A stretch of DNA of 64,000 bases from Porphyra umbilicalis (lineage: Eukaryota; Rhodophyta; Bangiophyceae; Bangiales; Bangiaceae), in contig KV918967.1 of the NCBI GenBank assembly GCA_002049455.2, forward strand, positions 62,001 through 126,000. The letters run 5' to 3'. Positions 1-64,000 of this stretch are shown in pieces. The position numbers and the translations under genes are program-made. The notes below the pieces were generated by a model that did no database searches, was not told the DNA's origin, and saw nothing but the letters and a program-made list of their open reading frames with translations. Numbering within the stretch: position 1 is the first letter of the stretch; the number at the start of each line of letters is the position of its first letter.

Positions 1-207
1 GTTCATTGCACCGGATGTTGCACTACCGTATAGGGCGCCCTCGTTCACTTCCATCTGTGGTAGCTTACATCTGAGTGACCGTCCATGCATGTTGTCTTCC
101 TGCGTATCGTGTATGCCTTTTTCCCACTTTCTGATTGTATTTCTCTCCCCCCCCTCTTCCTTACGTCCATCCCCCGCTTCCTGTCCCCTACAGCTGTTCT
201 CCCAGAC

Positions 208-299
208 ATCCCGCACTCCAATAGTTGCAAAAGAGTTTCAAATCGGCCTCTACGCAGAGGCCGATTTGGACCACTTCAGGAACAGTTGCAGTGCGGGAT
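208..299. repeat. Foldback inverted repeat with long imperfect arms
   Basis: The arms are about 43 nt each. The outer 10 bases (ATCCCGCACT at 208-217 against its complement at 290-299) and the inner 11 bases (AAATCGGCCTC at 240-250 against 257-267) pair perfectly around a 6-nt loop; the middle pairs partly. It could be a small MITE, a hairpin RNA precursor or an inverted duplication. Confidence 0.75.
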
Positions 300-864
300 T
301 TATCAGAGAACGGCTGTATCTTGTACGTCCCCTTTTTTGCCCCGTCGTATCGTTGCTCTTCTTTCTTAGGCTTCTCCTCTCTCGATATCTCGAGCTCTCC
401 AGTGATGTGGGTTAGGATGGTACGGCATCTTTCGCGGTCTTCGTGCCTTCTTCGCGGTACTACCTGCCGACTGGCTGCCCCATTTGCGGTGCTGCCGCAG
501 TTGGTTAATGTTCAGCTATGATTGTTGCACCGTTTGGTTGTCCTCATGGCCGTAGTCCCAGCCGTAGTCCCTTTGGAAATAAAACAGAGCAGCATGAACG
601 AGCAGCGTGCATAGGATGCCAGTTTCCTGTCATCGTCTAGAGACTAGCGTAATAAGAATCGACCCAGGTTAAGAGCACAACCAGCGATGTCGCCAGTTCA
701 CACACGTACCCGATATGCGTGCCTCGTTGTCCACGTGGCAGATAAACGCACAACCTAGCAATGTCGGCGTTCGTTCCGGCTTCACAAACGGTGCGGGACC
801 CACGGAACGTGTTAAAAACAAGAATGACAGTACAACCGGATAACTCAGGCGTGGTTCGCACTCT

Positions 865-931
865 CGTTCGCATCGTACGAACCCTCCCCCAAAAGTGGCC
901 TCTATTCTCCAGGGTTCGTACGATGCGAACG
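865..931. repeat. 21-bp perfect inverted repeat (hairpin)
   Basis: CGTTCGCATCGTACGAACCC(T) at 865-885 is exactly complementary to 911-931, with 25 nt between the arms. Each arm also contains a shorter palindrome (CGTACG). No gene overlaps it. Confidence 0.8.
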
Positions 932-1940
932 CTCGTGCGAGCCTAAATCGGCCAATTAGGCGACGCGTGGCACCTTACTTCATTTCAAAGCTCTTTCTAA
1001 TGTCGGAAAACGTTTTGCTGTCTGCCGACGGACAACGGCGAGCTCTACGTAGACGAGTCAAGCTGCCTCATCCAGGTGCCGCAGACACAGCTTGTCAGCC
1101 CCTCCAGACGGCCACACCCGCACGTTTCGGCGGCTGGGGTACCGTCGCGACCAACCCGACATCCCCACCTGTCCACAAATTGTTTGTTGTGTGAACGGCA
1201 TCTAAGAAGGAGGTTGCTGGCGGAAGGTGCTGGCATGGCACAGTGTGCCTGTGCGCTGCAACATGAGGCTGCACCGCTGTCCTGTGCATCACGCCGAGTG
1301 GCGTCATCGACCCGGGGTTTAGGTCTGCCGCCGTTCATGACACGATGCCTGTGCCGGGAGGGGTGCGGTGGCCGGGACAGCGGCGGCGGCGGCGACGGCG
1401 CGGGGGCGGCGATGACGGCGCGGTGGCGGCGGCGATGGCGCGGGGGCAGCGGCGACGGCGCAGGGGCGACGGTGACGGAGCGGCGACGGCGGCGACGATG
1501 TTAAGGCGGCGGCGAAGACGTGCGGACGTTGGCGACGATTTGCGGGCGGCGGCAATGACGTGCGGGCGTCGGCGACGACGTCCCGGCGGCGAAGACGACG
1601 CCGGGGGGGCGACGAAGACGCAGGGGGGGCGGCGCGGCGTTGGCTGCCGCTGCCGCCCCTACCGTCACTACCGTTTGCGCCATTATGGGCATCGCGATGG
1701 TACGCCACCACCCCGGCGGCAGCCTCGGCGGCGGGGCTTTGACAGGCAGCCTCTTTCCAGGAGGCCGTCGCCTGATATTCCGTCAATTCCTCTGCGCACG
1801 CGACGGAGGCGCGTGCCGGCCGGCCGCCGCTCCGCGTCAATAGTGAGTGACAGAGCGCGGACGGGGAAGGCCGCGATTATCACCCGCACGTCGCCGCGAT
1901 GCTGCGGCGGGCGCAGCGAGCGCGCGGGTGCGGGTCAGCC

Positions 1941-1962
1941 CTACGGGCCCAGAACCTCGATA
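1941..1962 (+). repeat. 22-bp repeat, left member of an inverted pair
   Basis: CTACGGGCCCAGAACCTCGA(TA) recurs in inverse orientation at 8899-8920, 7 kb away. Past the 22 bases both copies lead into a related stretch resembling CGAGGTTTTCTG. The pair could be the ends of one element enclosing the unknown ORF at 3641-5956 and the dead transposase, or two copies of a dispersed repeat. I see no clear target-site duplication. Confidence 0.6.
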
Positions 1963-3640
1963 AAAACTCGATAACGAGGTTTTTCTGTACCATTGGGACC
2001 AGATCGCAGGCCTTTCGGGCTTGAGAAGCGACTCTGTTCGAGGCCCGCGTTCTTGCCTGACAGTTCCCGGCGCTGATTGGCCGGTCCCAAGGAGGCGCCT
2101 GTGAGACACATGAGACGTCTAGTCGACATGAGAATACGTTGGAAGGATCAGAGAATGCTTAAAACAGCCAATCAGATTCGTCGGTAGGAACACGCTGCCT
2201 GTACTAATACGCAGCTCAGTTGGCTGGACGAGGCTGCGGTGACTCCCCCATCAGTCCCACTGCGCCCACTTCGCCTCGCACCCCGTAGCAATCCCTTCAC
2301 CCCGCAGCACCCCACCACCCCCACTATATACCCGCAATTCCTGCAACCGCATACGACCCCTCCCCCTCTATCCCGCTCTGCTTCCTGCCCTCCTCCCTTC
2401 TCCGAGCAGGCGCTCCAATCCACCTGCCAGCCTCGTCCTCGTGGCCACCTGCCCCACCCACTGCCCAGGACAGTTTCTGCGTGCTCTTCTTGCGGACGTA
2501 GCAATTTCAGTTATCAGTGACCACTGTGCACAAAGAGTCTCAGGACTCCAGCGGTACCCAGCATAGAAGCCATACGATTGGTCTCTCAATTCTTTCACAA
2601 TTTAATTTGTTTCGCGACCGGGGGCTGGAGGGTGTCTCGTGCGGGTCCCACGCCGACTGACCGACGCCGACGAGCGTGCCATCTCCTACCGCCAGCGTAC
2701 GCAGAGCTGTGTGCCACGCCAAGATGCCGGCCCCTGCTTCCCGACGCCGGCGCCCACCTCGTCCGTCTGCTTCGCACGATGATAATGGTGAGTCCTGTTT
2801 ATTCTTTGGTTTGAAGAAGATAGGCTGTGGGGCTGGGCGGATTGCAAGAGGAGTAACGCCGGGGATCTGGTGAAATCATAGCTGACTCCCCTTCTTCTTT
2901 GTGCTCGTGACCCATATTCTCTTCTTCTGTGCCCTGACTGTCGCACAACTATATATCACCCCCATTGATTTCGTCTGTATCTCGTGCTTGGGGGCTTCTA
3001 CAGGCGTGGCTGCCACCGTACGAGCGGCGGAGGCGATGAGATGCGCCGCGGAGGATCGGGCCGCGGCCGAGGGGAGCGGCGCGCGGAGCAGCGGCAGGTG
3101 CGCGCATCGGCCGGTAGCGCGGGTGAAGGACACGCCGCGAAAACCGACGGCGGCGGTGACGGAGGGGGCGGGGACAACGGTGGGCGGGGGGTGAGGGATG
3201 GCGGCGAGGGGGGGTGAAGGACGGCGGTAAGGGAAGGGAGGAGGACGGCGGTGAGTGGGGGGTGGGGGGCAGCTATGGGAGCGGGGGCGGGGGCACCGAC
3301 GCCGAGGCTGCGATTCAGCAGCGTTTTTAGGCGCAGGTGCCGTAGGCAGCAGTAGAAGTAAACCGGCCGACAAATAAATCACGAGCGATATGACAAATAA
3401 CGGGAACTATTGCTGACCTCCAAAAATTGGCGGTTGCAGAGTGCTGGGTTGCAGAGTGTGTCCAAAATGCAAGATAATCACTAATGAAGTTTGTGGTAAC
3501 CACCGTGCGGTGGAGAGTGCTGCACTCGTCCGACTCTACGCCGCCCGCGCGACGCCGCGAGCCCCACCGCCCCATCTCACAGTTGCCCGCCACACCTCCC
3601 TCCCCCCCCCCCAAACCCCGCACCCTCTTCCTCGCAGGCT

Positions 3641-5956
3641 TCATCGTCGCATGCGGGTCATCCCCACAGGAATGGCCAAGAGGTTGGGCAGCTTGGGCGA
3701 CTGCAGGTCCCACACCTGCCCGATCAGCCGCCCCGCCTGCTCCTCGTTCAACAGCTCGGGGATGAAGCAATCGGTGGCCCCACGCGCCCACAAGGCTATG
3801 GAGGGGAGCACAACCTCCGCCCAAGGATACTTTCCAAAGAGGCAGACGCGGATGAAGCGTCCGAGCGACCACTCGTACGAAACGCATAGCGCCGACGCGC
3901 GGCGGGTGTGCGTCGTTGCCGACTGGTCAAACTGGTACGTGTGGTTCATGAAGGCAGACGCGCGCCGCAGCGCACTGTCGGGCGTCTCCCGCATAAAGAA
4001 CAGGTAGACGTCCCCCTCCTGAAAGCCCAACGTGTCCATCTTACCGAATCCGAAGCGGGCCGCCCGCTTCAGTATCGACCAGGACGTCAGCGGCCGCAGG
4101 TGGAAGCCTGCGCTACCGCCCGGCTTGCCCGCCGCCGCAACGAGCACGGTAAAAATTGCCTGGATTCCGTGCTCGGCGATAAACAGCATGTCGTGACGGA
4201 AGGTCCACGTGTAGACCCATAATGACTCCTCGGTCACCTCGACGCGCGCCCAGCGGGCGGGGAACGGGGGGGCGGCACCGCTTTGACCGTGCGCGCGCAG
4301 CACGAGGTCGACAAGGATCAAGTCGTTAGCGGCGATGCCGCCGAAGATGTCGACCGCTCGCGCAAACCGCGCCGCCCTCGGCCGGTCTTGCAACCAAAGC
4401 CGCAGCTCGGGGAAAATGTTCGTCGGCAAGTACGCGTTACGGACCCAGCCCGTCGAGCAGAAAATGGTAGACAAGCCGCAAATTGTCGACAGGTCCCCCG
4501 CAGTGACAACAGACGGGGTTCTGTGGGACGGCACTGCCGCGCCACACACGCAGCGAAACTTGCGGTGTGGGGGGCACCCGGCACAGGCCTCGTCGGCGGG
4601 GTGGTCGACGATGGTGCGGCTACCGCACGACACCCACTGGTACGGGGCCGCCCGCATAACAGCCCGCAGCCGTCCCGCATGCGAGGTCCCTCGCCCAATA
4701 GAAGACAACGCGTCCCGGTACTCCTCGAGCCCCCACGCCCTTGGGGCCGACCAGTGCAGCGAGGCCACCGCGTCGCCCATATGCCCGTTCCGCCGAGAAA
4801 TGAAGGCGTCACACCGGCAGCACAGCAACCTCCTGTCGTGTTGCGCGAGGTAGCACAGAGTCAGCTGTGCCAGGCCGTGGGCAAGCCACCTTAAAAAGTT
4901 TGCGTGATGGGTCTCGACGATGTTGAGCACAGTCACATAATGACCAGCGGTTGGTACGTCCATCACCATACTCATCAGGGAGGCCTTCTTGGAGAGGCTG
5001 TTGACGCCGTCGCGCTCCATGTGTGTGCGCACCGGGACCGACATGACGGCCTCGAAGGCGTTGCCGACTACGACGCGGTCGTTGCGGTCGGTCCACGAAA
5101 ACGAGCTGCCTGGCCACGAAACCCGCAAACCAGGTCCATACCTGACCAGCTCAGCCGGGCTCAACAGTTGCGGACAGGCCAGCCGAGCCTGAGTCCGCTC
5201 CTCCGTGGAAAAAGGCTGCCGAACCAACAGCGGGCGAGTGGCGCCAACCGCAAGCGGAAGGTCGGGCGGGGGCGGTGGGGGCGGCGGGGGCGGTGGGGGC
5301 GGCGGTGACGGCGAGGGCGGTGGGGGCGGCGGGGGCGGTGGGGACGGCGGGGGCGGTGGGGACGGCCGGGGCGGTGGGGACGGCGGGGGCGGTGGGGACG
5401 GCAAGAATGATGAACCGCCACCCGCTGCGCCGCCGCTGCCTGCCGCCGCCGGCGCTGGCATGCGGGGGGGGGAGGATCCGCCGCCGTCCCCGGGCCCCAC
5501 CGCCGCCGCGCCCCCGTCCGGTGCCGCCGCCGCGGGAGTCCGTGGTCCCACCCCGCCGCCACGCGATGCTTGACGTCGAGCCGCGGCTGCACCAATCAGA
5601 GTCGATGCGTTGTAGGCAACAACACTGCCCCCAGGGCCGCCAGAGACCCCAGAGCCCGCGTCCGGGCCAGATGGTGGACCCGCCGCCGTCCATCCCTCGC
5701 TGTCCTCGACCGCGCTGGGCCCGAACCACTCAGACTTTTTGGCCACGCGCAGCAGCGAACGTCGGGTCAGGGTGCGATCCCTCTGGTCGAGAAACGAGTC
5801 AGCCACCAGCGCCTCCAGGTTGCTCCTCTGCACACCTACAGTGCGTGGGTCCGCCAGCATCCGAATCGCCCAACCCGGCGTTGACTCAGCGCGACGAACG
5901 CGCTTGGATGGCGGGGGGGAAGCCATCACTTCGGCACATGGGGGCGGGGGGGGCAT
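3641..5956 (-). CDS. Unknown protein with Pro-rich linker and Cys clusters
   Basis: An uninterrupted frame of about 771 residues from the ATG at 5956; the next in-frame ATG is at 5927. I do not recognise the family. The N-terminal third is basic and Ala/Gly/Pro-rich and ends in a poly-proline linker. The C-terminal two thirds has ordinary composition and looks globular. Possible zinc-binding groups are LLCCRCDAF and, further on, CAGC followed by CVC. No transmembrane segment or signal peptide is evident. It lies between the members of the 22-bp inverted pair (1941/8899) and upstream, on the same strand, of a dead transposase, so it may belong to a transposable element. It is one of the few long frames here without frame breaks, although its linker is encoded by G/C-rich repeats. 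Function unknown. Confidence 0.6.
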   Translation of the reverse strand: MPPPPPCAEVMASPPPSKRVRRAESTPGWAIRMLADPRTVGVQRSNLEALVADSFLDQRDRTLTRRSLLRVAKKSEWFGPSAVEDSEGWTAAGPPSGPDAGSGVSGGPGGSVVAYNASTLIGAAAARRQASRGGGVGPRTPAAAAPDGGAAAVGPGDGGGSSPPRMPAPAAAGSGGAAGGGSSFLPSPPPPPSPPPRPSPPPPPSPPPPPPPPPSPSPPPPPPPPPPPPPPDLPLAVGATRPLLVRQPFSTEERTQARLACPQLLSPAELVRYGPGLRVSWPGSSFSWTDRNDRVVVGNAFEAVMSVPVRTHMERDGVNSLSKKASLMSMVMDVPTAGHYVTVLNIVETHHANFLRWLAHGLAQLTLCYLAQHDRRLLCCRCDAFISRRNGHMGDAVASLHWSAPRAWGLEEYRDALSSIGRGTSHAGRLRAVMRAAPYQWVSCGSRTIVDHPADEACAGCPPHRKFRCVCGAAVPSHRTPSVVTAGDLSTICGLSTIFCSTGWVRNAYLPTNIFPELRLWLQDRPRAARFARAVDIFGGIAANDLILVDLVLRAHGQSGAAPPFPARWARVEVTEESLWVYTWTFRHDMLFIAEHGIQAIFTVLVAAAGKPGGSAGFHLRPLTSWSILKRAARFGFGKMDTLGFQEGDVYLFFMRETPDSALRRASAFMNHTYQFDQSATTHTRRASALCVSYEWSLGRFIRVCLFGKYPWAEVVLPSIALWARGATDCFIPELLNEEQAGRLIGQVWDLQSPKLPNLLAIPVGMTRMRR

Positions 5957-6117
5957 TCGGCCGATGGGGGGAGGCCGGGACGCAGGCAAACGGTACACAC
6001 GTGGCAGGTTGCGGCGCACAAAGAGCAGCCTCGTCGGTTGTCGGGTGGGGGAAGACGTACTGGAATCGTGGGGTCAGGACTCACTGTCAGTCGGCGAGCA
6101 CCGGCCACGACACAGAC

Positions 6118-6161
6118 CATCGAGGGACCATCGAGGGACCATCGAGGGACCATCGAGGGAC
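6118..6161. repeat. 11-bp tandem repeat, four copies
   Basis: CATCGAGGGAC is repeated four times without change. It starts about 160 bp upstream of the likely start of the unknown minus-strand gene (5956), so it may lie in its promoter. Confidence 0.85.
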
Positions 6162-6904
6162 AATTGTTGCCCCCCGTGCCGGTGGGGGGGGCGGGGGGGC
6201 GCCCCGCCGCCGCCGCGGCGGCGGCGGCCTCGCCCGCGTCGGGCTCCGACGCGGCGGCTGCCGGGGGGGGGGGGGGTTCCTTGAGTTTGGGGTGCAAACG
6301 ATCGTGCCGTCCGAGGCGGCACTCATTGGCCGCCCCGTTGCGCGGCGGGAGAGAAGGATCTCACAAGCAGTTTGTCCGCGAGATCCGCATGGGGATTGTC
6401 ACTGTCGAGTGACTTGCTCTTCTCTATTTTTCTCTGCCTGGACGTGTGCGTGTAAACTTCCGTCCCCATCCAAAACTCATGACCCCACCGGGCGAAATCA
6501 ACAGATGAGTGGGACTGTCGACTGTCGATTCGCGGAAGCCTCGGGCGAGACAACCAAAAACCGGTCGCCGCCCATTGATGACAGATGACAAGCCTCAACC
6601 CGGACGCGCATTTGTCGCCAGATGTATCGCTGTCTCGCCTTTCTTCTGCTGTGGGATTGACCGACCCCGACTTCACGCCATACGGAACAAACCGTCCACT
6701 CCGCGGCTCGCCCCTGTGTGCCAGCGCACACCTTCCTCCTCAATGTCCGTCGCCCGCCTCCCAGCGCCGTCGCCCTCGCCTGCCCCTCCCCCCCCCTCCC
6801 CCCCCCCCCCCCCCCTCTCCCATTGTCCAAGTGGCAATGAGTTTCGCGGCAAGTCTTCCCTCCGCACAGCGGACGGTAGCCGTCGGCCGGCGCCGCGGTC
6901 GTGC

Positions 6905-6908
6905 GCCG

Positions 6909-6949
<41 letters not shown>
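6905..6949. repeat. (CCG)n microsatellite
   Basis: About 15 almost pure CCG units with one CCA interruption near the left end. Confidence 0.85.
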
Positions 6950-6950
<1 letters not shown>

Positions 6951-7176
6951 TCACGAGGCGGTCGGTGACACCGCGCGCGGCGCGCGGCGGGCGGCGGCGG
7001 GCGGCAACAAGGTCGACGCCGCGGTGGCGGTGGCGGTCGGGCGGCCGGCGGGCCGCGCCAAGGCGGGCGTGTCGGCGGCCCCGGCCGCCGCCACGTGGGG
7101 TGGGGGGGAAGGGAGGTCGCTGTGGGGGCTCTTCGTGGCTTTCAGTCGGGCATTGGCGTGTGATGCTAGACCCGCT

Positions 7177-8199
7177 TTACTCTGGGACGTAAGTCTGATA
7201 GCGACCGACGGCGGCTTTCACGAAGCCGGCGCACATGTCGGGTGTGATGTGCAGAAGCATGGATGTCAGTGTTGCGAATGGCCACGCAGTGGCTTGCTCA
7301 GAGGTCACATGACACCGTAACCAGCTACTGCCCACCGAAAACACGTCCTCCACAGGGTTAAAGTCCGGGCTGTATGGGGGGAGGAAGCGAACCATGACCC
7401 CCGCCGCCTCCGCCACCGCCACCGCGATGTGGTCGTGCACGCGCGCATTATCCAGGATCAACACGCAGTTAGGCTCTTGCTGGTCCCGTGGTAGCATGGG
7501 GTTGTAAGCACTCATCGCCGGCAGCACCGAGTTGATCAAAAAGAGCAAAAAATCAACGGATGGCTGTCCGGGGGGAGGCTTTGTCACCTTCCAGTCGATC
7601 AGCCCGCCGTGCGCCATCGCCACGATAAAGCTGGTTGCCACGCCCTTAGAGGCGTCGACATAGCTTTCTGCGCGGGCGCCACGCTGTGACCACATCCACT
7701 TGCGGTGGGCGGCCCGTCCGCGGCGGTGCGCCTCGTCAATATAGACGCGGTAATGTAGTGGAATGACCCACTGGGCGGCCACTCACGCCGCCCGCGCCGC
7801 CTCACTCCGCTGCCGGAAGTTGGTCTCGATGACCTTGCGGGTGGAGCCGTTGGCGGCGAGAACGCGCCGTACCGTCTCAGGGGAGACCCGCACGACCTCC
7901 TCCATCAGGTTCTGCACCTTATTGACAAAGACGGTCGCCTCGTCTAAGAGGGCCTCTGGGTAGGCCTCGACCGCCGCACAGACAGCGCCGCGGATGCCGT
8001 CGTGTCACCGCATGTTGTCCTCGTGCACACCGCGCGTTTGCATGTTGGGGTGGATGTTCGCGTGCACGCGCTGGTATAATAAAAAGTGCTCAGCAGATCT
8101 CAGAGAGATGCGTAGCTCAGCGGCCACAACAGCGACGGGCTTGTGGAGCTCGAGCACTTGGTGGATAACCGCCCGCCGAATGTCGTCGGGGATAGTCAT
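7177..8199 (-). pseudogene. Tc1/mariner-IS630-type transposase, two stops
   Basis: Read from the ATG at 8199, the frame is 341 codons, the usual size of a Tc1/IS630 transposase. The N-terminus has a helix-turn-helix-like segment (VAAELRISLRSAEHFLLYQR). The C-terminal half holds the catalytic DDE core: YIDEAHRRG for the first Asp, LILDNARVHDH for the second, and LPPYSPDFNPVE for the final Glu about 33 residues later. Two in-frame TGA stops (8005-8007 and 7783-7785) break it into three collinear pieces in one frame. Both are one C-to-T step from CGA (Arg). No intron with good splice sites explains the stops. I found no clear terminal repeats close by, so the element ends are unresolved. Confidence 0.88.
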
Positions 8200-9963
8200 T
8201 TTTGGGGCGCGACGGGAAGGGGGAGGCGAGGCCGAAGGCAGCAAGTCGAAGGCTAACGTGCCAGAAAGCAGCTGGCACGTCCTGGTGTGTGCCAGCAGTC
8301 TCTGGCACGTCTGAAGAAATATGAGGACATCTGCGGATCTCCTCGGTTGGGCGAAGGATTCGCCGCGATCGGCAGGCTTTTCCGGAAAGGGCTTGTTGCA
8401 AGGCGACAAAATCTCGAGAAATCTCCCGATGGATGCAAAGCGCTCCAGGAGAAGGCCGAGACGGCCGCTACAGAGGCGACAACCAACGACTAAACGGCAT
8501 AGGGCACCGATTTCAATACCGAACCTTGCAAGATACCAATTAACGAAGAAGTTACTGTAAGGTCGAGATCATGTCGTCTCCTCTCCATTTTCGTCAAAAT
8601 TTCAACTCTAAACGAAAGTTTAGCAGCCTCCAAACACCCAGCCGCACTCTGCAACCACACTGCAACCGCCAATTTTTTGAGGTCAGCAATACGTTTCTGC
8701 TATTCTTCTGCTGGCTATCCTCGTGAGTGGCAGTGAGAACCAGTGAACGTATTCTATGTGGAACGACACGGGCCATCGATGCGGCTGATCCCTCGGCTCA
8801 AGAGCGATTGTGAGTCATCCACAGTCCAATACATCGAGGTTTTATCGAGGTTTTTGCACGCCCAGCCTTGGTGGGACCCAGGCTCCAGAAAACCTCGATA
8901 TCGAGGTTCTGGGCCCGTAGAGCAGCGAGGCGGTGGGGCGGGGGCCCTTCAGCTGCGCGCGGGTGTGTGCGGCGGCATCTGACGGCAGGGGAAAGAGGGG
9001 GATAGGAGGGGTCATACGACTTGTGGCGAATGCACCAGCGGTAAAAGATCCGCGTGTGGCGGGGTACACGGTGCAGGGGGATGGCGCGGGCGCATTAAAG
9101 ACTGCAGGCGGGGCCCAAGCAGGGGGCGGGAGAGGCGTGACGCGGGATGGACGGGGCAGGAAGTAGGGGACGGGGGGGAGAGGACGAGACTCTTCGCTGC
9201 ACTTGGTGCTTTATATAGTGTATATAACTGCGATTAAAAAGGCACGTGTGGTCACGACTGTTGCCACCTCGGGCAAGACAGTGGTCGCCAAGGAGGAAGA
9301 GACAAATACGGCAGAGCGGTATACTGACCCACACGTAAAACACGCACTGCTGGTGGCAGCTACAGACTCTGGATAGACATGAAACACGTGAAACAGCGCA
9401 GCTGACTCTGGCAGTCCTACTTTGCAGAGCATGCAGAGCCCGACGTAGGACTCGAAGGAGAAGCGGTCACGACGAAGTCAAGCTGAGGACTTCGGCTGCG
9501 ACGACATCGTCCCTCCATCAGGCGCACGAGAACAGCCCAGCGCCGCTTCGAAAAAGAACCCATCGCCATAGCTTTTTCACGGAGGCCCGCTCGATGCTGC
9601 TGCGGCTTTCTGAAGGACGCTGACTAACGATTCAGCACCACACAAGCAACAGGCACATGCTTGCTCGGCGCGCCCAGATGGCGAGTGCCTCCTTCTTGGT
9701 GGCAGCTCAGTCACCAACACGGTCGAGCTGGCGGGAACGGGCTGAGTGCCCTCGGGAAGCACTCACATCGGCATTGGCCTGCTTCGCGTCACGACATTTG
9801 CGGCTAGAACGGGCGCCTCATCCGCGAAATGAACCACATTGCCACATACGTGTCAGTACTACATCATTTTTGACGCATTTTGGGGGACAAATGAAGGCAT
9901 GTTTCACGACTTGCAACTTGCGGGCTGCCGTGATCAGCTCTCTGTCGTTGCCAATGCGCAGCG
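8200..9963. other. Intergenic DNA, no supported gene
   Basis: DNA of lower GC than the flanking genes. It holds the right member of the 22-bp inverted pair and related CGAGGTTTT repeats at 8835-8895. A short AT-rich patch lies near 9210-9235. No protein family is recognised. Confidence 0.55.
8899..8920 (-). repeat. 22-bp repeat, right member of an inverted pair
   Basis: Exact inverse of 1941-1962. Here the repeat forms part of an 18-bp perfect palindrome, AACCTCGATATCGAGGTT. A direct relative (CATCGAGGTTTTATCGAGG) lies about 50 bp to the left. Confidence 0.6.
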
Positions 9964-10407
9964 GGCCCAAAACCGTCGTCAAAAGCACGTCTGCTTTTGC
10001 GTGTTGTGAGGCGAACAGATAATCTGCGAACCGCCCTGCGGCTCTATCAAAGTTGTTTTTTTCCAGAAAGGGCGTCAACAACATCTGTTAGCCGGGATAG
10101 ATGCCTCTCCACTCGTAAAAAGAGAGACACAGCATAAGACGTATACACTTCACCCTTCCAGAAAGAGAGAGAGACGGAGAAGCATCTATGGCCCTGTTAG
10201 CAGGCGCTATGTGTGGAGTGAGGAACGATTCCTGTTCTCGCAAACACAAATATGCAAGGACCTCGCATGGGATGGCCTCTGAGAGCCTGTCAAGGGGGGT
10301 CTATCTGTTTTTTGCACAGGAATTCTGTTTCTTGAAACAGGAACACGGGCCTCCAAGCGGCTCAAAATAGGCAAAAACAGACGTGCTTTTGACGACGGTT
10401 CTGGGCC
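9964..10407. repeat. Inverted repeat, 37-bp arms with coding-like homology
   Basis: Arms at 9964-10000 and 10371-10407 match at 35 of 37 positions in inverse orientation, and weaker similarity continues on both sides. Translated inward on opposite strands, the arms give K-A-DVLLTTVLG-P-LR and K-T-DVLLTTVLG-Q-LR. This suggests two diverged, inverted copies of a formerly coding sequence. The minus-strand frame 9818-10084 covers the left copy. Family unknown. Confidence 0.65.
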
Positions 10408-11683
10408 AGCTGCGCCGGCGAGTCCGGACCGAGAGCAGTGATGTGAAGTTCGCAAATCGTTGGTGGTTGGAGCCGTGCACAATGTCGTTCTCCTCCAGAG
10501 ATCGATGAATATTATGTAGCCCCCGTCTTGATCTAAGTCGTTCTTGCCTCGGTGGCCTGGCTTCTAACAGGCTTCACAGAGCTTCTCCCACCAATCAAGA
10601 ACCCGCACGTTGCAGGTAAAACGAGGTTCGTATGCGTAAAAAATCGACATTGCTGGTTGTGCTCTAACAGGAGCATTAAGTGTGTGTCTCGCGATCTCCT
10701 AACTTCCGACCTCGAGACTAGGTCCGTGCACCTGAACAACGTGTGCATGAGTTCCCTTGTTCAGGCGCCGTGCCGTATCAGGGGCCTGAATGGGATTTCC
10801 TCCCGTTCGGATGACCATTGTTCTGACGATCAGTTGAGACCGTCCAACACACTGTCGATGCAGTCCAGCCTTGGGTAGTAAAGCATCCGACCGCCGTCGC
10901 CCCGCACTGGACTGTCCAGTACCCATGACGACCCGCGCAGCCGTGCGATACGGGGCCGATCACCGCGGTCGGGGGTGCGCAGCGGTGCGGTCCCGCGCCC
11001 CCGCGCCGCGCCGCGCCGCGCCGCGCCGCCCCTTTGCAGTGCGTGGCCGCGGTCAGCCCGCGCCCCGGCAGTGCGCCCCACCGCCGCATCGACGGTCCGT
11101 TGCCGGCCGCTCTCCCCCCCCTCCCACCCCCCCCACCCCCCCCCCCCCCCGGGGCCTGCCGACCCGCCCCGCGTGGCAGTAGCGGCGCCCGCCGTCGAGT
11201 GGGTGGGGCGATGGCGCCCCGCCCCCCGCGCCCCCCCCCCCCCGCGCGGCGGCGGGGGCCCCGTGCCGTCCGCCGTGGCGGCGCCGACGCGCGCCCGCCC
11301 CGCCCGGCGGCGGCGCGTCCCCCGCGGCGCACGCGCGGCGTCGCGTCGCCGCCGCCCCCGCCGCCGGCCGCCTTTGCTCCCGCCTCTCGCCCGGTGCGGC
11401 GGGCGCCCCCCAGGGTGTGCAGACGCGGCGCGGGCGGCCCGCAGCGGCAATGGCGGCGGCGGCGGCAGCGGCAGCGGCGGCGGCGGCAGCGGCGGTGGAG
11501 GCGGCGGCAGCGTCGTCGGCGGCCACCCCCCCCGGCCACGTCGGGGGGGGCGTGGCACGCCGCCGCGCCCCGTTTGGCGCCCAAACGCGCCCGCCGCCCC
11601 GCGCGCGCGTACGTGACGCGCCGCCCGCGCGTCAGTGTAAGAGGTGCCACGCGGCAGTCGCTGCCCCCGCGGCGGGCCGCCGG

Positions 11684-11714
<31 letters not shown>

Positions 11715-12778
11715 GGTGGCGCGTCGCGTCTGTGCGGCGCGCCGCACCGGCCGGGGCGGGGCGCGCCGCCGCGGTCGGCGCGCCAAGCGGCGCGCGCCTG
11801 GTGCGGCCGCCGCGTCGACCGCCGCGCCGACGCGTCGGGGGTGGGGCGGAACGATCGGGGCGCCGCCATGCCAGTGGCACGGGTGGAGGTTGGCGCTCCT
11901 GTACTGGGCGCGTCGCGTCCCCCCGCCGTGGCAGGCCACGGCGGGCGGCGGGCGGGGGGCACGGCCGCCCGCGCGCCCGGCGGCGGGCCCTCGTCGGCGG
12001 GCGCGTGCGCGGGGGATCCCGTACGGGGGTGCCACGGGGGATGCCGCCCCGCCCGCCGCGCCCGCCGCTGCCATTGCCGCCGGCACCGCAGCGGCGCGCC
12101 CGCGGCGCCCGCCGCCCACGGGGCGATCGGGCCGGCGCGCGGCGCGGCGCCACGGTCCGCGTGCGCATTCCCCGACACTGGGGGGCGCGCCGCCGACGGT
12201 GGCCAGCCACGCGTCTGCCCCGCGGTTGTCTGCTGCCGGCCGCGCGGCGGGGCGGCGGCGGCGCCGCGCCGCGGGCGGTCGTGGCGGCGGCCGCCAATGC
12301 GCCACGCTGCCGCCGCCGCCGCCGCCGCACTGCGAGGCTCCCAGCGGCCGGCAGGGCGCCGCGCGGCGCCCCCGTGCGGCTGCCCGCGGTGCCCCTTTAT
12401 TGCGGGCGCCGCCGCTGCCGCTGCGTCCATCCCCACCCCGCCGCCATGGTCGGCTGTCGCTTGCACCCGGACGGCACGGCGGCGACCTTGTGTCAGGTCG
12501 TTCTCGCTCGAGTCTGGCAGCTCTTTCTGGTTGCTGTGCTCATCTTGCTCGTAGCGGGCCGCTGCGAGCGGTTCTTCGTCGTCGGCGTCCAGCCTCCTTG
12601 ACGGTCTTGTCCACCCATCCCCCATCGCCACCTCACTCTGTGACCGCGTCGCTTGCACTCGTCCCTACCGGCCCCTACCCCCCCACCTCCCCCCAACCCC
12701 CCCCAACGCCCCCCCACCCCCTCCCCACCTCTCCACAACCCCTTCCACCTGCCCCCATCCCCCACTCTCACAAGCACC
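10408..12778. other. Intergenic and low-complexity GC-rich DNA
   Basis: 10408-10870 is ordinary intergenic DNA. From about 10880 to 12600 the DNA is almost pure G and C, with GCGCC repeats near 11005-11035, several C runs and GGC arrays. Long frames are open on both strands here (for example 10778-12658 minus), but they encode only Ala/Arg/Pro/Gly and show no domain. The last 150 bp before 12779 is pyrimidine-rich and is probably the 5' leader of the next gene. Confidence 0.6.
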
Positions 12779-14851
12779 ATGGACGTCTCCGGCCGCGTTG
12801 CGACCGTGCTCCTCTATGCTACCGCCGTGGCGGTGGCGCTCCTGGCGGCCGCCCCGGCCCCTGCGGGCGCCAACTATGCCAACCCCGCCGACGCGGCCTT
12901 TGACGTGTACGCGCACCACCCGTTGTGGCAGGGGGCGGGCGCGCCCAAGCCCGCCCCCGTCCTCGTCCGCTACTATGGCGTAAAGTTGAACCCCGCCAAG
13001 GCGTTTCGCCGCTACACCCGCTCCTCCCGCTACTTTCCGGGCGGCGCCAAGTTCCGCCTCGCCTCGGACGTGTTCCCCAATCCGGTCCTCGACGGGCCCA
13101 CCGCGCGCCGCTTTGTCGGCTGGGACCTCCTGCGGCTGCCCTACTATGGGCTCAACGCGTACGATTGGGCCGAGGTGTCCCTTCACCGCAACGCGCGCCT
13201 GTGCCTCGCGCTCGGCGATCGCGTCGAGCCGGGCTTGCGGGTGGCGGGCTACGAGCGCGCGGGCGTCGGCGTCCTCGCCGCCGCCGACGCGGTGGAGATT
13301 GACGGCGGCCCGCCGACGCTCAAGGTCGGCCTCTTTTGCAAAGACGTGAAGGCGGGGCTCGTGCGGCTGCCGCGCGCGACGCTCCTCAACGTCAATGCGG
13401 AATTTGGGTACGACGTGCTCCTCGCCGAGGCGGGGGGGGTGACGCCGACGCGCCCGCGGCCGCCGCCGGGCGTGCGGGCCGTGTGGCCCAACGCGCCCTG
13501 CCCCGACCGCCTCCACGAGCTGTGGCGCACCGGGGATCACGACCCCGCCGACGCGGATACCAAGGGCAAAACGTGGCGCACGTGGCACCCGCAAATCGAC
13601 CCCATCTACTGGTGCTACTATGGGCACGACCACGGCACCGCGCCGCAGTTCCAATCCGTGCCCCCGCGCCTCGGCTACACCGCGTGGAAGAACGGGCGGC
13701 AGCAAGAGACACACGTCGGCTTCAAGGGGTACGGCCTCCGCTCGGGCAACGACAACTACTACATCACCGTCCACGCGTCGACGAGTGAGGTGCGCCGCAT
13801 CCGGGAGCGGTTCCACACGACCACACTCGCGGCGAGTTCGGCAACGACGGGGGAGGTGTTTGCCGACCTCTCCTGCAAGGGCGACTTTGGCTTTACGTTT
13901 GCGCTCGCTGCGAATTTCCGCCAGTCGCCCACGACCATCCTCACCGTCGGCGGCGCGTCGCAAGCGCGGCTGTACAGCCAGGTGGCGCAGACGCCGTTTG
14001 AGGACCGCCCCAAGAATGCCAAGCGCGTGAACGTGTGGTCGGGTGGACCCAACACGGACCGGGCCGTGGACCTGACGGACCTGCCTCGTGGGCGGTACGA
14101 AGTGTGGGATGGGGGCATCAACTTTTGTTCCCGGTCTGCCCACCACAAGGGGATGACCGTCGACATCAAGGTACGTTGGTTGGTGGAGAGTGTCAGTCGG
14201 GGCCGCTGGGCGATGTTGGCCTTGCTTGGTGGTGGCCCGGCAGTTGTGCCGACGATGATGTGAGGGCGCCGGCGGTGTCTGACAGACGTGCCATGGTGAA
14301 TCGACCCGGGACGCGTCCGGAATCTGACTTGCCCTCCGCCCCTTGTGTTGCGCTGCCCCTTTTCACGTCTCGCACCGTGCTTGTGGCCGTGTCCTTGTGT
14401 CTGCCCCTACCCCTCTGGTTGTGAAAACGGGATTCCTTGTTCATCACAGGACGCGCTGACGGCGTGCCCGACGCGCGAGTGCCCGGTCAACTCGCGGCTG
14501 ACGCCCCTGGCGCAGGTCGTCGACCCGTCGCAGGGCGTCTTTACGCCCAACCGGGCCGTCCGCCGCGACGTGCTGTTTGACTCGGTGACCGTCGGCCGCG
14601 ACCGGTGCGTTCTCGACGGCCTGGCGGGCGTGCGCGGCAAGGTGTTTTACACCAACGCCAAGTGCACGGAGCTCCGCAGCGGGCCGGGGCGCGACGCGGT
14701 GCGGCAGGTGCTCAAGCCGGGCTGGACGGGCTTCCTCGGCGGCAAGTATGGGAGCGTGGAGAGCTGGTACGGCATGTACCAGCAGGTGGCCGAGAACGAC
14801 GAGGATGGGGGCTTTGAGAACATTGAGCAGAGCCTGTCGGACTTCAACTAG
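12779..14851 (+). CDS. Secreted protein of unknown function, two exons
   Basis: Exon 1 is 12779-14170 (464 codons, phase 0) and exon 2 is 14450-14851, giving about 597 residues. The 279-nt intron starts GTACGT and ends ATCACAG. Residues 1 to about 30 form a signal peptide: a short basic start, a hydrophobic LLYATAVAVALLAA core and small residues before the mature protein. There is no later membrane segment, so the protein is probably exported or in the cell wall or vacuole. The mature part is rich in Trp, Tyr and Cys. A striking segment, QIDPIYWCYYGHDHG, has a His-Asp-His that could bind metal. The second exon holds several Cys (ACPTREC) that could form disulfides. I do not recognise a family. 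In contrast to many neighbours it has no frame break. Confidence 0.85.
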
Positions 14852-15190
14852 GCGGCGGGGGGGGGGGGGAAGGGGGGGCAGTCTCTGGCGGCTCGTCGTT
14901 TTTTCTATTCTTCTTGTTGCGTACATGACATAGACGTTTTTTCTCTCTCTCTGGCAACCTCTTCTTCTCTTTTTTTTGGTGCTGTTTTGTTGCGTTCCTT
15001 TGCTCGACCTAGTGAGCGGGCCGCCCGCAGACCCGCGGCCACGACCCAGACTGTCGATCGGTGGTGCCCGGCGCGGCTCGCGCGCCGGCCGACCGCGGTC
15101 GGGGCGCCGGCGGCCGGCAAGCCGCCCGTCCACCGACCCACGCCGCCGGCAGCCCCGCCACGACCGTGCCGCCCCCGACCGTCCGTGCCG

Positions 15191-15228
<38 letters not shown>

Positions 15229-15288
15229 ACAGGCGCCGACGGCACCCGCACACCCACCACCGCCGCGGCCGCCGTGCCTCCCCCCCCG

Positions 15289-15320
<32 letters not shown>

Positions 15321-15664
15321 TGTCGCCACCCCAGTGCGGCACGCCGCCCGCGGCACGCACGTCGCGGCGCGCCGCCCGCGGCGGTCGCCGCGACGCGGGC
15401 GGCGGGGCCACACCGCGCGCGCGGCGCGCGGCGCGCGGCGCGCGGCGGCGGCGGCGACCGGCGACGCGCGGCCGCCGCGGGCGGCCACCCCTCTCGAGGT
15501 TTGGGGGATCCGCGCGCGGCGCCGCGCGGCGGCCGGCGGCCGGCGGCGCCGGCGCCGGCGGCGGCGCCCGCCGCCGCCGCCCCGCGCGCCGCCGGTGCGG
15601 CGGCGGTGGGCCCCCCCCCCCGCGCGGTGGGTGGATGGCGGCGGCTCTCTGGGGCTCCCCCGCC

Positions 15665-15705
<41 letters not shown>

Positions 15706-15925
15706 GCGCGCCACGTTGCCGCCGCTTCCCGACCGGCGGGCGGGGCGTGCGGCGGCGGGTGCCGACCCCCCGGCCCCCCCCCCTCCCCGCGACCGCCCCC
15801 GCCTCGGAGCGGCCGACGCGGCGGGCGGGGGGGGGATCGGGGCGCCCTCGTTGGCCGCCCACCCGGGCGGCGGCGCGGCGGCTCGGGCGCCCGCCCCCCC
15901 CCCCTGCCGTGCCTGGGATCGTCCC

Positions 15926-15959
<34 letters not shown>

Positions 15960-16010
15960 TGCGGCCGCCGCCGCCGCCGCAGAGGCGGCGGGCGTGACGC
16001 GGCGGCGGGG
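14852..16010. other. Intergenic low-complexity DNA
   Basis: After a T/C-rich stretch (about 14885-15000, probably the 3' end of the preceding transcript) the DNA is nearly pure G+C. It holds a 31-base C run at 15289-15319 and CCG/GCC arrays near 15189-15229, 15663-15703 and 15923-15981. No gene is supported. Confidence 0.6.
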
Positions 16011-17283
16011 ATGGCGTGGGCGCTCCCCGCCGCCGAGGCGGCGCCGTCCGCCACGGGGGCGGACGCGGCGGCGGCACTGCCGCCGCGGCGGCGGCGGGCG
16101 GGCGTCGGCGTCGGCGTTGCCGCTGCCGCCGCCGTGGCGGCCGCCGCGCTGCTCTCCATTGCGTTTTTTGTGGGGGGGGGCGACGTCGGCGGCCGCCTGC
16201 GGGGCGGCCTCCTACGCGCCGGGGGGGTGGACGGCGGGGGGGGGGGGGGGGGGGGGGGGGCGCCGCACCCCACCGGCGGGGGTGTGACGGCACTGGCGGC
16301 CGCCCCCGACGGGGCGACGGCGCCCGCGGGCGGCGCGACCACGACGGCCGACGGTGGCGCCGCGGGTGGCGGCGCCCCCCCCCACCCCGCCGACGTGGTC
16401 GCCGTGCGCGCGGCGCACGCGCCCCTCTTTGCCGCCATTGACGCTGTGGCCTACCCCGGCGCCGACGGCACGCCGACGGTCGTCATGACGGCCGGCAACT
16501 GGGCGTACCGGGCGCTGCTCGGGAACTTTGGGTGCCACCTCCGCCGCGTCGGCCGCCACCGCCGCTTCCTCGTCGTTGCCTTTGACGCCCCGACGGCGGC
16601 CTTCGTGCGGGAGGTGCTCGGGCAGGTGGCGGTCGTCAGCCCGACCGTCCCCGATGGGGAGCCGATTGCGGGGGCGCTCGCCGACTATGCCGGCCCCGCC
16701 TTTGACGCCATTGCCCGCCGCAAGCTGTCGGCCGTGCGCACGGCGCTCGCGGGCGGCGTCGACGTCCTCTTTTCCGACCCCGACGTGGCGTGGTGTGCCG
16801 ACGCGGCCGCCGCCGCGGGCGCGTGGGCAGCGTCGCCGGCTGCCGCCGCGGCGGCCGCCGACGGCCTCCCCCCCGCCGCCGCGGGCGGTTCGGGCGGGGC
16901 GTCCCCGGGGTTGGTGCTCCAATCCGACTACCCCGGCAACTTTTTGTGTTCGGGCTTTTACCTCGCGCGCTCCCGCCGCAACGTCGTTGCCCTCTTTGAC
17001 GCCTTTGCCGCGTGGCCGGGGCGGGGGGACGACCAAGCCGCCTTTAACGCCCTCCTGTGCGACGCCTCTGCCGGCGGCGCGCGCGTCGGGGCGGCCACCT
17101 GCCGCTCGGCGGGGGGGGTGGCGGCGGTCATCCTGCCCCCCGACCGCTACCTCAACGGCGCCATCACCTGGGCCGACGGGGCGGGCACGGAGAAGCGGCT
17201 GTGGTACTACGGGCGGGCCGTCCTCGCCGCCCAGTGCCCGTCCATGGGGGGGGAGGGGGGGGGGGGGGGCACCCCCCCGGCGC

Positions 17284-17327
<44 letters not shown>

Positions 17328-17656
17328 CCGCGGGTGGTGCTCCACAACAACCACATTTGGCCGGGGGCGCTCAAGGTGCCCCGCTTTGTGACGCAGGGGC
17401 TGTGGTTTTTCGACGCGGCCGCCGCCGCCGCCGCGTCGGCGGCGGCGGGCGTCGACCCCCCGCGCGCCGCGGGGGGGGGGGGGGGGGCGCCGACGACGGC
17501 GGCGGCGGCGCGCCGCCGCGCCTCTTTCCGACCGGCGCCGCAACGGCGGCGGGGGGGTTTTGTGCGCCCGCCGCGGCGGGCGCGACGGCGGCGAGCGCCG
17601 CCGCGTGTGGCAACTACTGCCACGGGCGGGATGGGGAGTGGCGGCGGCGGCGGTGA
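16011..17656 (+). CDS. Type II membrane glycosyltransferase, GT77-like
   Basis: The start is the ATG at 16011. A short cytosolic tail with RRRRAG is followed by one membrane anchor at about residues 33-54 and a Gly/Ala stem, the usual layout of a Golgi glycosyltransferase. The catalytic part matches the nucleotide-diphospho-sugar transferase family PF03407: VVMTAGNWAYRALLGNFGCH, the metal-binding VDVLFSDPDVAWCAD (D-P-D), NFLCSGFYLARS, then GDDQAAFNALLCD. It ends with HNNHIWPGALKVPRFVTQGLWFF. Plant relatives add arabinose, xylose or galactose to wall polymers; the sugar here cannot be told. After a G run at about 17470-17488 this frame becomes low complexity and continues to 17879. Recording the run one base short would switch to a frame ending CGNYCHGRDGEWRRRR at 17656, which I prefer. 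Confidence 0.78.
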
Positions 17657-18990
17657 CGTGGGGGGGGGGGGGTGCCCGCAGGTGAGGTCAGAGGGTTCGG
17701 ACACCACCCACGGTTCCCCGCCCCGCTGCCGACAGAGGCGGGCGACCGAGGCGGACGACCGAGGGGGGGGGGGGGGGGGCGGGGGGGGGCGGCGAGGGGC
17801 ACGACGACGCCGATGGACGCGACCGAGCGCGAGCGCGGCGCGGCGCGTCTCCCCAGACGTTGGGCAACACACCTTTTAACAACCTTGGCACGACATTATT
17901 CGCAATCTCAGAGACACACATTCACAGCATCCAGTTTGTAGTTTTTTAGAGAGAGGACACGGTTGAAGACGCCCGGCAGCGATGGGGAACCGCGGGCAGC
18001 CACGGTCCACGTCCGTCGGCCGCCGCAGCACAGTGGGTCCAAACCCGTGTTCGTTCTAGCACCAAATGTAGGGGCCAAACAGGGTGGAGTCGACCCGTTC
18101 AGCCACATCTTTGGTGCACGAAGCCCTTTCTGGTGTGCATTTGGTGGTGCTCGTGATGCACAGTGAGGTCAGAAGAAAACATGAATGCCTCCCTGAGTGC
18201 ACATATGCACACGCATTTGAGGCGCAGGCCGTGGCGGCGGCCGCCCCCTCCCCCCTTTACGGTGGCGTGGGGGGCCAGACGACACGCGACCAAGCATTCT
18301 GCACCAGAATGACAACCGAACACCCATTTCGGATGCAGGCTGACACAAAAAATGCGCAAGGCATTCTAAATTGTGGACACTTGGTGTGCAGATCGTTGCT
18401 GGCTCTGTGCACGTGCTCCTGCCGTGCGAGTGCACTACTGGTCGTACGAAGACTTAGCGCGGTCGGAACAGCGTTGAACTCACAGTGGTGCAGAGAACGG
18501 TGCTTGCGGTCATAGGACTGTAGCTATCGGCGATATCGACACATGCATGCCGTCGTAGGACGTCTTGAGGTACTCCAACAGGCCAGGGTGTGGTATAGGA
18601 GGCACATGTGATGCGGAAAATGCGCGAAATTGCAAAAATCTGTCTGATCGTAGAGAACACGGGTTTGGACCCGCTGTGCAGGGCGAGGGAGACGCAACGC
18701 GAAACACCCTTGACGCGCCGGGGCCACAGACGCCAAGCACACCACGACGGCGGCCGGTGGGCTCGGCCGCCGTCTGCGGCGGCGGCAAACGCCGTCGGCA
18801 GCCCCGCACCCAGCCGCGCTCGGGCAGTTGTGGCCCGGTCTGAGAGCCGGTCGCAACAAACAAAAAGAAGAAAACGTCGCGTCGCTCGCCAGGACAACCA
18901 CCTTCCGCCACGCGCAACGAGCACGGCGGCCGCGACGAGCGCCACCGGGGCGCATGGCCACGCCCTCCCCCCCCCCCAGTCCCCCCCCCC
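17657..18990. other. Intergenic DNA with a MITE-like repeat
   Basis: The first part holds G runs (17763 and 17780 areas). 18028-18679 is a candidate small inverted-repeat element listed separately. No gene is supported. Confidence 0.55.
18028..18679. mobile_element. Candidate MITE, 25-bp terminal inverted repeats
   Basis: Ends at 18028-18052 and 18655-18679 are inverse copies with one mismatch: GCACAG(T/C)GGGTCCAAACCC and five further bases. The 652-bp interior has lower GC than its surroundings and no transposase. No convincing target-site duplication is visible, so it may instead be an inverted pair of a dispersed repeat. Confidence 0.6.
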
Positions 18991-20506
18991 TCAATACACA
19001 TCAAACGAGACGCCCGGCACCGCGTGCGTCACGACGCCGCTCTCATTGACCGTCCCGACGACGCGGCAGCCCGGCAGGCGGGTGTTGAGCCACGCCACCA
19101 CCGCCCCCGCCGCGGCCGCGTCAACAACCAGCGCCATGCCCATCCCCATGTTGAACGTCTCGTACATGTCCCGGTCGGCCACCCCCCCGACGGACTGGAG
19201 CCACCGGAACTCGGGGAGGACCGGCAGCGGGTCGGTGATGGCAAAGCCGGCGCCGCCCTTTAAGCGGAGGAGGTTGGAGAGGCCCCCGCCGGTAATGTTG
19301 GCGAGCCCGTGCAAGTCCGTGTAGGCACACGGCGGGGGGCCCGCGCCGGCGGCTGCTCCCGCCGCCGCCGCCGCCGCCGCCGTGCCAAACGGGTCGGCGG
19401 TGGGGCCCTTGGCGGCGGCAAACAGGTCGACGAGGGGATCCACGTAAATGTGCGTCGGGTGGAGGAGCACCTCCCCGAGCGTCACGGGCGCGTCGGCGGC
19501 GGCGGCGGCGGGTGCGCCCCCCCCCCCCCCCCGACGCGCGCAATGGAATCCCCGCCCGCACGAATGACGCCCGGCGCGGTGACCGCAAACGGCGCCGCGT
19601 CGGTGAGGGCCACCCCCGACGCGTCGACGCACTTGCGCGCGAGGGAAAAGCCATTTGAGTGGAGCCCGCTCGCCGGCAACCCAATGACCGCGTCGCCCGC
19701 ACCGACGCGGCCGCCGTCGAGCTCGTCCCCCACGGGCACCCAGCCGAGGGCGGTGCCGGCCATATCAACCTCCCGCACCATGTCTGGGAGGCTCGCCGAC
19801 TCGCCGCCCGCGAGGGAGACGCGCGCCGACCGGCAGGCGGCGGCGAGGCCGCGGCCGAGCGCCGCCCACGTGCGCGCATCGGGCGCCGGCGCCGCAATGT
19901 AGTCGACAAACGCGAGCGGCTCGGCGCCAATGCAAATGAGGTCATTGACGTTCATGGCCATGCAGTCGATCGGGGCCGTCTCGTAGTGGTCCAACGCGGC
20001 CGCGAGGAGGAGCTTGGAGCCGACGCCGTCCGTCGCGAGCGCCAAGTAGGTGGTCGGCCCAAACGCGAGGAGCCCCGAAAAGTTGGACCCCGTCGCCGCG
20101 AGGGCGCCCCGCTCGGCCCCGCCCCGGGGGGGGGGGCCGCTCGCGCAAAGGCGCGGACGAGGGACTGGACGGCTGACGCTTCGGCGGCAATGTCCACGCC
20201 GGCGGCGGCGTAGGTGAGGGCAATGCCGGTGGGGGGGGGGCGGGGGGGGGGATGCCCCCCGCCGGGGGGGGGGGGGGGTCCCCGCCATGGTGGGGGGGGG
20301 GGGGGGCGCCGCCCCTGCGCCCCCGCGCCCGAGGGGGGGGGGGGGGGGGGGGGCCGTCCCCGCCGGCCCCGCGCCGCCGACGGGGCGGCGGCGGCAGAAA
20401 TTCGACGCGCCGACCCGCGGGCGGCCCGCGGCGGCGGCGGCGGCGGCCGCGGCCGGCGGCGCGGCGGCAAAGGCGGCAGGCAGCAACCGTCGGGGGGGGG
20501 GACCAT
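18991..20506 (-). CDS. purM: Phosphoribosylformylglycinamidine cyclo-ligase (AIRS)
   Basis: PurM makes aminoimidazole ribotide from FGAM using ATP, the fifth step of purine synthesis. The match runs the length of the family: LTYAAAGVDIAAEASAVQ at the N-terminus, GSNFSGLLAFG, LATDGVGSKLLLA, MAMNVNDLICIGAEPLAFVD, the SLAGGESASLPDMV loop, GWVPVGDELDG, ASGLHSNGFSLARK, LHPTHIYVDPL, HGLANITGGGLSNLLRL and ETFNMGMGMALVV. The coding sequence is split over three frames, breaking near 20118-20135 and near 19515-19532, both at long G/C runs. Each break equals one base missing. About 95 low-complexity residues precede the conserved start and could include a plastid or mitochondrial targeting peptide; the ATG at 20506 is a guess. 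PurM stands alone, as in plants and bacteria, not fused to GARS and GART as in animals. Confidence 0.92.
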
Positions 20507-22532
20507 GGCGCACCGCGCGACAAGGACAACAGGGCGAGGGGGTAAAAAAAAAAAAAAAGGCAACAAAGAGATGGTGAGCACAGCGCCAAGGGCGGGGACG
20601 CAGGGACGAGGGACCGAACGGGGGCAGGGCCGTCCGCTGCAATAGCGGCGCGGAGGGGGGAACGGCGGCGGCGGCGGCGGCCGGGCCTCGGCGGCATTGC
20701 CGACGCCGTGCGCCGCCGCAGCTCGCGGTGTCTGATCACGTGATCCGGTGGTGTACACCACCGTTTTATAATTAAAAGTGGCCCCACTGTGCCTTGATCT
20801 GAAATATGGGGGGATTCTGGGCTCATGCCTATATCCGTTTCGTGTGAAAACAGAGTTGGGTACATCTGCCACATATTGGCCAAAATCGCAGGTTGGGTAT
20901 AAATACCCAAAAAATGAAATACTACGAGCCACTACGTGTCCGTCGAGCGTGGCTCTGTGTGGCTTCCCCACGTGGCCATCATGTTGCCTTGATTCGTGCC
21001 ACGGGAATAGAGGCGAATAATCACATCGATGCAGAATCATCCTGCATCGATGTGATTATTCATCGTTATGATCACGCAGGAACAAAGATTCTGCGATCGG
21101 TGGGAAAACTGTATCCGTCTGCCGTCGTGGGCAGCTCTCAGCGCTGTGCCTGAGAGCAGTGTCAGCAGCCTGATTCTGATCTCCACCAATCAAGCTCCAT
21201 GTCTGGACGTCGTCCCCCCTCAATGCTCCTCGGCGCAACAAAAAGAAAACCCATCGGCCGGTTTGCCACTCTGGGCGACTCCGCGTCAGCAACCCCTTTC
21301 AGCGGCCGGCGAGGGCTTTTTGGCAGTGTGCACCGGCGCGAGGCCCGCCGCCTCGGGTTGGCTGGAAGCGACGTGTGCTTTCGGCTCCCGCGGCGACGTG
21401 GCGCCACGAAGCTCCCGCCGTCGCGGCGGTGGCCCCGCTGTGGACGGCCGTCGCGGTGTCCGGCGCGAACCGGATACAGTACCGGCCTGGCAAAGACCCA
21501 GAGTCCGTCACCTCTGCGCCACACCTCATGGGGAAAAAACCCTCCTTTTGGCGAGTGGCCCAATGGGAGGGTGGGAGAACAAAGAGCCCGGCGCGGCGCG
21601 GGCCCCCCCCCCGCCTCAGCCGGTGGCCTGACCAGCGGGGCCGCGGCAGCCGCTGCGCCGCGGTGGCCGCGCCGCGTTGCCGCCGCAGCAGCGCGGGCCG
21701 CGCGCCGCGGCGCCCCTCGGGGGGCTGCGTGGGACCCCCCCGCGCGGGGGGGTCCGAGGCCCGCACCGTGTACGAGCCACAGCCCGCCCGCCCGTCATCC
21801 GCCGCGTCTGCTCATCGGGCTCTCGGGGAGGTTCTCGGTTGCCCCCGACCACCGCGCGCCGCGCCCCCCCGCCGCCCGCGTGCGCTATCGGCGGGTCTGA
21901 CAGCTGCTCTTGTCGCCCCCACCCCCCTGACGGCGGGCGTCGCCGCCGCCGGTCCGTGCATGCCCAGCGATCTCACGCGCGCAGGGGGGGGGGGGGGCGC
22001 CCGGGGGGCGCGTCTGCGCGGCACCGGCCCGCTCCGCCGCGCGCCACTTTGCTGCGCTTCCGGCCGGCGGCGGGCGGTCCCGCCTTTTCTTTTCGCTTTT
22101 TTTTTTCGATTCCCCCGATTTTTTCTCGCACGTGTCGTGCGGCGGGCGTGTGTGCCCGTGCGCCGGTTGTGGCGGTGCGCGCGGCGGGGCGCGGGGGTCG
22201 TCACCACACCACACGCCAGTGGCGGCGTCTGCGGGTGGGACGGTGGCGGTGCACGGCGGTGGTCGGCGCGCGCGCAGTCGGGGGGCGGTGTGGTTGCCCA
22301 TCCTTGGTGGGTGTGGGGCGGGGCGGGCGGGTCACGTCGGGTGCCGGGGTGGCGGTGGGGGGTTGGCGGTCGAGGCAGACGCGGACGGTGGTCGGGGACG
22401 GTCCCGGCGCCACGGGCGGGGCGGAGGCGCGGCCGTGGGGTTGCGGGCGTGCCCGGTCAGGGCGGGTGCGGCGGCAGCGGCGCGGGGGGGGGGAGCGGGG
22501 CTGTCGGCCCCTCGTGTGGGGGGGGCGGCGCC
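20507..22532. other. Intergenic DNA, no supported gene
   Basis: 20720-21300 is an island of moderate GC holding a strong hairpin (21015-21061). From about 21580 to 22530 the DNA is GC-rich low complexity and probably contains the promoter and leader of the kinase gene that follows. Long open frames continue upstream of 22533 without recognisable protein. Confidence 0.55.
21015..21061. repeat. Perfect 20-bp hairpin with 7-nt loop
   Basis: GAATAATCACATCGATGCAG (21015-21034) pairs exactly with 21042-21061; the loop is AATCATC. It is AT-rich in a GC-rich region, so it is unlikely to arise by chance composition. It could be a MITE remnant, a hairpin RNA or a regulatory structure. No gene overlaps it. 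Confidence 0.85.
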
Positions 22533-24338
22533 ATGAACGCGTCGACGCAGGAGGTGGACGCGGCCGCCACTGCCGTCTCCTGTGAGCGCCCCGAGAGCGC
22601 GTCGGCTGAGCGAGTGAATGGGCGTGGGGACGGGGGCGGCGGTGGGGCCGACAACGCGGCGACGGCGATCCCCGCGGCGCCGTCGACGGACGGGGACGCC
22701 GACGGCGGCAAGCCCGCGCCATACGCCCACCAGGTGGGTGGCCATGGGGCCATGGTTAGCCTCGGAGGGCGGCTCCTCAAGCCACTCTCCCGCAAGGAGC
22801 TTGCCTTTTACACCCGCCTGTGGGACGAGGAGCAAACGGGGCCGCCGCTGCATTGGCTGCGCACCTTCACGCCCCGCTTTTTCGGCGTGTACCGCCCGTC
22901 CGCGTCGGCCGGTGCGGATGCCGATGGGGCGGCGGCGCCGGTGGTCGGGTTAACGCCCGAACAGCCCGAGGGTGGCGTCATTGCGGCGCGCATCGCCGCG
23001 CAAGGGGCGATCGAGGCGGCGGTCTCGGACCGTGCCCCGCCCGCGTCTGCGGCGGCGGCCGCGCCAGCGACGGAAGCGGGCGTGTCCCCGCCGTTGGTGG
23101 CGCCGGCCGGTGGGGACGTGGCGCCCACCAGTGGCGCGCCGTCGACCCCCCGTGCGCCCCTGACCTGGGACAGTGATGTGGCGGCCATGGCCTCGTCGGC
23201 CATGGCCTCCTCTGCCGACCCGTCTTTGGCGGCAGGGCAACTCGTGGACGACTCGCCGGCGGCACAGGAGGCGGCGGCGGCGGCCGTTGCGGCGGCACAG
23301 GAGGAGTTGGCGCTTGGGCCCGCCGCGCGCCTCCGCCGCGCGGTGCGCGTGGCGACCATCTCCCCGTGGGCAGAGCGGATGCAGGCGCAGGCGGCGCAGC
23401 GCAAGGCGGCGGCGGCAGCTGCTGCCGCCGAGGCTGCAGAGGCGGCGGCGGCTGCTGCCGTGGCAGCGCCCGCCCCAGGGGGGGAGGGGGACGACGCGTC
23501 GGACGAGATGCCGTCGGTGGGAGGGACGAGCAGCTCGACATCCCCGCGGCTGCCGGCGGGAGCGGCGGGGGAGGCGGCAGGGGAGCCTGCCGCGTCGGCC
23601 GCCGAGGCGCCCGCGCCAGTGGCGTCGGTCGCCGCGGCGGTGGCTGCGGCGGGTGCCGCCCCCGACCCTGCCCCCACCCGTGTGCCTCGCGTGTCCAGCG
23701 ACGTCGACCCGACCGGCTCGCTGGTCATGGAAGATTTGGTCGCCTGCTTTACCTACCCGTGCATCATGGACATCAAGGTCGGCATTCGCCATTATGACGA
23801 CGACGCGTCGCCCGAGAAGCGGGACCGCCACATCCGCAAGGCGGCGGCGACCACGTCGGCGACCGTTGGCATCCGTGTCACCGGCTCCCAGGTGTACAAG
23901 GCCGACCGGGGTACGCTCCTCTTCCGTGACAAGTACCACGGGCGGCGGCTGCGGGAGGCACAGCTTGCGGGTGAGCTCGCCCACTTTTTCCATGACGGAA
24001 CGACGCTGCGGAGCGGCGCGCTAGTCGGAATCATCGCACGCCTCCGGGCGTTGTTGGAGCACGTAGAGGCGCAGCAGACGTTCAACTTTTACTCGTCCTC
24101 CATCCTGCTTATTTATGAGGGCGCCGCGGACGCGGCCGTCGATGGCCGTGGCGCCGATGGCGGCGACGGCAATGGCGGTGCGCCGCCACCTGCCGCCTCG
24201 CACACGGACGTGCGGATGATTGACTTTGCGCACACGCAGGCGAGCCGTGGGACGATCGATGCGGGCTACGCGCTGGGCCTGCGCAACTTGGTCTTCCTGC
24301 TCGAGGCTGTCTATCGGGACAACACGGCGCCCGTCTAG
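22533..24338 (+). CDS. Inositol polyphosphate kinase (IPMK/IP6K family)
   Basis: The protein of 601 residues starts at the ATG at 22533. It phosphorylates soluble inositol phosphates with ATP and makes IP4-IP6 or pyrophosphates; which reaction cannot be told. Family PF03770 landmarks occur in order. QVGGH and LKPLSRKELAFYTRL lie near residues 67-95. The signature PCIMDIKVG (PxxxDxKxG, inositol-binding) is at about 409-417, followed by DASPEKRDRH. SSILLIYEG is at about 521-529 and MIDFAHT, with the metal-binding Asp, near 562-568. Between GVYRP (about 120) and SSDVDP (about 387) lies an insert of about 260 Ala-rich low-complexity residues that splits the N-lobe, far longer than in typical members. 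No intron or frame break is needed. The nuclear or cytosolic location is unknown. Confidence 0.93.
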   Translation: MNASTQEVDAAATAVSCERPESASAERVNGRGDGGGGGADNAATAIPAAPSTDGDADGGKPAPYAHQVGGHGAMVSLGGRLLKPLSRKELAFYTRLWDEEQTGPPLHWLRTFTPRFFGVYRPSASAGADADGAAAPVVGLTPEQPEGGVIAARIAAQGAIEAAVSDRAPPASAAAAAPATEAGVSPPLVAPAGGDVAPTSGAPSTPRAPLTWDSDVAAMASSAMASSADPSLAAGQLVDDSPAAQEAAAAAVAAAQEELALGPAARLRRAVRVATISPWAERMQAQAAQRKAAAAAAAAEAAEAAAAAAVAAPAPGGEGDDASDEMPSVGGTSSSTSPRLPAGAAGEAAGEPAASAAEAPAPVASVAAAVAAAGAAPDPAPTRVPRVSSDVDPTGSLVMEDLVACFTYPCIMDIKVGIRHYDDDASPEKRDRHIRKAAATTSATVGIRVTGSQVYKADRGTLLFRDKYHGRRLREAQLAGELAHFFHDGTTLRSGALVGIIARLRALLEHVEAQQTFNFYSSSILLIYEGAADAAVDGRGADGGDGNGGAPPPAASHTDVRMIDFAHTQASRGTIDAGYALGLRNLVFLLEAVYRDNTAPV

Positions 24339-26116
24339 GAACGCGGTCGCGGTGCGGGTTGGGGAGGGGGGGGGGGGGAGCGGAGCCTGTGGAAGTGGCG
24401 ATTCCAGCTGAGCGGCGTCGTCCGTGCGTGGACAGCGTTCACTGCGGCGTTGAGCGCCGCACGGGTGGAGGCGAACGCGTCGCGCGGTGGGGCGGCGGTG
24501 GTATGCCGGCGCGCGGCACGTGCCGCTCGGGTGGTTGGTGGCGGTCCGTCCTCTCTGGTGGTCTTTGGCGAGGTTTGGGAGCTGGTGGCGGCGCCAAGTG
24601 GCGTCTCCCGCCCAGTCACCGGCCTTCCAACGTCCATTGCGGGCTGGCATGTGGCGCACGGCGCGCAGTCTGGGGATGCTGCGGCGTCACCGGCTGGCAC
24701 CCGTGGGCCGTGTCCGCGGCCGCTCGCGCCCGGTCGTAGCATGACTCGGCGCAGTGTGAGGGGCGTATCGTAGGGCGGCGGGCGTTGCGCTTGTGGCATG
24801 GCGTTGTGTGGCCGGTGCGTCTCGGCACGCGCGCGGACGCGCACTGCACGTGGACGCGGTTGTGCGGTGGGGTGGCGGGGGCGGCTGGTTTTTTCCCCTT
24901 TTTTTCCAGCCACTTGTCCTCCCCCCCCACCCTGCGACCGCTGCTGCCGTCCCTGCTCTCGCTGCTGTGCGGTTGCTGCGGTTGCGCCACGACGGTGTGG
25001 TGGCAAGGCGGTCGGTGGGCGGGCGTGCGCGCCCTGTGAGCGTGTTGCCATGGACGCGGCGCTTGGCGTGGGGATGGGCGGGCGCGGGTGGGTCAGGGTC
25101 AAGCTGCGGACGTTGCTTTTTTTTGTGTTGTTGATTGTGGTGTGCTATCTATTGTGTTGACGGCGGTGGTAGGTGACAACTCGGGTGGTGGGCTTTTTCG
25201 TACCGACGCTGTGCGCTGGTCCGTTTGTGGTGGCCGCGCCGTGTTTACAACTTTTTTCATTGCATGGGAATGGCGTCCGCGGGAGCTTGCCGGCGGCCGG
25301 CTGTGGTGGCATGCCACTATGGGAACCTGCTGCCCGCAGGTGCAGCATTCCAGAGGTACGTGTGTTGAAGGAAGACAGAGAGAGTCACATCATGCGGAGC
25401 CACGGGAGAAGGAAGGCGTACCGGTATTATACTCGGTGCCAACGTCGTGTCGCGTAGCGACTGGAGCTAGCGCTCTTCACCTCAACGACCGTGCCTCCCG
25501 TTGTCGTTGGGGTCTATCCTGCAACGCACTAAATATCCCATACCTATTTGGAAATGCTATACTTTTGCTAAAGTTGCATACGCGGGTGTCTGCACTGATC
25601 CATACATATGACCAGTCGGACGGCTCCAACCTCCTGCCCAAAAGCAAAAAACAGACAGGACACAGCCGCACTACTTGTGGGACAGCTCCCGCCGCGCGGT
25701 GGCCATCGGCCCTCATCCCCGCCCAGCGTTTCTTGGGAGCCGCGCTGGAAGCTGACGTCTTCCCCCGACGGAGCGCCCCCCCCCCCCGACCCCTTGTTGC
25801 GGCCCCGCCACTGGCTGGGAGCCACTCGCCGCCACCAGGCACCACCTTTGCGTCAGCATTTCGCGCCCGCACCGCGTGTCCGTTCGCCCCGTCGTCGCCC
25901 CCCGTCGGCCCGTCGCCCGCCCCTGCCCCCGCCCCCGCCACCGCGCCAGCGACAACCCGCGGCGACGGAACCCGCGGCGGGGTGACGGCAGTCGTTCCCC
26001 CCCCCCCCCCCGACCTTCCTTCCCCCCCCCCCCCCCACCTTCCTTCCCCCCCCCCCCCCCACCTTCCTTCCCCCCCCCCCCCCCTCCTCCCCCCCTACGT
26101 GACCCCCGACGGCGCC
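24339..26116. other. Intergenic DNA, no supported gene
   Basis: 24339-25130 is GC-rich with no domain in any frame. 25140-25720 is of moderate GC and also empty. 25760-26100 is C-rich, includes the 24-bp repeat below, and is probably the leader of the HAT-repeat gene. Confidence 0.55.
26013..26084. repeat. 24-bp tandem repeat, three copies
   Basis: Units begin ACCTTCCTT and continue with C runs; starts are at 26013, 26037 and 26061. The period is a multiple of three, so it would read as a repeated Pro-rich peptide if translated, but it lies upstream of the likely start at 26117. Confidence 0.8.
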
Positions 26117-26514
26117 ATGCGCCACGCCCCGGCGGCGCGGCGGGCCAAGCGGTCCCGCCCCGCGTCGTTGCGGCGGGCGCTCGCCTTCCACCCCCCCGCC
26201 GCCGGTGCGGCGGCGGCGACCGCCCGGTCGCCGAGGGCCATGCCCCTCGGCGGGGGGCTCCCATGCACCCGCCCCCGACCGTCGGGCCGGCCGGCGGCGG
26301 CGCGGCCGGGGGGGGGACCGCCCCCGCCCGCCCCCCGCCGCCCGCCCCGCCCCGGACGGCGGTGACGTGCCGTCACGCGTGCCGCGCCGCAGAGGAGCCA
26401 CGCGTGGAGGCGGGCGAGGGGGGGGGGAGCCGTGGGCGCACCGGCGGGGGGGGGGGGGGGGCGCAGCAGCGCCGGCGGCAGCACGGGCGGACAGCGCTTG
26501 GACGGCGGCGACCG

Positions 26515-26545
<31 letters not shown>

Positions 26546-28188
26546 GGCGGTGGCGGCGGCGGTGGCGGCGGCGGCGGCGTCGGCAGCGGCGGCAGCAGCG
26601 GCAGCGGTCGCGGCACCAGTAGCCAGAGAGCCACTGGCGGCGCCGCCGCCGTCGGCCGCGGCGGCAGCAGCCCCGTCGGCGGGCGGCGGGGCACCCCCAG
26701 CGGGCGCCCGACTGCCCGCGGTGCCGTTGCGGCAGAGGTGGCCTACGAGCGCGCCAAGGCGGTGGAAAAGGGGGGCGACGCGGCCGCCGCCGCCAAGCAG
26801 TACGAGGCGCTGCTGGCGGCGGACCCAACGTGCGGGCGCACGTGGATGCGCCTCGCCATGCTCCGCCGCCGCGCCGGCGACGCGGCTGGCGTGCGGGCGG
26901 TGCTCGGGCGGGCGGTCGGGGCCCTCCCCACCAACGCGCGCCTGTGGCAAGCGTGGGCGGATGTGGAAAAGGCGGGCGGCCGCCTCGACGCGGCGCGGCG
27001 CCTCTTTGCGCGCGCCGCAGCCGCCGACGCGACGCTCCCCTCCCTCTACCACTCGTGGGGGTGCATGGAGGCGCGGGCGGGCGCCCCCGCCGAAGCGCGG
27101 CGCCTCTTTGCGGCGGGGCTCGCCGCCGCGCCCGACTCGGCGCGCCTGCACCACGCGCTCGGGGTGTTGGAGGACAAGGCGGGGCGCCCCGACGCGGCGC
27201 GGGCGGTGCTCGGGCGGGGCCTCTGCTTGGAGCCGACCAACGCGCACCTGCACCACGCGCTGGGGATGGTGGAATACAAGGCCGGCCGCCGCGGCGCGGC
27301 GCGCGAGTGTTGGCGCCGCGCCACGGGCGTCGACGCCAACCACACGCCCTCGTGGTTGGCGTGGGGGCAGCTGGAGGAGCTCCACGGCCTCCCCGACACT
27401 GCCGCCCGCTACTACGCGGCGGGCACCCGGTGCACGGCGGGGGCCACGACGGCGCCCCTGTGGCAAGCGTGGGCGCGGTTGGAGGAGAAGCGCGGCCGCC
27501 CCGCCGCCGCCGACGCCGTCTACGCCGACGCGGTGCGGGCGCACCCGCGGGACGTGGAGATGCTGTGTTCGTGGGGGAAGCTCAAGGCCGCGCGGGGGGA
27601 CCCCGCCGCCGCCCGCTCCCTCTACCACCGGGGGCTCGCCATTGACGGCGCCGCCGCGTACGTGTGGCAGTCGCTCGGGTTGTTGGAGCAGGGGACCGTC
27701 GGGCCCGCCGCGGCGGCAGAGGTGTTTGCGGCGGGCGCGGCTGCGTCGCGGGGGGGGGACGGCGTCGGCGCGCTGCTCCACGCGTGGGCGGCGCTCGAGT
27801 GGCGGCGCGGGCGGGAGGCGCCCGCGCGGGCGCTGTTTGAGCGCGCCGTCGCGGCCGAGCCGCACGCGTCGTGGATTTGGTTGTGGTTTGGCCGCTTTGA
27901 GGCGGCCGCCCACACGGGGGCGGCGCGGCGGCGGTGGGGGGGGGGTCGGCGCTGTCCCTCACGTCCCCGCCGGGGGGGGTGAGGGGGGGGGGGGGGGAAG
28001 CGGCGGCAGAGGCGGCGGCGGCAGAGGCGGCGGCGGCAGAGGCGGCGGCGGCAGAGGCGGCGGCGGCAGCGGCGGCAGGGGCGGCGGTGGCGTCTGGTGG
28101 CGCCACGGCCGACGCCGAGGGCGCTGCCGCAGACGCGGAGGGTGCCGTCCCCGAGGCCCCTGCCACAGGGGACACCCCCGCCAACGTG

Positions 28189-28234
<46 letters not shown>

Positions 28235-28491
28235 AAGCGGCGCGCGTCGCCGACGGGTGCCTCGAGCGCGCGGCGCACTACTACGCGCGCGCGATCAACG
28301 CGGACCCGACGGACGGGTCCCCGTGGCGCGCGTGGGCGGACCTCGAGCGCCGCCGCGGCCGCGAGGGCCGCGCCCGCTTTTGCCACCGCCGCGCGGCGGA
28401 CCTCGACAACCGGCGGGACTTTGGGGCGGGCGCGCCCGACTACCCGCTCGCCCGCCCGTGGACGTGGCGCAAGCTCAGCGAGTGGAGTTGA
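26117..28491 (+). CDS. HAT/TPR-repeat protein, Mbb1/HCF107-like
   Basis: From about 26740 to 27920 the protein is an unbroken series of about ten half-a-TPR (HAT) units of about 34 residues with the pattern W-x-x-LE-x-x-x-G-x-x-x-x-AR (for example LWQAWADVEKAGGRLDAARR, SWGCMEARAGAPAEARRLFA). A last unit, HYYARAINADPTDGSPWRAW, lies near the C-terminus. This matches Mbb1/HCF107, plastid proteins that bind the psbB 5' RNA and stabilise it; that function is inferred from family. The frame changes once between about 27934 and 27982 at G runs, equal to one missing base, and the second frame ends at 28491. The start is uncertain. The ATG at 26117 gives a basic, Ser/Arg-rich N-terminus suited to a transit peptide, but its frame closes at 26365, so further run errors near 26310, 26421 or 26447 are needed. 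Confidence 0.82.
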
Positions 28492-28950
28492 GGGCGGGTG
28501 GGGGGGGGGGGGGGGAGGAGGGGCGCCGCGGGCGCGGGGTCGCCGGCTCTCCCCCACGTGGGTGTGTGGTTGCTTCGTTTCTTATGTCGGGCCTCCCGCC
28601 GTCGGTTGTTTTATATTGGGCGGCGGCGTGCGCCGACGCCCCTGCCATGCGGTTGCGTTAATTGCTTGCGCTCCGTGCCGGCGCGCCCGACGGGCGTCGG
28701 GCGGCGCCGCGCCGCGCCGCTGCCGTGCGGCCGCGCGGCGCTCCGGCGGACATTGGGTGCGTGCGGACGGTCGGCGGCCGCCGCCGCCGCGTCGCCGGCG
28801 GTGCGTGCCGACGCCACCGCAGCGACCGGCAGGGGCGCCCACCCACATCCTCCCCCTCCACGGCGCACGGGCGCCCCCTGTACGGGCGGCGCCGCGCGGC
28901 GCGCGTGGCAACCCTTCCCCCCTCCCCCCCCCCCCCCCCCCCCCCCCCCC
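28492..28950. other. Intergenic DNA between convergent genes
   Basis: A G run lies just after 28498 and a C run near 28919-28950. Nothing else is recognised. Confidence 0.55.
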
Positions 28951-29315
28951 TCACGGCACGCGCACGCCCGTCACCTCCACCCCGTCCGAGCGCAAAAAGC
29001 CGACGCGCCCCCCCGGGTCGGCCCCCCGCCCCTCCCCCCCCACGCGCCCGTCGTCCCCCCAACAGCGGTACGCGCCGCGGCGGCGGGCGTCGGGGGCGAC
29101 CTCAAACGCCACCCGCCCGCCGGCGGTGCCGCGCACCCCCCCCGCCGGCGGCGGCGAGCGCACCGCCGCGGCCGCCGCCCCACCCGTCGGGTCCGCCGCC
29201 GGGCACCGCCGCCTCCGCCGGCGAGCGCCGCAAAGAGGGCGCCGACGCGCGGCAGCGCGCCCGCCGACGCGTCGGCGGCGAGCGGCAGGGGCGTCGACTC
29301 GAGCGTCACCTACGC

Positions 29316-29346
<31 letters not shown>

Positions 29347-30178
29347 GTGGTGGTGGTGGCGGCGGCGGCGACGGCCACCGCCACGCCGCCGGGCCCCGCC
29401 GCGGCGGCGGCGACGCGCGCCGCCGCCGCCGCCCCGTCGGGGGTGATGACCGCCACGGGGGACGACGCGTGCGGGAGGGCGCCGCCGCCGCCCCCCGCCA
29501 GCGGCGCCGTCGCCACACCCGCGTGCGCCGCCCCGTGGGCGACGGGGAGGGCGAGGGCGGTCCACCGTCGCCCCCCCCCCCCCGCCGACGCGTCGTGGAT
29601 GCCCCCCCCGAGATGGGGGCGGGGAGGGTCGGCCGCGCCCCAACCGCCGCCGCGGCCGTAACGAGGACGACCGGCGCCGCGGCGGCGGCGGCGGCGGGCG
29701 GCAGCGCCACCCGCCCGCCCCCGTCGACGGCGGCCAACGCCGAGGGGCACCTGGCACGCCGTGGCCCAGGCGGGGAGCGTCGCCGCCGCGGCCGGCGGCG
29801 GCGGCGGCGGCGGCAGCACCACGACCGCCGAGGCGCCGAGGTAGGTGGTGGCGGGCGGGGGCGGGCGCCGCCGCGGCGGCAACCTCCTCCGCCACCCCCG
29901 TGTACGGTCAATGTCGCGCGGACGCTCTGGTTGGTCGCCGCCCGCTGCGCGGCGTCGCTCCTCGCGCGCGTGCCGGCGGGCGGCGGTCGCCGCCGCTGCC
30001 GCGCGGCCGCCCCAGCCACTGCCGACCGGGCGCGAGGGCAACCCCCCGGGCGCGTCTTTGCGCACCACCCACGCCAGGCGGCGCCGGGCGGCGCCCTCGC
30101 CACCAGCCCCCCGCCGCTGCCGCTGCCTCGCCGCGCGCCCCCCAATGGTGACGCTTCCACGCCGGCGCCCCCCGTCAT
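28951..30178 (-). CDS. Possible gene of unknown function, several frame breaks
   Basis: Coding is suspected, not proved. Three minus-strand frames overlap end to end, and parts have normal protein composition: VAITPDG-like and HASSPVAV segments, LESTPLPLAADASAGALPRV, and a C-terminus RVAFEVAPDARRRGAYRCWG ending in GVEVTGVRVP at 28951. The last change of frame equals one missing base, as in neighbouring genes. A TAG lies just before LESTPLP and could instead be a 3' splice site. No family is recognised. The start (ATG at 30178) is a guess. It may be low-complexity DNA only. Confidence 0.3.
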
Positions 30179-31211
30179 GGCCTCCACTCCGTCACTGCCG
30201 GCGGCCGCGCCGCCGCCGCCGCCGGAGGGGTCTTCGTTGCGTCCTATCGTCCCTGTGCCTATTCTGGATCACTCAGGTCAAATGTGGATCACCGGAATCG
30301 TCGATTTCAGCCTATTTGCCCACTGTTTTTTCTTCCTCTGACGAGCGCTCAGTACAGAAGCACGCGGGAGGGCTATAAACATACGAGCAGAAGCCTGAGC
30401 TGAAGGGCTTTCGAACGGTGTAGAGAAAAGCACCATGATCGAAGATAAACACGTGTTTATGTCGCATAGCCCTATCGATCGGGCAGAACCGCCGCCAAGT
30501 CGCTTGTATTGTTACACACACACGATCGATCGAAGGCAAATTTATTTTAATCACCAACATATTGTCACTCGGTGGCCGCAAAGTCCTCCGTGGCCGTCCA
30601 TCCAACCGGCGCGAGATCCACTGGATGGGCGTCAAGCGAATGCACGTCCACAGAGCGTGACCAGGCGCGGCTACGTCGCTGGCCTCAGATGGCCGAGACA
30701 CAGTATTGTTCCCCGTTGGGCAGCAATGATCCTACAATTACTCTTTCATTGTGTCTTCGTGTGTCCTTTTTCGATCGATTGCCGTCGCGTGGTGTGAAAC
30801 GATCCGACGATCGGTGATCCAGAGATGCCGCTGGATGGTAATTCTACGTCACACTGGAGAGCGCTATAGAAGAGCAGAAAAGAGTAAGAAGACATGCACA
30901 AAACGTATTACTTCTCGCGTGGCGTTTGTAGAGAAACTCACAGGCTTTCCAGTGCACTCGCGCAACCCGTGCTCTGATGGACGTTGCCTTCTCTGAGCCC
31001 AGAAAAGGACAAAAGTGATCCATATTTGACACAGCGACGTTAATGGCCGCAGCTGGTCGCCGGTTTGAAAATCTCCAACGGGACCTGTCGCTGCGATCGT
31101 CTGGTGCTCGTTTGTGGAACACTAAAGTACCTTGTCCCAGTAAAGTCCAGAGATTCTGGATTTGTTTGTCCGGCAGAGGCAGCAGCGGGACGCCCACACT
31201 CTTTGAGCGCT
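30179..31211. other. Intergenic DNA of moderate GC, no supported gene
   Basis: The composition drops sharply from the GC-rich gene block to moderate GC at about 30240, which marks the start of the accessory cluster. No domain, repeat or RNA gene is recognised. Confidence 0.55.
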
Positions 31212-31214
31212 ATT

Positions 31215-31236
31215 AGGGAGTTTTTGCCAGATCGTT
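31215..31236 (+). repeat. Left terminal inverted repeat of Harbinger element 1
   Basis: 22 bp; pairs with 35557-35578 with one mismatch. ATT directly to the left is the target-site duplication. Confidence 0.88.
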
Positions 31237-31336
31237 TTCCATCCCATCTCGATCGGGCGTGGGTAGCACAGCCGGATAGGCGGTCTGTAAGGCGCGGGAA
31301 CAGCTGCCGGATACGCCGCCGATCGAGAAACCGTTC

Positions 31337-31375
31337 CCACGCCGTGGCTATTTCCCAGAAATAGCCACGGGCTGC
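31337..31375. repeat. Hairpin inside Harbinger element 1
   Basis: CCGTGGCTATTTC (31342-31354) pairs exactly with 31358-31370 around CCA, and outer bases extend the stem. It lies in the subterminal region, where transposase-binding sites or fold-back structures are common. Confidence 0.7.
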
Positions 31376-31587
31376 GTGGGATAGATGACAGGTCTCAGCG
31401 GACCTGACCAGCACGAACTCTGCTCCCGCCTTCCAGCTGTTTAGAAGTTGTTGGCACGCTGGCGTATGTGATGGCGGAGCATTGCACAGCTCACAGCGAC
31501 GTACCATTCTCACCAGTGCATCTGACCCTCACTTGTTCTCCCTGCCCGTCTTCGTACGGCTTGCTCCGTTTTGTACTGTGGCCTGCT

Positions 31588-32511
31588 ATGGGCAGTGCCA
31601 ATGCAACTTCCCAGCAGGCAGATGGCATTATGAGCACGCCATCTACCAGCTCCACGCTGGCCGTGGCCGCCCAGAACGGGCCGGGACCAGATGGAAGTGC
31701 GGACCCGCCCGCCGCGGCCAATGCTGGCGCCTCGTCGAACTCCGGCAAGCAGAAGCGGCGCCGATGGGACAAGGACCATGACATTCTGGGAGTCAACGCC
31801 GTCAGCGCCGCGGGCGGCCACGTCGCTTCTCGCGGCACGATCACTGAGCGCTTCGAAGCAGCTGCGGCAATCTTTAACGCGCAACCCCAAGCTCGCTTTA
31901 CGACGGACGGTAAGGCTCTACGTGACCGATTCCTACTACTAAAAAAGAACTTTAAGCTTTCGGACGCGCGAGAAGCCCTTCGGACGGGACATGAGGAGGA
32001 GGTGACCCCGCTCGACAAGGTGCTCGTCGACGTCGTGGAGGCCGCCGATGACCACAAAAGGGTGGAGGAGCAAAAGCAAGGGGAGGCGAGCCGCCGGGAG
32101 GAGCGGCTTGTGGCCACCGGTGAGGCCATTCGGCACGCGGCGATGGAGCGGCGCCGCGATCGCACGGCGCGTGCCCCTCACCGCGACGACGAGCCTGCGG
32201 AGCCAGTTGGTGGGCAAGAAGCGGCGCCGCCGCGTAGCCGGCGACGCAAGCGCCGCGACTCTGACGACGAGGACGTAGTTGGGGAGCTGCAGCGCTTCGA
32301 GGATCGGCGCTCGGCGCTGGCACAAAAGAAATTGGACCTGATGGAGAAGCAGCTGGAGCAGCAGCGCGAGTTCCACGCACAAGAGATGGCCCGTCGGGAT
32401 AGAGAGGAGCAGGAGCGTCAGCGGCGCCAAGAGCGCTTGGACGTGGAGCAGCGCCGTGAGCGCACGGCATTCCTGCATCTGATGGACGAGGTAACGAAGA
32501 GGCTTCACTGA
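31588..32511 (+). CDS. SANT/Myb-like DNA-binding protein of the transposon
   Basis: The frame of 307 residues from the ATG at 31588 (an upstream in-frame ATG at 31468 is less likely) is intact. The N-terminal third has a trihelix/SANT-like fold signature with conserved aromatic and basic residues: RRRWDKDHDILGVNAV, then TERFEAAAAIFNA, then GKALRDRFLLLKKNFKLSD. A basic stretch, RSRRRKRRDSDDED, could be a nuclear localisation signal. A long charged coiled coil follows (RRSALAQKKLDLMEKQLEQQ and onward), giving a means of dimerising. In PIF/Harbinger elements such a protein binds the subterminal DNA and brings the nuclease into the nucleus. Its partner is encoded at 33907-35142. Confidence 0.82.
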   Translation: MGSANATSQQADGIMSTPSTSSTLAVAAQNGPGPDGSADPPAAANAGASSNSGKQKRRRWDKDHDILGVNAVSAAGGHVASRGTITERFEAAAAIFNAQPQARFTTDGKALRDRFLLLKKNFKLSDAREALRTGHEEEVTPLDKVLVDVVEAADDHKRVEEQKQGEASRREERLVATGEAIRHAAMERRRDRTARAPHRDDEPAEPVGGQEAAPPRSRRRKRRDSDDEDVVGELQRFEDRRSALAQKKLDLMEKQLEQQREFHAQEMARRDREEQERQRRQERLDVEQRRERTAFLHLMDEVTKRLH

Positions 32512-32774
32512 GCTGATGTTGGGAGGAGAGACATGAGGAGTAGTAGCGCGGGAGGTGTGATAGCGTGGGGAGGGTGATCGTGTCTAGTGTGTGATAAGTG
32601 GTGTGTTCGTACCCGTGCGGCCCCGCCAAAAACTCGTCATTGCAGCATACGGCCGTCTTCTCAAGAATCTCGCCCACCGGAGGTATGACCAAGATTACAA
32701 AATGTGAGTCGAAAAGACAGAAGCACAAAAACAAGAAACGCTCTACGAATTTCCTCCATATTACCCGTTGTGAG

Positions 32775-33890
32775 GCCCCGCCCCGCCTCCCCCCCGTGTC
32801 ACCCCCCTCTGGAACCCGGGCGGGGGACATGACGCGATACTTTCCGACGACGCGCACCCGCAGCGCCGCGTCGACGGTCAATGCGCCGAGGGCGGGGCGC
32901 CCACCGTCGGCGGAAACGGGCCCGTCGGGCAGCGCCACCACGTAGGCCGCGCACAGGCGCTGGGTGCCCGCCGTCGCGGCGGTCGCGTGCACCCGCCCGA
33001 CGGCGCCGCGGGCAAGGCGCACGTTGGCTTGCAGCGGCAGCACGCCCGTGATTTTGCCGGAGATCACGTCGCCGACCGACACGGACAGCGGGCGGGCGGC
33101 GGCGGCGGCGGCGGCTTTGCCGGGCGCCGCCGCCCCGACGGCGGTCGCCGACGCGGCAGCGGCGGCGGCGGCGACCGCCGACAAGTCGACGCGCACAATG
33201 ACGCGGCCGGCCCCCTCGTCGGCGGCCGCGTCAGGGCTCGGCGACAGCACCGTCGTCGACACGTCCATGCCCACCCGCAGGGGCGTCACCCCGTCGGACG
33301 CGTTGGGCTCCCGCGCGGCCGCAAACGTCACAATGACCGGCCCGCAGTTGGCGGACGCGGGCGGGGGCGCCTTGCGCTTTTTACGCCGCCCGCCGGCGGC
33401 GGCGGCCGCACCGGCGGCGCGCCCCGGCCGGGGAGGGACGTGGTCATGGCCATCACGTGGCCGAAAAAGGTCGCGCGCGACGCCGCGTCGGTGGCGGCGG
33501 CGGCGGCGGACGCGGCCGCCGACCGCGACGCCGCCCGCGCGGCCGCCAACGCGTCAGCGGCTTGCGCGTAAGAGGTGAGGGGCGCCCCCCCCGCCGCGAC
33601 GAGCGACTTTTTCGCGTTGAGGGTGGCGCGCCCGCGCCCCCCCCCCCGCCCCGACTCGACGGCCGAGACGCGGCAGCGCAGCGCCTTGCCGACGGCGAGC
33701 TTTCGGTGCAGCCCGACCGCCTTGACGACCTCGTCCGACACGTGCAGCGGGGGTACGTAGGAGTGCAGCGCGGTCGCGCCGCCGTCGACGGCGACGGTGC
33801 ACGGGCGCCGCCGCCGCCTCAACAGGCACCCCCCCCACAACCGCCCCCGTCCGACTGGCAGAGCCGTCGCCATTGCCGTCACCAAGCAGC
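32775..33890 (-). pseudogene. RRP5 fragment (S1 repeats) inside the transposon
   Basis: Cellular RRP5 is a long nucleolar protein with about twelve S1 RNA-binding repeats that is needed to make both ribosomal subunits. Only a stretch of about three repeats is present. In order these are HSYVPPLHVSDEVVKAVGLH with LAVGKALRCRVSAVE and ATLNAKKSLV; then ATFFGHV and TPLRVGMDVSTTVLS; then SVGDVISGKITGVLPLQ with GRVHATAAT and LRVRVVGKYRV. The N- and C-terminal parts of the gene, including the HAT repeats, are absent. The frame changes once near 33430, equal to one missing base. The block is much richer in GC and homopolymers than the transposon on both sides, which fits capture from a host gene. Boundaries are approximate. 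Confidence 0.72.
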
Positions 33891-33906
33891 CGCGCGTTCG
33901 CAGCGA

Positions 33907-35142
33907 TCAGGCCCCACCGGCCTCGTCTCCGTCCTCCCCCGCGCCACCAGCACCGCTCGGGCCACTCTCTTCCTTACTCGTCGAGCCTGCCGCGGCTCCC
34001 TGCCCACCAAGACCAAGGAGTGAGCCCAAGTAGACCTCCCAGCTGGGCGGTGGACACTTGAAAAAGTCGGCGGTGGCGCTGCCGTATGCACAGCAACGCA
34101 AGTTCCAAATCAACGCGCCGGCGCGATAGAAAAGCCCAACTGGACCCTCCCGAATTTTCAGCTTGCGGGGGAAGTCGAGGGAAGCACAAACTTGTTTGAC
34201 ATCTTTGAAACCCCACTCTACCGCTGAGCGCGGCACCTTCATGGTTTCATTGCATGCTTCCTCGTTCGGCGTCATCACGCCGCGAAAGGAGGCCTGCAGC
34301 CATGGTCGAACGAGGTACGCTGCATCACCGTAAATGTAGTGTTGCACCCCCTGGATCACCAGCGCGTCAGACAGAACAGCGTCCAAACCAGACTCATGAT
34401 ACAAGGTCATGTCATGCCTTCATCCCTCCCATGGGCCAAACAGGTGAGCGATGAGACTGTCAGGAGTAATCACGCTTTGAAACTTGATGGCATGTCTCCT
34501 CTTGTGGCCGCTGTAGCAGGCCCTCTGAAACCCCCTGCCCGGTCTGCTCACAAAGATAGTCGTGCCATCTATAAAGCCAACGCACTTGTCCAGGTAGGCT
34601 CCCGCCTCTTCTATCCTGGTGGAATACAGTGGTGCCCTCTCGCGCAGAAAATCAACACGCCATTCCGAGAGCAGAGGGTCCCACCGGTGCATCCATACCT
34701 CTAGAGTAGCGTAAAAAATAACGCACAACGCAGGTGCATGCCTTCCAAACAGCTCCTCCATGTCATACCATCGGCACGGAGACGCCAACCGCCGCAGCAC
34801 AACACAAAAACACTCAACGGGGTCGACAGCCAAACGACTACGAGGAAACGGCACTACAAGGTGCAACAAGGAAACCAGCTTGACAATGTGGTGAGGTAAA
34901 AATCGGAAGAGAGAAAGGCAATCCTCAGAAGAGAAAGAATCAAGACTAAACGCGGTCTCCTGGATGCGCTCGCGGCGCGCCAGGCACAGAGACACTTCGT
35001 TCTGCGCTCGACGGTAGCTCCGCACCAGACCCATCATGGCGCCCAGAGAAAACCCCATCGCATATCCCATCCGTAAAGCGCGGCCAAGCCCGCGGCGTCG
35101 GGCGCGCCAACGCGTCAGTTGGTTGCAGCGAATGGATACCAT
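33907..35142 (-). pseudogene. PIF/Harbinger DDE nuclease (transposase), one stop
   Basis: The reading frame is 411 residues from the ATG at 35142, typical for Harbinger nucleases (DDE_4, PF13359). Catalytic positions are VGFIDGTTIFVSRPG (first Asp), YIYGDAAYLVRPWL (second Asp) and RSAVEWGFKDVK (Glu). SGHKRRHAIKFQSVI between them is also typical. One TGA at 34420-34422 interrupts the conserved FGPWEG-x-RHDMTLYHESGL; relatives usually have Arg or Ser at this position, so CGA to TGA is the simplest history. The stop at 33907 lies within about 20 bp of the RRP5 segment, so the C-terminal tail may have been altered by that insertion. It is convergent with the SANT-like gene. Confidence 0.88.
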
Positions 35143-35556
35143 GGCATCAGCAAAGGAAAATCCTTACGGGAGCGGAACGAAAAGGATTGCACACACGGAC
35201 GCCCAATGGTGGTTGGCGGGACGCACGCGAAGGCGTTGGGTGAGATGTAGGTGGGGACACACGCGGGGCGACAAGACCGGGCGATTGGCCAAGTCACAAA
35301 GACGGCAACACCAGCGTCTGCAACACGGCGTGCGACCATGTGGGCTGGGCACTGACAGGGAGCGTCGGCCAGACGGTGGCGGCGACGCAGCGGGGTCTTA
35401 TTGCTGGTGGAAGTACCGGCGTCGCATCCCATGCCGTATCGAGAAACAAACCTGCAAAAACTAAAAGACCTACCCACGTGGGAACGGCGATGGCTGTAAG
35501 GACGAGCAGCCTTGGCCGGTTGTCAGCCGGATGAAGGATCCCACGGAGATCCCACG

Positions 35557-35578
35557 AACGATCCGGCAAAAACTCCCT
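35557..35578 (-). repeat. Right terminal inverted repeat of Harbinger element 1
   Basis: 22 bp, partner of 31215-31236; followed directly by the ATT target-site duplication. Confidence 0.88.
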
Positions 35579-36126
35579 ATTGCCGAGAGCCGCACCAGTC
35601 TCTACAACACACTTGTGGTCGGATGAATCCAAATCAAGTTGCCAAGTCCAGAAACGCTTCGCGAACGCGTCTTCAGTTGGGAGATGTTGTATTATTTTCG
35701 AACCAGGACTCGTTTTGGGGACTGCCTGCGGCGCCGGCCGTGGCCGCCACAAACGGCGCTCTTCGAATCGTCGTGCCCTTGCCGTCTCGTCGTCCGCTGA
35801 TCACCCCCTCTCCCACTCCCCCCCTCATTTCCACTCCACCGCCGGCGGCGTCACACGTTCTGTGTTCCCGACGCCGGCTCCGACCCGACCCACCGGCAGG
35901 GTGCACCCGCCACTGTCGACGGCCGTTTCCACGCCCGGACGAGATTCGAGCGACTTCGTCGCCGAACCGTCTGACTGTCGTGCAGGGACGAGTGTCGAGC
36001 GACTTTGTCGCCGACCCGTTCTGTACGTCAGTGGGGACGAGAGTCGAGCGACATTGTCGCCGACCCGGTCCACGGACGACTGGGGACGCGCGTCGAGCGA
36101 ATTTGTCGCCGACCCGTTCCTGCGCC
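35579..36126. promoter_or_regulatory. Upstream region of the oxygenase-like gene
   Basis: This is the DNA between the transposon end and the likely ATG at 36127. Its last 180 bp is the 49-bp tandem array listed separately. No TATA-like motif is obvious. Confidence 0.4.
35947..36125. repeat. 49-bp tandem repeat, about 3.5 copies
   Basis: Cores CGAGCGAC-TTGTCGCCGA begin at 35947, 35996, 36045 and 36094, exactly 49 bp apart; the fourth unit is partial. The period is not a multiple of three, so it is unlikely to be coding. It abuts the start codon of the oxygenase-like gene and could be a regulatory array. Confidence 0.88.
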
Positions 36127-37005
36127 ATGCCTGGGGCCGATGCCGACCCACCAAGGAGGAGGCGATCTCCTCGCGGTGGGCTGTCTGGTGCGGCCCGCAG
36201 GCACAAGAAGCGAAAGAGGGCCTTGGCCAAGGCCGAGTGTGTGGCGGCGGCTCCGAGGCAGGGCGCCCCTGCGGAGGGTGATTCTGGCGCGAAGGCGCCG
36301 GCGGCGGCGCTTCTCTGTACCGCGGGCGACACTGTGTCGGCGCTGGCGACGCGCCAGTCGACACGCCTGTTGGCGGAGGTGGTCTCGGAGGAGACCAACG
36401 ATGACACTGAGTGGACGAGCGAGGAGGAGGTTGAAGGTGGTTTTATGCCTCTGCCGTTGGCGGCCTCTTCCGTCTCGGGGCCCCACTCCCCCGCGCTGGC
36501 GGCCCCCTCCCCGATGCTACCAATCCCCGGACCTACAGCTCCCTCCCTGGCGTCTCCAGGCCACGGACCGACGGCCCCCACCCTGGCGTCGCAAAGGTCC
36601 GCTCCGACAGCGCCCTGCCCGACGTGTCCGAGCACTGCGCCGACGGCGCCCTCCCCGGCGTCACCAAGCCCCGGGCCAACGGCTCCCTCCCCGGCGGCAT
36701 TAAGCCCCGGGCCGACGCCCCTCTCTTCGACTACACCCCCCCCCGTCCCTCAAGGTCCAACTCTTCAAGGTGTGTTGCACAAAATTGTCACTCAGGCGGC
36801 GGCGCTCAAGGCGGACCTTTGCCGCGACGGCCGAGGCTACCATATCCTCCGCGCCGCCGTCAGCGACACGCTGGCAGTGGCTGTGGACAATGACCGCGCC
36901 GCCATTCATGGGGATGACTTCTCTGTCATGATCAACCACGCGAAGGTCGAGACCTTCGAGAGGCACGGTAAGAGCATTCCCACCAATGTCGGGCCAACGG
37001 TGTGA
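36127..37005 (+). pseudogene. 2OG-Fe(II) oxygenase-like protein, 5' part
   Basis: The frame starts MPGADADPPRRRRSPRGG at 36127, has a basic KKRKRALAKAE segment (possible nuclear signal), an acidic patch and a Pro/Ser/Thr-rich repeat region (GPTAPSLASPG-like units, about 36520-36740). It then becomes globular (GVLHKIVTQAAALKADLCRD to VETFERHGK). At 36969-36971 the transposon target duplication TAA begins; beyond it the frame reads into the terminal repeat and stops at 37005. The true continuation is at 41578. Removing the element with one TAA copy gives one open frame of 448 codons plus stop. On its own this part lacks the catalytic motifs. Confidence 0.78.
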
Positions 37006-38559
37006 AACGGTGAAATGAAACCGCTACGTGTGGCCCTGCGAGTGGTCAGTTGCCAACGGGCCAACGCGTTGCCAACGGGCAATGTAATGGGTGAAATAGA
37101 GTGGGCTACCTTTCGAAGATCTGAGCGCCGTTGGCCTTGACGTTGGTGGCCGCACTGGGTGGTTGCCGACGGACGACACGTATCAGCGTCGTCGCCAGTA
37201 TCGAAATGAAGAGGCGTCCGTCGAATAGCTGCCGAACATGTCACGGAAAGCGTGTGAACGGAGCCCGAAGCGCCCAAATCAAGGCAATCTAGCGAGACAC
37301 GTGGAGGCCTTTCGGTACGAATTTGGATCGAATCCGCACGAGTGCGTGACGTGTGTTGCGGTCGCACCCCCTCAGGTTGTGCAAGGCCTTGGAAGCTGAG
37401 TCATCCAGGTCGAACGGTCGTTTGCGGCCACAGTCGCCTGCTGATTTGCGCTAGCGAGTGGCCCAAGAGCCGTGTGCGTGTCGCTCTCTCTACTGTGTGC
37501 GTTCCACCTTACGCTGAGTGGGGCGGTTTCGAAGGCGCTGGGACCCCGGTCACGGGGCTGGGCTGTCCAAAACAAGCCAGGCAGGGCCAGAATGTGTCAA
37601 TAGAGGGCACTGATCGACATCCAGGCACTTCTGAGTGCGTGTTTGTGCGCTGGTGTGGATGCTCCGTGCTGTTGTGGGCACTTTTGATACCTGTGGAAGG
37701 GGAAACGTTGACAGGCCAGGCACCACGATCCCTGTTGACCCATGCACTGGCTCGTCAATGCATGTACGTAGCTGCTGGCTTTGACGTCCAATCGGCGCTT
37801 GTCAGCCAATACAGAGCCCACACTTCTCTCGACCCTGCCAGCTTCGCCCCCTGACCCGCCCCCGCGACCCTCTCCCGCAGTTACCCCGTCCGCAAGCACA
37901 CAGCAGCGTCCCGGTGGCCGGGGTACAGCCCGCAGCCACCGACAGGTGGGCAACAGACGCCTCCGCTCTGAGGACAGCGCCAGGTGGTGGCCGCCTGCGG
38001 TAGGCGGGATCGCTCTGGCCCGCGGCAGAGCCTCCGTTTGGCCACACGCGGGGGGGTTGCCACTTTCGGTCGATGCGGCTGCCGCTACGACGGCAGCCAT
38101 CGCACTGAGTTGGGAACAGCCCGCCGGCTGTGCGCGCGAGCGCCCCCCACCCCCCGCACCCTCACGGCGGCGCTGCTGAATGACGTGGCCGCATCATGTC
38201 TCTGCGCCGTCCGCCTCGAGAGCTCCGCCCCCGACGCGCTGGGGGAGTGCCTCTGCGCCGCAGGGGGGGGGCGATATCCCAGTTATAACCCTGTTTTTCC
38301 AGTGTTACGGCTACTAAGAGGCCGTAAGGTAGAGGGACGCGACAAGCTTATGTGACAGAAAAACGCATGACAACGTACAAGAAGAAAAAGACCATCTACC
38401 GAACATGGGTGTCCCTCTTTGTTCGGCCTGGAAGGTCTGCTTCTCTGTCTCTCGGTCTGCGAAAAAACAACAGAATGGCACGTCATTGCGAGCACTCTCT
38501 GACAATCAGAAGGCTCCGTTTGAACTCACAGGCCCACCCCTTACTGGGGTTTGGCGGGG

Positions 38560-40960
38560 GGATCGGCGACGCCAGCGCGCGCGGAACCGCCCTGTGGCGG
38601 GGGTATCCGCTGGGGCAGCATCCGGGGTCCGCGGAGACTGTGGGGTTGGCCACCGACGGCGGTGAAGGCGGCTGGGCCAGCGGCAAATTGCGCCGGGGGC
38701 CGGATTGGCGGCACTCGGAGACGGAGCGACGCGTGTGGCGGGGGCGAGGGGTGTGGGGGAGGTGGCAGCGGTGGCGGGGGCAATGGCGGACGCAGATAGC
38801 GGTGGGGACGGCTCGGGCGAGCGCGGTGGCGGCGGGGGGGGCAGACGGAGGAAATGCCGGCATGGGAGGCTGCGGCCGTTCGCTGGGCGAAGAGGCAGTG
38901 ACGGGCGGGGAGGCGACCAACCGCCGCTGGGGCGGGCTGCGCACTGCCCGACGGCGGCTGGGGCTTCAAGAGCTGCGGGACCGCCGGAGGCGGCTGCAGA
39001 CAGCGGCAGGTGCGGGCGGGTCTGGCGGCGGCCGGTGGCTGAGGGGTAGGGGGCGGCGACGGCGAGAAGGGCGGCGGCGGGTGCGGAGGGGAGGGCGGGG
39101 GGACTGCGGCTGCTGTAGACGGGGGCAGGTGCGGCCGGGCGGGCCGACGGCGGCGGAACCGGCGGCGTCTGTTGGGGAGGCCGCCACTGACGGCGGCAGG
39201 GGCGGCGGGGGCGGTGCCAGCCAACCGCGGCGGAGGCCGGGGCGGCGATGCCGAGGGTCGTCGGCGGCGGGATCGGCGGCGGTGCGGCGGTGCCCGACAG
39301 CAGCGGTGGCGGCGGCCTCTGTGGAGGTGGGAGCGGCTGTGGCGCGGGCGGCGGTGGACGACTCCTTCGGCAGACACGGCGGGAGCGGCCGACTCCGGCG
39401 TCTGTCGCGGGGGAGCGGGGCAAGCGGGGGCGGCGGTCAGCCGCGGTTGTCATGGTTGTGGGGAGGGCGGAGCCGGCGGTCGGCCGCGGCGGGGGCGACA
39501 GCGGGGGCGAGGACGGCGGTCAAGGGCGCCGGTGGCGTCAGGAGCCCCGGTGGTCGGCGGAAGCGGGGCGGGAGGCGGCGGTCGACGGCGGATGTGGCGG
39601 CGGCGGTGGTCGACCGCTCCGGGTATGCCGGCGGGGGCGCGGAGGGCGGCAGGTGGTGGCGGCCACGGGAGCGGCGCCGACGGGGGATTCGGTCTCTGGC
39701 TGCAGCGGGGACGACGGGGGCGGGGTGGGGGGCCGCGGTCGACGGAAGCGGCGGTCTGCGGGGGCGGTGGCGGCGGCGGTCTGCGGCGGCGGTGGAAGCG
39801 GCGACGGCGGGGGCGGCGGTCGAAGGCTACGGCGGGGGGGGTAAGCGGCGACGGTCGGGACGGAGGTAGCGGCGGTCGGCGAGGCCGGGGTCGGCGGCGG
39901 TGGTGGGAGCTGGGGCGGCGGTCGGCGGCTGCAGTGCGGGGGGTGGAAGGCAACGGCCTCAACGTGGTCAGAGGGGGACGGCGATGATGAGGGAGGAGGC
40001 GGGGGAGGCGGTCAACGGGGACGGCGGAAGGCAGGGGTGGTGGTGTCCGCGGTCTGCGGCGGCGGGGGCAGCGGCGACGGCAGGGGCGAAGGTCGGAGGC
40101 GGCGGCGGGGGGGGCGAGCGGCGACGGTCGGGACGGGGGTGGCGGCGGTCCGCGGCGGCGAAGGCGGCGGCGGGGGCGGCGACGGCGGGGACGGTGCTCG
40201 CCTACGGCGAAGACTGTGGCAGGGGCGAGGACGGCACTCGGCCGAAGCCGTGGTCGGCGGGGCCGGTGGTGGCGGCGGTCGTCGGCGGCAGGGGAGGCAG
40301 CGACGGCGGAGGCGGCGGTGGGGGCGCGGCAGTGGGTGGGCCAGCGCCAGACGGCGGCGCGGGTTGCGGCGGCGCCGGCGGCCGATGGCGGCGGGGGCGG
40401 GGACGTCGGCGGCGGGAAGCGTGGCGGCAGCAGGCGGCGTTGGCAGGGACAGCGGGGGAGGCCGATGGCGGCGGCTGCGGCAGGGGCAGCGGGGCCGGCG
40501 ACCGCGGACAACGGCGGTGGCGGACAACGGTGGCGGGGGCTGCCGGGGAGGGGCCGGCAGTGGCTGGCGGCTGCGGAGGTGAGGACGACAGGGGTGGTGG
40601 CTGCGGACGGCGGCGAGACAGAGAACGGCGGCGGCCGACATCGGTGGCGACGAGGAGGCCGCCGGTTCGGGGGCGGCGCGGCCGACGACGACCGACGGCC
40701 GCGAGGGCGGCTGCAGCCGGGGGGGACGTAGCCGACGGCGCCGGGGGCGGCGGTGACTGCGGGGATTGCGGTGGGTGGGGTGGCGGCGCCGGCCGTGGGC
40801 GAGCAAGGGTGGCTGGTGCAGTGCTGGCGGTGGTGAGGGCGGCCGTGGGCACTGCCGTGGGACACCCCCACTGCCGTTTGGTGCGGGGGGGGGGGGGCGG
40901 GCGAGCACCGGCGCTGGCCACGGCCGCCAGGCGGGCACGCGTGGCGGCCTGAGCGGCCGC
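38560..40960. other. 2.4-kb G-rich low-complexity block within the element
   Basis: The plus strand is dominated by GGCGGC, GGGG and GGCGG units with few C runs, a strong strand asymmetry. Open frames on both strands (for example 38352-39869 plus and 39450-40871 minus) are low-complexity shadows. Dense G tracts could form quadruplexes. Confidence 0.65.
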
Positions 40961-41323
40961 GTCGCAGCCTGGGGAGGGCCTGAGGCGGGGCCGCTCGGCG
41001 CAGCCCCGCCTCGTGTCACCCCTCATTAGCGCCGATCCTCTGGTTTTTCCAGTGTCAGTGGGAACGCGCCGCGTGTCTGACAGGCCCGACACAACGTTCG
41101 GGCACGTGCCACCGCATGATTCATACGTGACACGCTCCAACGATCGGGACCCTTGGGCCGAGCTGGCACGCGGCCGTCCAGTTCCGAGAGGTACCATATT
41201 CCATCCGTGGGTGGCTGTCGAAACAAAAATATGATAAATCGGGCAATCTGAGGACAATATGAACTGCCACATGTCACGCATTTAACACCCTGAAACCGCG
41301 ATAGACCAATCAGAGCACAGAAC

Positions 41324-41394
41324 CCGTTGGCCCCAGGGCCAACGAGTTGCCAACGGAGGCTCCGTTGGCAACTCGTTGGCCCCGGGGCCAACGG
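41324..41394. repeat. 71-bp near-perfect palindrome
   Basis: Arms of 35 bp (41324-41358 and 41360-41394) match with one mismatch around a single base. They are built from GTTGGCCCC(A/G)GGGCCAAC and GAGTTGCCAACGGAG. It lies about 180 bp inside the right end of the Harbinger-type element and shares the GTTGGC motif with its left end. Confidence 0.88.
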
Positions 41395-41577
41395 CTCCGA
41401 CCCCGAATCGGACGCAAGTACATTTGCGTTTTAACTCGCTTGACCTCCGTTGGCAACGCCGCGTGCTCGTTCGACATTGTTACCCGCCCCGAGAACTGGC
41501 CAACGGCGAATTTGAGACACGTTTCTGCAACGTGTGCCCAATATGGCGTTGGCCCGACATTGGTGGGAATGCTCTAA

Positions 41578-42079
41578 GACCTTGCCGTCGCTGCTGGGCG
41601 GCAAGGACGGGCGCGGGGGGCGCGTAATGATGAAGTGTTTTGAGGACCACCCCGCTCCCCCGCCAGGTCTGAAGGGACCTGCGTCGGCCGCGTTTTGTGA
41701 GCTTGCCTCTCTGGGCGCGGCTGTTCAACATGGGTTGAATCACATCTTCACCGGACGGTTTCACACCGTGACGGGGCCCACGCTGCTGAGGAGCTTCGGC
41801 CGGTGCCGCAGGCAGCTCGTACATGTTGACAAGCTTCGTCCCCGCCTCATGGACGAGACATGCCCGGCGGCGTCGGTGCTGGTCGCCCTTCGAGACGCAG
41901 AGCTGGTCATGTACCCTGGGTCCCACCGCCATCTGCCCGACGAGGAGGGCGGCAAGATGACGGCGGTCATCGAGCCGGTGATGCTGTCTTTAAGGACAGG
42001 TGACGTCCTTGTTTTTCGACAGGACGTGGCCCACGCTGGTGCTGCCGGAGAGCAGCGAGTGCCGCCTGAGACAGTTTAA
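41578..42079 (+). pseudogene. 2OG-Fe(II) oxygenase-like protein, 3' catalytic part
   Basis: This continues the frame of 36127-36971 across the element. The signature of a double-stranded beta-helix Fe(II)/2-oxoglutarate oxygenase (phytanoyl-CoA-dioxygenase-like) is present. It comprises RRQLVHVDKLRPR, with an H-x-D for iron, SVLVALRDAELVMYPGSHRH, then LSLRTGDVLVFRQDVAHAG with the distal His, and an Arg eight residues later. It stops at 42079. A frame beginning at an ATG inside the terminal repeat (41543) could still make the catalytic part with a short new N-terminus. The HNH nuclease gene follows on the same strand after 136 bp. Substrate unknown; such enzymes act on small molecules, proteins or DNA bases. 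Confidence 0.75.
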
Positions 42080-42215
42080 AAGGACAGGCGTTGAAGACTA
42101 GCCCCAGGCTTGAACAGAAAGTGTAGAGCCTTGGCGTCCCGTTCCCACTTGCCTGTGCACCAGGCCGGCGTCCGTCTGTGACAACCCCTGCACCCGCTCA
42201 AGCTGGCCACCTACA

Positions 42216-42686
42216 ATGGGCCATCCTACCAGCCCCGACCCCTCCGTACATACGTCACCTACTATGGGCCGTCCTGATCACGCGGACCGCCGCTTGCGAA
42301 ACCGCGAGTCCCGCGTCCGCTCCTCCGCCCGTGCCGCCTGGATCCGACAACACCCGGGTGAGCGGCTGCCTGTTGAGTTACAACAGCGGCCCCGGGGAGC
42401 ACCACGCAAGCCTGTAGCTTCCGACGAGCAGGCGAAGTCCCGACAAGGGGCACACGTCCGAGCAGCAAGCTCCCACGCGCGCCGCCAAGCCGCATCCAGG
42501 TCGGGCACGAGCGCTGCAGCGGCGGCCGGCAGTGCCGCGGGGGCGGCAATGGATTCCGAGGAGGCGGCGGCCGCCCCCGACGCGGACGCCGCTTGGACGG
42601 CCGAGGCGGCGGCTACGGACGCCACACGGACGGCCGAGGCGGTGGCGGCGGATGCCGCACAGTCGGACGAGGCGACGGCCGCCGAT

Positions 42687-42733
<47 letters not shown>

Positions 42734-44525
42734 TGCAGCGGAGGCGGCGATGGACGCCGAGGAGGCGGCGGCGGCTACCGACGCGGACGCGTATGCGGCG
42801 CTCCTCCATGCCGAGGCGGCGATGGAAGCCGAGGAGGCGGCGGCGGCCGCCGACGCGGACGCCTCACGGACGTCTGATGCGGCGGCTGTGGCGGCCGCGG
42901 CCGCTGCGGCCGCCGCCGCTGACGTCGAGGTGGCGGAGGCGGCGGAGGCGGCGATGGACGCCGAGGAGGCGGCGGCGGCTACCAATGAGCACACCGCTCG
43001 AACGGCGGACGCGGTGGTGGCGGCCGCCGCCGCCGACTCAGCGGAGGTGGAGACGGACTCCGAAGAGGCGGCGGCGGCTGCCGACGCGGACGCATATGCG
43101 TCTCTCCTACAGGCTGCTGACGCGGACGCTGCAGAGGCGGCCAAGGCGGGCGACTCGTCCGAAAACGACTCAGGCGGCGCGGGTGGCATATGCGACTACT
43201 CGTCCAGCGACGACTTGTCGGGCGAGGCGGGCGAAGCAGGCGACCACGCCTCGGACAGTGAGTATGGTGAAGACGATACCGAGGTGATTATTGACGTCAT
43301 GGCCGAGGAGGAGGTCGCCAAGGTCTGCCTCTTCGACGACTACCAGAGGCGTTGTGAGGATATCAATGACAAGTACGCCGCAGAGGAACCGACCGAGACG
43401 ATCCCGTGCTCGGACATCCCTGGCGAGATGCTTCCCGTCGGCGTTCTCCCACCACTTGCGTCCGACGGCTTCTGGCTTTCTACGTCTGTGCGCAGGAGGA
43501 ACGCCGTGGGTGATGTTTACTTTGACGTGCGTGGCGAGGACGAAGCTGCCAACATGAACAAGAAAAAGCGCCGACCGAGAGGTACATCGAAGGGCCGTGG
43601 CACCATCTCCTTCCCCCGCGCCATCTACACGCGTGTCCACGGCGCGCCAGGACCACTGATGCAAGTGGACCATAAGGACAATTGCCCACAAAACAACCAC
43701 TGGAAGAACCTGCAGCAGCTGACGGCGTTACAGAACAAGAGGAAGGCGAGCAAGGCACAAGTCGGTCACGTCTCCGCCAGCGTCAAGGTCAGCACCGACC
43801 GGGGCGCGACGTGGATCAAGCTCTCCAACCCCGCCGCACTGGTGGCGCGCTACGGCGTCAACCGGAACGATGTCATTCGCGCCTGTGAGTCGGACGGCCG
43901 GCTTGGTGACCTGTGTGTCAAGTACGACCTTTGGGGGGACCTCGACGGCGAGGTGTGGAGCGAGCTGAAGCTGGACGGCAAGCCGATGGCGATTGAGATC
44001 TCCAACGAGGGCCGCCATCGGGACCTTGTCGGCAATGGCGGCGACGCCGGTCCCCCGCATGCCCCAAACTCGGCGACAGTGCTCCCCATTGGCGACCACT
44101 GCTGTCGCCTCTTTGACGTGATTCTGGAGATGTACGGCGCTGATGCGCGCCCCGAGGGCGCACACGCGCAGCAAATCGACGGACCTTCCTGCGCCGTCAA
44201 CAACCTTTTTTGGTCATTGACCTCGTCGCGGTCGACGTTGTTTCTGGTACGGACGGCCTTCGAGGTGCGTCGCGCCGAAACGGTGACGCGGTGGCTGCGC
44301 TTCCCCAGTGCCAACAAGTTGGCCTCGCTGCTCCGTTGTGCTGCGAAGAACATTAAGGTTTCTTCAAAGGTCCACACCGTCAACGACTGGGAGTACCGCC
44401 GTTGCCAACCCAGGTGTTTGGCCAGCGAAAGGTGGTTCGTTTTATCGCCCCAACTTCGCGAATCATGCAAGGGCTGCTTGATTCCTCGCCGCACGTCAAG
44501 ACCGGAGGGGGTTGTGTCTAGGTGA
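42216..44525 (+). CDS. HNH/NUMOD homing-type endonuclease-like protein
   Basis: The intact frame of 769 residues starts at the ATG at 42216. Residues 1-95 are basic. About 95-340 is an Ala-rich repeat of the type AAMDAEEAAAATDADA, and 320-380 is acidic. The HNH nuclease motif is at about 482-505: LMQVDHKDNCPQNNHWKNLQ then ALQNKRK. It is followed by a NUMOD1-like helix-turn-helix (WIKLSNPAALVARYGVNRND) and a NUMOD4-like segment at about 578-605 (GEVWSELKL, then IEISNEGRHRDL). A second, degenerate HNH (QQIDGPSCAVNNLFWSLTSS, Gln in place of His) follows. This modular layout is known from phage and giant-virus homing nucleases. The last codons and the stop overlap the start of the acyl-CoA oxidase fragment, so the C-terminus may be a junction product. 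DNA target unknown. Confidence 0.78.
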
Positions 44526-45148
44526 CGGGGGGGTTGGCCAACGCATCGGGGCACCCCCCCGTGCCCGCCGGGCGCGGCGTCCCCCGCGGCATCCACGCCT
44601 TCCTCGTGCGCCTGGGCACCGACGGCGGGGCGGTCGTGGCCGGCGTCACCACCGCCGACTGTGGGGCCAAGGGGGGCCTCAACAGCGTTGACAATGGGCG
44701 CCTCTGGTTTGACGCGCTGCCCCTCCCGGCGTGCGCCCTCCTCTGCCGCCACGCGAGCGTCTCGCCGACGGGCGGGTACGCGCGCGAGTTGCCCGGAGAG
44801 GGCGCCGTCTTTGCGGCGGCCATGGCGGCGCTGACGGGCGGACGCATGGGCATTGCGGCGTCGGCTGCCGCCGGCGCGCGCGTCCCCGCCGCCATTGCGG
44901 TGCGGTACGGGCTGCGGCGGCGCGCCTTTGTCGCCCCCGTCTCGTCGGCGGGGGCGGACGCGGGGGGCTCCCTCGCGCCCGGCCCCGAAGCGGTGCGCCT
45001 CGTCGACTGGCACGGCTGGCGCCTCCGCGTCGTGCCCGTCGTCGCGCAGACGGTCGTGTACGGGCTCGCGACGGCCGCCGCGGCGGCGGTCAAGGAGATG
45101 GGCATCCACCGGCGCGCGGGCGCGCCGCGGGCGGCGGCGGAAGCCTAA
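44521..45148 (+). pseudogene. Acyl-CoA oxidase, internal fragment
   Basis: Peroxisomal acyl-CoA oxidase carries out the first step of fatty-acid beta-oxidation and makes hydrogen peroxide. Only the middle of the roughly 650-700-residue enzyme is present: TGGLANASGH, RGIHAFLVRLG, GGLNSVDNGRLWFDALP, ASVSPTGGYAREL, MAALTGGRMGIAASAAAG and AIAVRYGLRRRAF, ending soon after LRVVPVVAQTVVYGLA. Homology begins abruptly at 44521, right after TCTAG, which could be a 3' splice site. I found no N-terminal exon upstream in the window and no C-terminal domain downstream. It may be a gene cut by rearrangement or a captured fragment. It ends convergently with the GT32-like gene, overlapping by a few bases. Confidence 0.78.
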
Positions 45149-45170
45149 ACTGGTGGACGATCCGCGGCGG

Positions 45171-45202
<32 letters not shown>

Positions 45203-46411
45203 TCACCGCCGCCGCCGACGCCTTGGCCGCTGCCGGCAGCAGCGGCCGCAGGCGCCCGAGCGCGTACGCCCGCCGCCCGTGCACGGCGCACGCGCGGGCG
45301 ACGCGGCACGTGTTGTGGGCGCGCACCCACGGCGCGAGCCCCGCACACGTGTACCCAAACGGAAAGGCGAGGGCGTCGGGGGAGGCGGCAACGTCGACCG
45401 CCCCCGGGGGTCGGGCACGGTGTGAAAGGACGGGTATAGAGGGGGGCTTGCGGCGCGAGGGTCACCCCCGGGTGGAGGTGCCGGCGCGGCGGCGGCCGCC
45501 CCGCGCCGCCCGACGGCGCCGTCGGGGCGAGGGCCTTGGTGGTCGTGAGCGGGCCCGTCGTCCACGCAACGCCGTGGGTGGCGCGCTGGGCCCGGTACAC
45601 GACGCGCGTGTACTTTATGAGGAGAGAACGACGAGCGGGTGCCGCGGCGTGCCCGCAACCCAGCTGTTGCCGAGAACGCTGTACGGCTTGTCCTGCGTGT
45701 CGAGCTCGTACGCAATGACAAAAGGCGGCGGCGGCAGCGTCGGGCCGCCCCTCACCCGCCGCCAGCAGCGGCTCGAGGTCCCCGCGGCCGCCGACCCGTC
45801 GCGCCCGCCACCGACACCATATCCGCGTCGACGTACACGCCGCCGTGGCGCCACAGGATTTCGAGGCGCAGCACGTCGGCTTTGCACTGCCACTCGCCCT
45901 CCGCCGCGGTCAAGTCCCCAGACGCCATGCGCAGGCGCGCGCGACGCGCGCATCGTCCCAGAGCGTGTGCGCCCACCCGGGGTGCGCGCCCACACAGTCG
46001 ACGCGCCACGTGTCGAGCCACACGCAGGGGGGGTCCGCGGGGCCGACCCAGATTTGGTGGAGCCACCCGCGGGATGCGCGCGCCGCCCGCCGGGGGGGGG
46101 GGGTTGGGGGGGGGTGGAGGGGGAGACGCTGCCGCCTGGCCGCCGGCGGCTGGGAGGGACGCCGCCGCCGTCGCCGCCGCCGACGGCGGCGCCGGCGCCG
46201 GCGCCGGCGCCGGCGCCGGCGCCGGGGCGGCGGCGAGCGCGCGCCAGGCGGCCGCGTTGGCAATGGCGTACTCCCGCGGATCCCAATGGTCGTACTGCCC
46301 AATGACCGCCACGTCGACGGGGGGGAGGGCGGCGAGCGCCGCCAGCGCGTCATCCTCGTGGCCGGTGGTGGGGGGGACGCCCGCGGCGGTGGGCGCCAGC
46401 GGCGGGGGCAT
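45145..46411 (-). CDS. GT32-like glycosyltransferase (OCH1-type), frame-broken
   Basis: The family (PF04488, sugar-binding region with DXD) is recognised from WLHQIWVGP, HPGWAHTLWDD, QCKADVLRLEILWRHGGVYV with DADM (the metal-binding D-x-D), then YSVLGNSWVAGTPRHPL and TTGPL. The start is taken at the ATG at 46411 (MPPPLAPTAAG); a low-complexity Ala-Pro region precedes the catalytic part. At least four frame changes are needed. Several lie at G/C runs (46090-46110), but one, near 45925, does not. It is either a gene with consensus errors or a decayed copy. OCH1-type enzymes add hexoses to glycans or lipids in the Golgi; the substrate is unknown. Confidence 0.62.
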
Positions 46412-48154
46412 GACGCCGGGGGGGGGGGGGGGCGTCGGGGCGGCAGGGGGGACCGACGGACGGGACCCACCGCGGACAACCACAAGGGGTGCGCGCGGTG
46501 CATTCCTTGCAAGGGAGGGGAAGACGGCGACGGCAGCGGCGATGGGGCAGGGGGCGGCCGCGCGAGCCGCGATCGCGGTCGCGCGACCGCGGGGCCGCCG
46601 CGGGGCGTGGGGGAGACCACGCGCAACACACGTGCTGCCATTGGGATGGGATATGTTGCTGCGCGTCCGCTGCCGCGTGAAAGGTCCGTGGCTTGAGGGC
46701 GTGCACCCACTGTTTTTGAAAAACGGGCTTGGAAGCCGACGTTGAGACCGATATTTCCGAAAAACGGGCTTGGAAGCCGACGCCGAGACCGATATTTCGG
46801 CGAGGTCTGCACCGTGGGTGGCGCGGCGGGCGGGGCTTGGGCGGGGGGGGGCACCCTGCCCGTGGCGGGGCGGACGGGCGGGTGGGGGGGGGGGGTAGGG
46901 TACGCCACGCCGCTTTGCCTCAAAAAAACAATCAGACGCCTCGGGCGCCATGGCCCGCCTGGCTCGCCCCCGGCACCAAGGCAAAGCAGCCCGCCAATCC
47001 CCCACGTGCCGACGCCCTCGAGGCCGGCGGCCGAGCGGGCGGCGGGTGCGCGCTGCCGCCCGTCGGGCGGTCGCCCGGGCGGCCGCGCCCGGGTGGGTGC
47101 GGTCCGCCCCTGGGGGGTGCCCCGCCGGTGGCCGCGCGCACCGCCGCGGGGGCGACCGTGTCGTTGAAAGTGGGGGGAGGGGTGGCTGCCGTGGCCAGCC
47201 GCGGAGGCGGTGGCCCCGACGGGGAACCCCGTGGGGTGCCCCGCTGCTGCCGCGCCTGCCGTCGGGGGTGGGGGAAGCGAGGGGCGCGCCGCCCACACGT
47301 GTCACTGCCACCGCCCTGCTCTTACATGCGCTGGGGTTGGATGTTGTGCTCGGTGCTTTGCGGATACAGGGCGGGCGAGTTGCCGCCGAGCGCGGTCCTC
47401 CCCCTCAATGGTATGGCCGGGGGGAGCGGCGACCCCTCGGGTGCCCGCTGTCAGTGTCATGAGCAGCCGCCGCTTCAAGTGACGGCTGCACTTTGTCGTG
47501 GACCCAAGCAGACCGTCGCGGAAGCTTCCCTCACAAACACAGGAACCCATGAAAGCAAAGAGACAGCCGGTTGCGATATGCGGTTGGAGAGATCAATCTC
47601 AACAGCATGCGCGCACACGCGGCAAGATAGGCGTCGGATGAATGGCGTCCTTTCACATCTGCTGCCCACAAGAAGGAAAAGAACACAAACAGAAGCGAGC
47701 ACTTCGGCGAACTGTTGGCACCCCGCAAATGAAAAGAAAGAATGAGGAAAGATAGGCAGGGAGGAAAGAACAGAGTACTGTACACTCAAGAAGAAACAAG
47801 AGACGTGCAAATGAATCCCGTGGAGCGCGCTGGGGGGAGGGAAAGCCCCCCACACTACTACACCACGCGCTCGCGTGTCGTGGATGACGCACGGCCAGGA
47901 GCACAATAAAATACTGGACGACCCGGGGCAACGGCGCCACCGCTCAACCGCAACCGGCCGCGTCGAGCGCGGCCAGCCGCCGCACACAAAAAGGGAGAGC
48001 GAAACGGCGGGTCCGCTGCCGAGGGACTGCCTGCCCCCATCGTGGACGCTGCTCGGCCTCTGCCACGACGCCACGTCGCGACCACCACGGTGCCCATGGC
48101 CAGCAGTGGCGCGTCGCAGCAACTCCACCAGCGACACCAGCACCGCCCGCCGTG
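46412..48154. other. Intergenic DNA, no supported gene
   Basis: It contains a 41-bp duplication at 46718-46799, GC-rich low complexity to about 47280, then DNA of moderate GC to about 47940 with no recognised domain. Confidence 0.55.
46718..46799. repeat. 41-bp direct duplication
   Basis: GAAAAACGGGCTTGGAAGCC and 21 more bases occur twice in tandem (starts 46718 and 46759) with two differences. It lies upstream of the GT32-like gene. Confidence 0.85.
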
Positions 48155-50310
48155 TCACCGACGGCCGCCGTTGCGTTCACAAATCGCTGAATAGGCCACC
48201 ACGATCCGTTTCATCATGGCAGTGGCGGCGGCCTCGTCCCCGCGGTTGCGGTCCGGGTGCCACCGCTTGGCCGCCGTCCGATAGGCTACCTTGACCTCCT
48301 TGGCTGTCGATGCAGCCGTCACGCCCAGTAGCACAAAGTAGTCGTTCATACTCGAGCCGCCCGAGGACGCCCACGAGGATGACGAGGAGGAGGAGGAAGA
48401 CGACGAGTAGGACGACGAGCCGTAGGAGGATGACGTGTAGCGGCCCCCGCTCCAGCCGCCCGTGTAGCTCCCCCCTCCCCCCGTGGCGCCCCACCCGCTC
48501 TGCCCGTACGAGTTGTACGTGCGCCCGCCAGAGCCCTTGCGCCGCGAGCCATACGCCGCCCACCGCCGTGCGTCGGCCGCATCGCTGCCGCCCGCGTCCG
48601 GCGTCGGGTCAGTCGTCCACGACTCGTTGTACGCGCTCCACACGTCCGCGTCCCAGGCGGCTGCTTCCCAGGCGGCCGCGTTTGCGGCAAACCACGCCTC
48701 CCACGCGGGCGCCGCCGCGCCGCGGTTGCCCGCGTCTGGCACCGCTGCGCCCGCCGCCGGCCGCTGCGCATACCGCCGCGCATACTCGGTGGCCATCTCC
48801 TCGCGGACGCGCGTCCACTGGCGCCAAACCGCCTCCTCAAAATCCGACTGCCAGCCGACGTCATCATCGAGGTAGGGGGGAACAACGCCGACGTCGTCAA
48901 CGGGGCTGGATGGGGCACTCGTCCAAAAAGCCGCGGCGGCTGTCGCGGATGCGGCGGCGGCGGCCGCTGCCCACGCAGGTGACGACTGCTCGTCGTCTCC
49001 GCCGATGAATTCGTCGCCCGTGTCGGCGGCGACCTCGGTCGCTGCCGCGAGAGCCGCCGCCTTGGCAGTCGCTGCCGCCATCTCTGTCGCCGCCACCAGT
49101 GCGTCGGCAGCGGCGGTCACCAGCGGCTCAACTTCAAAGAGCCCCCCGCCGTCACCCATGGACGCAAATACGACCACCTGGTCCACGTCATCGACGTGCG
49201 CGTCGAGCGCGGCCACTACCTCGTCGGCACCCTCGGCATCGGCGAGCGCAACGACGGCCGCCACAGAGCCGGGCGCCCCAACAACCCTGTGCCCCTGCCC
49301 CATCGACGCCTCCGCAGCCAGCCGCCGCGCGATGCGCTCGCCCGAGACACAGACAGCCGATACGGCGCCGCCTGCCGCGGTGGTTGGTGGCAGCACGCCA
49401 GCCGCCGCCTCGGCCACCCCGCCATTCTCACCGCACGCCACGTACACGCGCAGGGTGGTGGTCGCGGGAAGGCCGTCCCACGCCGCGACCGACCGCGCAA
49501 TGGCTAGCCCGTGCGCGCCGTCGACAAAGAGCAGCACCGCGGCGTTGGCAGCGTTCATGCGGGCATCCTCATCTTGGCCAGGACGTCCACCTAAGCTCGC
49601 CTCTACCGAGGAGCCCGCGTCAGCGGTGCGCAGTGCGACGCCCCGCCCCCCGGGCTCACTGACAGCCACAACCCGCCCGGGCGGCTGCAGCGCCCCGACC
49701 TCCACCGCCGGCAACAGCAGCTGAACGTACCCCGCCTCAGAGGTCGGGGTCGCCCCCCCCCCCCCGCCGCCACGCCGCTGCCTTTCGACGCAATGACCGA
49801 CCGAAGGCAGCGCCCACCCCCAAGATGCACGTCGAGGTACATGCCCGGCGTCGCGGCGGCAGCCACCAACCCCACTGGCAGCGCCAGCGTCAACAGCGTC
49901 AGGCCACCGCCAGCAGCCGACGCGCCCGCCACCACCGCAACGTGAGGGAAGACCGCCGCGGCCGCCGCCGCGGCCACCGCCGCCTCGTCTGCGGCCGCCA
50001 CGTCGGTCGGCACTGTGTGGGTGCGCCAGGAGGCCACCGCGTCATGGTCCTCCCCGCCTTCTCCATCGCACACGGCGGCGGCGGGGCTGGCGTGGGTAGC
50101 CACAGGCCCCCACACCGCCCGACGTCTCGCCACCGACAAGCCACGTCGCGAGTGGCGAGCGGCGTCCAACACCACTGCGCCAGGCGTCCACGCGGAGCGC
50201 CGGGCCGGGAGCCGCTCAGTGTGTAGGGGAGCACCCCGGATTGGCGCGGCTGCCAAGCCGATGGCTGGTGAGGTGGGCGACAATGCAACAGCACCTACAA
50301 ACGCCGCCAT
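48155..50310 (-). CDS. Oxidoreductase-like protein with C-terminal J-domain
   Basis: The start at the ATG at 50310 gives MAAFVGAVALSPTSPAIGLA and a Ser/Arg/Ala-rich stretch of about 75 residues, a good plastid transit peptide. About residues 95-400 resemble a ferredoxin-NADP reductase-like module: PGMYLDVHL (the PGQY strand), RSVIASKGSG (weak RxYSxAS), AAVLLFVDGAHGLAIARSVA (GTGIAP-like) and TLRVYVACGENGGV. An Ala-rich and then Ser/Tyr/Gly-rich linker follows. The last 65 residues are a J-domain: DYFVLLGVTAASTAKEVKVA and RWHPDRNRG with HPD intact, which would stimulate an Hsp70 ATPase. One frame break lies at a C/G run at 49756-49769, equal to one missing base; the frame continues into GYVQLLLPAVEVG. 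The reductase assignment is tentative, the J-domain firm. Confidence 0.8.
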
Positions 50311-51575
50311 GCTACCGCCACCGCTGTCCACCGCAGAAAACAATGAGCACGAGGGAGATGCCGTGAACGTTGTTGAAACCAGCTTCCGACAATGACGCCG
50401 CCTGTCACCACCAACGCCCAAATCGCAACGGGGAGGCCCAATGCAGCCAGTCAAAAAGCAAAAGCAAGCCACAGCGTGCACCCGTCCTCAACGGCAACGT
50501 CCCCCGCTCACAGTGCCAGCACCTGTCGCCCACAGTGTACACGACGGTACACTGTCGCCGACGACGGCGACACGCCCGCCCTGGCTCGACAGCGCACGCT
50601 GTATGCGGAGAATTGACACTGCGCGGGGTGTCGTGGCAGCCGCCGCCCCTCAGCCGCGCCCGAGCGCTCCCCCTCCAACCGCCCACGCCGAGTGTCTGTA
50701 CGTGATTGCGGCGGGGGGTGCCCTCCCGCCGCCTTGGATGCGAGGGCAGGCCCAATAGGCGGCCGCCGCGGTCGCTGCACTGGGCCAACCAACGGCAGTA
50801 CAACGAGCCCTCCCGGCTCGCCTCGCGCAGCCAAAAAAAAAAAACGTAAGCAGAGAGGGAGGAGGTGGCCCCCGCACGGCAGCCGCTGCCGCGGAAGGCG
50901 TAGTGCAGCACAGTGCCGCCACGCCAGCTGGCGCCTGGGGTGCAGCGACGAACGGGAGCGTCAGGGCGCGCCGCCCACTGATGGGAAAAAGATACGAGTG
51001 GCGCCGCGCGAGTTGCGCGGGAGGGGCGCAAGCACGCTGTCAAAGTGGCGGCAGGAGTGGAAGTTGCATCGAAGACCCCGAAGGCGATGACCAATCATCA
51101 CCACGCGACAAGCTTCAATTTGTTGTGTCGTCCGCGCCTGCAATTGTGGCATGGTCGATGCGTGCATCCGCCAGAAGAAGCAAAGCAGCCTGTTTTCCTT
51201 TTATCGTCGATACCACGCTCAGACAAGCAAAAAAGGAAAAGATTACAATTAGCTCTAAGACTCAGCGACGACCTCCCTCGCTTGACGTATCAACGTCACT
51301 GAGAGCAGAGGCAATGTGACCTCAACCGGTCCTGTTGAGGCAACAGCCGCGTGCGAAGCACCGGGAGTCAGTGCAGCGGACAGTTCTCGCAGGGCGGTGA
51401 CTTCCACATTCCCAGACAAAGACACCAGCGCCTGACGCGGCAGTCATGCGTGGACCCCATCGTTGCTGCGGACCATCCAACAGCGTGTGGCTGTGCTGCG
51501 GTGCAGATGCGCGTTTTTGCCAGCCCTCCGAAAAGCCCATCCCCCCATGCACCACGCGCGTGCCCCGCTCCGCCC
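50311..51575. other. Intergenic DNA, no supported gene
   Basis: GC is lower than in the genes on either side, lowest near 51170-51300. This probably includes the promoter of the gene starting at 50310. No domain or notable repeat is seen. Confidence 0.55.
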
Positions 51576-52678
51576 TCACGCCAGTGGCGCCAACGCGAGC
51601 GGCGGCACGGCCGCCCGCGAGGCCGGACGCACCCCCCCACCCCCCCCCCGCGCCGCATCGTCGAAAAACCGGAGCGCCCCCACTTGGCGCGCCTCCCACT
51701 CGCGCGCCGCCGCGGCGGCGGCGCGGTCCCCCGCCGCCCCCGGGGGCCACCCCCCCCCCCCCCCGGCGTGCGGGCGGCCAGCCGCCGCAGCCGCCGCGCG
51801 AGCGCCGCCGCCCGCCCGCCGCCGCCGCCGCCCGCCCACCGGGTGAGCAGATGCACCCCGTCGGCGGCGCCGTGCACCTCCATCGCCGCCACCGCCGCCG
51901 CGGCGTCGGCCGCGTCGCGCAACCGCCCGACCGTCGCCGCCGCCGACGCCGGCGCCGCCGCGCCGACGGCCGAGGCGGCCACGGCGGCCGGTAAGACACC
52001 CTCGACGGCGCGGTAGGCGGCGGCCGCCGCCGACGCTGCCGACGCAATGGCGGCCCAGAGGGCGGGCAGCGCCGCCGCCGCGTCAGGCGCGGTGGCGACG
52101 GCCGCCCACGCCGCCCGCGCGCCGGCGGCGGTCGCCGTGAGGCGCGCGAGCGCGCACACCACCCCGTCGCTGGTCGGGGCGGCGAGCCACCCGCCCCACA
52201 CCTGCGACGCGACGGCGAGGTAGAGGCGGGTGTGGCGGGCGGCGTGCACCCACCGGCCGTGAAAGACGCCCAAGTGCGCTTCGGTGATGGCGTACGTGCC
52301 GCGGCGGAGCGACGCGAGGCACGTGCGCACGTCGGCGTTGAGGGCGCGGCCGGCGTTGCCGAGGAGCACGAATATGTCGGCGGCGAGACACCCGACGCCG
52401 TAGGGTACCAGCGGCGACAGGGCGGGGAGGGGGGTGCGGGCGACCGCCGTGGCGGTGGCGGAGGGGGGGTTGCACGGGGCGGGTTTCACGCGGGGGGGGG
52501 GGGGCGCGGGACGCCCGAGCGTCGACGGTGCGCCAACGACAAAGACCGCCTCGGCGGCGCGGTCGGCGGCGGCGGCCAGCCGCACGCCGCGCGCCGCCTG
52601 TGGCTCGGCGGGGGGCGTCGGGCGGATGCACGCGAGCGGGTGGGTGGCGAGGAAGCAAGTCCCAGCGGAAGCGCCCAT
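51576..52678 (-). CDS. Hypothetical protein, Ala-rich helical
   Basis: The start is the ATG at 52678 (MGASAGTCFLATHPLACIRP). About 365 residues. The central part has ordinary composition and looks globular: YGVGCLAADIFVLLGNAGRA, VRTCLASLRRGTYAITEAHL, FHGRWVHAARHTRLYLAVAS. A long Ala-rich helical region follows. In the given sequence the frame runs on to 51368 as Arg-rich nonsense. A one-base-short G/C run near 51757-51770 would switch to a frame ending EWEARQVGALRFFDDAARGG at 51576, which I prefer. No family is recognised and no certain membrane segment is seen. Confidence 0.55.
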
Positions 52679-53308
52679 GGTGGAAGGGGGGGACGGACGG
52701 GTGCGCCGACAGAGTCGGTGAGGTGGGCAAAGACGGGACAACGGTTCGAGGCGTTTGCAAACGTCGTCCAAGAGACGCAGACGGCGCGGTGGCGGTGGAG
52801 CGCAACGGATGCAGGCTGTCACAGACGTTGCTTGCTTCCGTGGACCGTCCAAAGGTCTGCGGCAGTCGTCCTTTTATCGCACGCCTCCATCGGCCAACGC
52901 ACCGCCCACGACGGGTGGCACCCTGCCCGTCAATCCTCGTTGGCCATGCGGTGGGGACGTGGTGGCACCACGGCCGTGACAGCGTGGTGCCGCAAGCGGC
53001 TGGGAGGAGGGCGAAGCGTCGGCTGGCCAAAAAAAATTGTGCACTGAATCTCACACAGTTCCACCTCATTTGGATGAAAAAGGGTATACAATCGACGGCC
53101 TGCAATCATGCCCTGCTTGATCCATCTCTGCCAAACACCGCTGTCTGCCTCCGTCTCGGTCGTCGCCCCACACCGCTGCCACGCAGACCCCGTCCCCGTC
53201 CCCGCCGCCCCGCCACGGCGGCGGCTGCCGCAACCACCAAGACGGGATCTCACCCGTGTCCCCCCCCCCCCCCGCGCCCCCCCCCCCCACCCTTTGTGCA
53301 CGTTGACC
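52679..53308. promoter_or_regulatory. Divergent intergenic region
   Basis: It separates two genes transcribed away from each other (52678 minus and 53309 plus), so it should hold both promoters. DNA of moderate GC with a C run just before 53290. No specific motif is identified. Confidence 0.45.
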
Positions 53309-54616
53309 ATGGCGTCTCCCCCCGAGACCGACCCGTACGTCCCCGGCCGGGAGGATCTGCTGCTCGCGGCGACGCTCCCCCCCCCCCCCCCCCCCCCCCC
53401 CCCGCCGCCTCGGCCTTTGAGCGAGCCAAAGCGCGCGGCAACGCCGCCTTTCGCGCCGGCGACATGGCCACCGCCGCCGCCGCCTACACGGCCGCCCTCG
53501 CCGTCGACCCGACCTCCCCCGTCGCCGCCGCCAACCGGTCGGCGGTGCGCCTGCGCGTGCGCGACTGGGCGGGCGCGTCGGCCGACGCGTCGGCGGCGAT
53601 TGCCGCCCTGGATGGGGTGCCGCCGGCGCGGCGGTCGGCGGCCGACACGCGGCTGCTCGCCAAGGCGCTCGGCCGGCGGGCGGCGGCGCGGGCGGCGGCG
53701 GGGGACGCGGGGGGGGGGGCCGCCGACGCCGCCCGCGTGGCCGCGTTGGGGGGGGGGGCGGGGGGGGGGGGGGGGGGGCGCCCCCCGCCGCCCGCGCCGT
53801 CCGCCTCTCCGTCCGCGACGCGGACGCGCCGGTCCCGCGCGTCGCGGCGGGCGGCGGCGGGCGCGGCGCGGGGGGGGGGGCGGCGCCTGCGGCGGCGGCG
53901 GCGGCGCCAGCAGTGGCGCCGGCGGCGGTGGCGCCGGCGGCCGCTGCGGGCAGGGGGGTGGCGCTCGACCGGCGGCCGCACCGGCGGGGCGGGGCGACGG
54001 TGGGGCGGCGGCCGGCGGTGGTGGCGGCGGCGCCCCCCCCCCCCCCCGCCCGCCGCCCCGCCGCGGATCGTCGAGGTGCCGCCGCCGCCGCCGCCGCCCG
54101 CCGCGGCGGCGCCCGGCGGCCAGCCGGCACGCGCGGCGCCCGCCAATGGGCGGCGCTCCCCACCCGCAGCAGCGGCGGCGGCGGCGACCGCTGCCGGGAC
54201 GGCCGGCGCACCCCCCCCCCCCCCCCCCGGCGGCGGGTCCCCCCCCCCCCCCCCCTCCCCCCCCCCCCCGCTCCCCCGCCTCGTTTGCGGCCGCGTGGGC
54301 GGACCTCGGGCGGCCGCCGCACCCGCCGACGGCGCGCGGCGCCTACCTCGCCGCCGCCGTTGCGGCGGGGCGCCGCCCGTTTGTGCGCGCCGCCCTCGGC
54401 GCGACGCTCACGCCCGAGGTGCTCGCCGAGGCCGTCGCCGCCGTCGGCGCGGCGCTGGCGGCGGCGCAAGCGGCGGCGGCGGCGGCGGCGGTGGCGGCAG
54501 CCGCCGCGCCGACGAGCGCCGACGGCGGCGGCGGCAGCGACAGCGGCGGTGGCGGCGGCAGCGGCGGCAGCGGCGGCAGCGGCGGCGGCGGCAGCGCCGT
54601 CGCGTCGCCGGCCGAC

Positions 54617-54648
<32 letters not shown>

Positions 54649-54823
54649 GACGGTGTCGGCTCTCGCCGACGCCCTGTGGGCGCTCGCCGACGCGGAGCGC
54701 TTTGGCCTCGTGCGGCTCTTTTGGGGCGCCCCCGAGCGCGCCGCCGCGGCGCGGGTGTTTGACGCGCTCGCCGCGGCGGGCGCGCCGCGCGTGCCGCCGC
54801 TGCGCGCGCGGTACGGGGTGTGA
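53309..54823 (+). CDS. TPR and RPAP3_C co-chaperone (RPAP3/SPAG1-like)
   Basis: The start at the ATG at 53309 (MASPPETDPYVPGREDLLLA). A Pro run leads to a TPR domain, AKARGNAAFRAGDMATAAAA, ANRSAVRLRVRDWAGASADA, of the kind that clamps the EEVD tails of Hsp70/Hsp90. A long Pro/Gly linker follows, with a RIVEVPPPPP piece. The C-terminus is a helical RPAP3_C domain (PF13877): ASFAAAWADLGRPP, GAYLAAAVAAGRRPFVRAAL, ADALWALADAERFGLVRLFW. Such proteins work with R2TP and Hsp90 to assemble RNA polymerase, snoRNP or axonemal dynein complexes. Three frames are used; the changes lie in the C run at about 53380-53402 and in C runs between 54200 and 54275. Each step fits one missing base. In related proteins the linker is usually of normal composition. 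Confidence 0.78.
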
Positions 54824-54827
54824 GGGG

Positions 54828-54860
<33 letters not shown>

Positions 54861-55386
54861 GGGAGTCGCGCAGAGCCCCCGCCGCGCCCCCCCCGCCGCC
54901 GCACGCCGGCCCGCGGGCGCGCGCTCGGGGGCGCCCCCGCTATGGCCGTTGCTGCCAGTGCCTGGGCGCGGGGGGGTGGGGGGGGGGGGACGGTCGCCCC
55001 ACCCCGGCGGCGGCGGCGGCGCGTGGCGCCCCGCGTCTGCCGCGCGCACGGCGGGGGGCTCGTTGTTGTGGCGGGGGCGCGGGTGGCCACGCGCGACGGC
55101 GGGCGGGTGCGGGGTCGGCGGTCGCGGACCCGAGGGCACTCTGGCGGCAGCGGCAGCCCGGTGGGCGCTTGCACGTGCGGCCGTTGTGGGCACTGCGCGG
55201 GTGTGGCAACGGGGCGGGTACCCCGCCCGCTCCCGTGTCGTGGTCGACCGCGGGGCAGGGCGGGCCGTCATCCTGGTCGGGTTGGCATGCCCGCTGTGGT
55301 GGTCTACCAATGAAGCGGCTCGCTGGCAGTGTCAAGTGGGCCGCGCGTGTGTGCACTCCCATAGGCCCCGCCCTGCCCCTCCCACG
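54824..55386. other. Intergenic DNA between convergent genes
   Basis: Begins with a run of 30 G at 54830-54859. The rest is GC-rich and empty of recognisable genes. Confidence 0.6.
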
Positions 55387-58300
55387 CTACCGAAAGTGCC
55401 AAAACAGCGACGCGAGCAAGCCCATCTGCGTCGACACGGCCACGTCCACCGCCAGCGTGCGGGCGGTGCCGCCCTTGGCGTCCCCTGCCGACCCGTCACC
55501 GCCAATGCCGTCAAACGCCGGCGCCGGCGGCACGCCGCCGGCGGCGGTCCGCCCCCCCTCGTCCGCCGGCGGCGACGCGGACCCAACCTCCCACGCCCCC
55601 GCGTCGTGGTCGTCGGCGCCGCGCCCGCCCACCGCCGCCGCGTCGACCGTGTCGGCGGCCACGTACGCGCCGCCCGCCGCCTGCCGTCGGCGGGCCGCGT
55701 CGACGGCGCTGCCGCCGGCGGCCGCGTCGGCGCCGCCGAGCCCCCCCGCCACCGCCGCCAACTGCGCGGGCGTCGGCCCCGCACTGCAGCGGGAGACGCC
55801 AATGAGCACCGCCGTCGAGGCGGCGGTCGACACGGCCGCAAAGTGCAAAAAGTTGGAGTGGAGGAGCGCCCGCCCGAGGGCGCCCCCAGGGGGGGCCCGA
55901 AACGGCAGCGCCGCCGCGGGGTACAATGCGGACGCCGTGAAGCGGACGACGCCGAGGGCAAAGCCGACGGCGAGCGACGCGAGCGCGCCCGTGGTCGTCG
56001 CGGGGGGGTACCCAATGGCCGCCACGTAGACGACGGCGATGGGGGGCGCCAAGTAGGAAATGACGCTTTGGATGTACACCTGTGGGGGACCGAGGCGGCG
56101 GCGGGGGGGGGAGAGAAACAGCGGGTGCACATGGTGGATAACGAATGCAAGATGAGCAAGTCGTGAGTGCGGCTGAGACGAGCATCAGCAACAGTCGGCA
56201 GCAACGCAGAGCATGTACCTGGGGTGCGGCACCCTGGAACCAGTGAAAAAACGAAGCGGCCCCGCAACGCCACTGCCAAAGACACCTCGTGACGGAGGCG
56301 GTGCGCCTGTCGCCCGCAATCCCCGCCCGCAAAACGTACGTAGAGCTGGTCTGACACGCCCTCAATGACCGGAATCCACAAGACGCCGACGACCATCAGC
56401 GCGACCGTCACGACGCGCCCGACGAGCACGAGGCGCGCCTCGCCCGCGGCCCCCCCTTCCCCACGCCCCCCACCACCACCCGCCCACACCCCGTACAAGT
56501 CGTACGCAACGACCGTGGCCGTCGAATGGAACGTCGACGCGAGGCTGCTCATCAATGCCGACACCATCGCCGCCACCATCACCCCGAGCAGGCCGTGCGG
56601 CAGCAGCGCGGCGGCCATGGCCGGGTACGACTCGTTTGGTGCGGCGGCCACAATGTCGGGGAGGTGGAGGCGGGCTGCAGTGGGGGAATGTGGAAAAGAA
56701 AAGAGCCGATACACCGCATTCCAAGTGAAGCAGCAGCGAGCGTGAGCAAAAGAGACCATATGAGGTGGACGCCAACAGCGCCCTGACGATTTGACCGGAG
56801 CACCTTCGCGTCACGCCACCAACACACATCCGTGTCGATAGCTCCCCCTTGATTGCACGTACCTGCCATGCCGGGGACGACCATGAGAAAGGGGATGGAG
56901 AGTTTCGCGGCACCACAAGCGGCGCAACCGCCCCTCGCGTGGGAAAGCGCGTAAGGGGAGCGGGCAGAGAGGACGCGCTGGACGACCATCTGGTCTGTAA
57001 CAAGTCAATGGCAAGGAGCAAGCCGACCAAACGGGCAGAGGCGCGACGGCAGAGTCCCGACAATGTGAGCAACCACGAACCAAGACGTGCGGGCGTCGCC
57101 AAGAGAGGCCGGCAAGGCACAAACACACGGCGGTCACCCCACCAACCGGGCAGACACGTCGCCAAGGGACGGCCCACAGCTGGGCGCAAAGCAGCCACAC
57201 AAACGTACCCGTGCACCAGTACCAAACTTGCATGGCTGCGGTGGGGGAACGCGCGGCCAAAACAGCGACAGACCATGCAAGCAGAGGGAAGCGGCAGCGC
57301 GCGTCAGCAAGCGACACAAAATGGGCGCTAGACGCGGACCGCCCAACCCCCGCCCGCATCACGCTGTCGACCGACAGGCCGCCACGCCGCCCGCCCGCCC
57401 ATTGCACGTACCGGGCAGCCCGAGCAGCACCCCCGTCCACGGAAAGTCGACCCACCCGACGTGCCCCCCCGGGGGTTGGAAGACGTGGAGCATGCCCCCC
57501 CGCCCCGAGTCGACAAGCCCCGTCACGAGCCCCGACCACCCCCCCACCGCCCGGAGCGACAGGCCGAGCAGCGGCACCGAGCCGATGAGCAACACCCCCG
57601 CCTGCAGCTGCTCGGTGAGGATCACCGCGTCGAGGCCGCCGACGATGGTGTAGACGGCGGTGAGGGTGACGAGGGCGGTCAGGGAGACGGTCGCAGAGAT
57701 GCCGAGGAGGACGCGCAGGATGACTGGGGGGGGGGGGGAGCGGGGGGGAAGGTGCTCGGGGAGCCGAGGGGGGGGGAGAGCGGCACGGGCAGACGGGGGG
57801 CCCCACAGCGTGCGTCAGCCACCGCTCCAACCAGACGAGCGCCCCCCTGCGGCGTGCGCCAACACGCCGAGCCCGCCGACGGCGGCCATGGCAAGCCCGA
57901 CCGCCCGGCGCCGCGCGTCCGTGGCGCCGAGCAGGCCACCGCATCACCCTCCCCCCCCCCACACACACCCCCCCCCCCCCCCCCCCCCATGCGCGCAGCC
58001 GCGGCGGGGCAGCCGCCCCCAACGCACTCGCGCCCGAGTAGAGGATGACACAAATTTTGGTGAGCACCGCCGCCACAATCGTCACGGCGGCCATGAGGAC
58101 GCGCACGCGGCGGTCAAAGCGGGCCTCCATCACCTCGGGGATGGTCGCGACGCGCATGCGCAGGAAGACGGGCGTGAAGGTGTAGCCGAGGACGACGGCG
58201 ACGAAAAAGGCGGCCATCCACTCAAACGACGCGACGGCCATCCCCGACGTGGCGCCCGCCGACGCGAGGCCGATAAAGTGTTCGGAGCCTGGCGCGGCGG

Positions 58301-58872
58301 CGGCACGCGGGGCGACGCACGCAGGGGGGGGGGGGGGGGGGGGGAGGCGGCGTCCACAGCAAAACAAGAGGAATGAAAAAAAAAAAAGGGGCGTGAGCGA
58401 CGGGGACGGTCGAGCGGGGGCGGCTGCCCAGGAGTGGGGCGCGCGCCCACACACACCCTCTCCACCCCTACGGCGCGGCCTCTGCGACGCGCCACCCCCC
58501 CCCCCCCCCCCTCTGCCAACGCACCAATGTTGGACATGAAGAGCGACGCGCCAATGCCAAACCACCCCGTATTGCGGCCGGCGAGAAAGTACCCCTCAGA
58601 GGCGGCCACCCCCCCACGGGGGGGGTCCCCCCCCCCCCACGGCAACGGCGGCTGCTCCCCACCGTCCGCGTCGGGCGGCGCCACCGGGCGGGCGCCCCGC
58701 GCGCCCCCCCCCCCGCACCGGCGGCGGCGGTGGCGGCGGTGGCGGCGGCGGCGGCGTAGCGCGCCTGCTTGCGCGACGCCACCACCGAGATGCCGAGGAG
58801 CACCACAAAGTAGGCGGCAATGACGGCAGCGTCGACGCCATTGAGCGCCGCCGCCGTGGCGAGCGTCGGCGT

Positions 58873-58907
<35 letters not shown>

Positions 58908-58935
58908 TGCCGCCCGCAGGGGGGGTGGCCGCCAT
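55387..58935 (-). CDS. Sodium:solute symporter, SLC5/SGLT-like, seven exons
   Basis: Exons on the minus strand: 58935-58525, 58288-58028, 57723-57412, 57235-57209 (27 nt), 56994-56863, 56674-56340 and 56079-55387, about 723 residues. All introns are GT-AG, and phases match at every junction except that exon 1 is one base short, probably at a C run near 58707-58717. SGLT landmarks occur in order: VIAAYFVVLLGISV, SEGYFLAGRNTGWFGIGASL, MSNIGSEHFIGLA, LTKICVILYSGA, TAVYTIVGGLDAVILTE, WYWCTDQMVVQRVLSA, HGLLGVMVAAMVSALMSSLA, VYIQSVISYLAPPIAVVYVA. It should be a plasma-membrane or vacuolar carrier driving uptake of a sugar or other small solute with sodium; the substrate is not predictable. The similarity is to the glucose-type branch, not to the DUR3 urea carriers. 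Confidence 0.92.
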
Positions 58936-60496
58936 GGCGGCAGCAGAGGGATTGCGCAGGAAGGGGGGGGAAGGGGGGTGGAAGGGGGGGGGGGGACGCG
59001 CGCCGTACGGGGACCAGCGGCGGGACGGGGGCGCACCCGAGGCGGTGCGGGTGCCGACGAGCTGTCAATCATTTAGGGATTGTGCGCGTGATCCGTCTGC
59101 GGTGGGGGCAGCGCGCGGGGCGCGGGCGCTCTCCCGCCTCCCGTGGCGCGCCCGACGACCGGGCGTCGCGGCGGCCGCCGCGCGCGGCAGCGGCTGCACC
59201 GGTGGGGCGCGACGGCGTGGGGTGGCGCCCGCGGGCGCGTTGAGGGGCCCCCCGCGGGGAGTCCCGTGGGCGATGCGCAGGGGCGGGCGCGCACGACGCA
59301 CGGGCGCCGCCGACGCGCGCGGCACGCACACTCCCCACGGCCGCCGCGCCGGGCGGGTGGGGGGGCTGACCGCGCGGCAACCGCCCCTGGCGGTGTGCCC
59401 CCCCTCCCCAGGGTTTTTATCAGCACCCCCTGTATATCGGCCATGTGGGGAGGTGCTGCGCGGCGGCGCCCGCCACGTCCGCCGACGCGTCGTGCGCGAC
59501 GGTGGCCTCTTGAGCCGGCGCGCCACGCGCGTCGGCGGCGCACATCCTCCGCATGGCCGCCGGCGGTGGGTTTGCGCGGCGCGGAGCGCAACGAGGGGTG
59601 GGGCGGAGGTGCGAAGGGCGTGACACCGCGGCCGGGCTCGTGTGGCGGTGGGTGAGCGACGCGCGGCCGCGCGGGTGCCACCCCCCAACGGGCGGCGGCA
59701 ACGGTTGACGCGGCGGGGCAGGGCCTGGAGAAGCAGGCCCCGCCCGCGCCCCATCACGTACCACCGCTGCTACGCGAAAGCGTCCATCTCGCGTCGGGCG
59801 CCGCTGGTCGGGTCCCCGTCGTCGCCCTTGCTCCGGTGGCGGCCCCAACGACCAGCATCACGGAAACAGACGGCGCGGCCACCCACCGTCAGCAACCCGT
59901 CGAGGAGCCCCATAATGACGCGTCTGACGGCGTCGAGCAACGCGCCCGGTAGCGTCTGGCTGGGGTGGGTGGCAGGGGCCACCCGCCCCCAGGTGCTGCG
60001 GACGACGCGGGCGACCGCAGCGACCGTCGCGCCGTGGGAGTGCATGTGCCAGGCACCACCCGCGTCTGACCGTGGCAGACCGTGGGCCACGCCGCAGCAG
60101 GCACTGGGGAGGGCGGAAGCGACCACGTCCGGGACCCAGGCGGCCCGTCGGGCGGGGCGCGTGGCCAGGCCCATTGGGTCGTTGGCCATGACCGCCAGAC
60201 GGGCGAGGCGGGCCTGGGCCGCTGGCACAGCGCTCCATGACAGCTACTGCCAGCCGTAGACCTGGGCAGGAGCTGGAAAAGAAACAGAGCTCGCCATCAA
60301 CGCGCCGTTCCCGTCCTGCTGTCCATCGTTCGACAAACGTAGAGACAAAATCCAGGCATCAGTAAAATGTATACTACATACTGTGGTGAACACTCCGTTC
60401 AGGGTCTCTCCCACAAAGTCCAACCACTTGATGTAATAGCTGAAAAGTTCAATGTACTCGCGCGCGCTGGTGGTCATCGATCCATGCAGGTCATCT
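58936..60496. other. Intergenic DNA, no supported gene
   Basis: 58936-60240 is GC-rich with no domain; 60240-60496 is of moderate GC. It must hold the symporter promoter and, further right, that of the P450. Confidence 0.55.
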
Positions 60497-60627
60497 ATTG
60501 TGCTTCTCACCAAAATTGGACCCACAACATCCGCTTCAGCATCTTGAACCGCCCCCTGAGCCACTGAAACAGTGATATTGCAGCGGAAGCCGATGCACCG
60601 AGGTCCAGTTGATGTGAGAAGCACAAT
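60497..60627. repeat. Foldback inverted repeat upstream of the P450 gene
   Basis: ATTGTGCTTCTCAC (60497-60510) pairs exactly with 60614-60627, and about 30 further bases on the inner side match at roughly two thirds of positions. Translated inward the arms give IVLLTKIGP and IVLLTSTGP, so this may be an inverted duplication of a formerly coding piece. The right arm ends 8 bp before the ATG at 60636. Confidence 0.7.
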
Positions 60628-60635
60628 ATGGCACA

Positions 60636-62895
60636 ATGGCCACCGGCTCGCCCCAACAGTCACCGCACGTCGCACACAGCGAGTTCATCGTGTGTCCCCT
60701 CCATTGGGCGCGCATGGTGTGGCCGCTGCCGCAAAGTGTGGCCGCTGCCGCAAAGGCAGCGGCAGCCACGCTGCTGTACCCCAGACCCCTTCCACCCCGC
60801 CGCCACCGTTGGCTCGTCGCGGGCGCCGCCCCGCCGCCGCCGCCATCGTCGTCACCCCGCCGCCGCCATCTCACCGCCGTCGGTCGCCACCATCGCCCCC
60901 CCCCCCCCCCCCCCCCCACGCCTGCGTTGTCTGTCGCGCCGACCCCCCCCCCCCCCCCTCCCCGCCATGCCGCCGCCGATGCTCCCCCCCGGCCCGTGGC
61001 GGCGGCGGTCGTGGCCGCCGCCGCCGCCGCCGCCTTCCTCCTTGCGCGCCCCGCCGTGGTCGGCGGCGCCCCCCCCCCCTCGGCGGTGGCGTCGCTCCTC
61101 GTGCCTGCCGCCGCCGCCGCTGCCGCGGCGATGGCGGCCACCCTCCTCTGGCCCCGCTTTGCGACCGAGACGCTCGGGCTGCACGGCACCGTCCTCCCCT
61201 CCCCCTCGTGCAGCTCCGACTGGCCGGCGCTCGGGCGCGTGCGCCCGCTGGCTACGGCGTCTATCGGCAAGCGCCTCCACCACCTGGTGGCCGCCTGGCA
61301 GGCGAGCGTCGGCTGGGGCAAGAACTTTCAAGTGTGGCTCGGCGGCGCCCGCTGGGTGTACATTGCCGACTTGACCGACGGGCGGTATCTGACGCAGCGG
61401 CTCAACCCGCCGCGCGCCCCCAAGATTATGCGGTGGTTTGGGGAGCTCATCACCCCGCGCATGGTTTTTCTGGTCGGCAACGAGGAGCACGTGAAGGTGC
61501 GCAAGATTGCCCACATGGCGCTGCTCACGTCGGCAACGGCCGACACGGTCACCGCCGCCGTGGGGGACCTGCTGCTGTCGGGGACGCCCGGGTCACCGTC
61601 GGGCAGCGCCCGCTCCTACCAGGGCAAGGTGCTCGACGCGGCGATTGCCGCCGGGGACCCGCTCGACCTCGACGCGTGGGCCGTCGACGTGACGCTCGGC
61701 GTCATGTTTCGGGTGCTCTTTTCGGAAACGCCCCCCCGGGAGGTTGTCGACGGCACCCGCCACGCGATGAGCGAGTGGATTGACGCGATGAGCTTGGTGA
61801 CGGGGATGCCCACCCCCGCGGTGATGTCGTTTGGGGCGCGCCGCCGCATCCGGGCGGCGGGCGATTGGCTCGTCGACCTGTTTGAGGCGGCCGTTGGCCG
61901 GCGCCGGGCGGCGTGGGCCAACGGCAGCCGGCCCGTGCCGCCGCCCGCGGGGGCACCCGAGCCCCCGGAGGGGCTCGACATGCTCGACGTGATGCTCCGC
62001 GACCGGGACGGGGGAGGGATTTACGCGGGCGACGAGCGGCGGCTGTACGCAGACTTGGCCATGTACCTGCTCGGCGGGCACGACACGACGGTATGTGTGT
62101 GGGGGGGGGGGGGGTTCCTTGCATCGTTGCCGTTGGTACCCCGCGGGGGGCAGGGAGACTGGGGCTTGGCGGGGGTTGCATTGCTGCTTGGGGTTTGGCG
62201 ACTGACGACCACAACGTCCATTGCTCCCACCCGCCGTGTTCCCCCCACCGTCCGCACGCGTCTGCGCACGCGCCGTTGCCCATGGCGCCCCCGTCTCCCA
62301 CCCGCAGGCCCACAGCTTGGCCTTTGCCATCCACGCCCTCACCTCCCACCCCGACGTGGAGGCGCGCCTCCTCGCCGAAGCCGACGCGCAGCTACCGCCC
62401 GCCCCCCACACGGTGACGCCCCGGGACTTGCCCAACCTCCCCTACCTCGACGCCGTGTGGAAGGAGACGATGCGGCTCTTCCCCATTGCCGCGCTCGGCA
62501 CGATGCGGCAGCTGACGGGGGACACCAAACTCCCGTCGGGGGCGGTGCTGCCCGCGGGCACCCTCATCACCATGCCCATCATTACGAGCCACCACAACCC
62601 CGAGGTGTTTCCGCGGCCCGCCGAGTTTTTGCCCGACCGGTGGCTGCCGGCAGGGTTGGGCGACGGCTCCCCGCCGCCGCCGCGGGCGGCGTGGATCCCC
62701 TTTCAAGTCGGGCCCCGGTCGTGCTCGGGGCAGCTGGTCGCGGTGACGCAGTTCAAGGCGGGGCTCGTGTCCCTCCTCCGCGCGTACCGCTTCAAGGTGG
62801 CCCCGCCGCTGCCGGGGGGGGAGGGCGTGTGGGACGCGAGCGTCATGACGCTACGGCCGGTCAACTTGCGGGTCATTGTACAGCACCGCACGTGA
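60636..62895 (+). CDS. Cytochrome P450, two exons
   Basis: Exon 1 ends at 62090 and exon 2 is 62308-62895. The intron (217 nt) starts GTATGT and ends CCGCAG, phase 0, and splits the I helix. The monooxygenase hallmarks are present: LLGGHDTT then AHSLAFAIHAL (I helix), KETMRLFP (ExxR, K helix), FPRPAEFLPDRWL (PERF-like) and FQVGPRSCSGQLVA (heme loop; Cys is the iron ligand). A hydrophobic AAVVAAAAAAAFLLARPAVV stretch near residue 130 could be a membrane anchor. The start is uncertain. The ATG at 60636 gives about 110 low-complexity residues before this anchor, and C runs at 60896-60917 and 60947-60958 could hide a frame break; a start inside that stretch is possible. Family within P450 and substrate unknown; carotenoid or fatty-acid hydroxylation are options. 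Confidence 0.9.
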
Positions 62896-63466
62896 GGCGG
62901 GGGGGGGGGGGGAGAGGGTAGAACGGGGCGGTGTGATGGCGCAAGAGGTCGCCCTGCCACAGAGGGCGTAGTCACACAAAAGGAGTTGGGTGCGTGCGTC
63001 GACCCGTGTGGGGCGAGATCCCCATCCCCGTCATTGTTCTGCTCGTGTCGTGCGGCGGGCTCGATGTGACGGTCAGCCGCGGCGGCTGTCGCGGCACGCC
63101 GGCAGGGGCGCGCGGTGGTGCCCCCGCTCGATGCGGCCGTCGTGGAGGCAGCTGCCTGGGTGCACGGCCGAGCTCGGCGCGGGGTGTCCTCCGCTTGCTC
63201 TGGTGCCTGACGGCAGCCCGCCGCTTGCGAGCCAGCGGTGGCCGCGCCCACTGCCGCCGCGCCGTCCTCCCCAGCGCCAACGGGCGCGCGCACAGCCGAG
63301 CCCCACCGACAACCTCCACACCACACGCAGTCCACGGGCGGCGGCGGCAGCGCCATCGCCGACGCCTCGCCCAGCGGGAGCCCCGGTTACACCTGCGCCG
63401 ACTTGATTCACCCCACCCGTGCCCGCCGACGCCGCCCCTCCGCAGCCACCCAACCCGCGCTCTCAC
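62896..63466. other. Intergenic DNA between convergent genes
   Basis: GC-rich, with a G run just after the P450 stop. No gene is recognised. Confidence 0.55.
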
Positions 63467-63688
63467 CTACGCGTGCCCCCCCCGGGGGGGGGGCGTCCCC
63501 CCCCCCCCCCCCCTCGTCCCCCCCCCCCGCTCCTTGCGGGCGGCGGCCTTGCGCGCCGTTTTGCACCGGTCGCTACACGTGAGCACCTCGTCCCAGCAGC
63601 GCTCCCACTTTTTCCGCCACGTAAACGGGCGGCTGCACGTGACGCACACCTTGGACGGGAGGTTGGCTTTGGCAACGCCCCGCGGCAT
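63467..63688 (-). CDS. DUF2256 family small zinc-ribbon-like protein
   Basis: The start at the ATG at 63688 ([15 protein letters not shown]) gives 73 residues; an upstream in-frame ATG at 63814 would add a Pro-rich tail not seen in the family. The DUF2256 (PF10013) motif is complete: [20 protein letters not shown] followed by [12 protein letters not shown]. The four Cys are arranged as a small zinc site. In bacteria members are short and of unknown function. The C-terminal part after [10 protein letters not shown] is Gly-rich low complexity at a G/C run, so the real end may differ slightly. Convergent with the P450 gene. Confidence 0.9.
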
Positions 63689-64000
63689 GGCGCCCGACCC
63701 CGACGGCGGCGGGGGCGACGACCGTTGACGCGCTTGGGGGGGGGCAAGGGCGAACCGCCGCGCGCGGTCGGGGGGGGGCAGCGTGGCGGGCGGGGGGGGG
63801 GTGACGGCAGCCACCGCCAGACCACGGGGGGGGGGGCGCGACCGGATGGCCGCGGCGTGGGGGGGGCGAGGAAGGCCGGGGGGGGGGCATGGGGACGGCG
63901 CACCGCTCGATCCGTCGGGGGCGGGTGGATGGTGGAGCAGGGGCGGGTGGATGATGGAGCAGGGGCGGGGGGGGCGAGCGGTGAGCAGTCAGGGGTGGGG
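63689..64000. other. Window edge, GC-rich DNA
   Basis: Several G runs and a short direct repeat, GAGCAGGGGCGGGTGGATG-like, near 63926-63967. Nothing else is supported. Confidence 0.5.

Follow-up and report, generated by a model that had tools for sequence, protein, structure and literature searches.

Elements that carry host genes

Canonical PIF/Harbinger elements have, as their second open reading frame (ORF), one with a Myb/SANT domain. The description of the Pangu group gives it an ANT target duplication, terminal inverted repeats (TIRs) of 11–40 bp starting with AG or GG, an average length of about 3.5 kb for autonomous candidates, and two ORFs, of which one is a DDE transposase without other domains and the other lacks a known motif; the same account states a Myb/SANT second ORF for NuwaI (Han et al. 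2015, PMC4482050). Pangu is equated with the Harbinger2 of Repbase (PMC12730594). Fragments of host genes between TIRs are described for Pack-TYPE elements, including Harbinger-PIF ones, as a feature of non-autonomous elements, in a survey that classes an element as autonomous whenever it has a transposase match (PMC8903248). Going by the accounts cited here, host genes are also known from elements that have retained genes of their own, i.e. the Kaonashi (KIU) MULEs, with a host-derived Ulp1 domain that is strongly conserved in eudicots (review PMC13317346), and the TET+ PHISTA relatives of Harbinger in rust fungi, members of the PHIS superfamily with a host-type gene (a dioxygenase), their own genes and TA duplications (PMC12730594). 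Among the literature matches listed for Porphyra or Pyropia, no title concerned the element described below.

Architecture and classification of the element

The DNA analysed comes from Porphyra umbilicalis (assembly GCA_002049455.2, contig KV918967.1, positions 62,001–126,000 of the forward strand); this stretch of 64,000 nucleotides is referred to as the window, and positions are counted within it. A sequence-only reading of the window had proposed a Harbinger transposon that had captured a piece of the host gene RRP5. The element spans 31215–35578 (4.36 kb) and consists of TIRs, an ATT duplication and two convergent genes with GC-rich DNA between them. Its 22-bp TIRs (31215–31236 on the plus strand, 35557–35578 on the minus strand) begin with AGGGAG and match over 22 bp with one mismatch when read by eye; ATT flanks both ends in the sequence (31212–31214 and 35579–35581), and the left end is the same in the C45, C84 and C244 copies. 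Both the matched repeats with their ATT duplication and the GC richness of the inner block had been pointed out in that reading and are borne out here, the GC content in 300-base windows being 0.75–0.81 in the inner block against 0.52–0.71 over the two transposon genes. A scan with bacterial promoter and terminator models, which are ill-suited to this genome, returned no promoter-like and two terminator-like signals (1.0 expected).

The target duplications were ATT in the window copy, ACT in C84, ATT in C88 and AAT in C244, that is, ANT in all four elements with both ends, and the TWA duplication of canonical PIF/Harbinger was not encountered in the elements read. The 22-bp AG-starting TIRs lie within the range given for Pangu, and the pair of ORFs, a DDE transposase without other domains and a second frame without a known motif, is also that of Pangu. 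Its ANT duplication and AG-starting ends would place the element in the Pangu (Harbinger2) group within PHIS and not in canonical Harbinger, a correction to the name given earlier. It is longer than the Pangu average, with captured host DNA in its spacer.

The two transposon genes

Gene 1 (31588–32511, plus strand) probably encodes an accessory protein of 307 aa from an ATG at 31588, within a stop-to-stop frame that starts at 31408 and is open to 32511; 71 genome matches were listed for it, counting itself and fragments. The window copy gave no Pfam match at E≤1, and its inner part none to Myb/SANT domains at E≤10; the relative on C85 matched Myb_DNA-bind_3 weakly (E 0.18), so the term "SANT-like" used for this gene is suggestive only. 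The DDE assignment of gene 2 (33907–35163, minus strand) was confirmed. In the window copy its single frame is broken by a stop at 34420–34422, and the two halves match DDE_Tnp_4 at E 4.3e-06 and 0.0009; in C84 the transposase is open over 418 codons and matches the same family at 1.4e-18. Neither transposon protein had a match in NCBIfam, and no PDB hit came up at E≤0.1 when the transposase was used in a profile search. Given the internal stop, the window copy does not fully keep both of its genes, contrary to what had been claimed for it; in C84 both are open. With a DDE gene in three of three copies, the element departs from the non-autonomous Pack-TYPE elements, which it resembles in having a host-gene fragment between its TIRs.

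The RRP5 fragment and its donor

When the inner block was aligned to the genome, as the sequence-only reading had suggested, a host RRP5 gene was located on another contig, C281. A frame of 1464 aa there matched six distinct PDB sequences at E≤1e-5, all six named RRP5/Rrp5 (best 9.5e-42), and more S1-like frames lie upstream of it; since the donor frame breaks at runs of C or G, the gene model is partly uncertain. The minus-strand block of S1 repeats had been put at about 1.1 kb. Its RRP5 origin is confirmed, with 87% identity to the donor DNA over 693 alignment columns and 90% over 317 (a difference of 10–13%), but the RRP5-derived part is only 955 bp long (32844–33798). These are the limits of alignable RRP5, and the borders of the original capture may have differed, as junction sequence adjoins both sides: the GC-rich stretches at 32775–32843 (common to the three copies described below) and 33799–33906 align to RRP5 only as short low-complexity matches. 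Taken on its own, the window piece matched S1_RRP5 weakly, at an E of 0.015 that falls short of the cut-off.

The fragment is collinear with RRP5 and internally deleted, a mosaic of donor positions 5547–6142, 7947 to about 8040 and about 8147–8461 (locus L011) from which the intervening parts are absent. Its internal junctions fall at short GC-rich repeats and none at a canonical intron. Capture through a processed mRNA was considered and rejected, as none of the three gaps against the donor sequence lies at a canonical intron and what they take out is coding sequence (judged by eye).

Copies and relatives

A search for further copies, also suggested by the sequence-only reading, found two more with the insert and none without it in this subfamily. 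The fragment occupies the same internal position in the window copy (contig C207), in C45 (97%) and in C84 (95%), copies that are 95.4–96.8% identical to each other and whose fragments differ by 3–5%; its presence in the same place in all three indicates that the capture preceded their spread. The window copy and C45 lack 607 bases that C84 has at 33798/33799, made up of more donor-collinear RRP5 and about 345 bp of other sequence, and since C84 thus keeps more of RRP5, the capture also predates the separation of the copies. In C45 the right end is missing, and CTT instead of ANT stands at the left flank. For the 345 bp, a DNA search gave 29 matches, the best besides the three copies being a simple-repeat-like one of 51 bases (66 bits); a protein search gave one other match only (58 residues, E 0.0085), and comparison with the neighbouring stretches of C281 gave weak matches only.

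Among eight element loci searched with tblastn, RRP5 was present in two, both near-identical sister copies, and in none of the six loci of more distant relatives, which are not independent (three are nearly identical to one another) and of which one, L036 (C33), had no gene 1 beside the transposon locus. The TIR-sharing relatives C88, with an imperfect right end, and C244 lack the whole middle of the element.

The spacers of other subfamilies differ in content. That of the C72/C286/C24/C50 subfamily includes 135 bp that match coding-like sequence at C191 with 79% identity, and the spacers of two further subfamilies hold tandem repeats. Unfiltered tblastn with a frame derived from C191 returned low-complexity noise and was left out of the evidence.

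Constraint on the fragment

Copy-specific changes in segment 1 of the fragment fell 14/14/8 on codon positions 1/2/3, without an excess at the third position. The count covers only 36 changes, and the underlying alignment is of poor quality at the junction and across one stretch of alanine repeats. Segment 2 was left out of the count, since in that part the frame of the donor is shifted at homopolymer runs. The C84 fragment also has a 1-bp deletion in segment 1. Together with the lack of a third-position excess, this suggests that the RRP5 piece is most likely a non-functional passenger, drifting without visible constraint at the protein level, unlike the conserved Ulp1 domain of Kaonashi.

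Origin of the fragment

With a donor match on C281 and no RRP5 in the six distant relatives, the interpretation as a capture is supported, and we consider it highly probable that an element of the Pangu group captured the central part of the host's RRP5 gene and moved with it to three places, the piece remaining passive. A two-gene Pangu (Harbinger2) element would have acquired a DNA copy of this region in the spacer that separates its two convergent genes, the most likely route being error-prone synthesis during repair at the element (gap repair with template switching); at short GC-rich repeats, inner parts of the copied piece would have dropped out or been passed over. With the piece inside, the element would then have transposed, presumably through the transposase of this or a related copy, and it now occurs three times in this assembly.

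It is quite possible, if somewhat short of an even chance, that the piece instead entered as filler DNA during ordinary host break repair and was mobilized only afterwards. The difference lies in the entry step alone: the junctions resemble those of repeat-mediated repair and sequence not traced to RRP5 lies at both borders, but the outcome is the same as that of transposition-linked gap repair, and no result separates the two. A role for the piece is much harder to argue. Its position between convergent genes might allow read-through to give a putative dsRNA that tunes host RRP5, and 104 of the 936 21-mers of the window piece are exact in the donor (longest exact match 42 bases); yet the other 832 have no exact donor match and the piece shows no constraint, which makes this improbable. 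That the S1 segment belongs to this transposon family as a regular and functional component, the objection anticipated in the sequence-only reading, seems more improbable still, since its occurrence in three of three near-identical copies is set against its absence from the six relatives' loci, its 87–90% DNA identity to a host gene, the codon-position counts and the C84 deletion. The other objection foreseen there, that the locus is the host RRP5 gene, or a pseudogene, hit by insertions of transposon parts, has nothing beyond the S1 match in its favour and can practically be dismissed, given a long RRP5 gene on the separate contig C281 and a piece flanked on both sides by transposon genes, together in three places.

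Significance

Gene capture of this kind is known, and the less usual aspect is that the capturing element has kept genes of its own. Compared with the TET+ PHISTA elements, the cargo here is a gene fragment and the duplication ANT. This is a donor-matched capture of a host gene in what appears to be a Pangu-type element, and as both transposon genes are still open in one fragment-bearing copy, an element need not be stripped down for capture to occur. Captures of this sort would be missed by surveys in which every transposase-bearing element counts as "autonomous". It might even be imagined that the spacer is a recurrent cargo bay, with different inserts in each subfamily and convergent read-through dsRNA touching essential host genes, which we regard as a long shot; the variable spacers of the related subfamilies make repeated uptake of DNA at one place testable.

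Origin and structure of the captured RRP5 piece

Of the inner block of the transposon, which the sequence-only reading had taken for captured host RRP5, window 32844-33798 (minus strand) was confirmed as such when its alignment to the genome led to a full RRP5 gene on a separate contig (C281, locus L011). The window copy aligns to this donor at 87% over 693 columns and at 90% over 317 columns, and the additional piece found in the sister copy on C84 at 82% over 186. On its minus strand the locus carries a stop-to-stop frame of 1464 aa; all six distinct PDB sequences matched at E<=1e-5 are named RRP5 or Rrp5 (best 9.5e-42), and Pfam returned S1 at 1.9e-05 along with HAT-type models, the best of which (5.9e-05) remained under its cut-off. 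Upstream there are further S1-like frames, also with matches under the cut-off. When the genome was searched with the S1_RRP5 family, all 12 matches stayed below the cut-off; two lie on C281, and those with the highest scores on C86, C342 and C351. The capture block, used as a DNA query against the genome (83.8 Mb, 665 contigs) with 40 of 177 candidates scored, brought up no second full RRP5 gene.

The captured segments (donor 5547-6142, 7947 to ca. 8040 and ca. 8147-8461 in the window copy) are collinear with the donor, from which they lack ca. 1.8 kb (6142 to 7947) and ca. 0.1 kb near 8040-8147, and the junctions are located in short GC-rich repeats. The C84 copy has 607 more bases, with RRP5 continuing to donor position 8799 (and lacking ca. 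70 bp near 8545-8614), followed by ca. 345 bp (L010 4170-4513) for which DNA and protein searches found no donor. Two G runs of the donor locus itself, near 8256 and 8310, are each one base short, and its frame breaks there; the bases are present in the window and C84 copies, and the differences are either homopolymer assembly errors or real changes.

Distribution among copies and relatives

The capture block gave at least 125 matches in the genome. Among the matches listed, the long ones are C207 (the window), C45, C84 and the pieces on C281; the next (C19) spans 170 bp at 72%, and most of the others are confined to two GC-repeat stretches that recur as the matched part of the query. In C45 and C84 the two transposon halves lie at the capture's places, so that both are further copies of the element with the insert; the right end of C45 is lost into simple repeats. 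Two relatives, C88 and C244, retain the element's ends and lack the middle. Each of these (C88, loci L028/L029; C244, 1046-7077 of locus L030, G000:C244:16500-25000) is interrupted by a large insert, at one and the same internal site, whose ends by eye are similar (CGCAGTG-type). In C244 the insert codes for a DDE_1 transposase (E 5.9e-25) and has a further frame whose Tc5-type DNA-binding match falls short of the cut-off; the arrangement is a transposon riding inside another transposon.

The transposon genes themselves have at least 71 (gene 1) and 81 (gene 2) matches in the genome, self and fragments counted. Eight of the loci retrieved were screened by tblastn with four RRP5 frames under low-complexity masking; RRP5 came up in L009 and L010, the sister copies, and in none of the six relatives L031-L036. 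These six are not independent, since C51 and C475 have spacers that are 100% identical and C116 one at 97%, and L036 (C33) has no gene 1 nearby among the matches listed. The spacers of relatives have contents of their own: C51, C475, C116, C29 and C221 share a GC-rich one with a tandem repeat of 15-bp period, and C85, C359 and C405 one containing a ca. 200-bp tandem repeat. That common to C72, C286, C24 and C50 includes 135 bp (L035 5844-5978) that are 79% identical to a GC-rich stretch of coding-like character (C191:147609-147743), scoring 113 bits versus 55 for the next match outside that subfamily; for comparison, three other stretches of the genome score 40-44 bits. The sole frame submitted to Pfam, L061 2-409, adjoining the matched 410-544, gave no match. 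The 135 bp may be a second, older capture from a candidate host gene, and we treat them only as a lead.

Genes and classification of the element

The element (31215-35578) is bounded, as previously described, by matched terminal repeats, here 22-bp inverted repeats with one mismatch, with ATT at either side. The claim that it keeps both its own genes stands for gene 1 (plus strand, ATG at 31588 to a stop at 32511, an open frame of 307 aa) and for the C84 copy, in which gene 1 (328 aa, ATG included) and gene 2 (418 codons) are both open. The window gene 2 (35163-33907, minus strand, DDE_Tnp_4 signature) has a single internal stop at 34420-34422, and that of C45 has one at another position. Gene 2 is 64-65% identical to three relatives; in this four-sequence alignment, at the triad positions expected from the family pattern, the second D and the E are retained in all four and the first D is D in three and E in one. 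The spacer between the genes has a GC content of 0.75-0.81 versus 0.70 for the whole window.

The target duplications of the four elements with both ends are ATT, ACT, ATT and AAT (the right end of C88 being imperfect), and C45, with one end only, is flanked by CTT. Han et al. 2015 (PMC4482050) characterize Pangu elements by ANT duplications, by ends that usually begin AG or GG, and by two ORFs, of which one is DDE and the other has no known motifs, a description that the element's duplications, ends and ORFs match. Canonical PIF/Harbinger elements, in contrast, have TWA duplications. Thus, the original Harbinger label does not hold in the canonical sense, and by these features the element fits the Pangu type.

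Surroundings of the element

Adjoining the element, 35676-37002 has frames on both strands rich in short proline/alanine/threonine repeats, the plus-strand one giving no match in Pfam. Elsewhere in the window, a long plus-strand frame at 21180-24335 with an inositol polyphosphate kinase domain (Pfam IPK, E 9e-48) is an ordinary host gene, and another at 42114-44522 (plus) matches HNH_3 endonuclease (E 4.5e-06). Two neighbouring minus-strand frames (55338-58595) match separate portions of the sodium:solute symporter family and are probably a single gene interrupted by an intron or a frameshift.

Divergence, mechanism and possible effects

The copies agree with one another at 95.4-96.8% in the capture and at 97.8-98.5% in the two genes. 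Copy-specific changes number 56 over the 951 sites of the capture, 24 over 921 for gene 1 and 38 over 1257 for gene 2. Changes at CpG make up 20/56, 6/24 and 10/38 of these, respectively, so base composition may account for part of the faster change of the capture. In capture segment 1 there is no third-position excess, judging from 14/14/8 copy-specific changes and 23/11/21 differences fixed between copies and donor at codon positions 1/2/3, in an alignment of low quality over ca. 30 junction columns and over one stretch of alanine repeats; C84 also has a 1-bp deletion inside this segment. For the transposon genes, pN/pS over three copy pairs (0.43-0.48 for gene 1, 0.41-0.95 for gene 2), calculated from few changes, weakly suggests constraint.

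The simplest account would be that error-prone repair copied RRP5 DNA into the spacer, that parts of it were dropped or skipped at GC-rich repeats, and that the loaded element spread afterwards; what we observe of it is the origin of the DNA and its presence in three copies. Such an event is already known in kind. Capture of host gene fragments by TIR elements is established, Harbinger-PIF included (PMC8903248), and own genes together with a host-derived domain are known from MULEs (PMC13317346) and fungal Harbinger relatives (PMC12730594). Among the open-paper titles listed, from queries in which RRP5 was not a word, none concerned capture of RRP5 or by a Pangu element, which is not proof of absence from print.

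The C-terminal HAT part is absent from the captured piece, as is much of the S1 region, so a working Rrp5 would not be expected from this piece. Exact matches to the donor cover 104 of the 936 21-mers of the window piece, and through these a regulatory effect by double-stranded RNA would be possible, on paper only.
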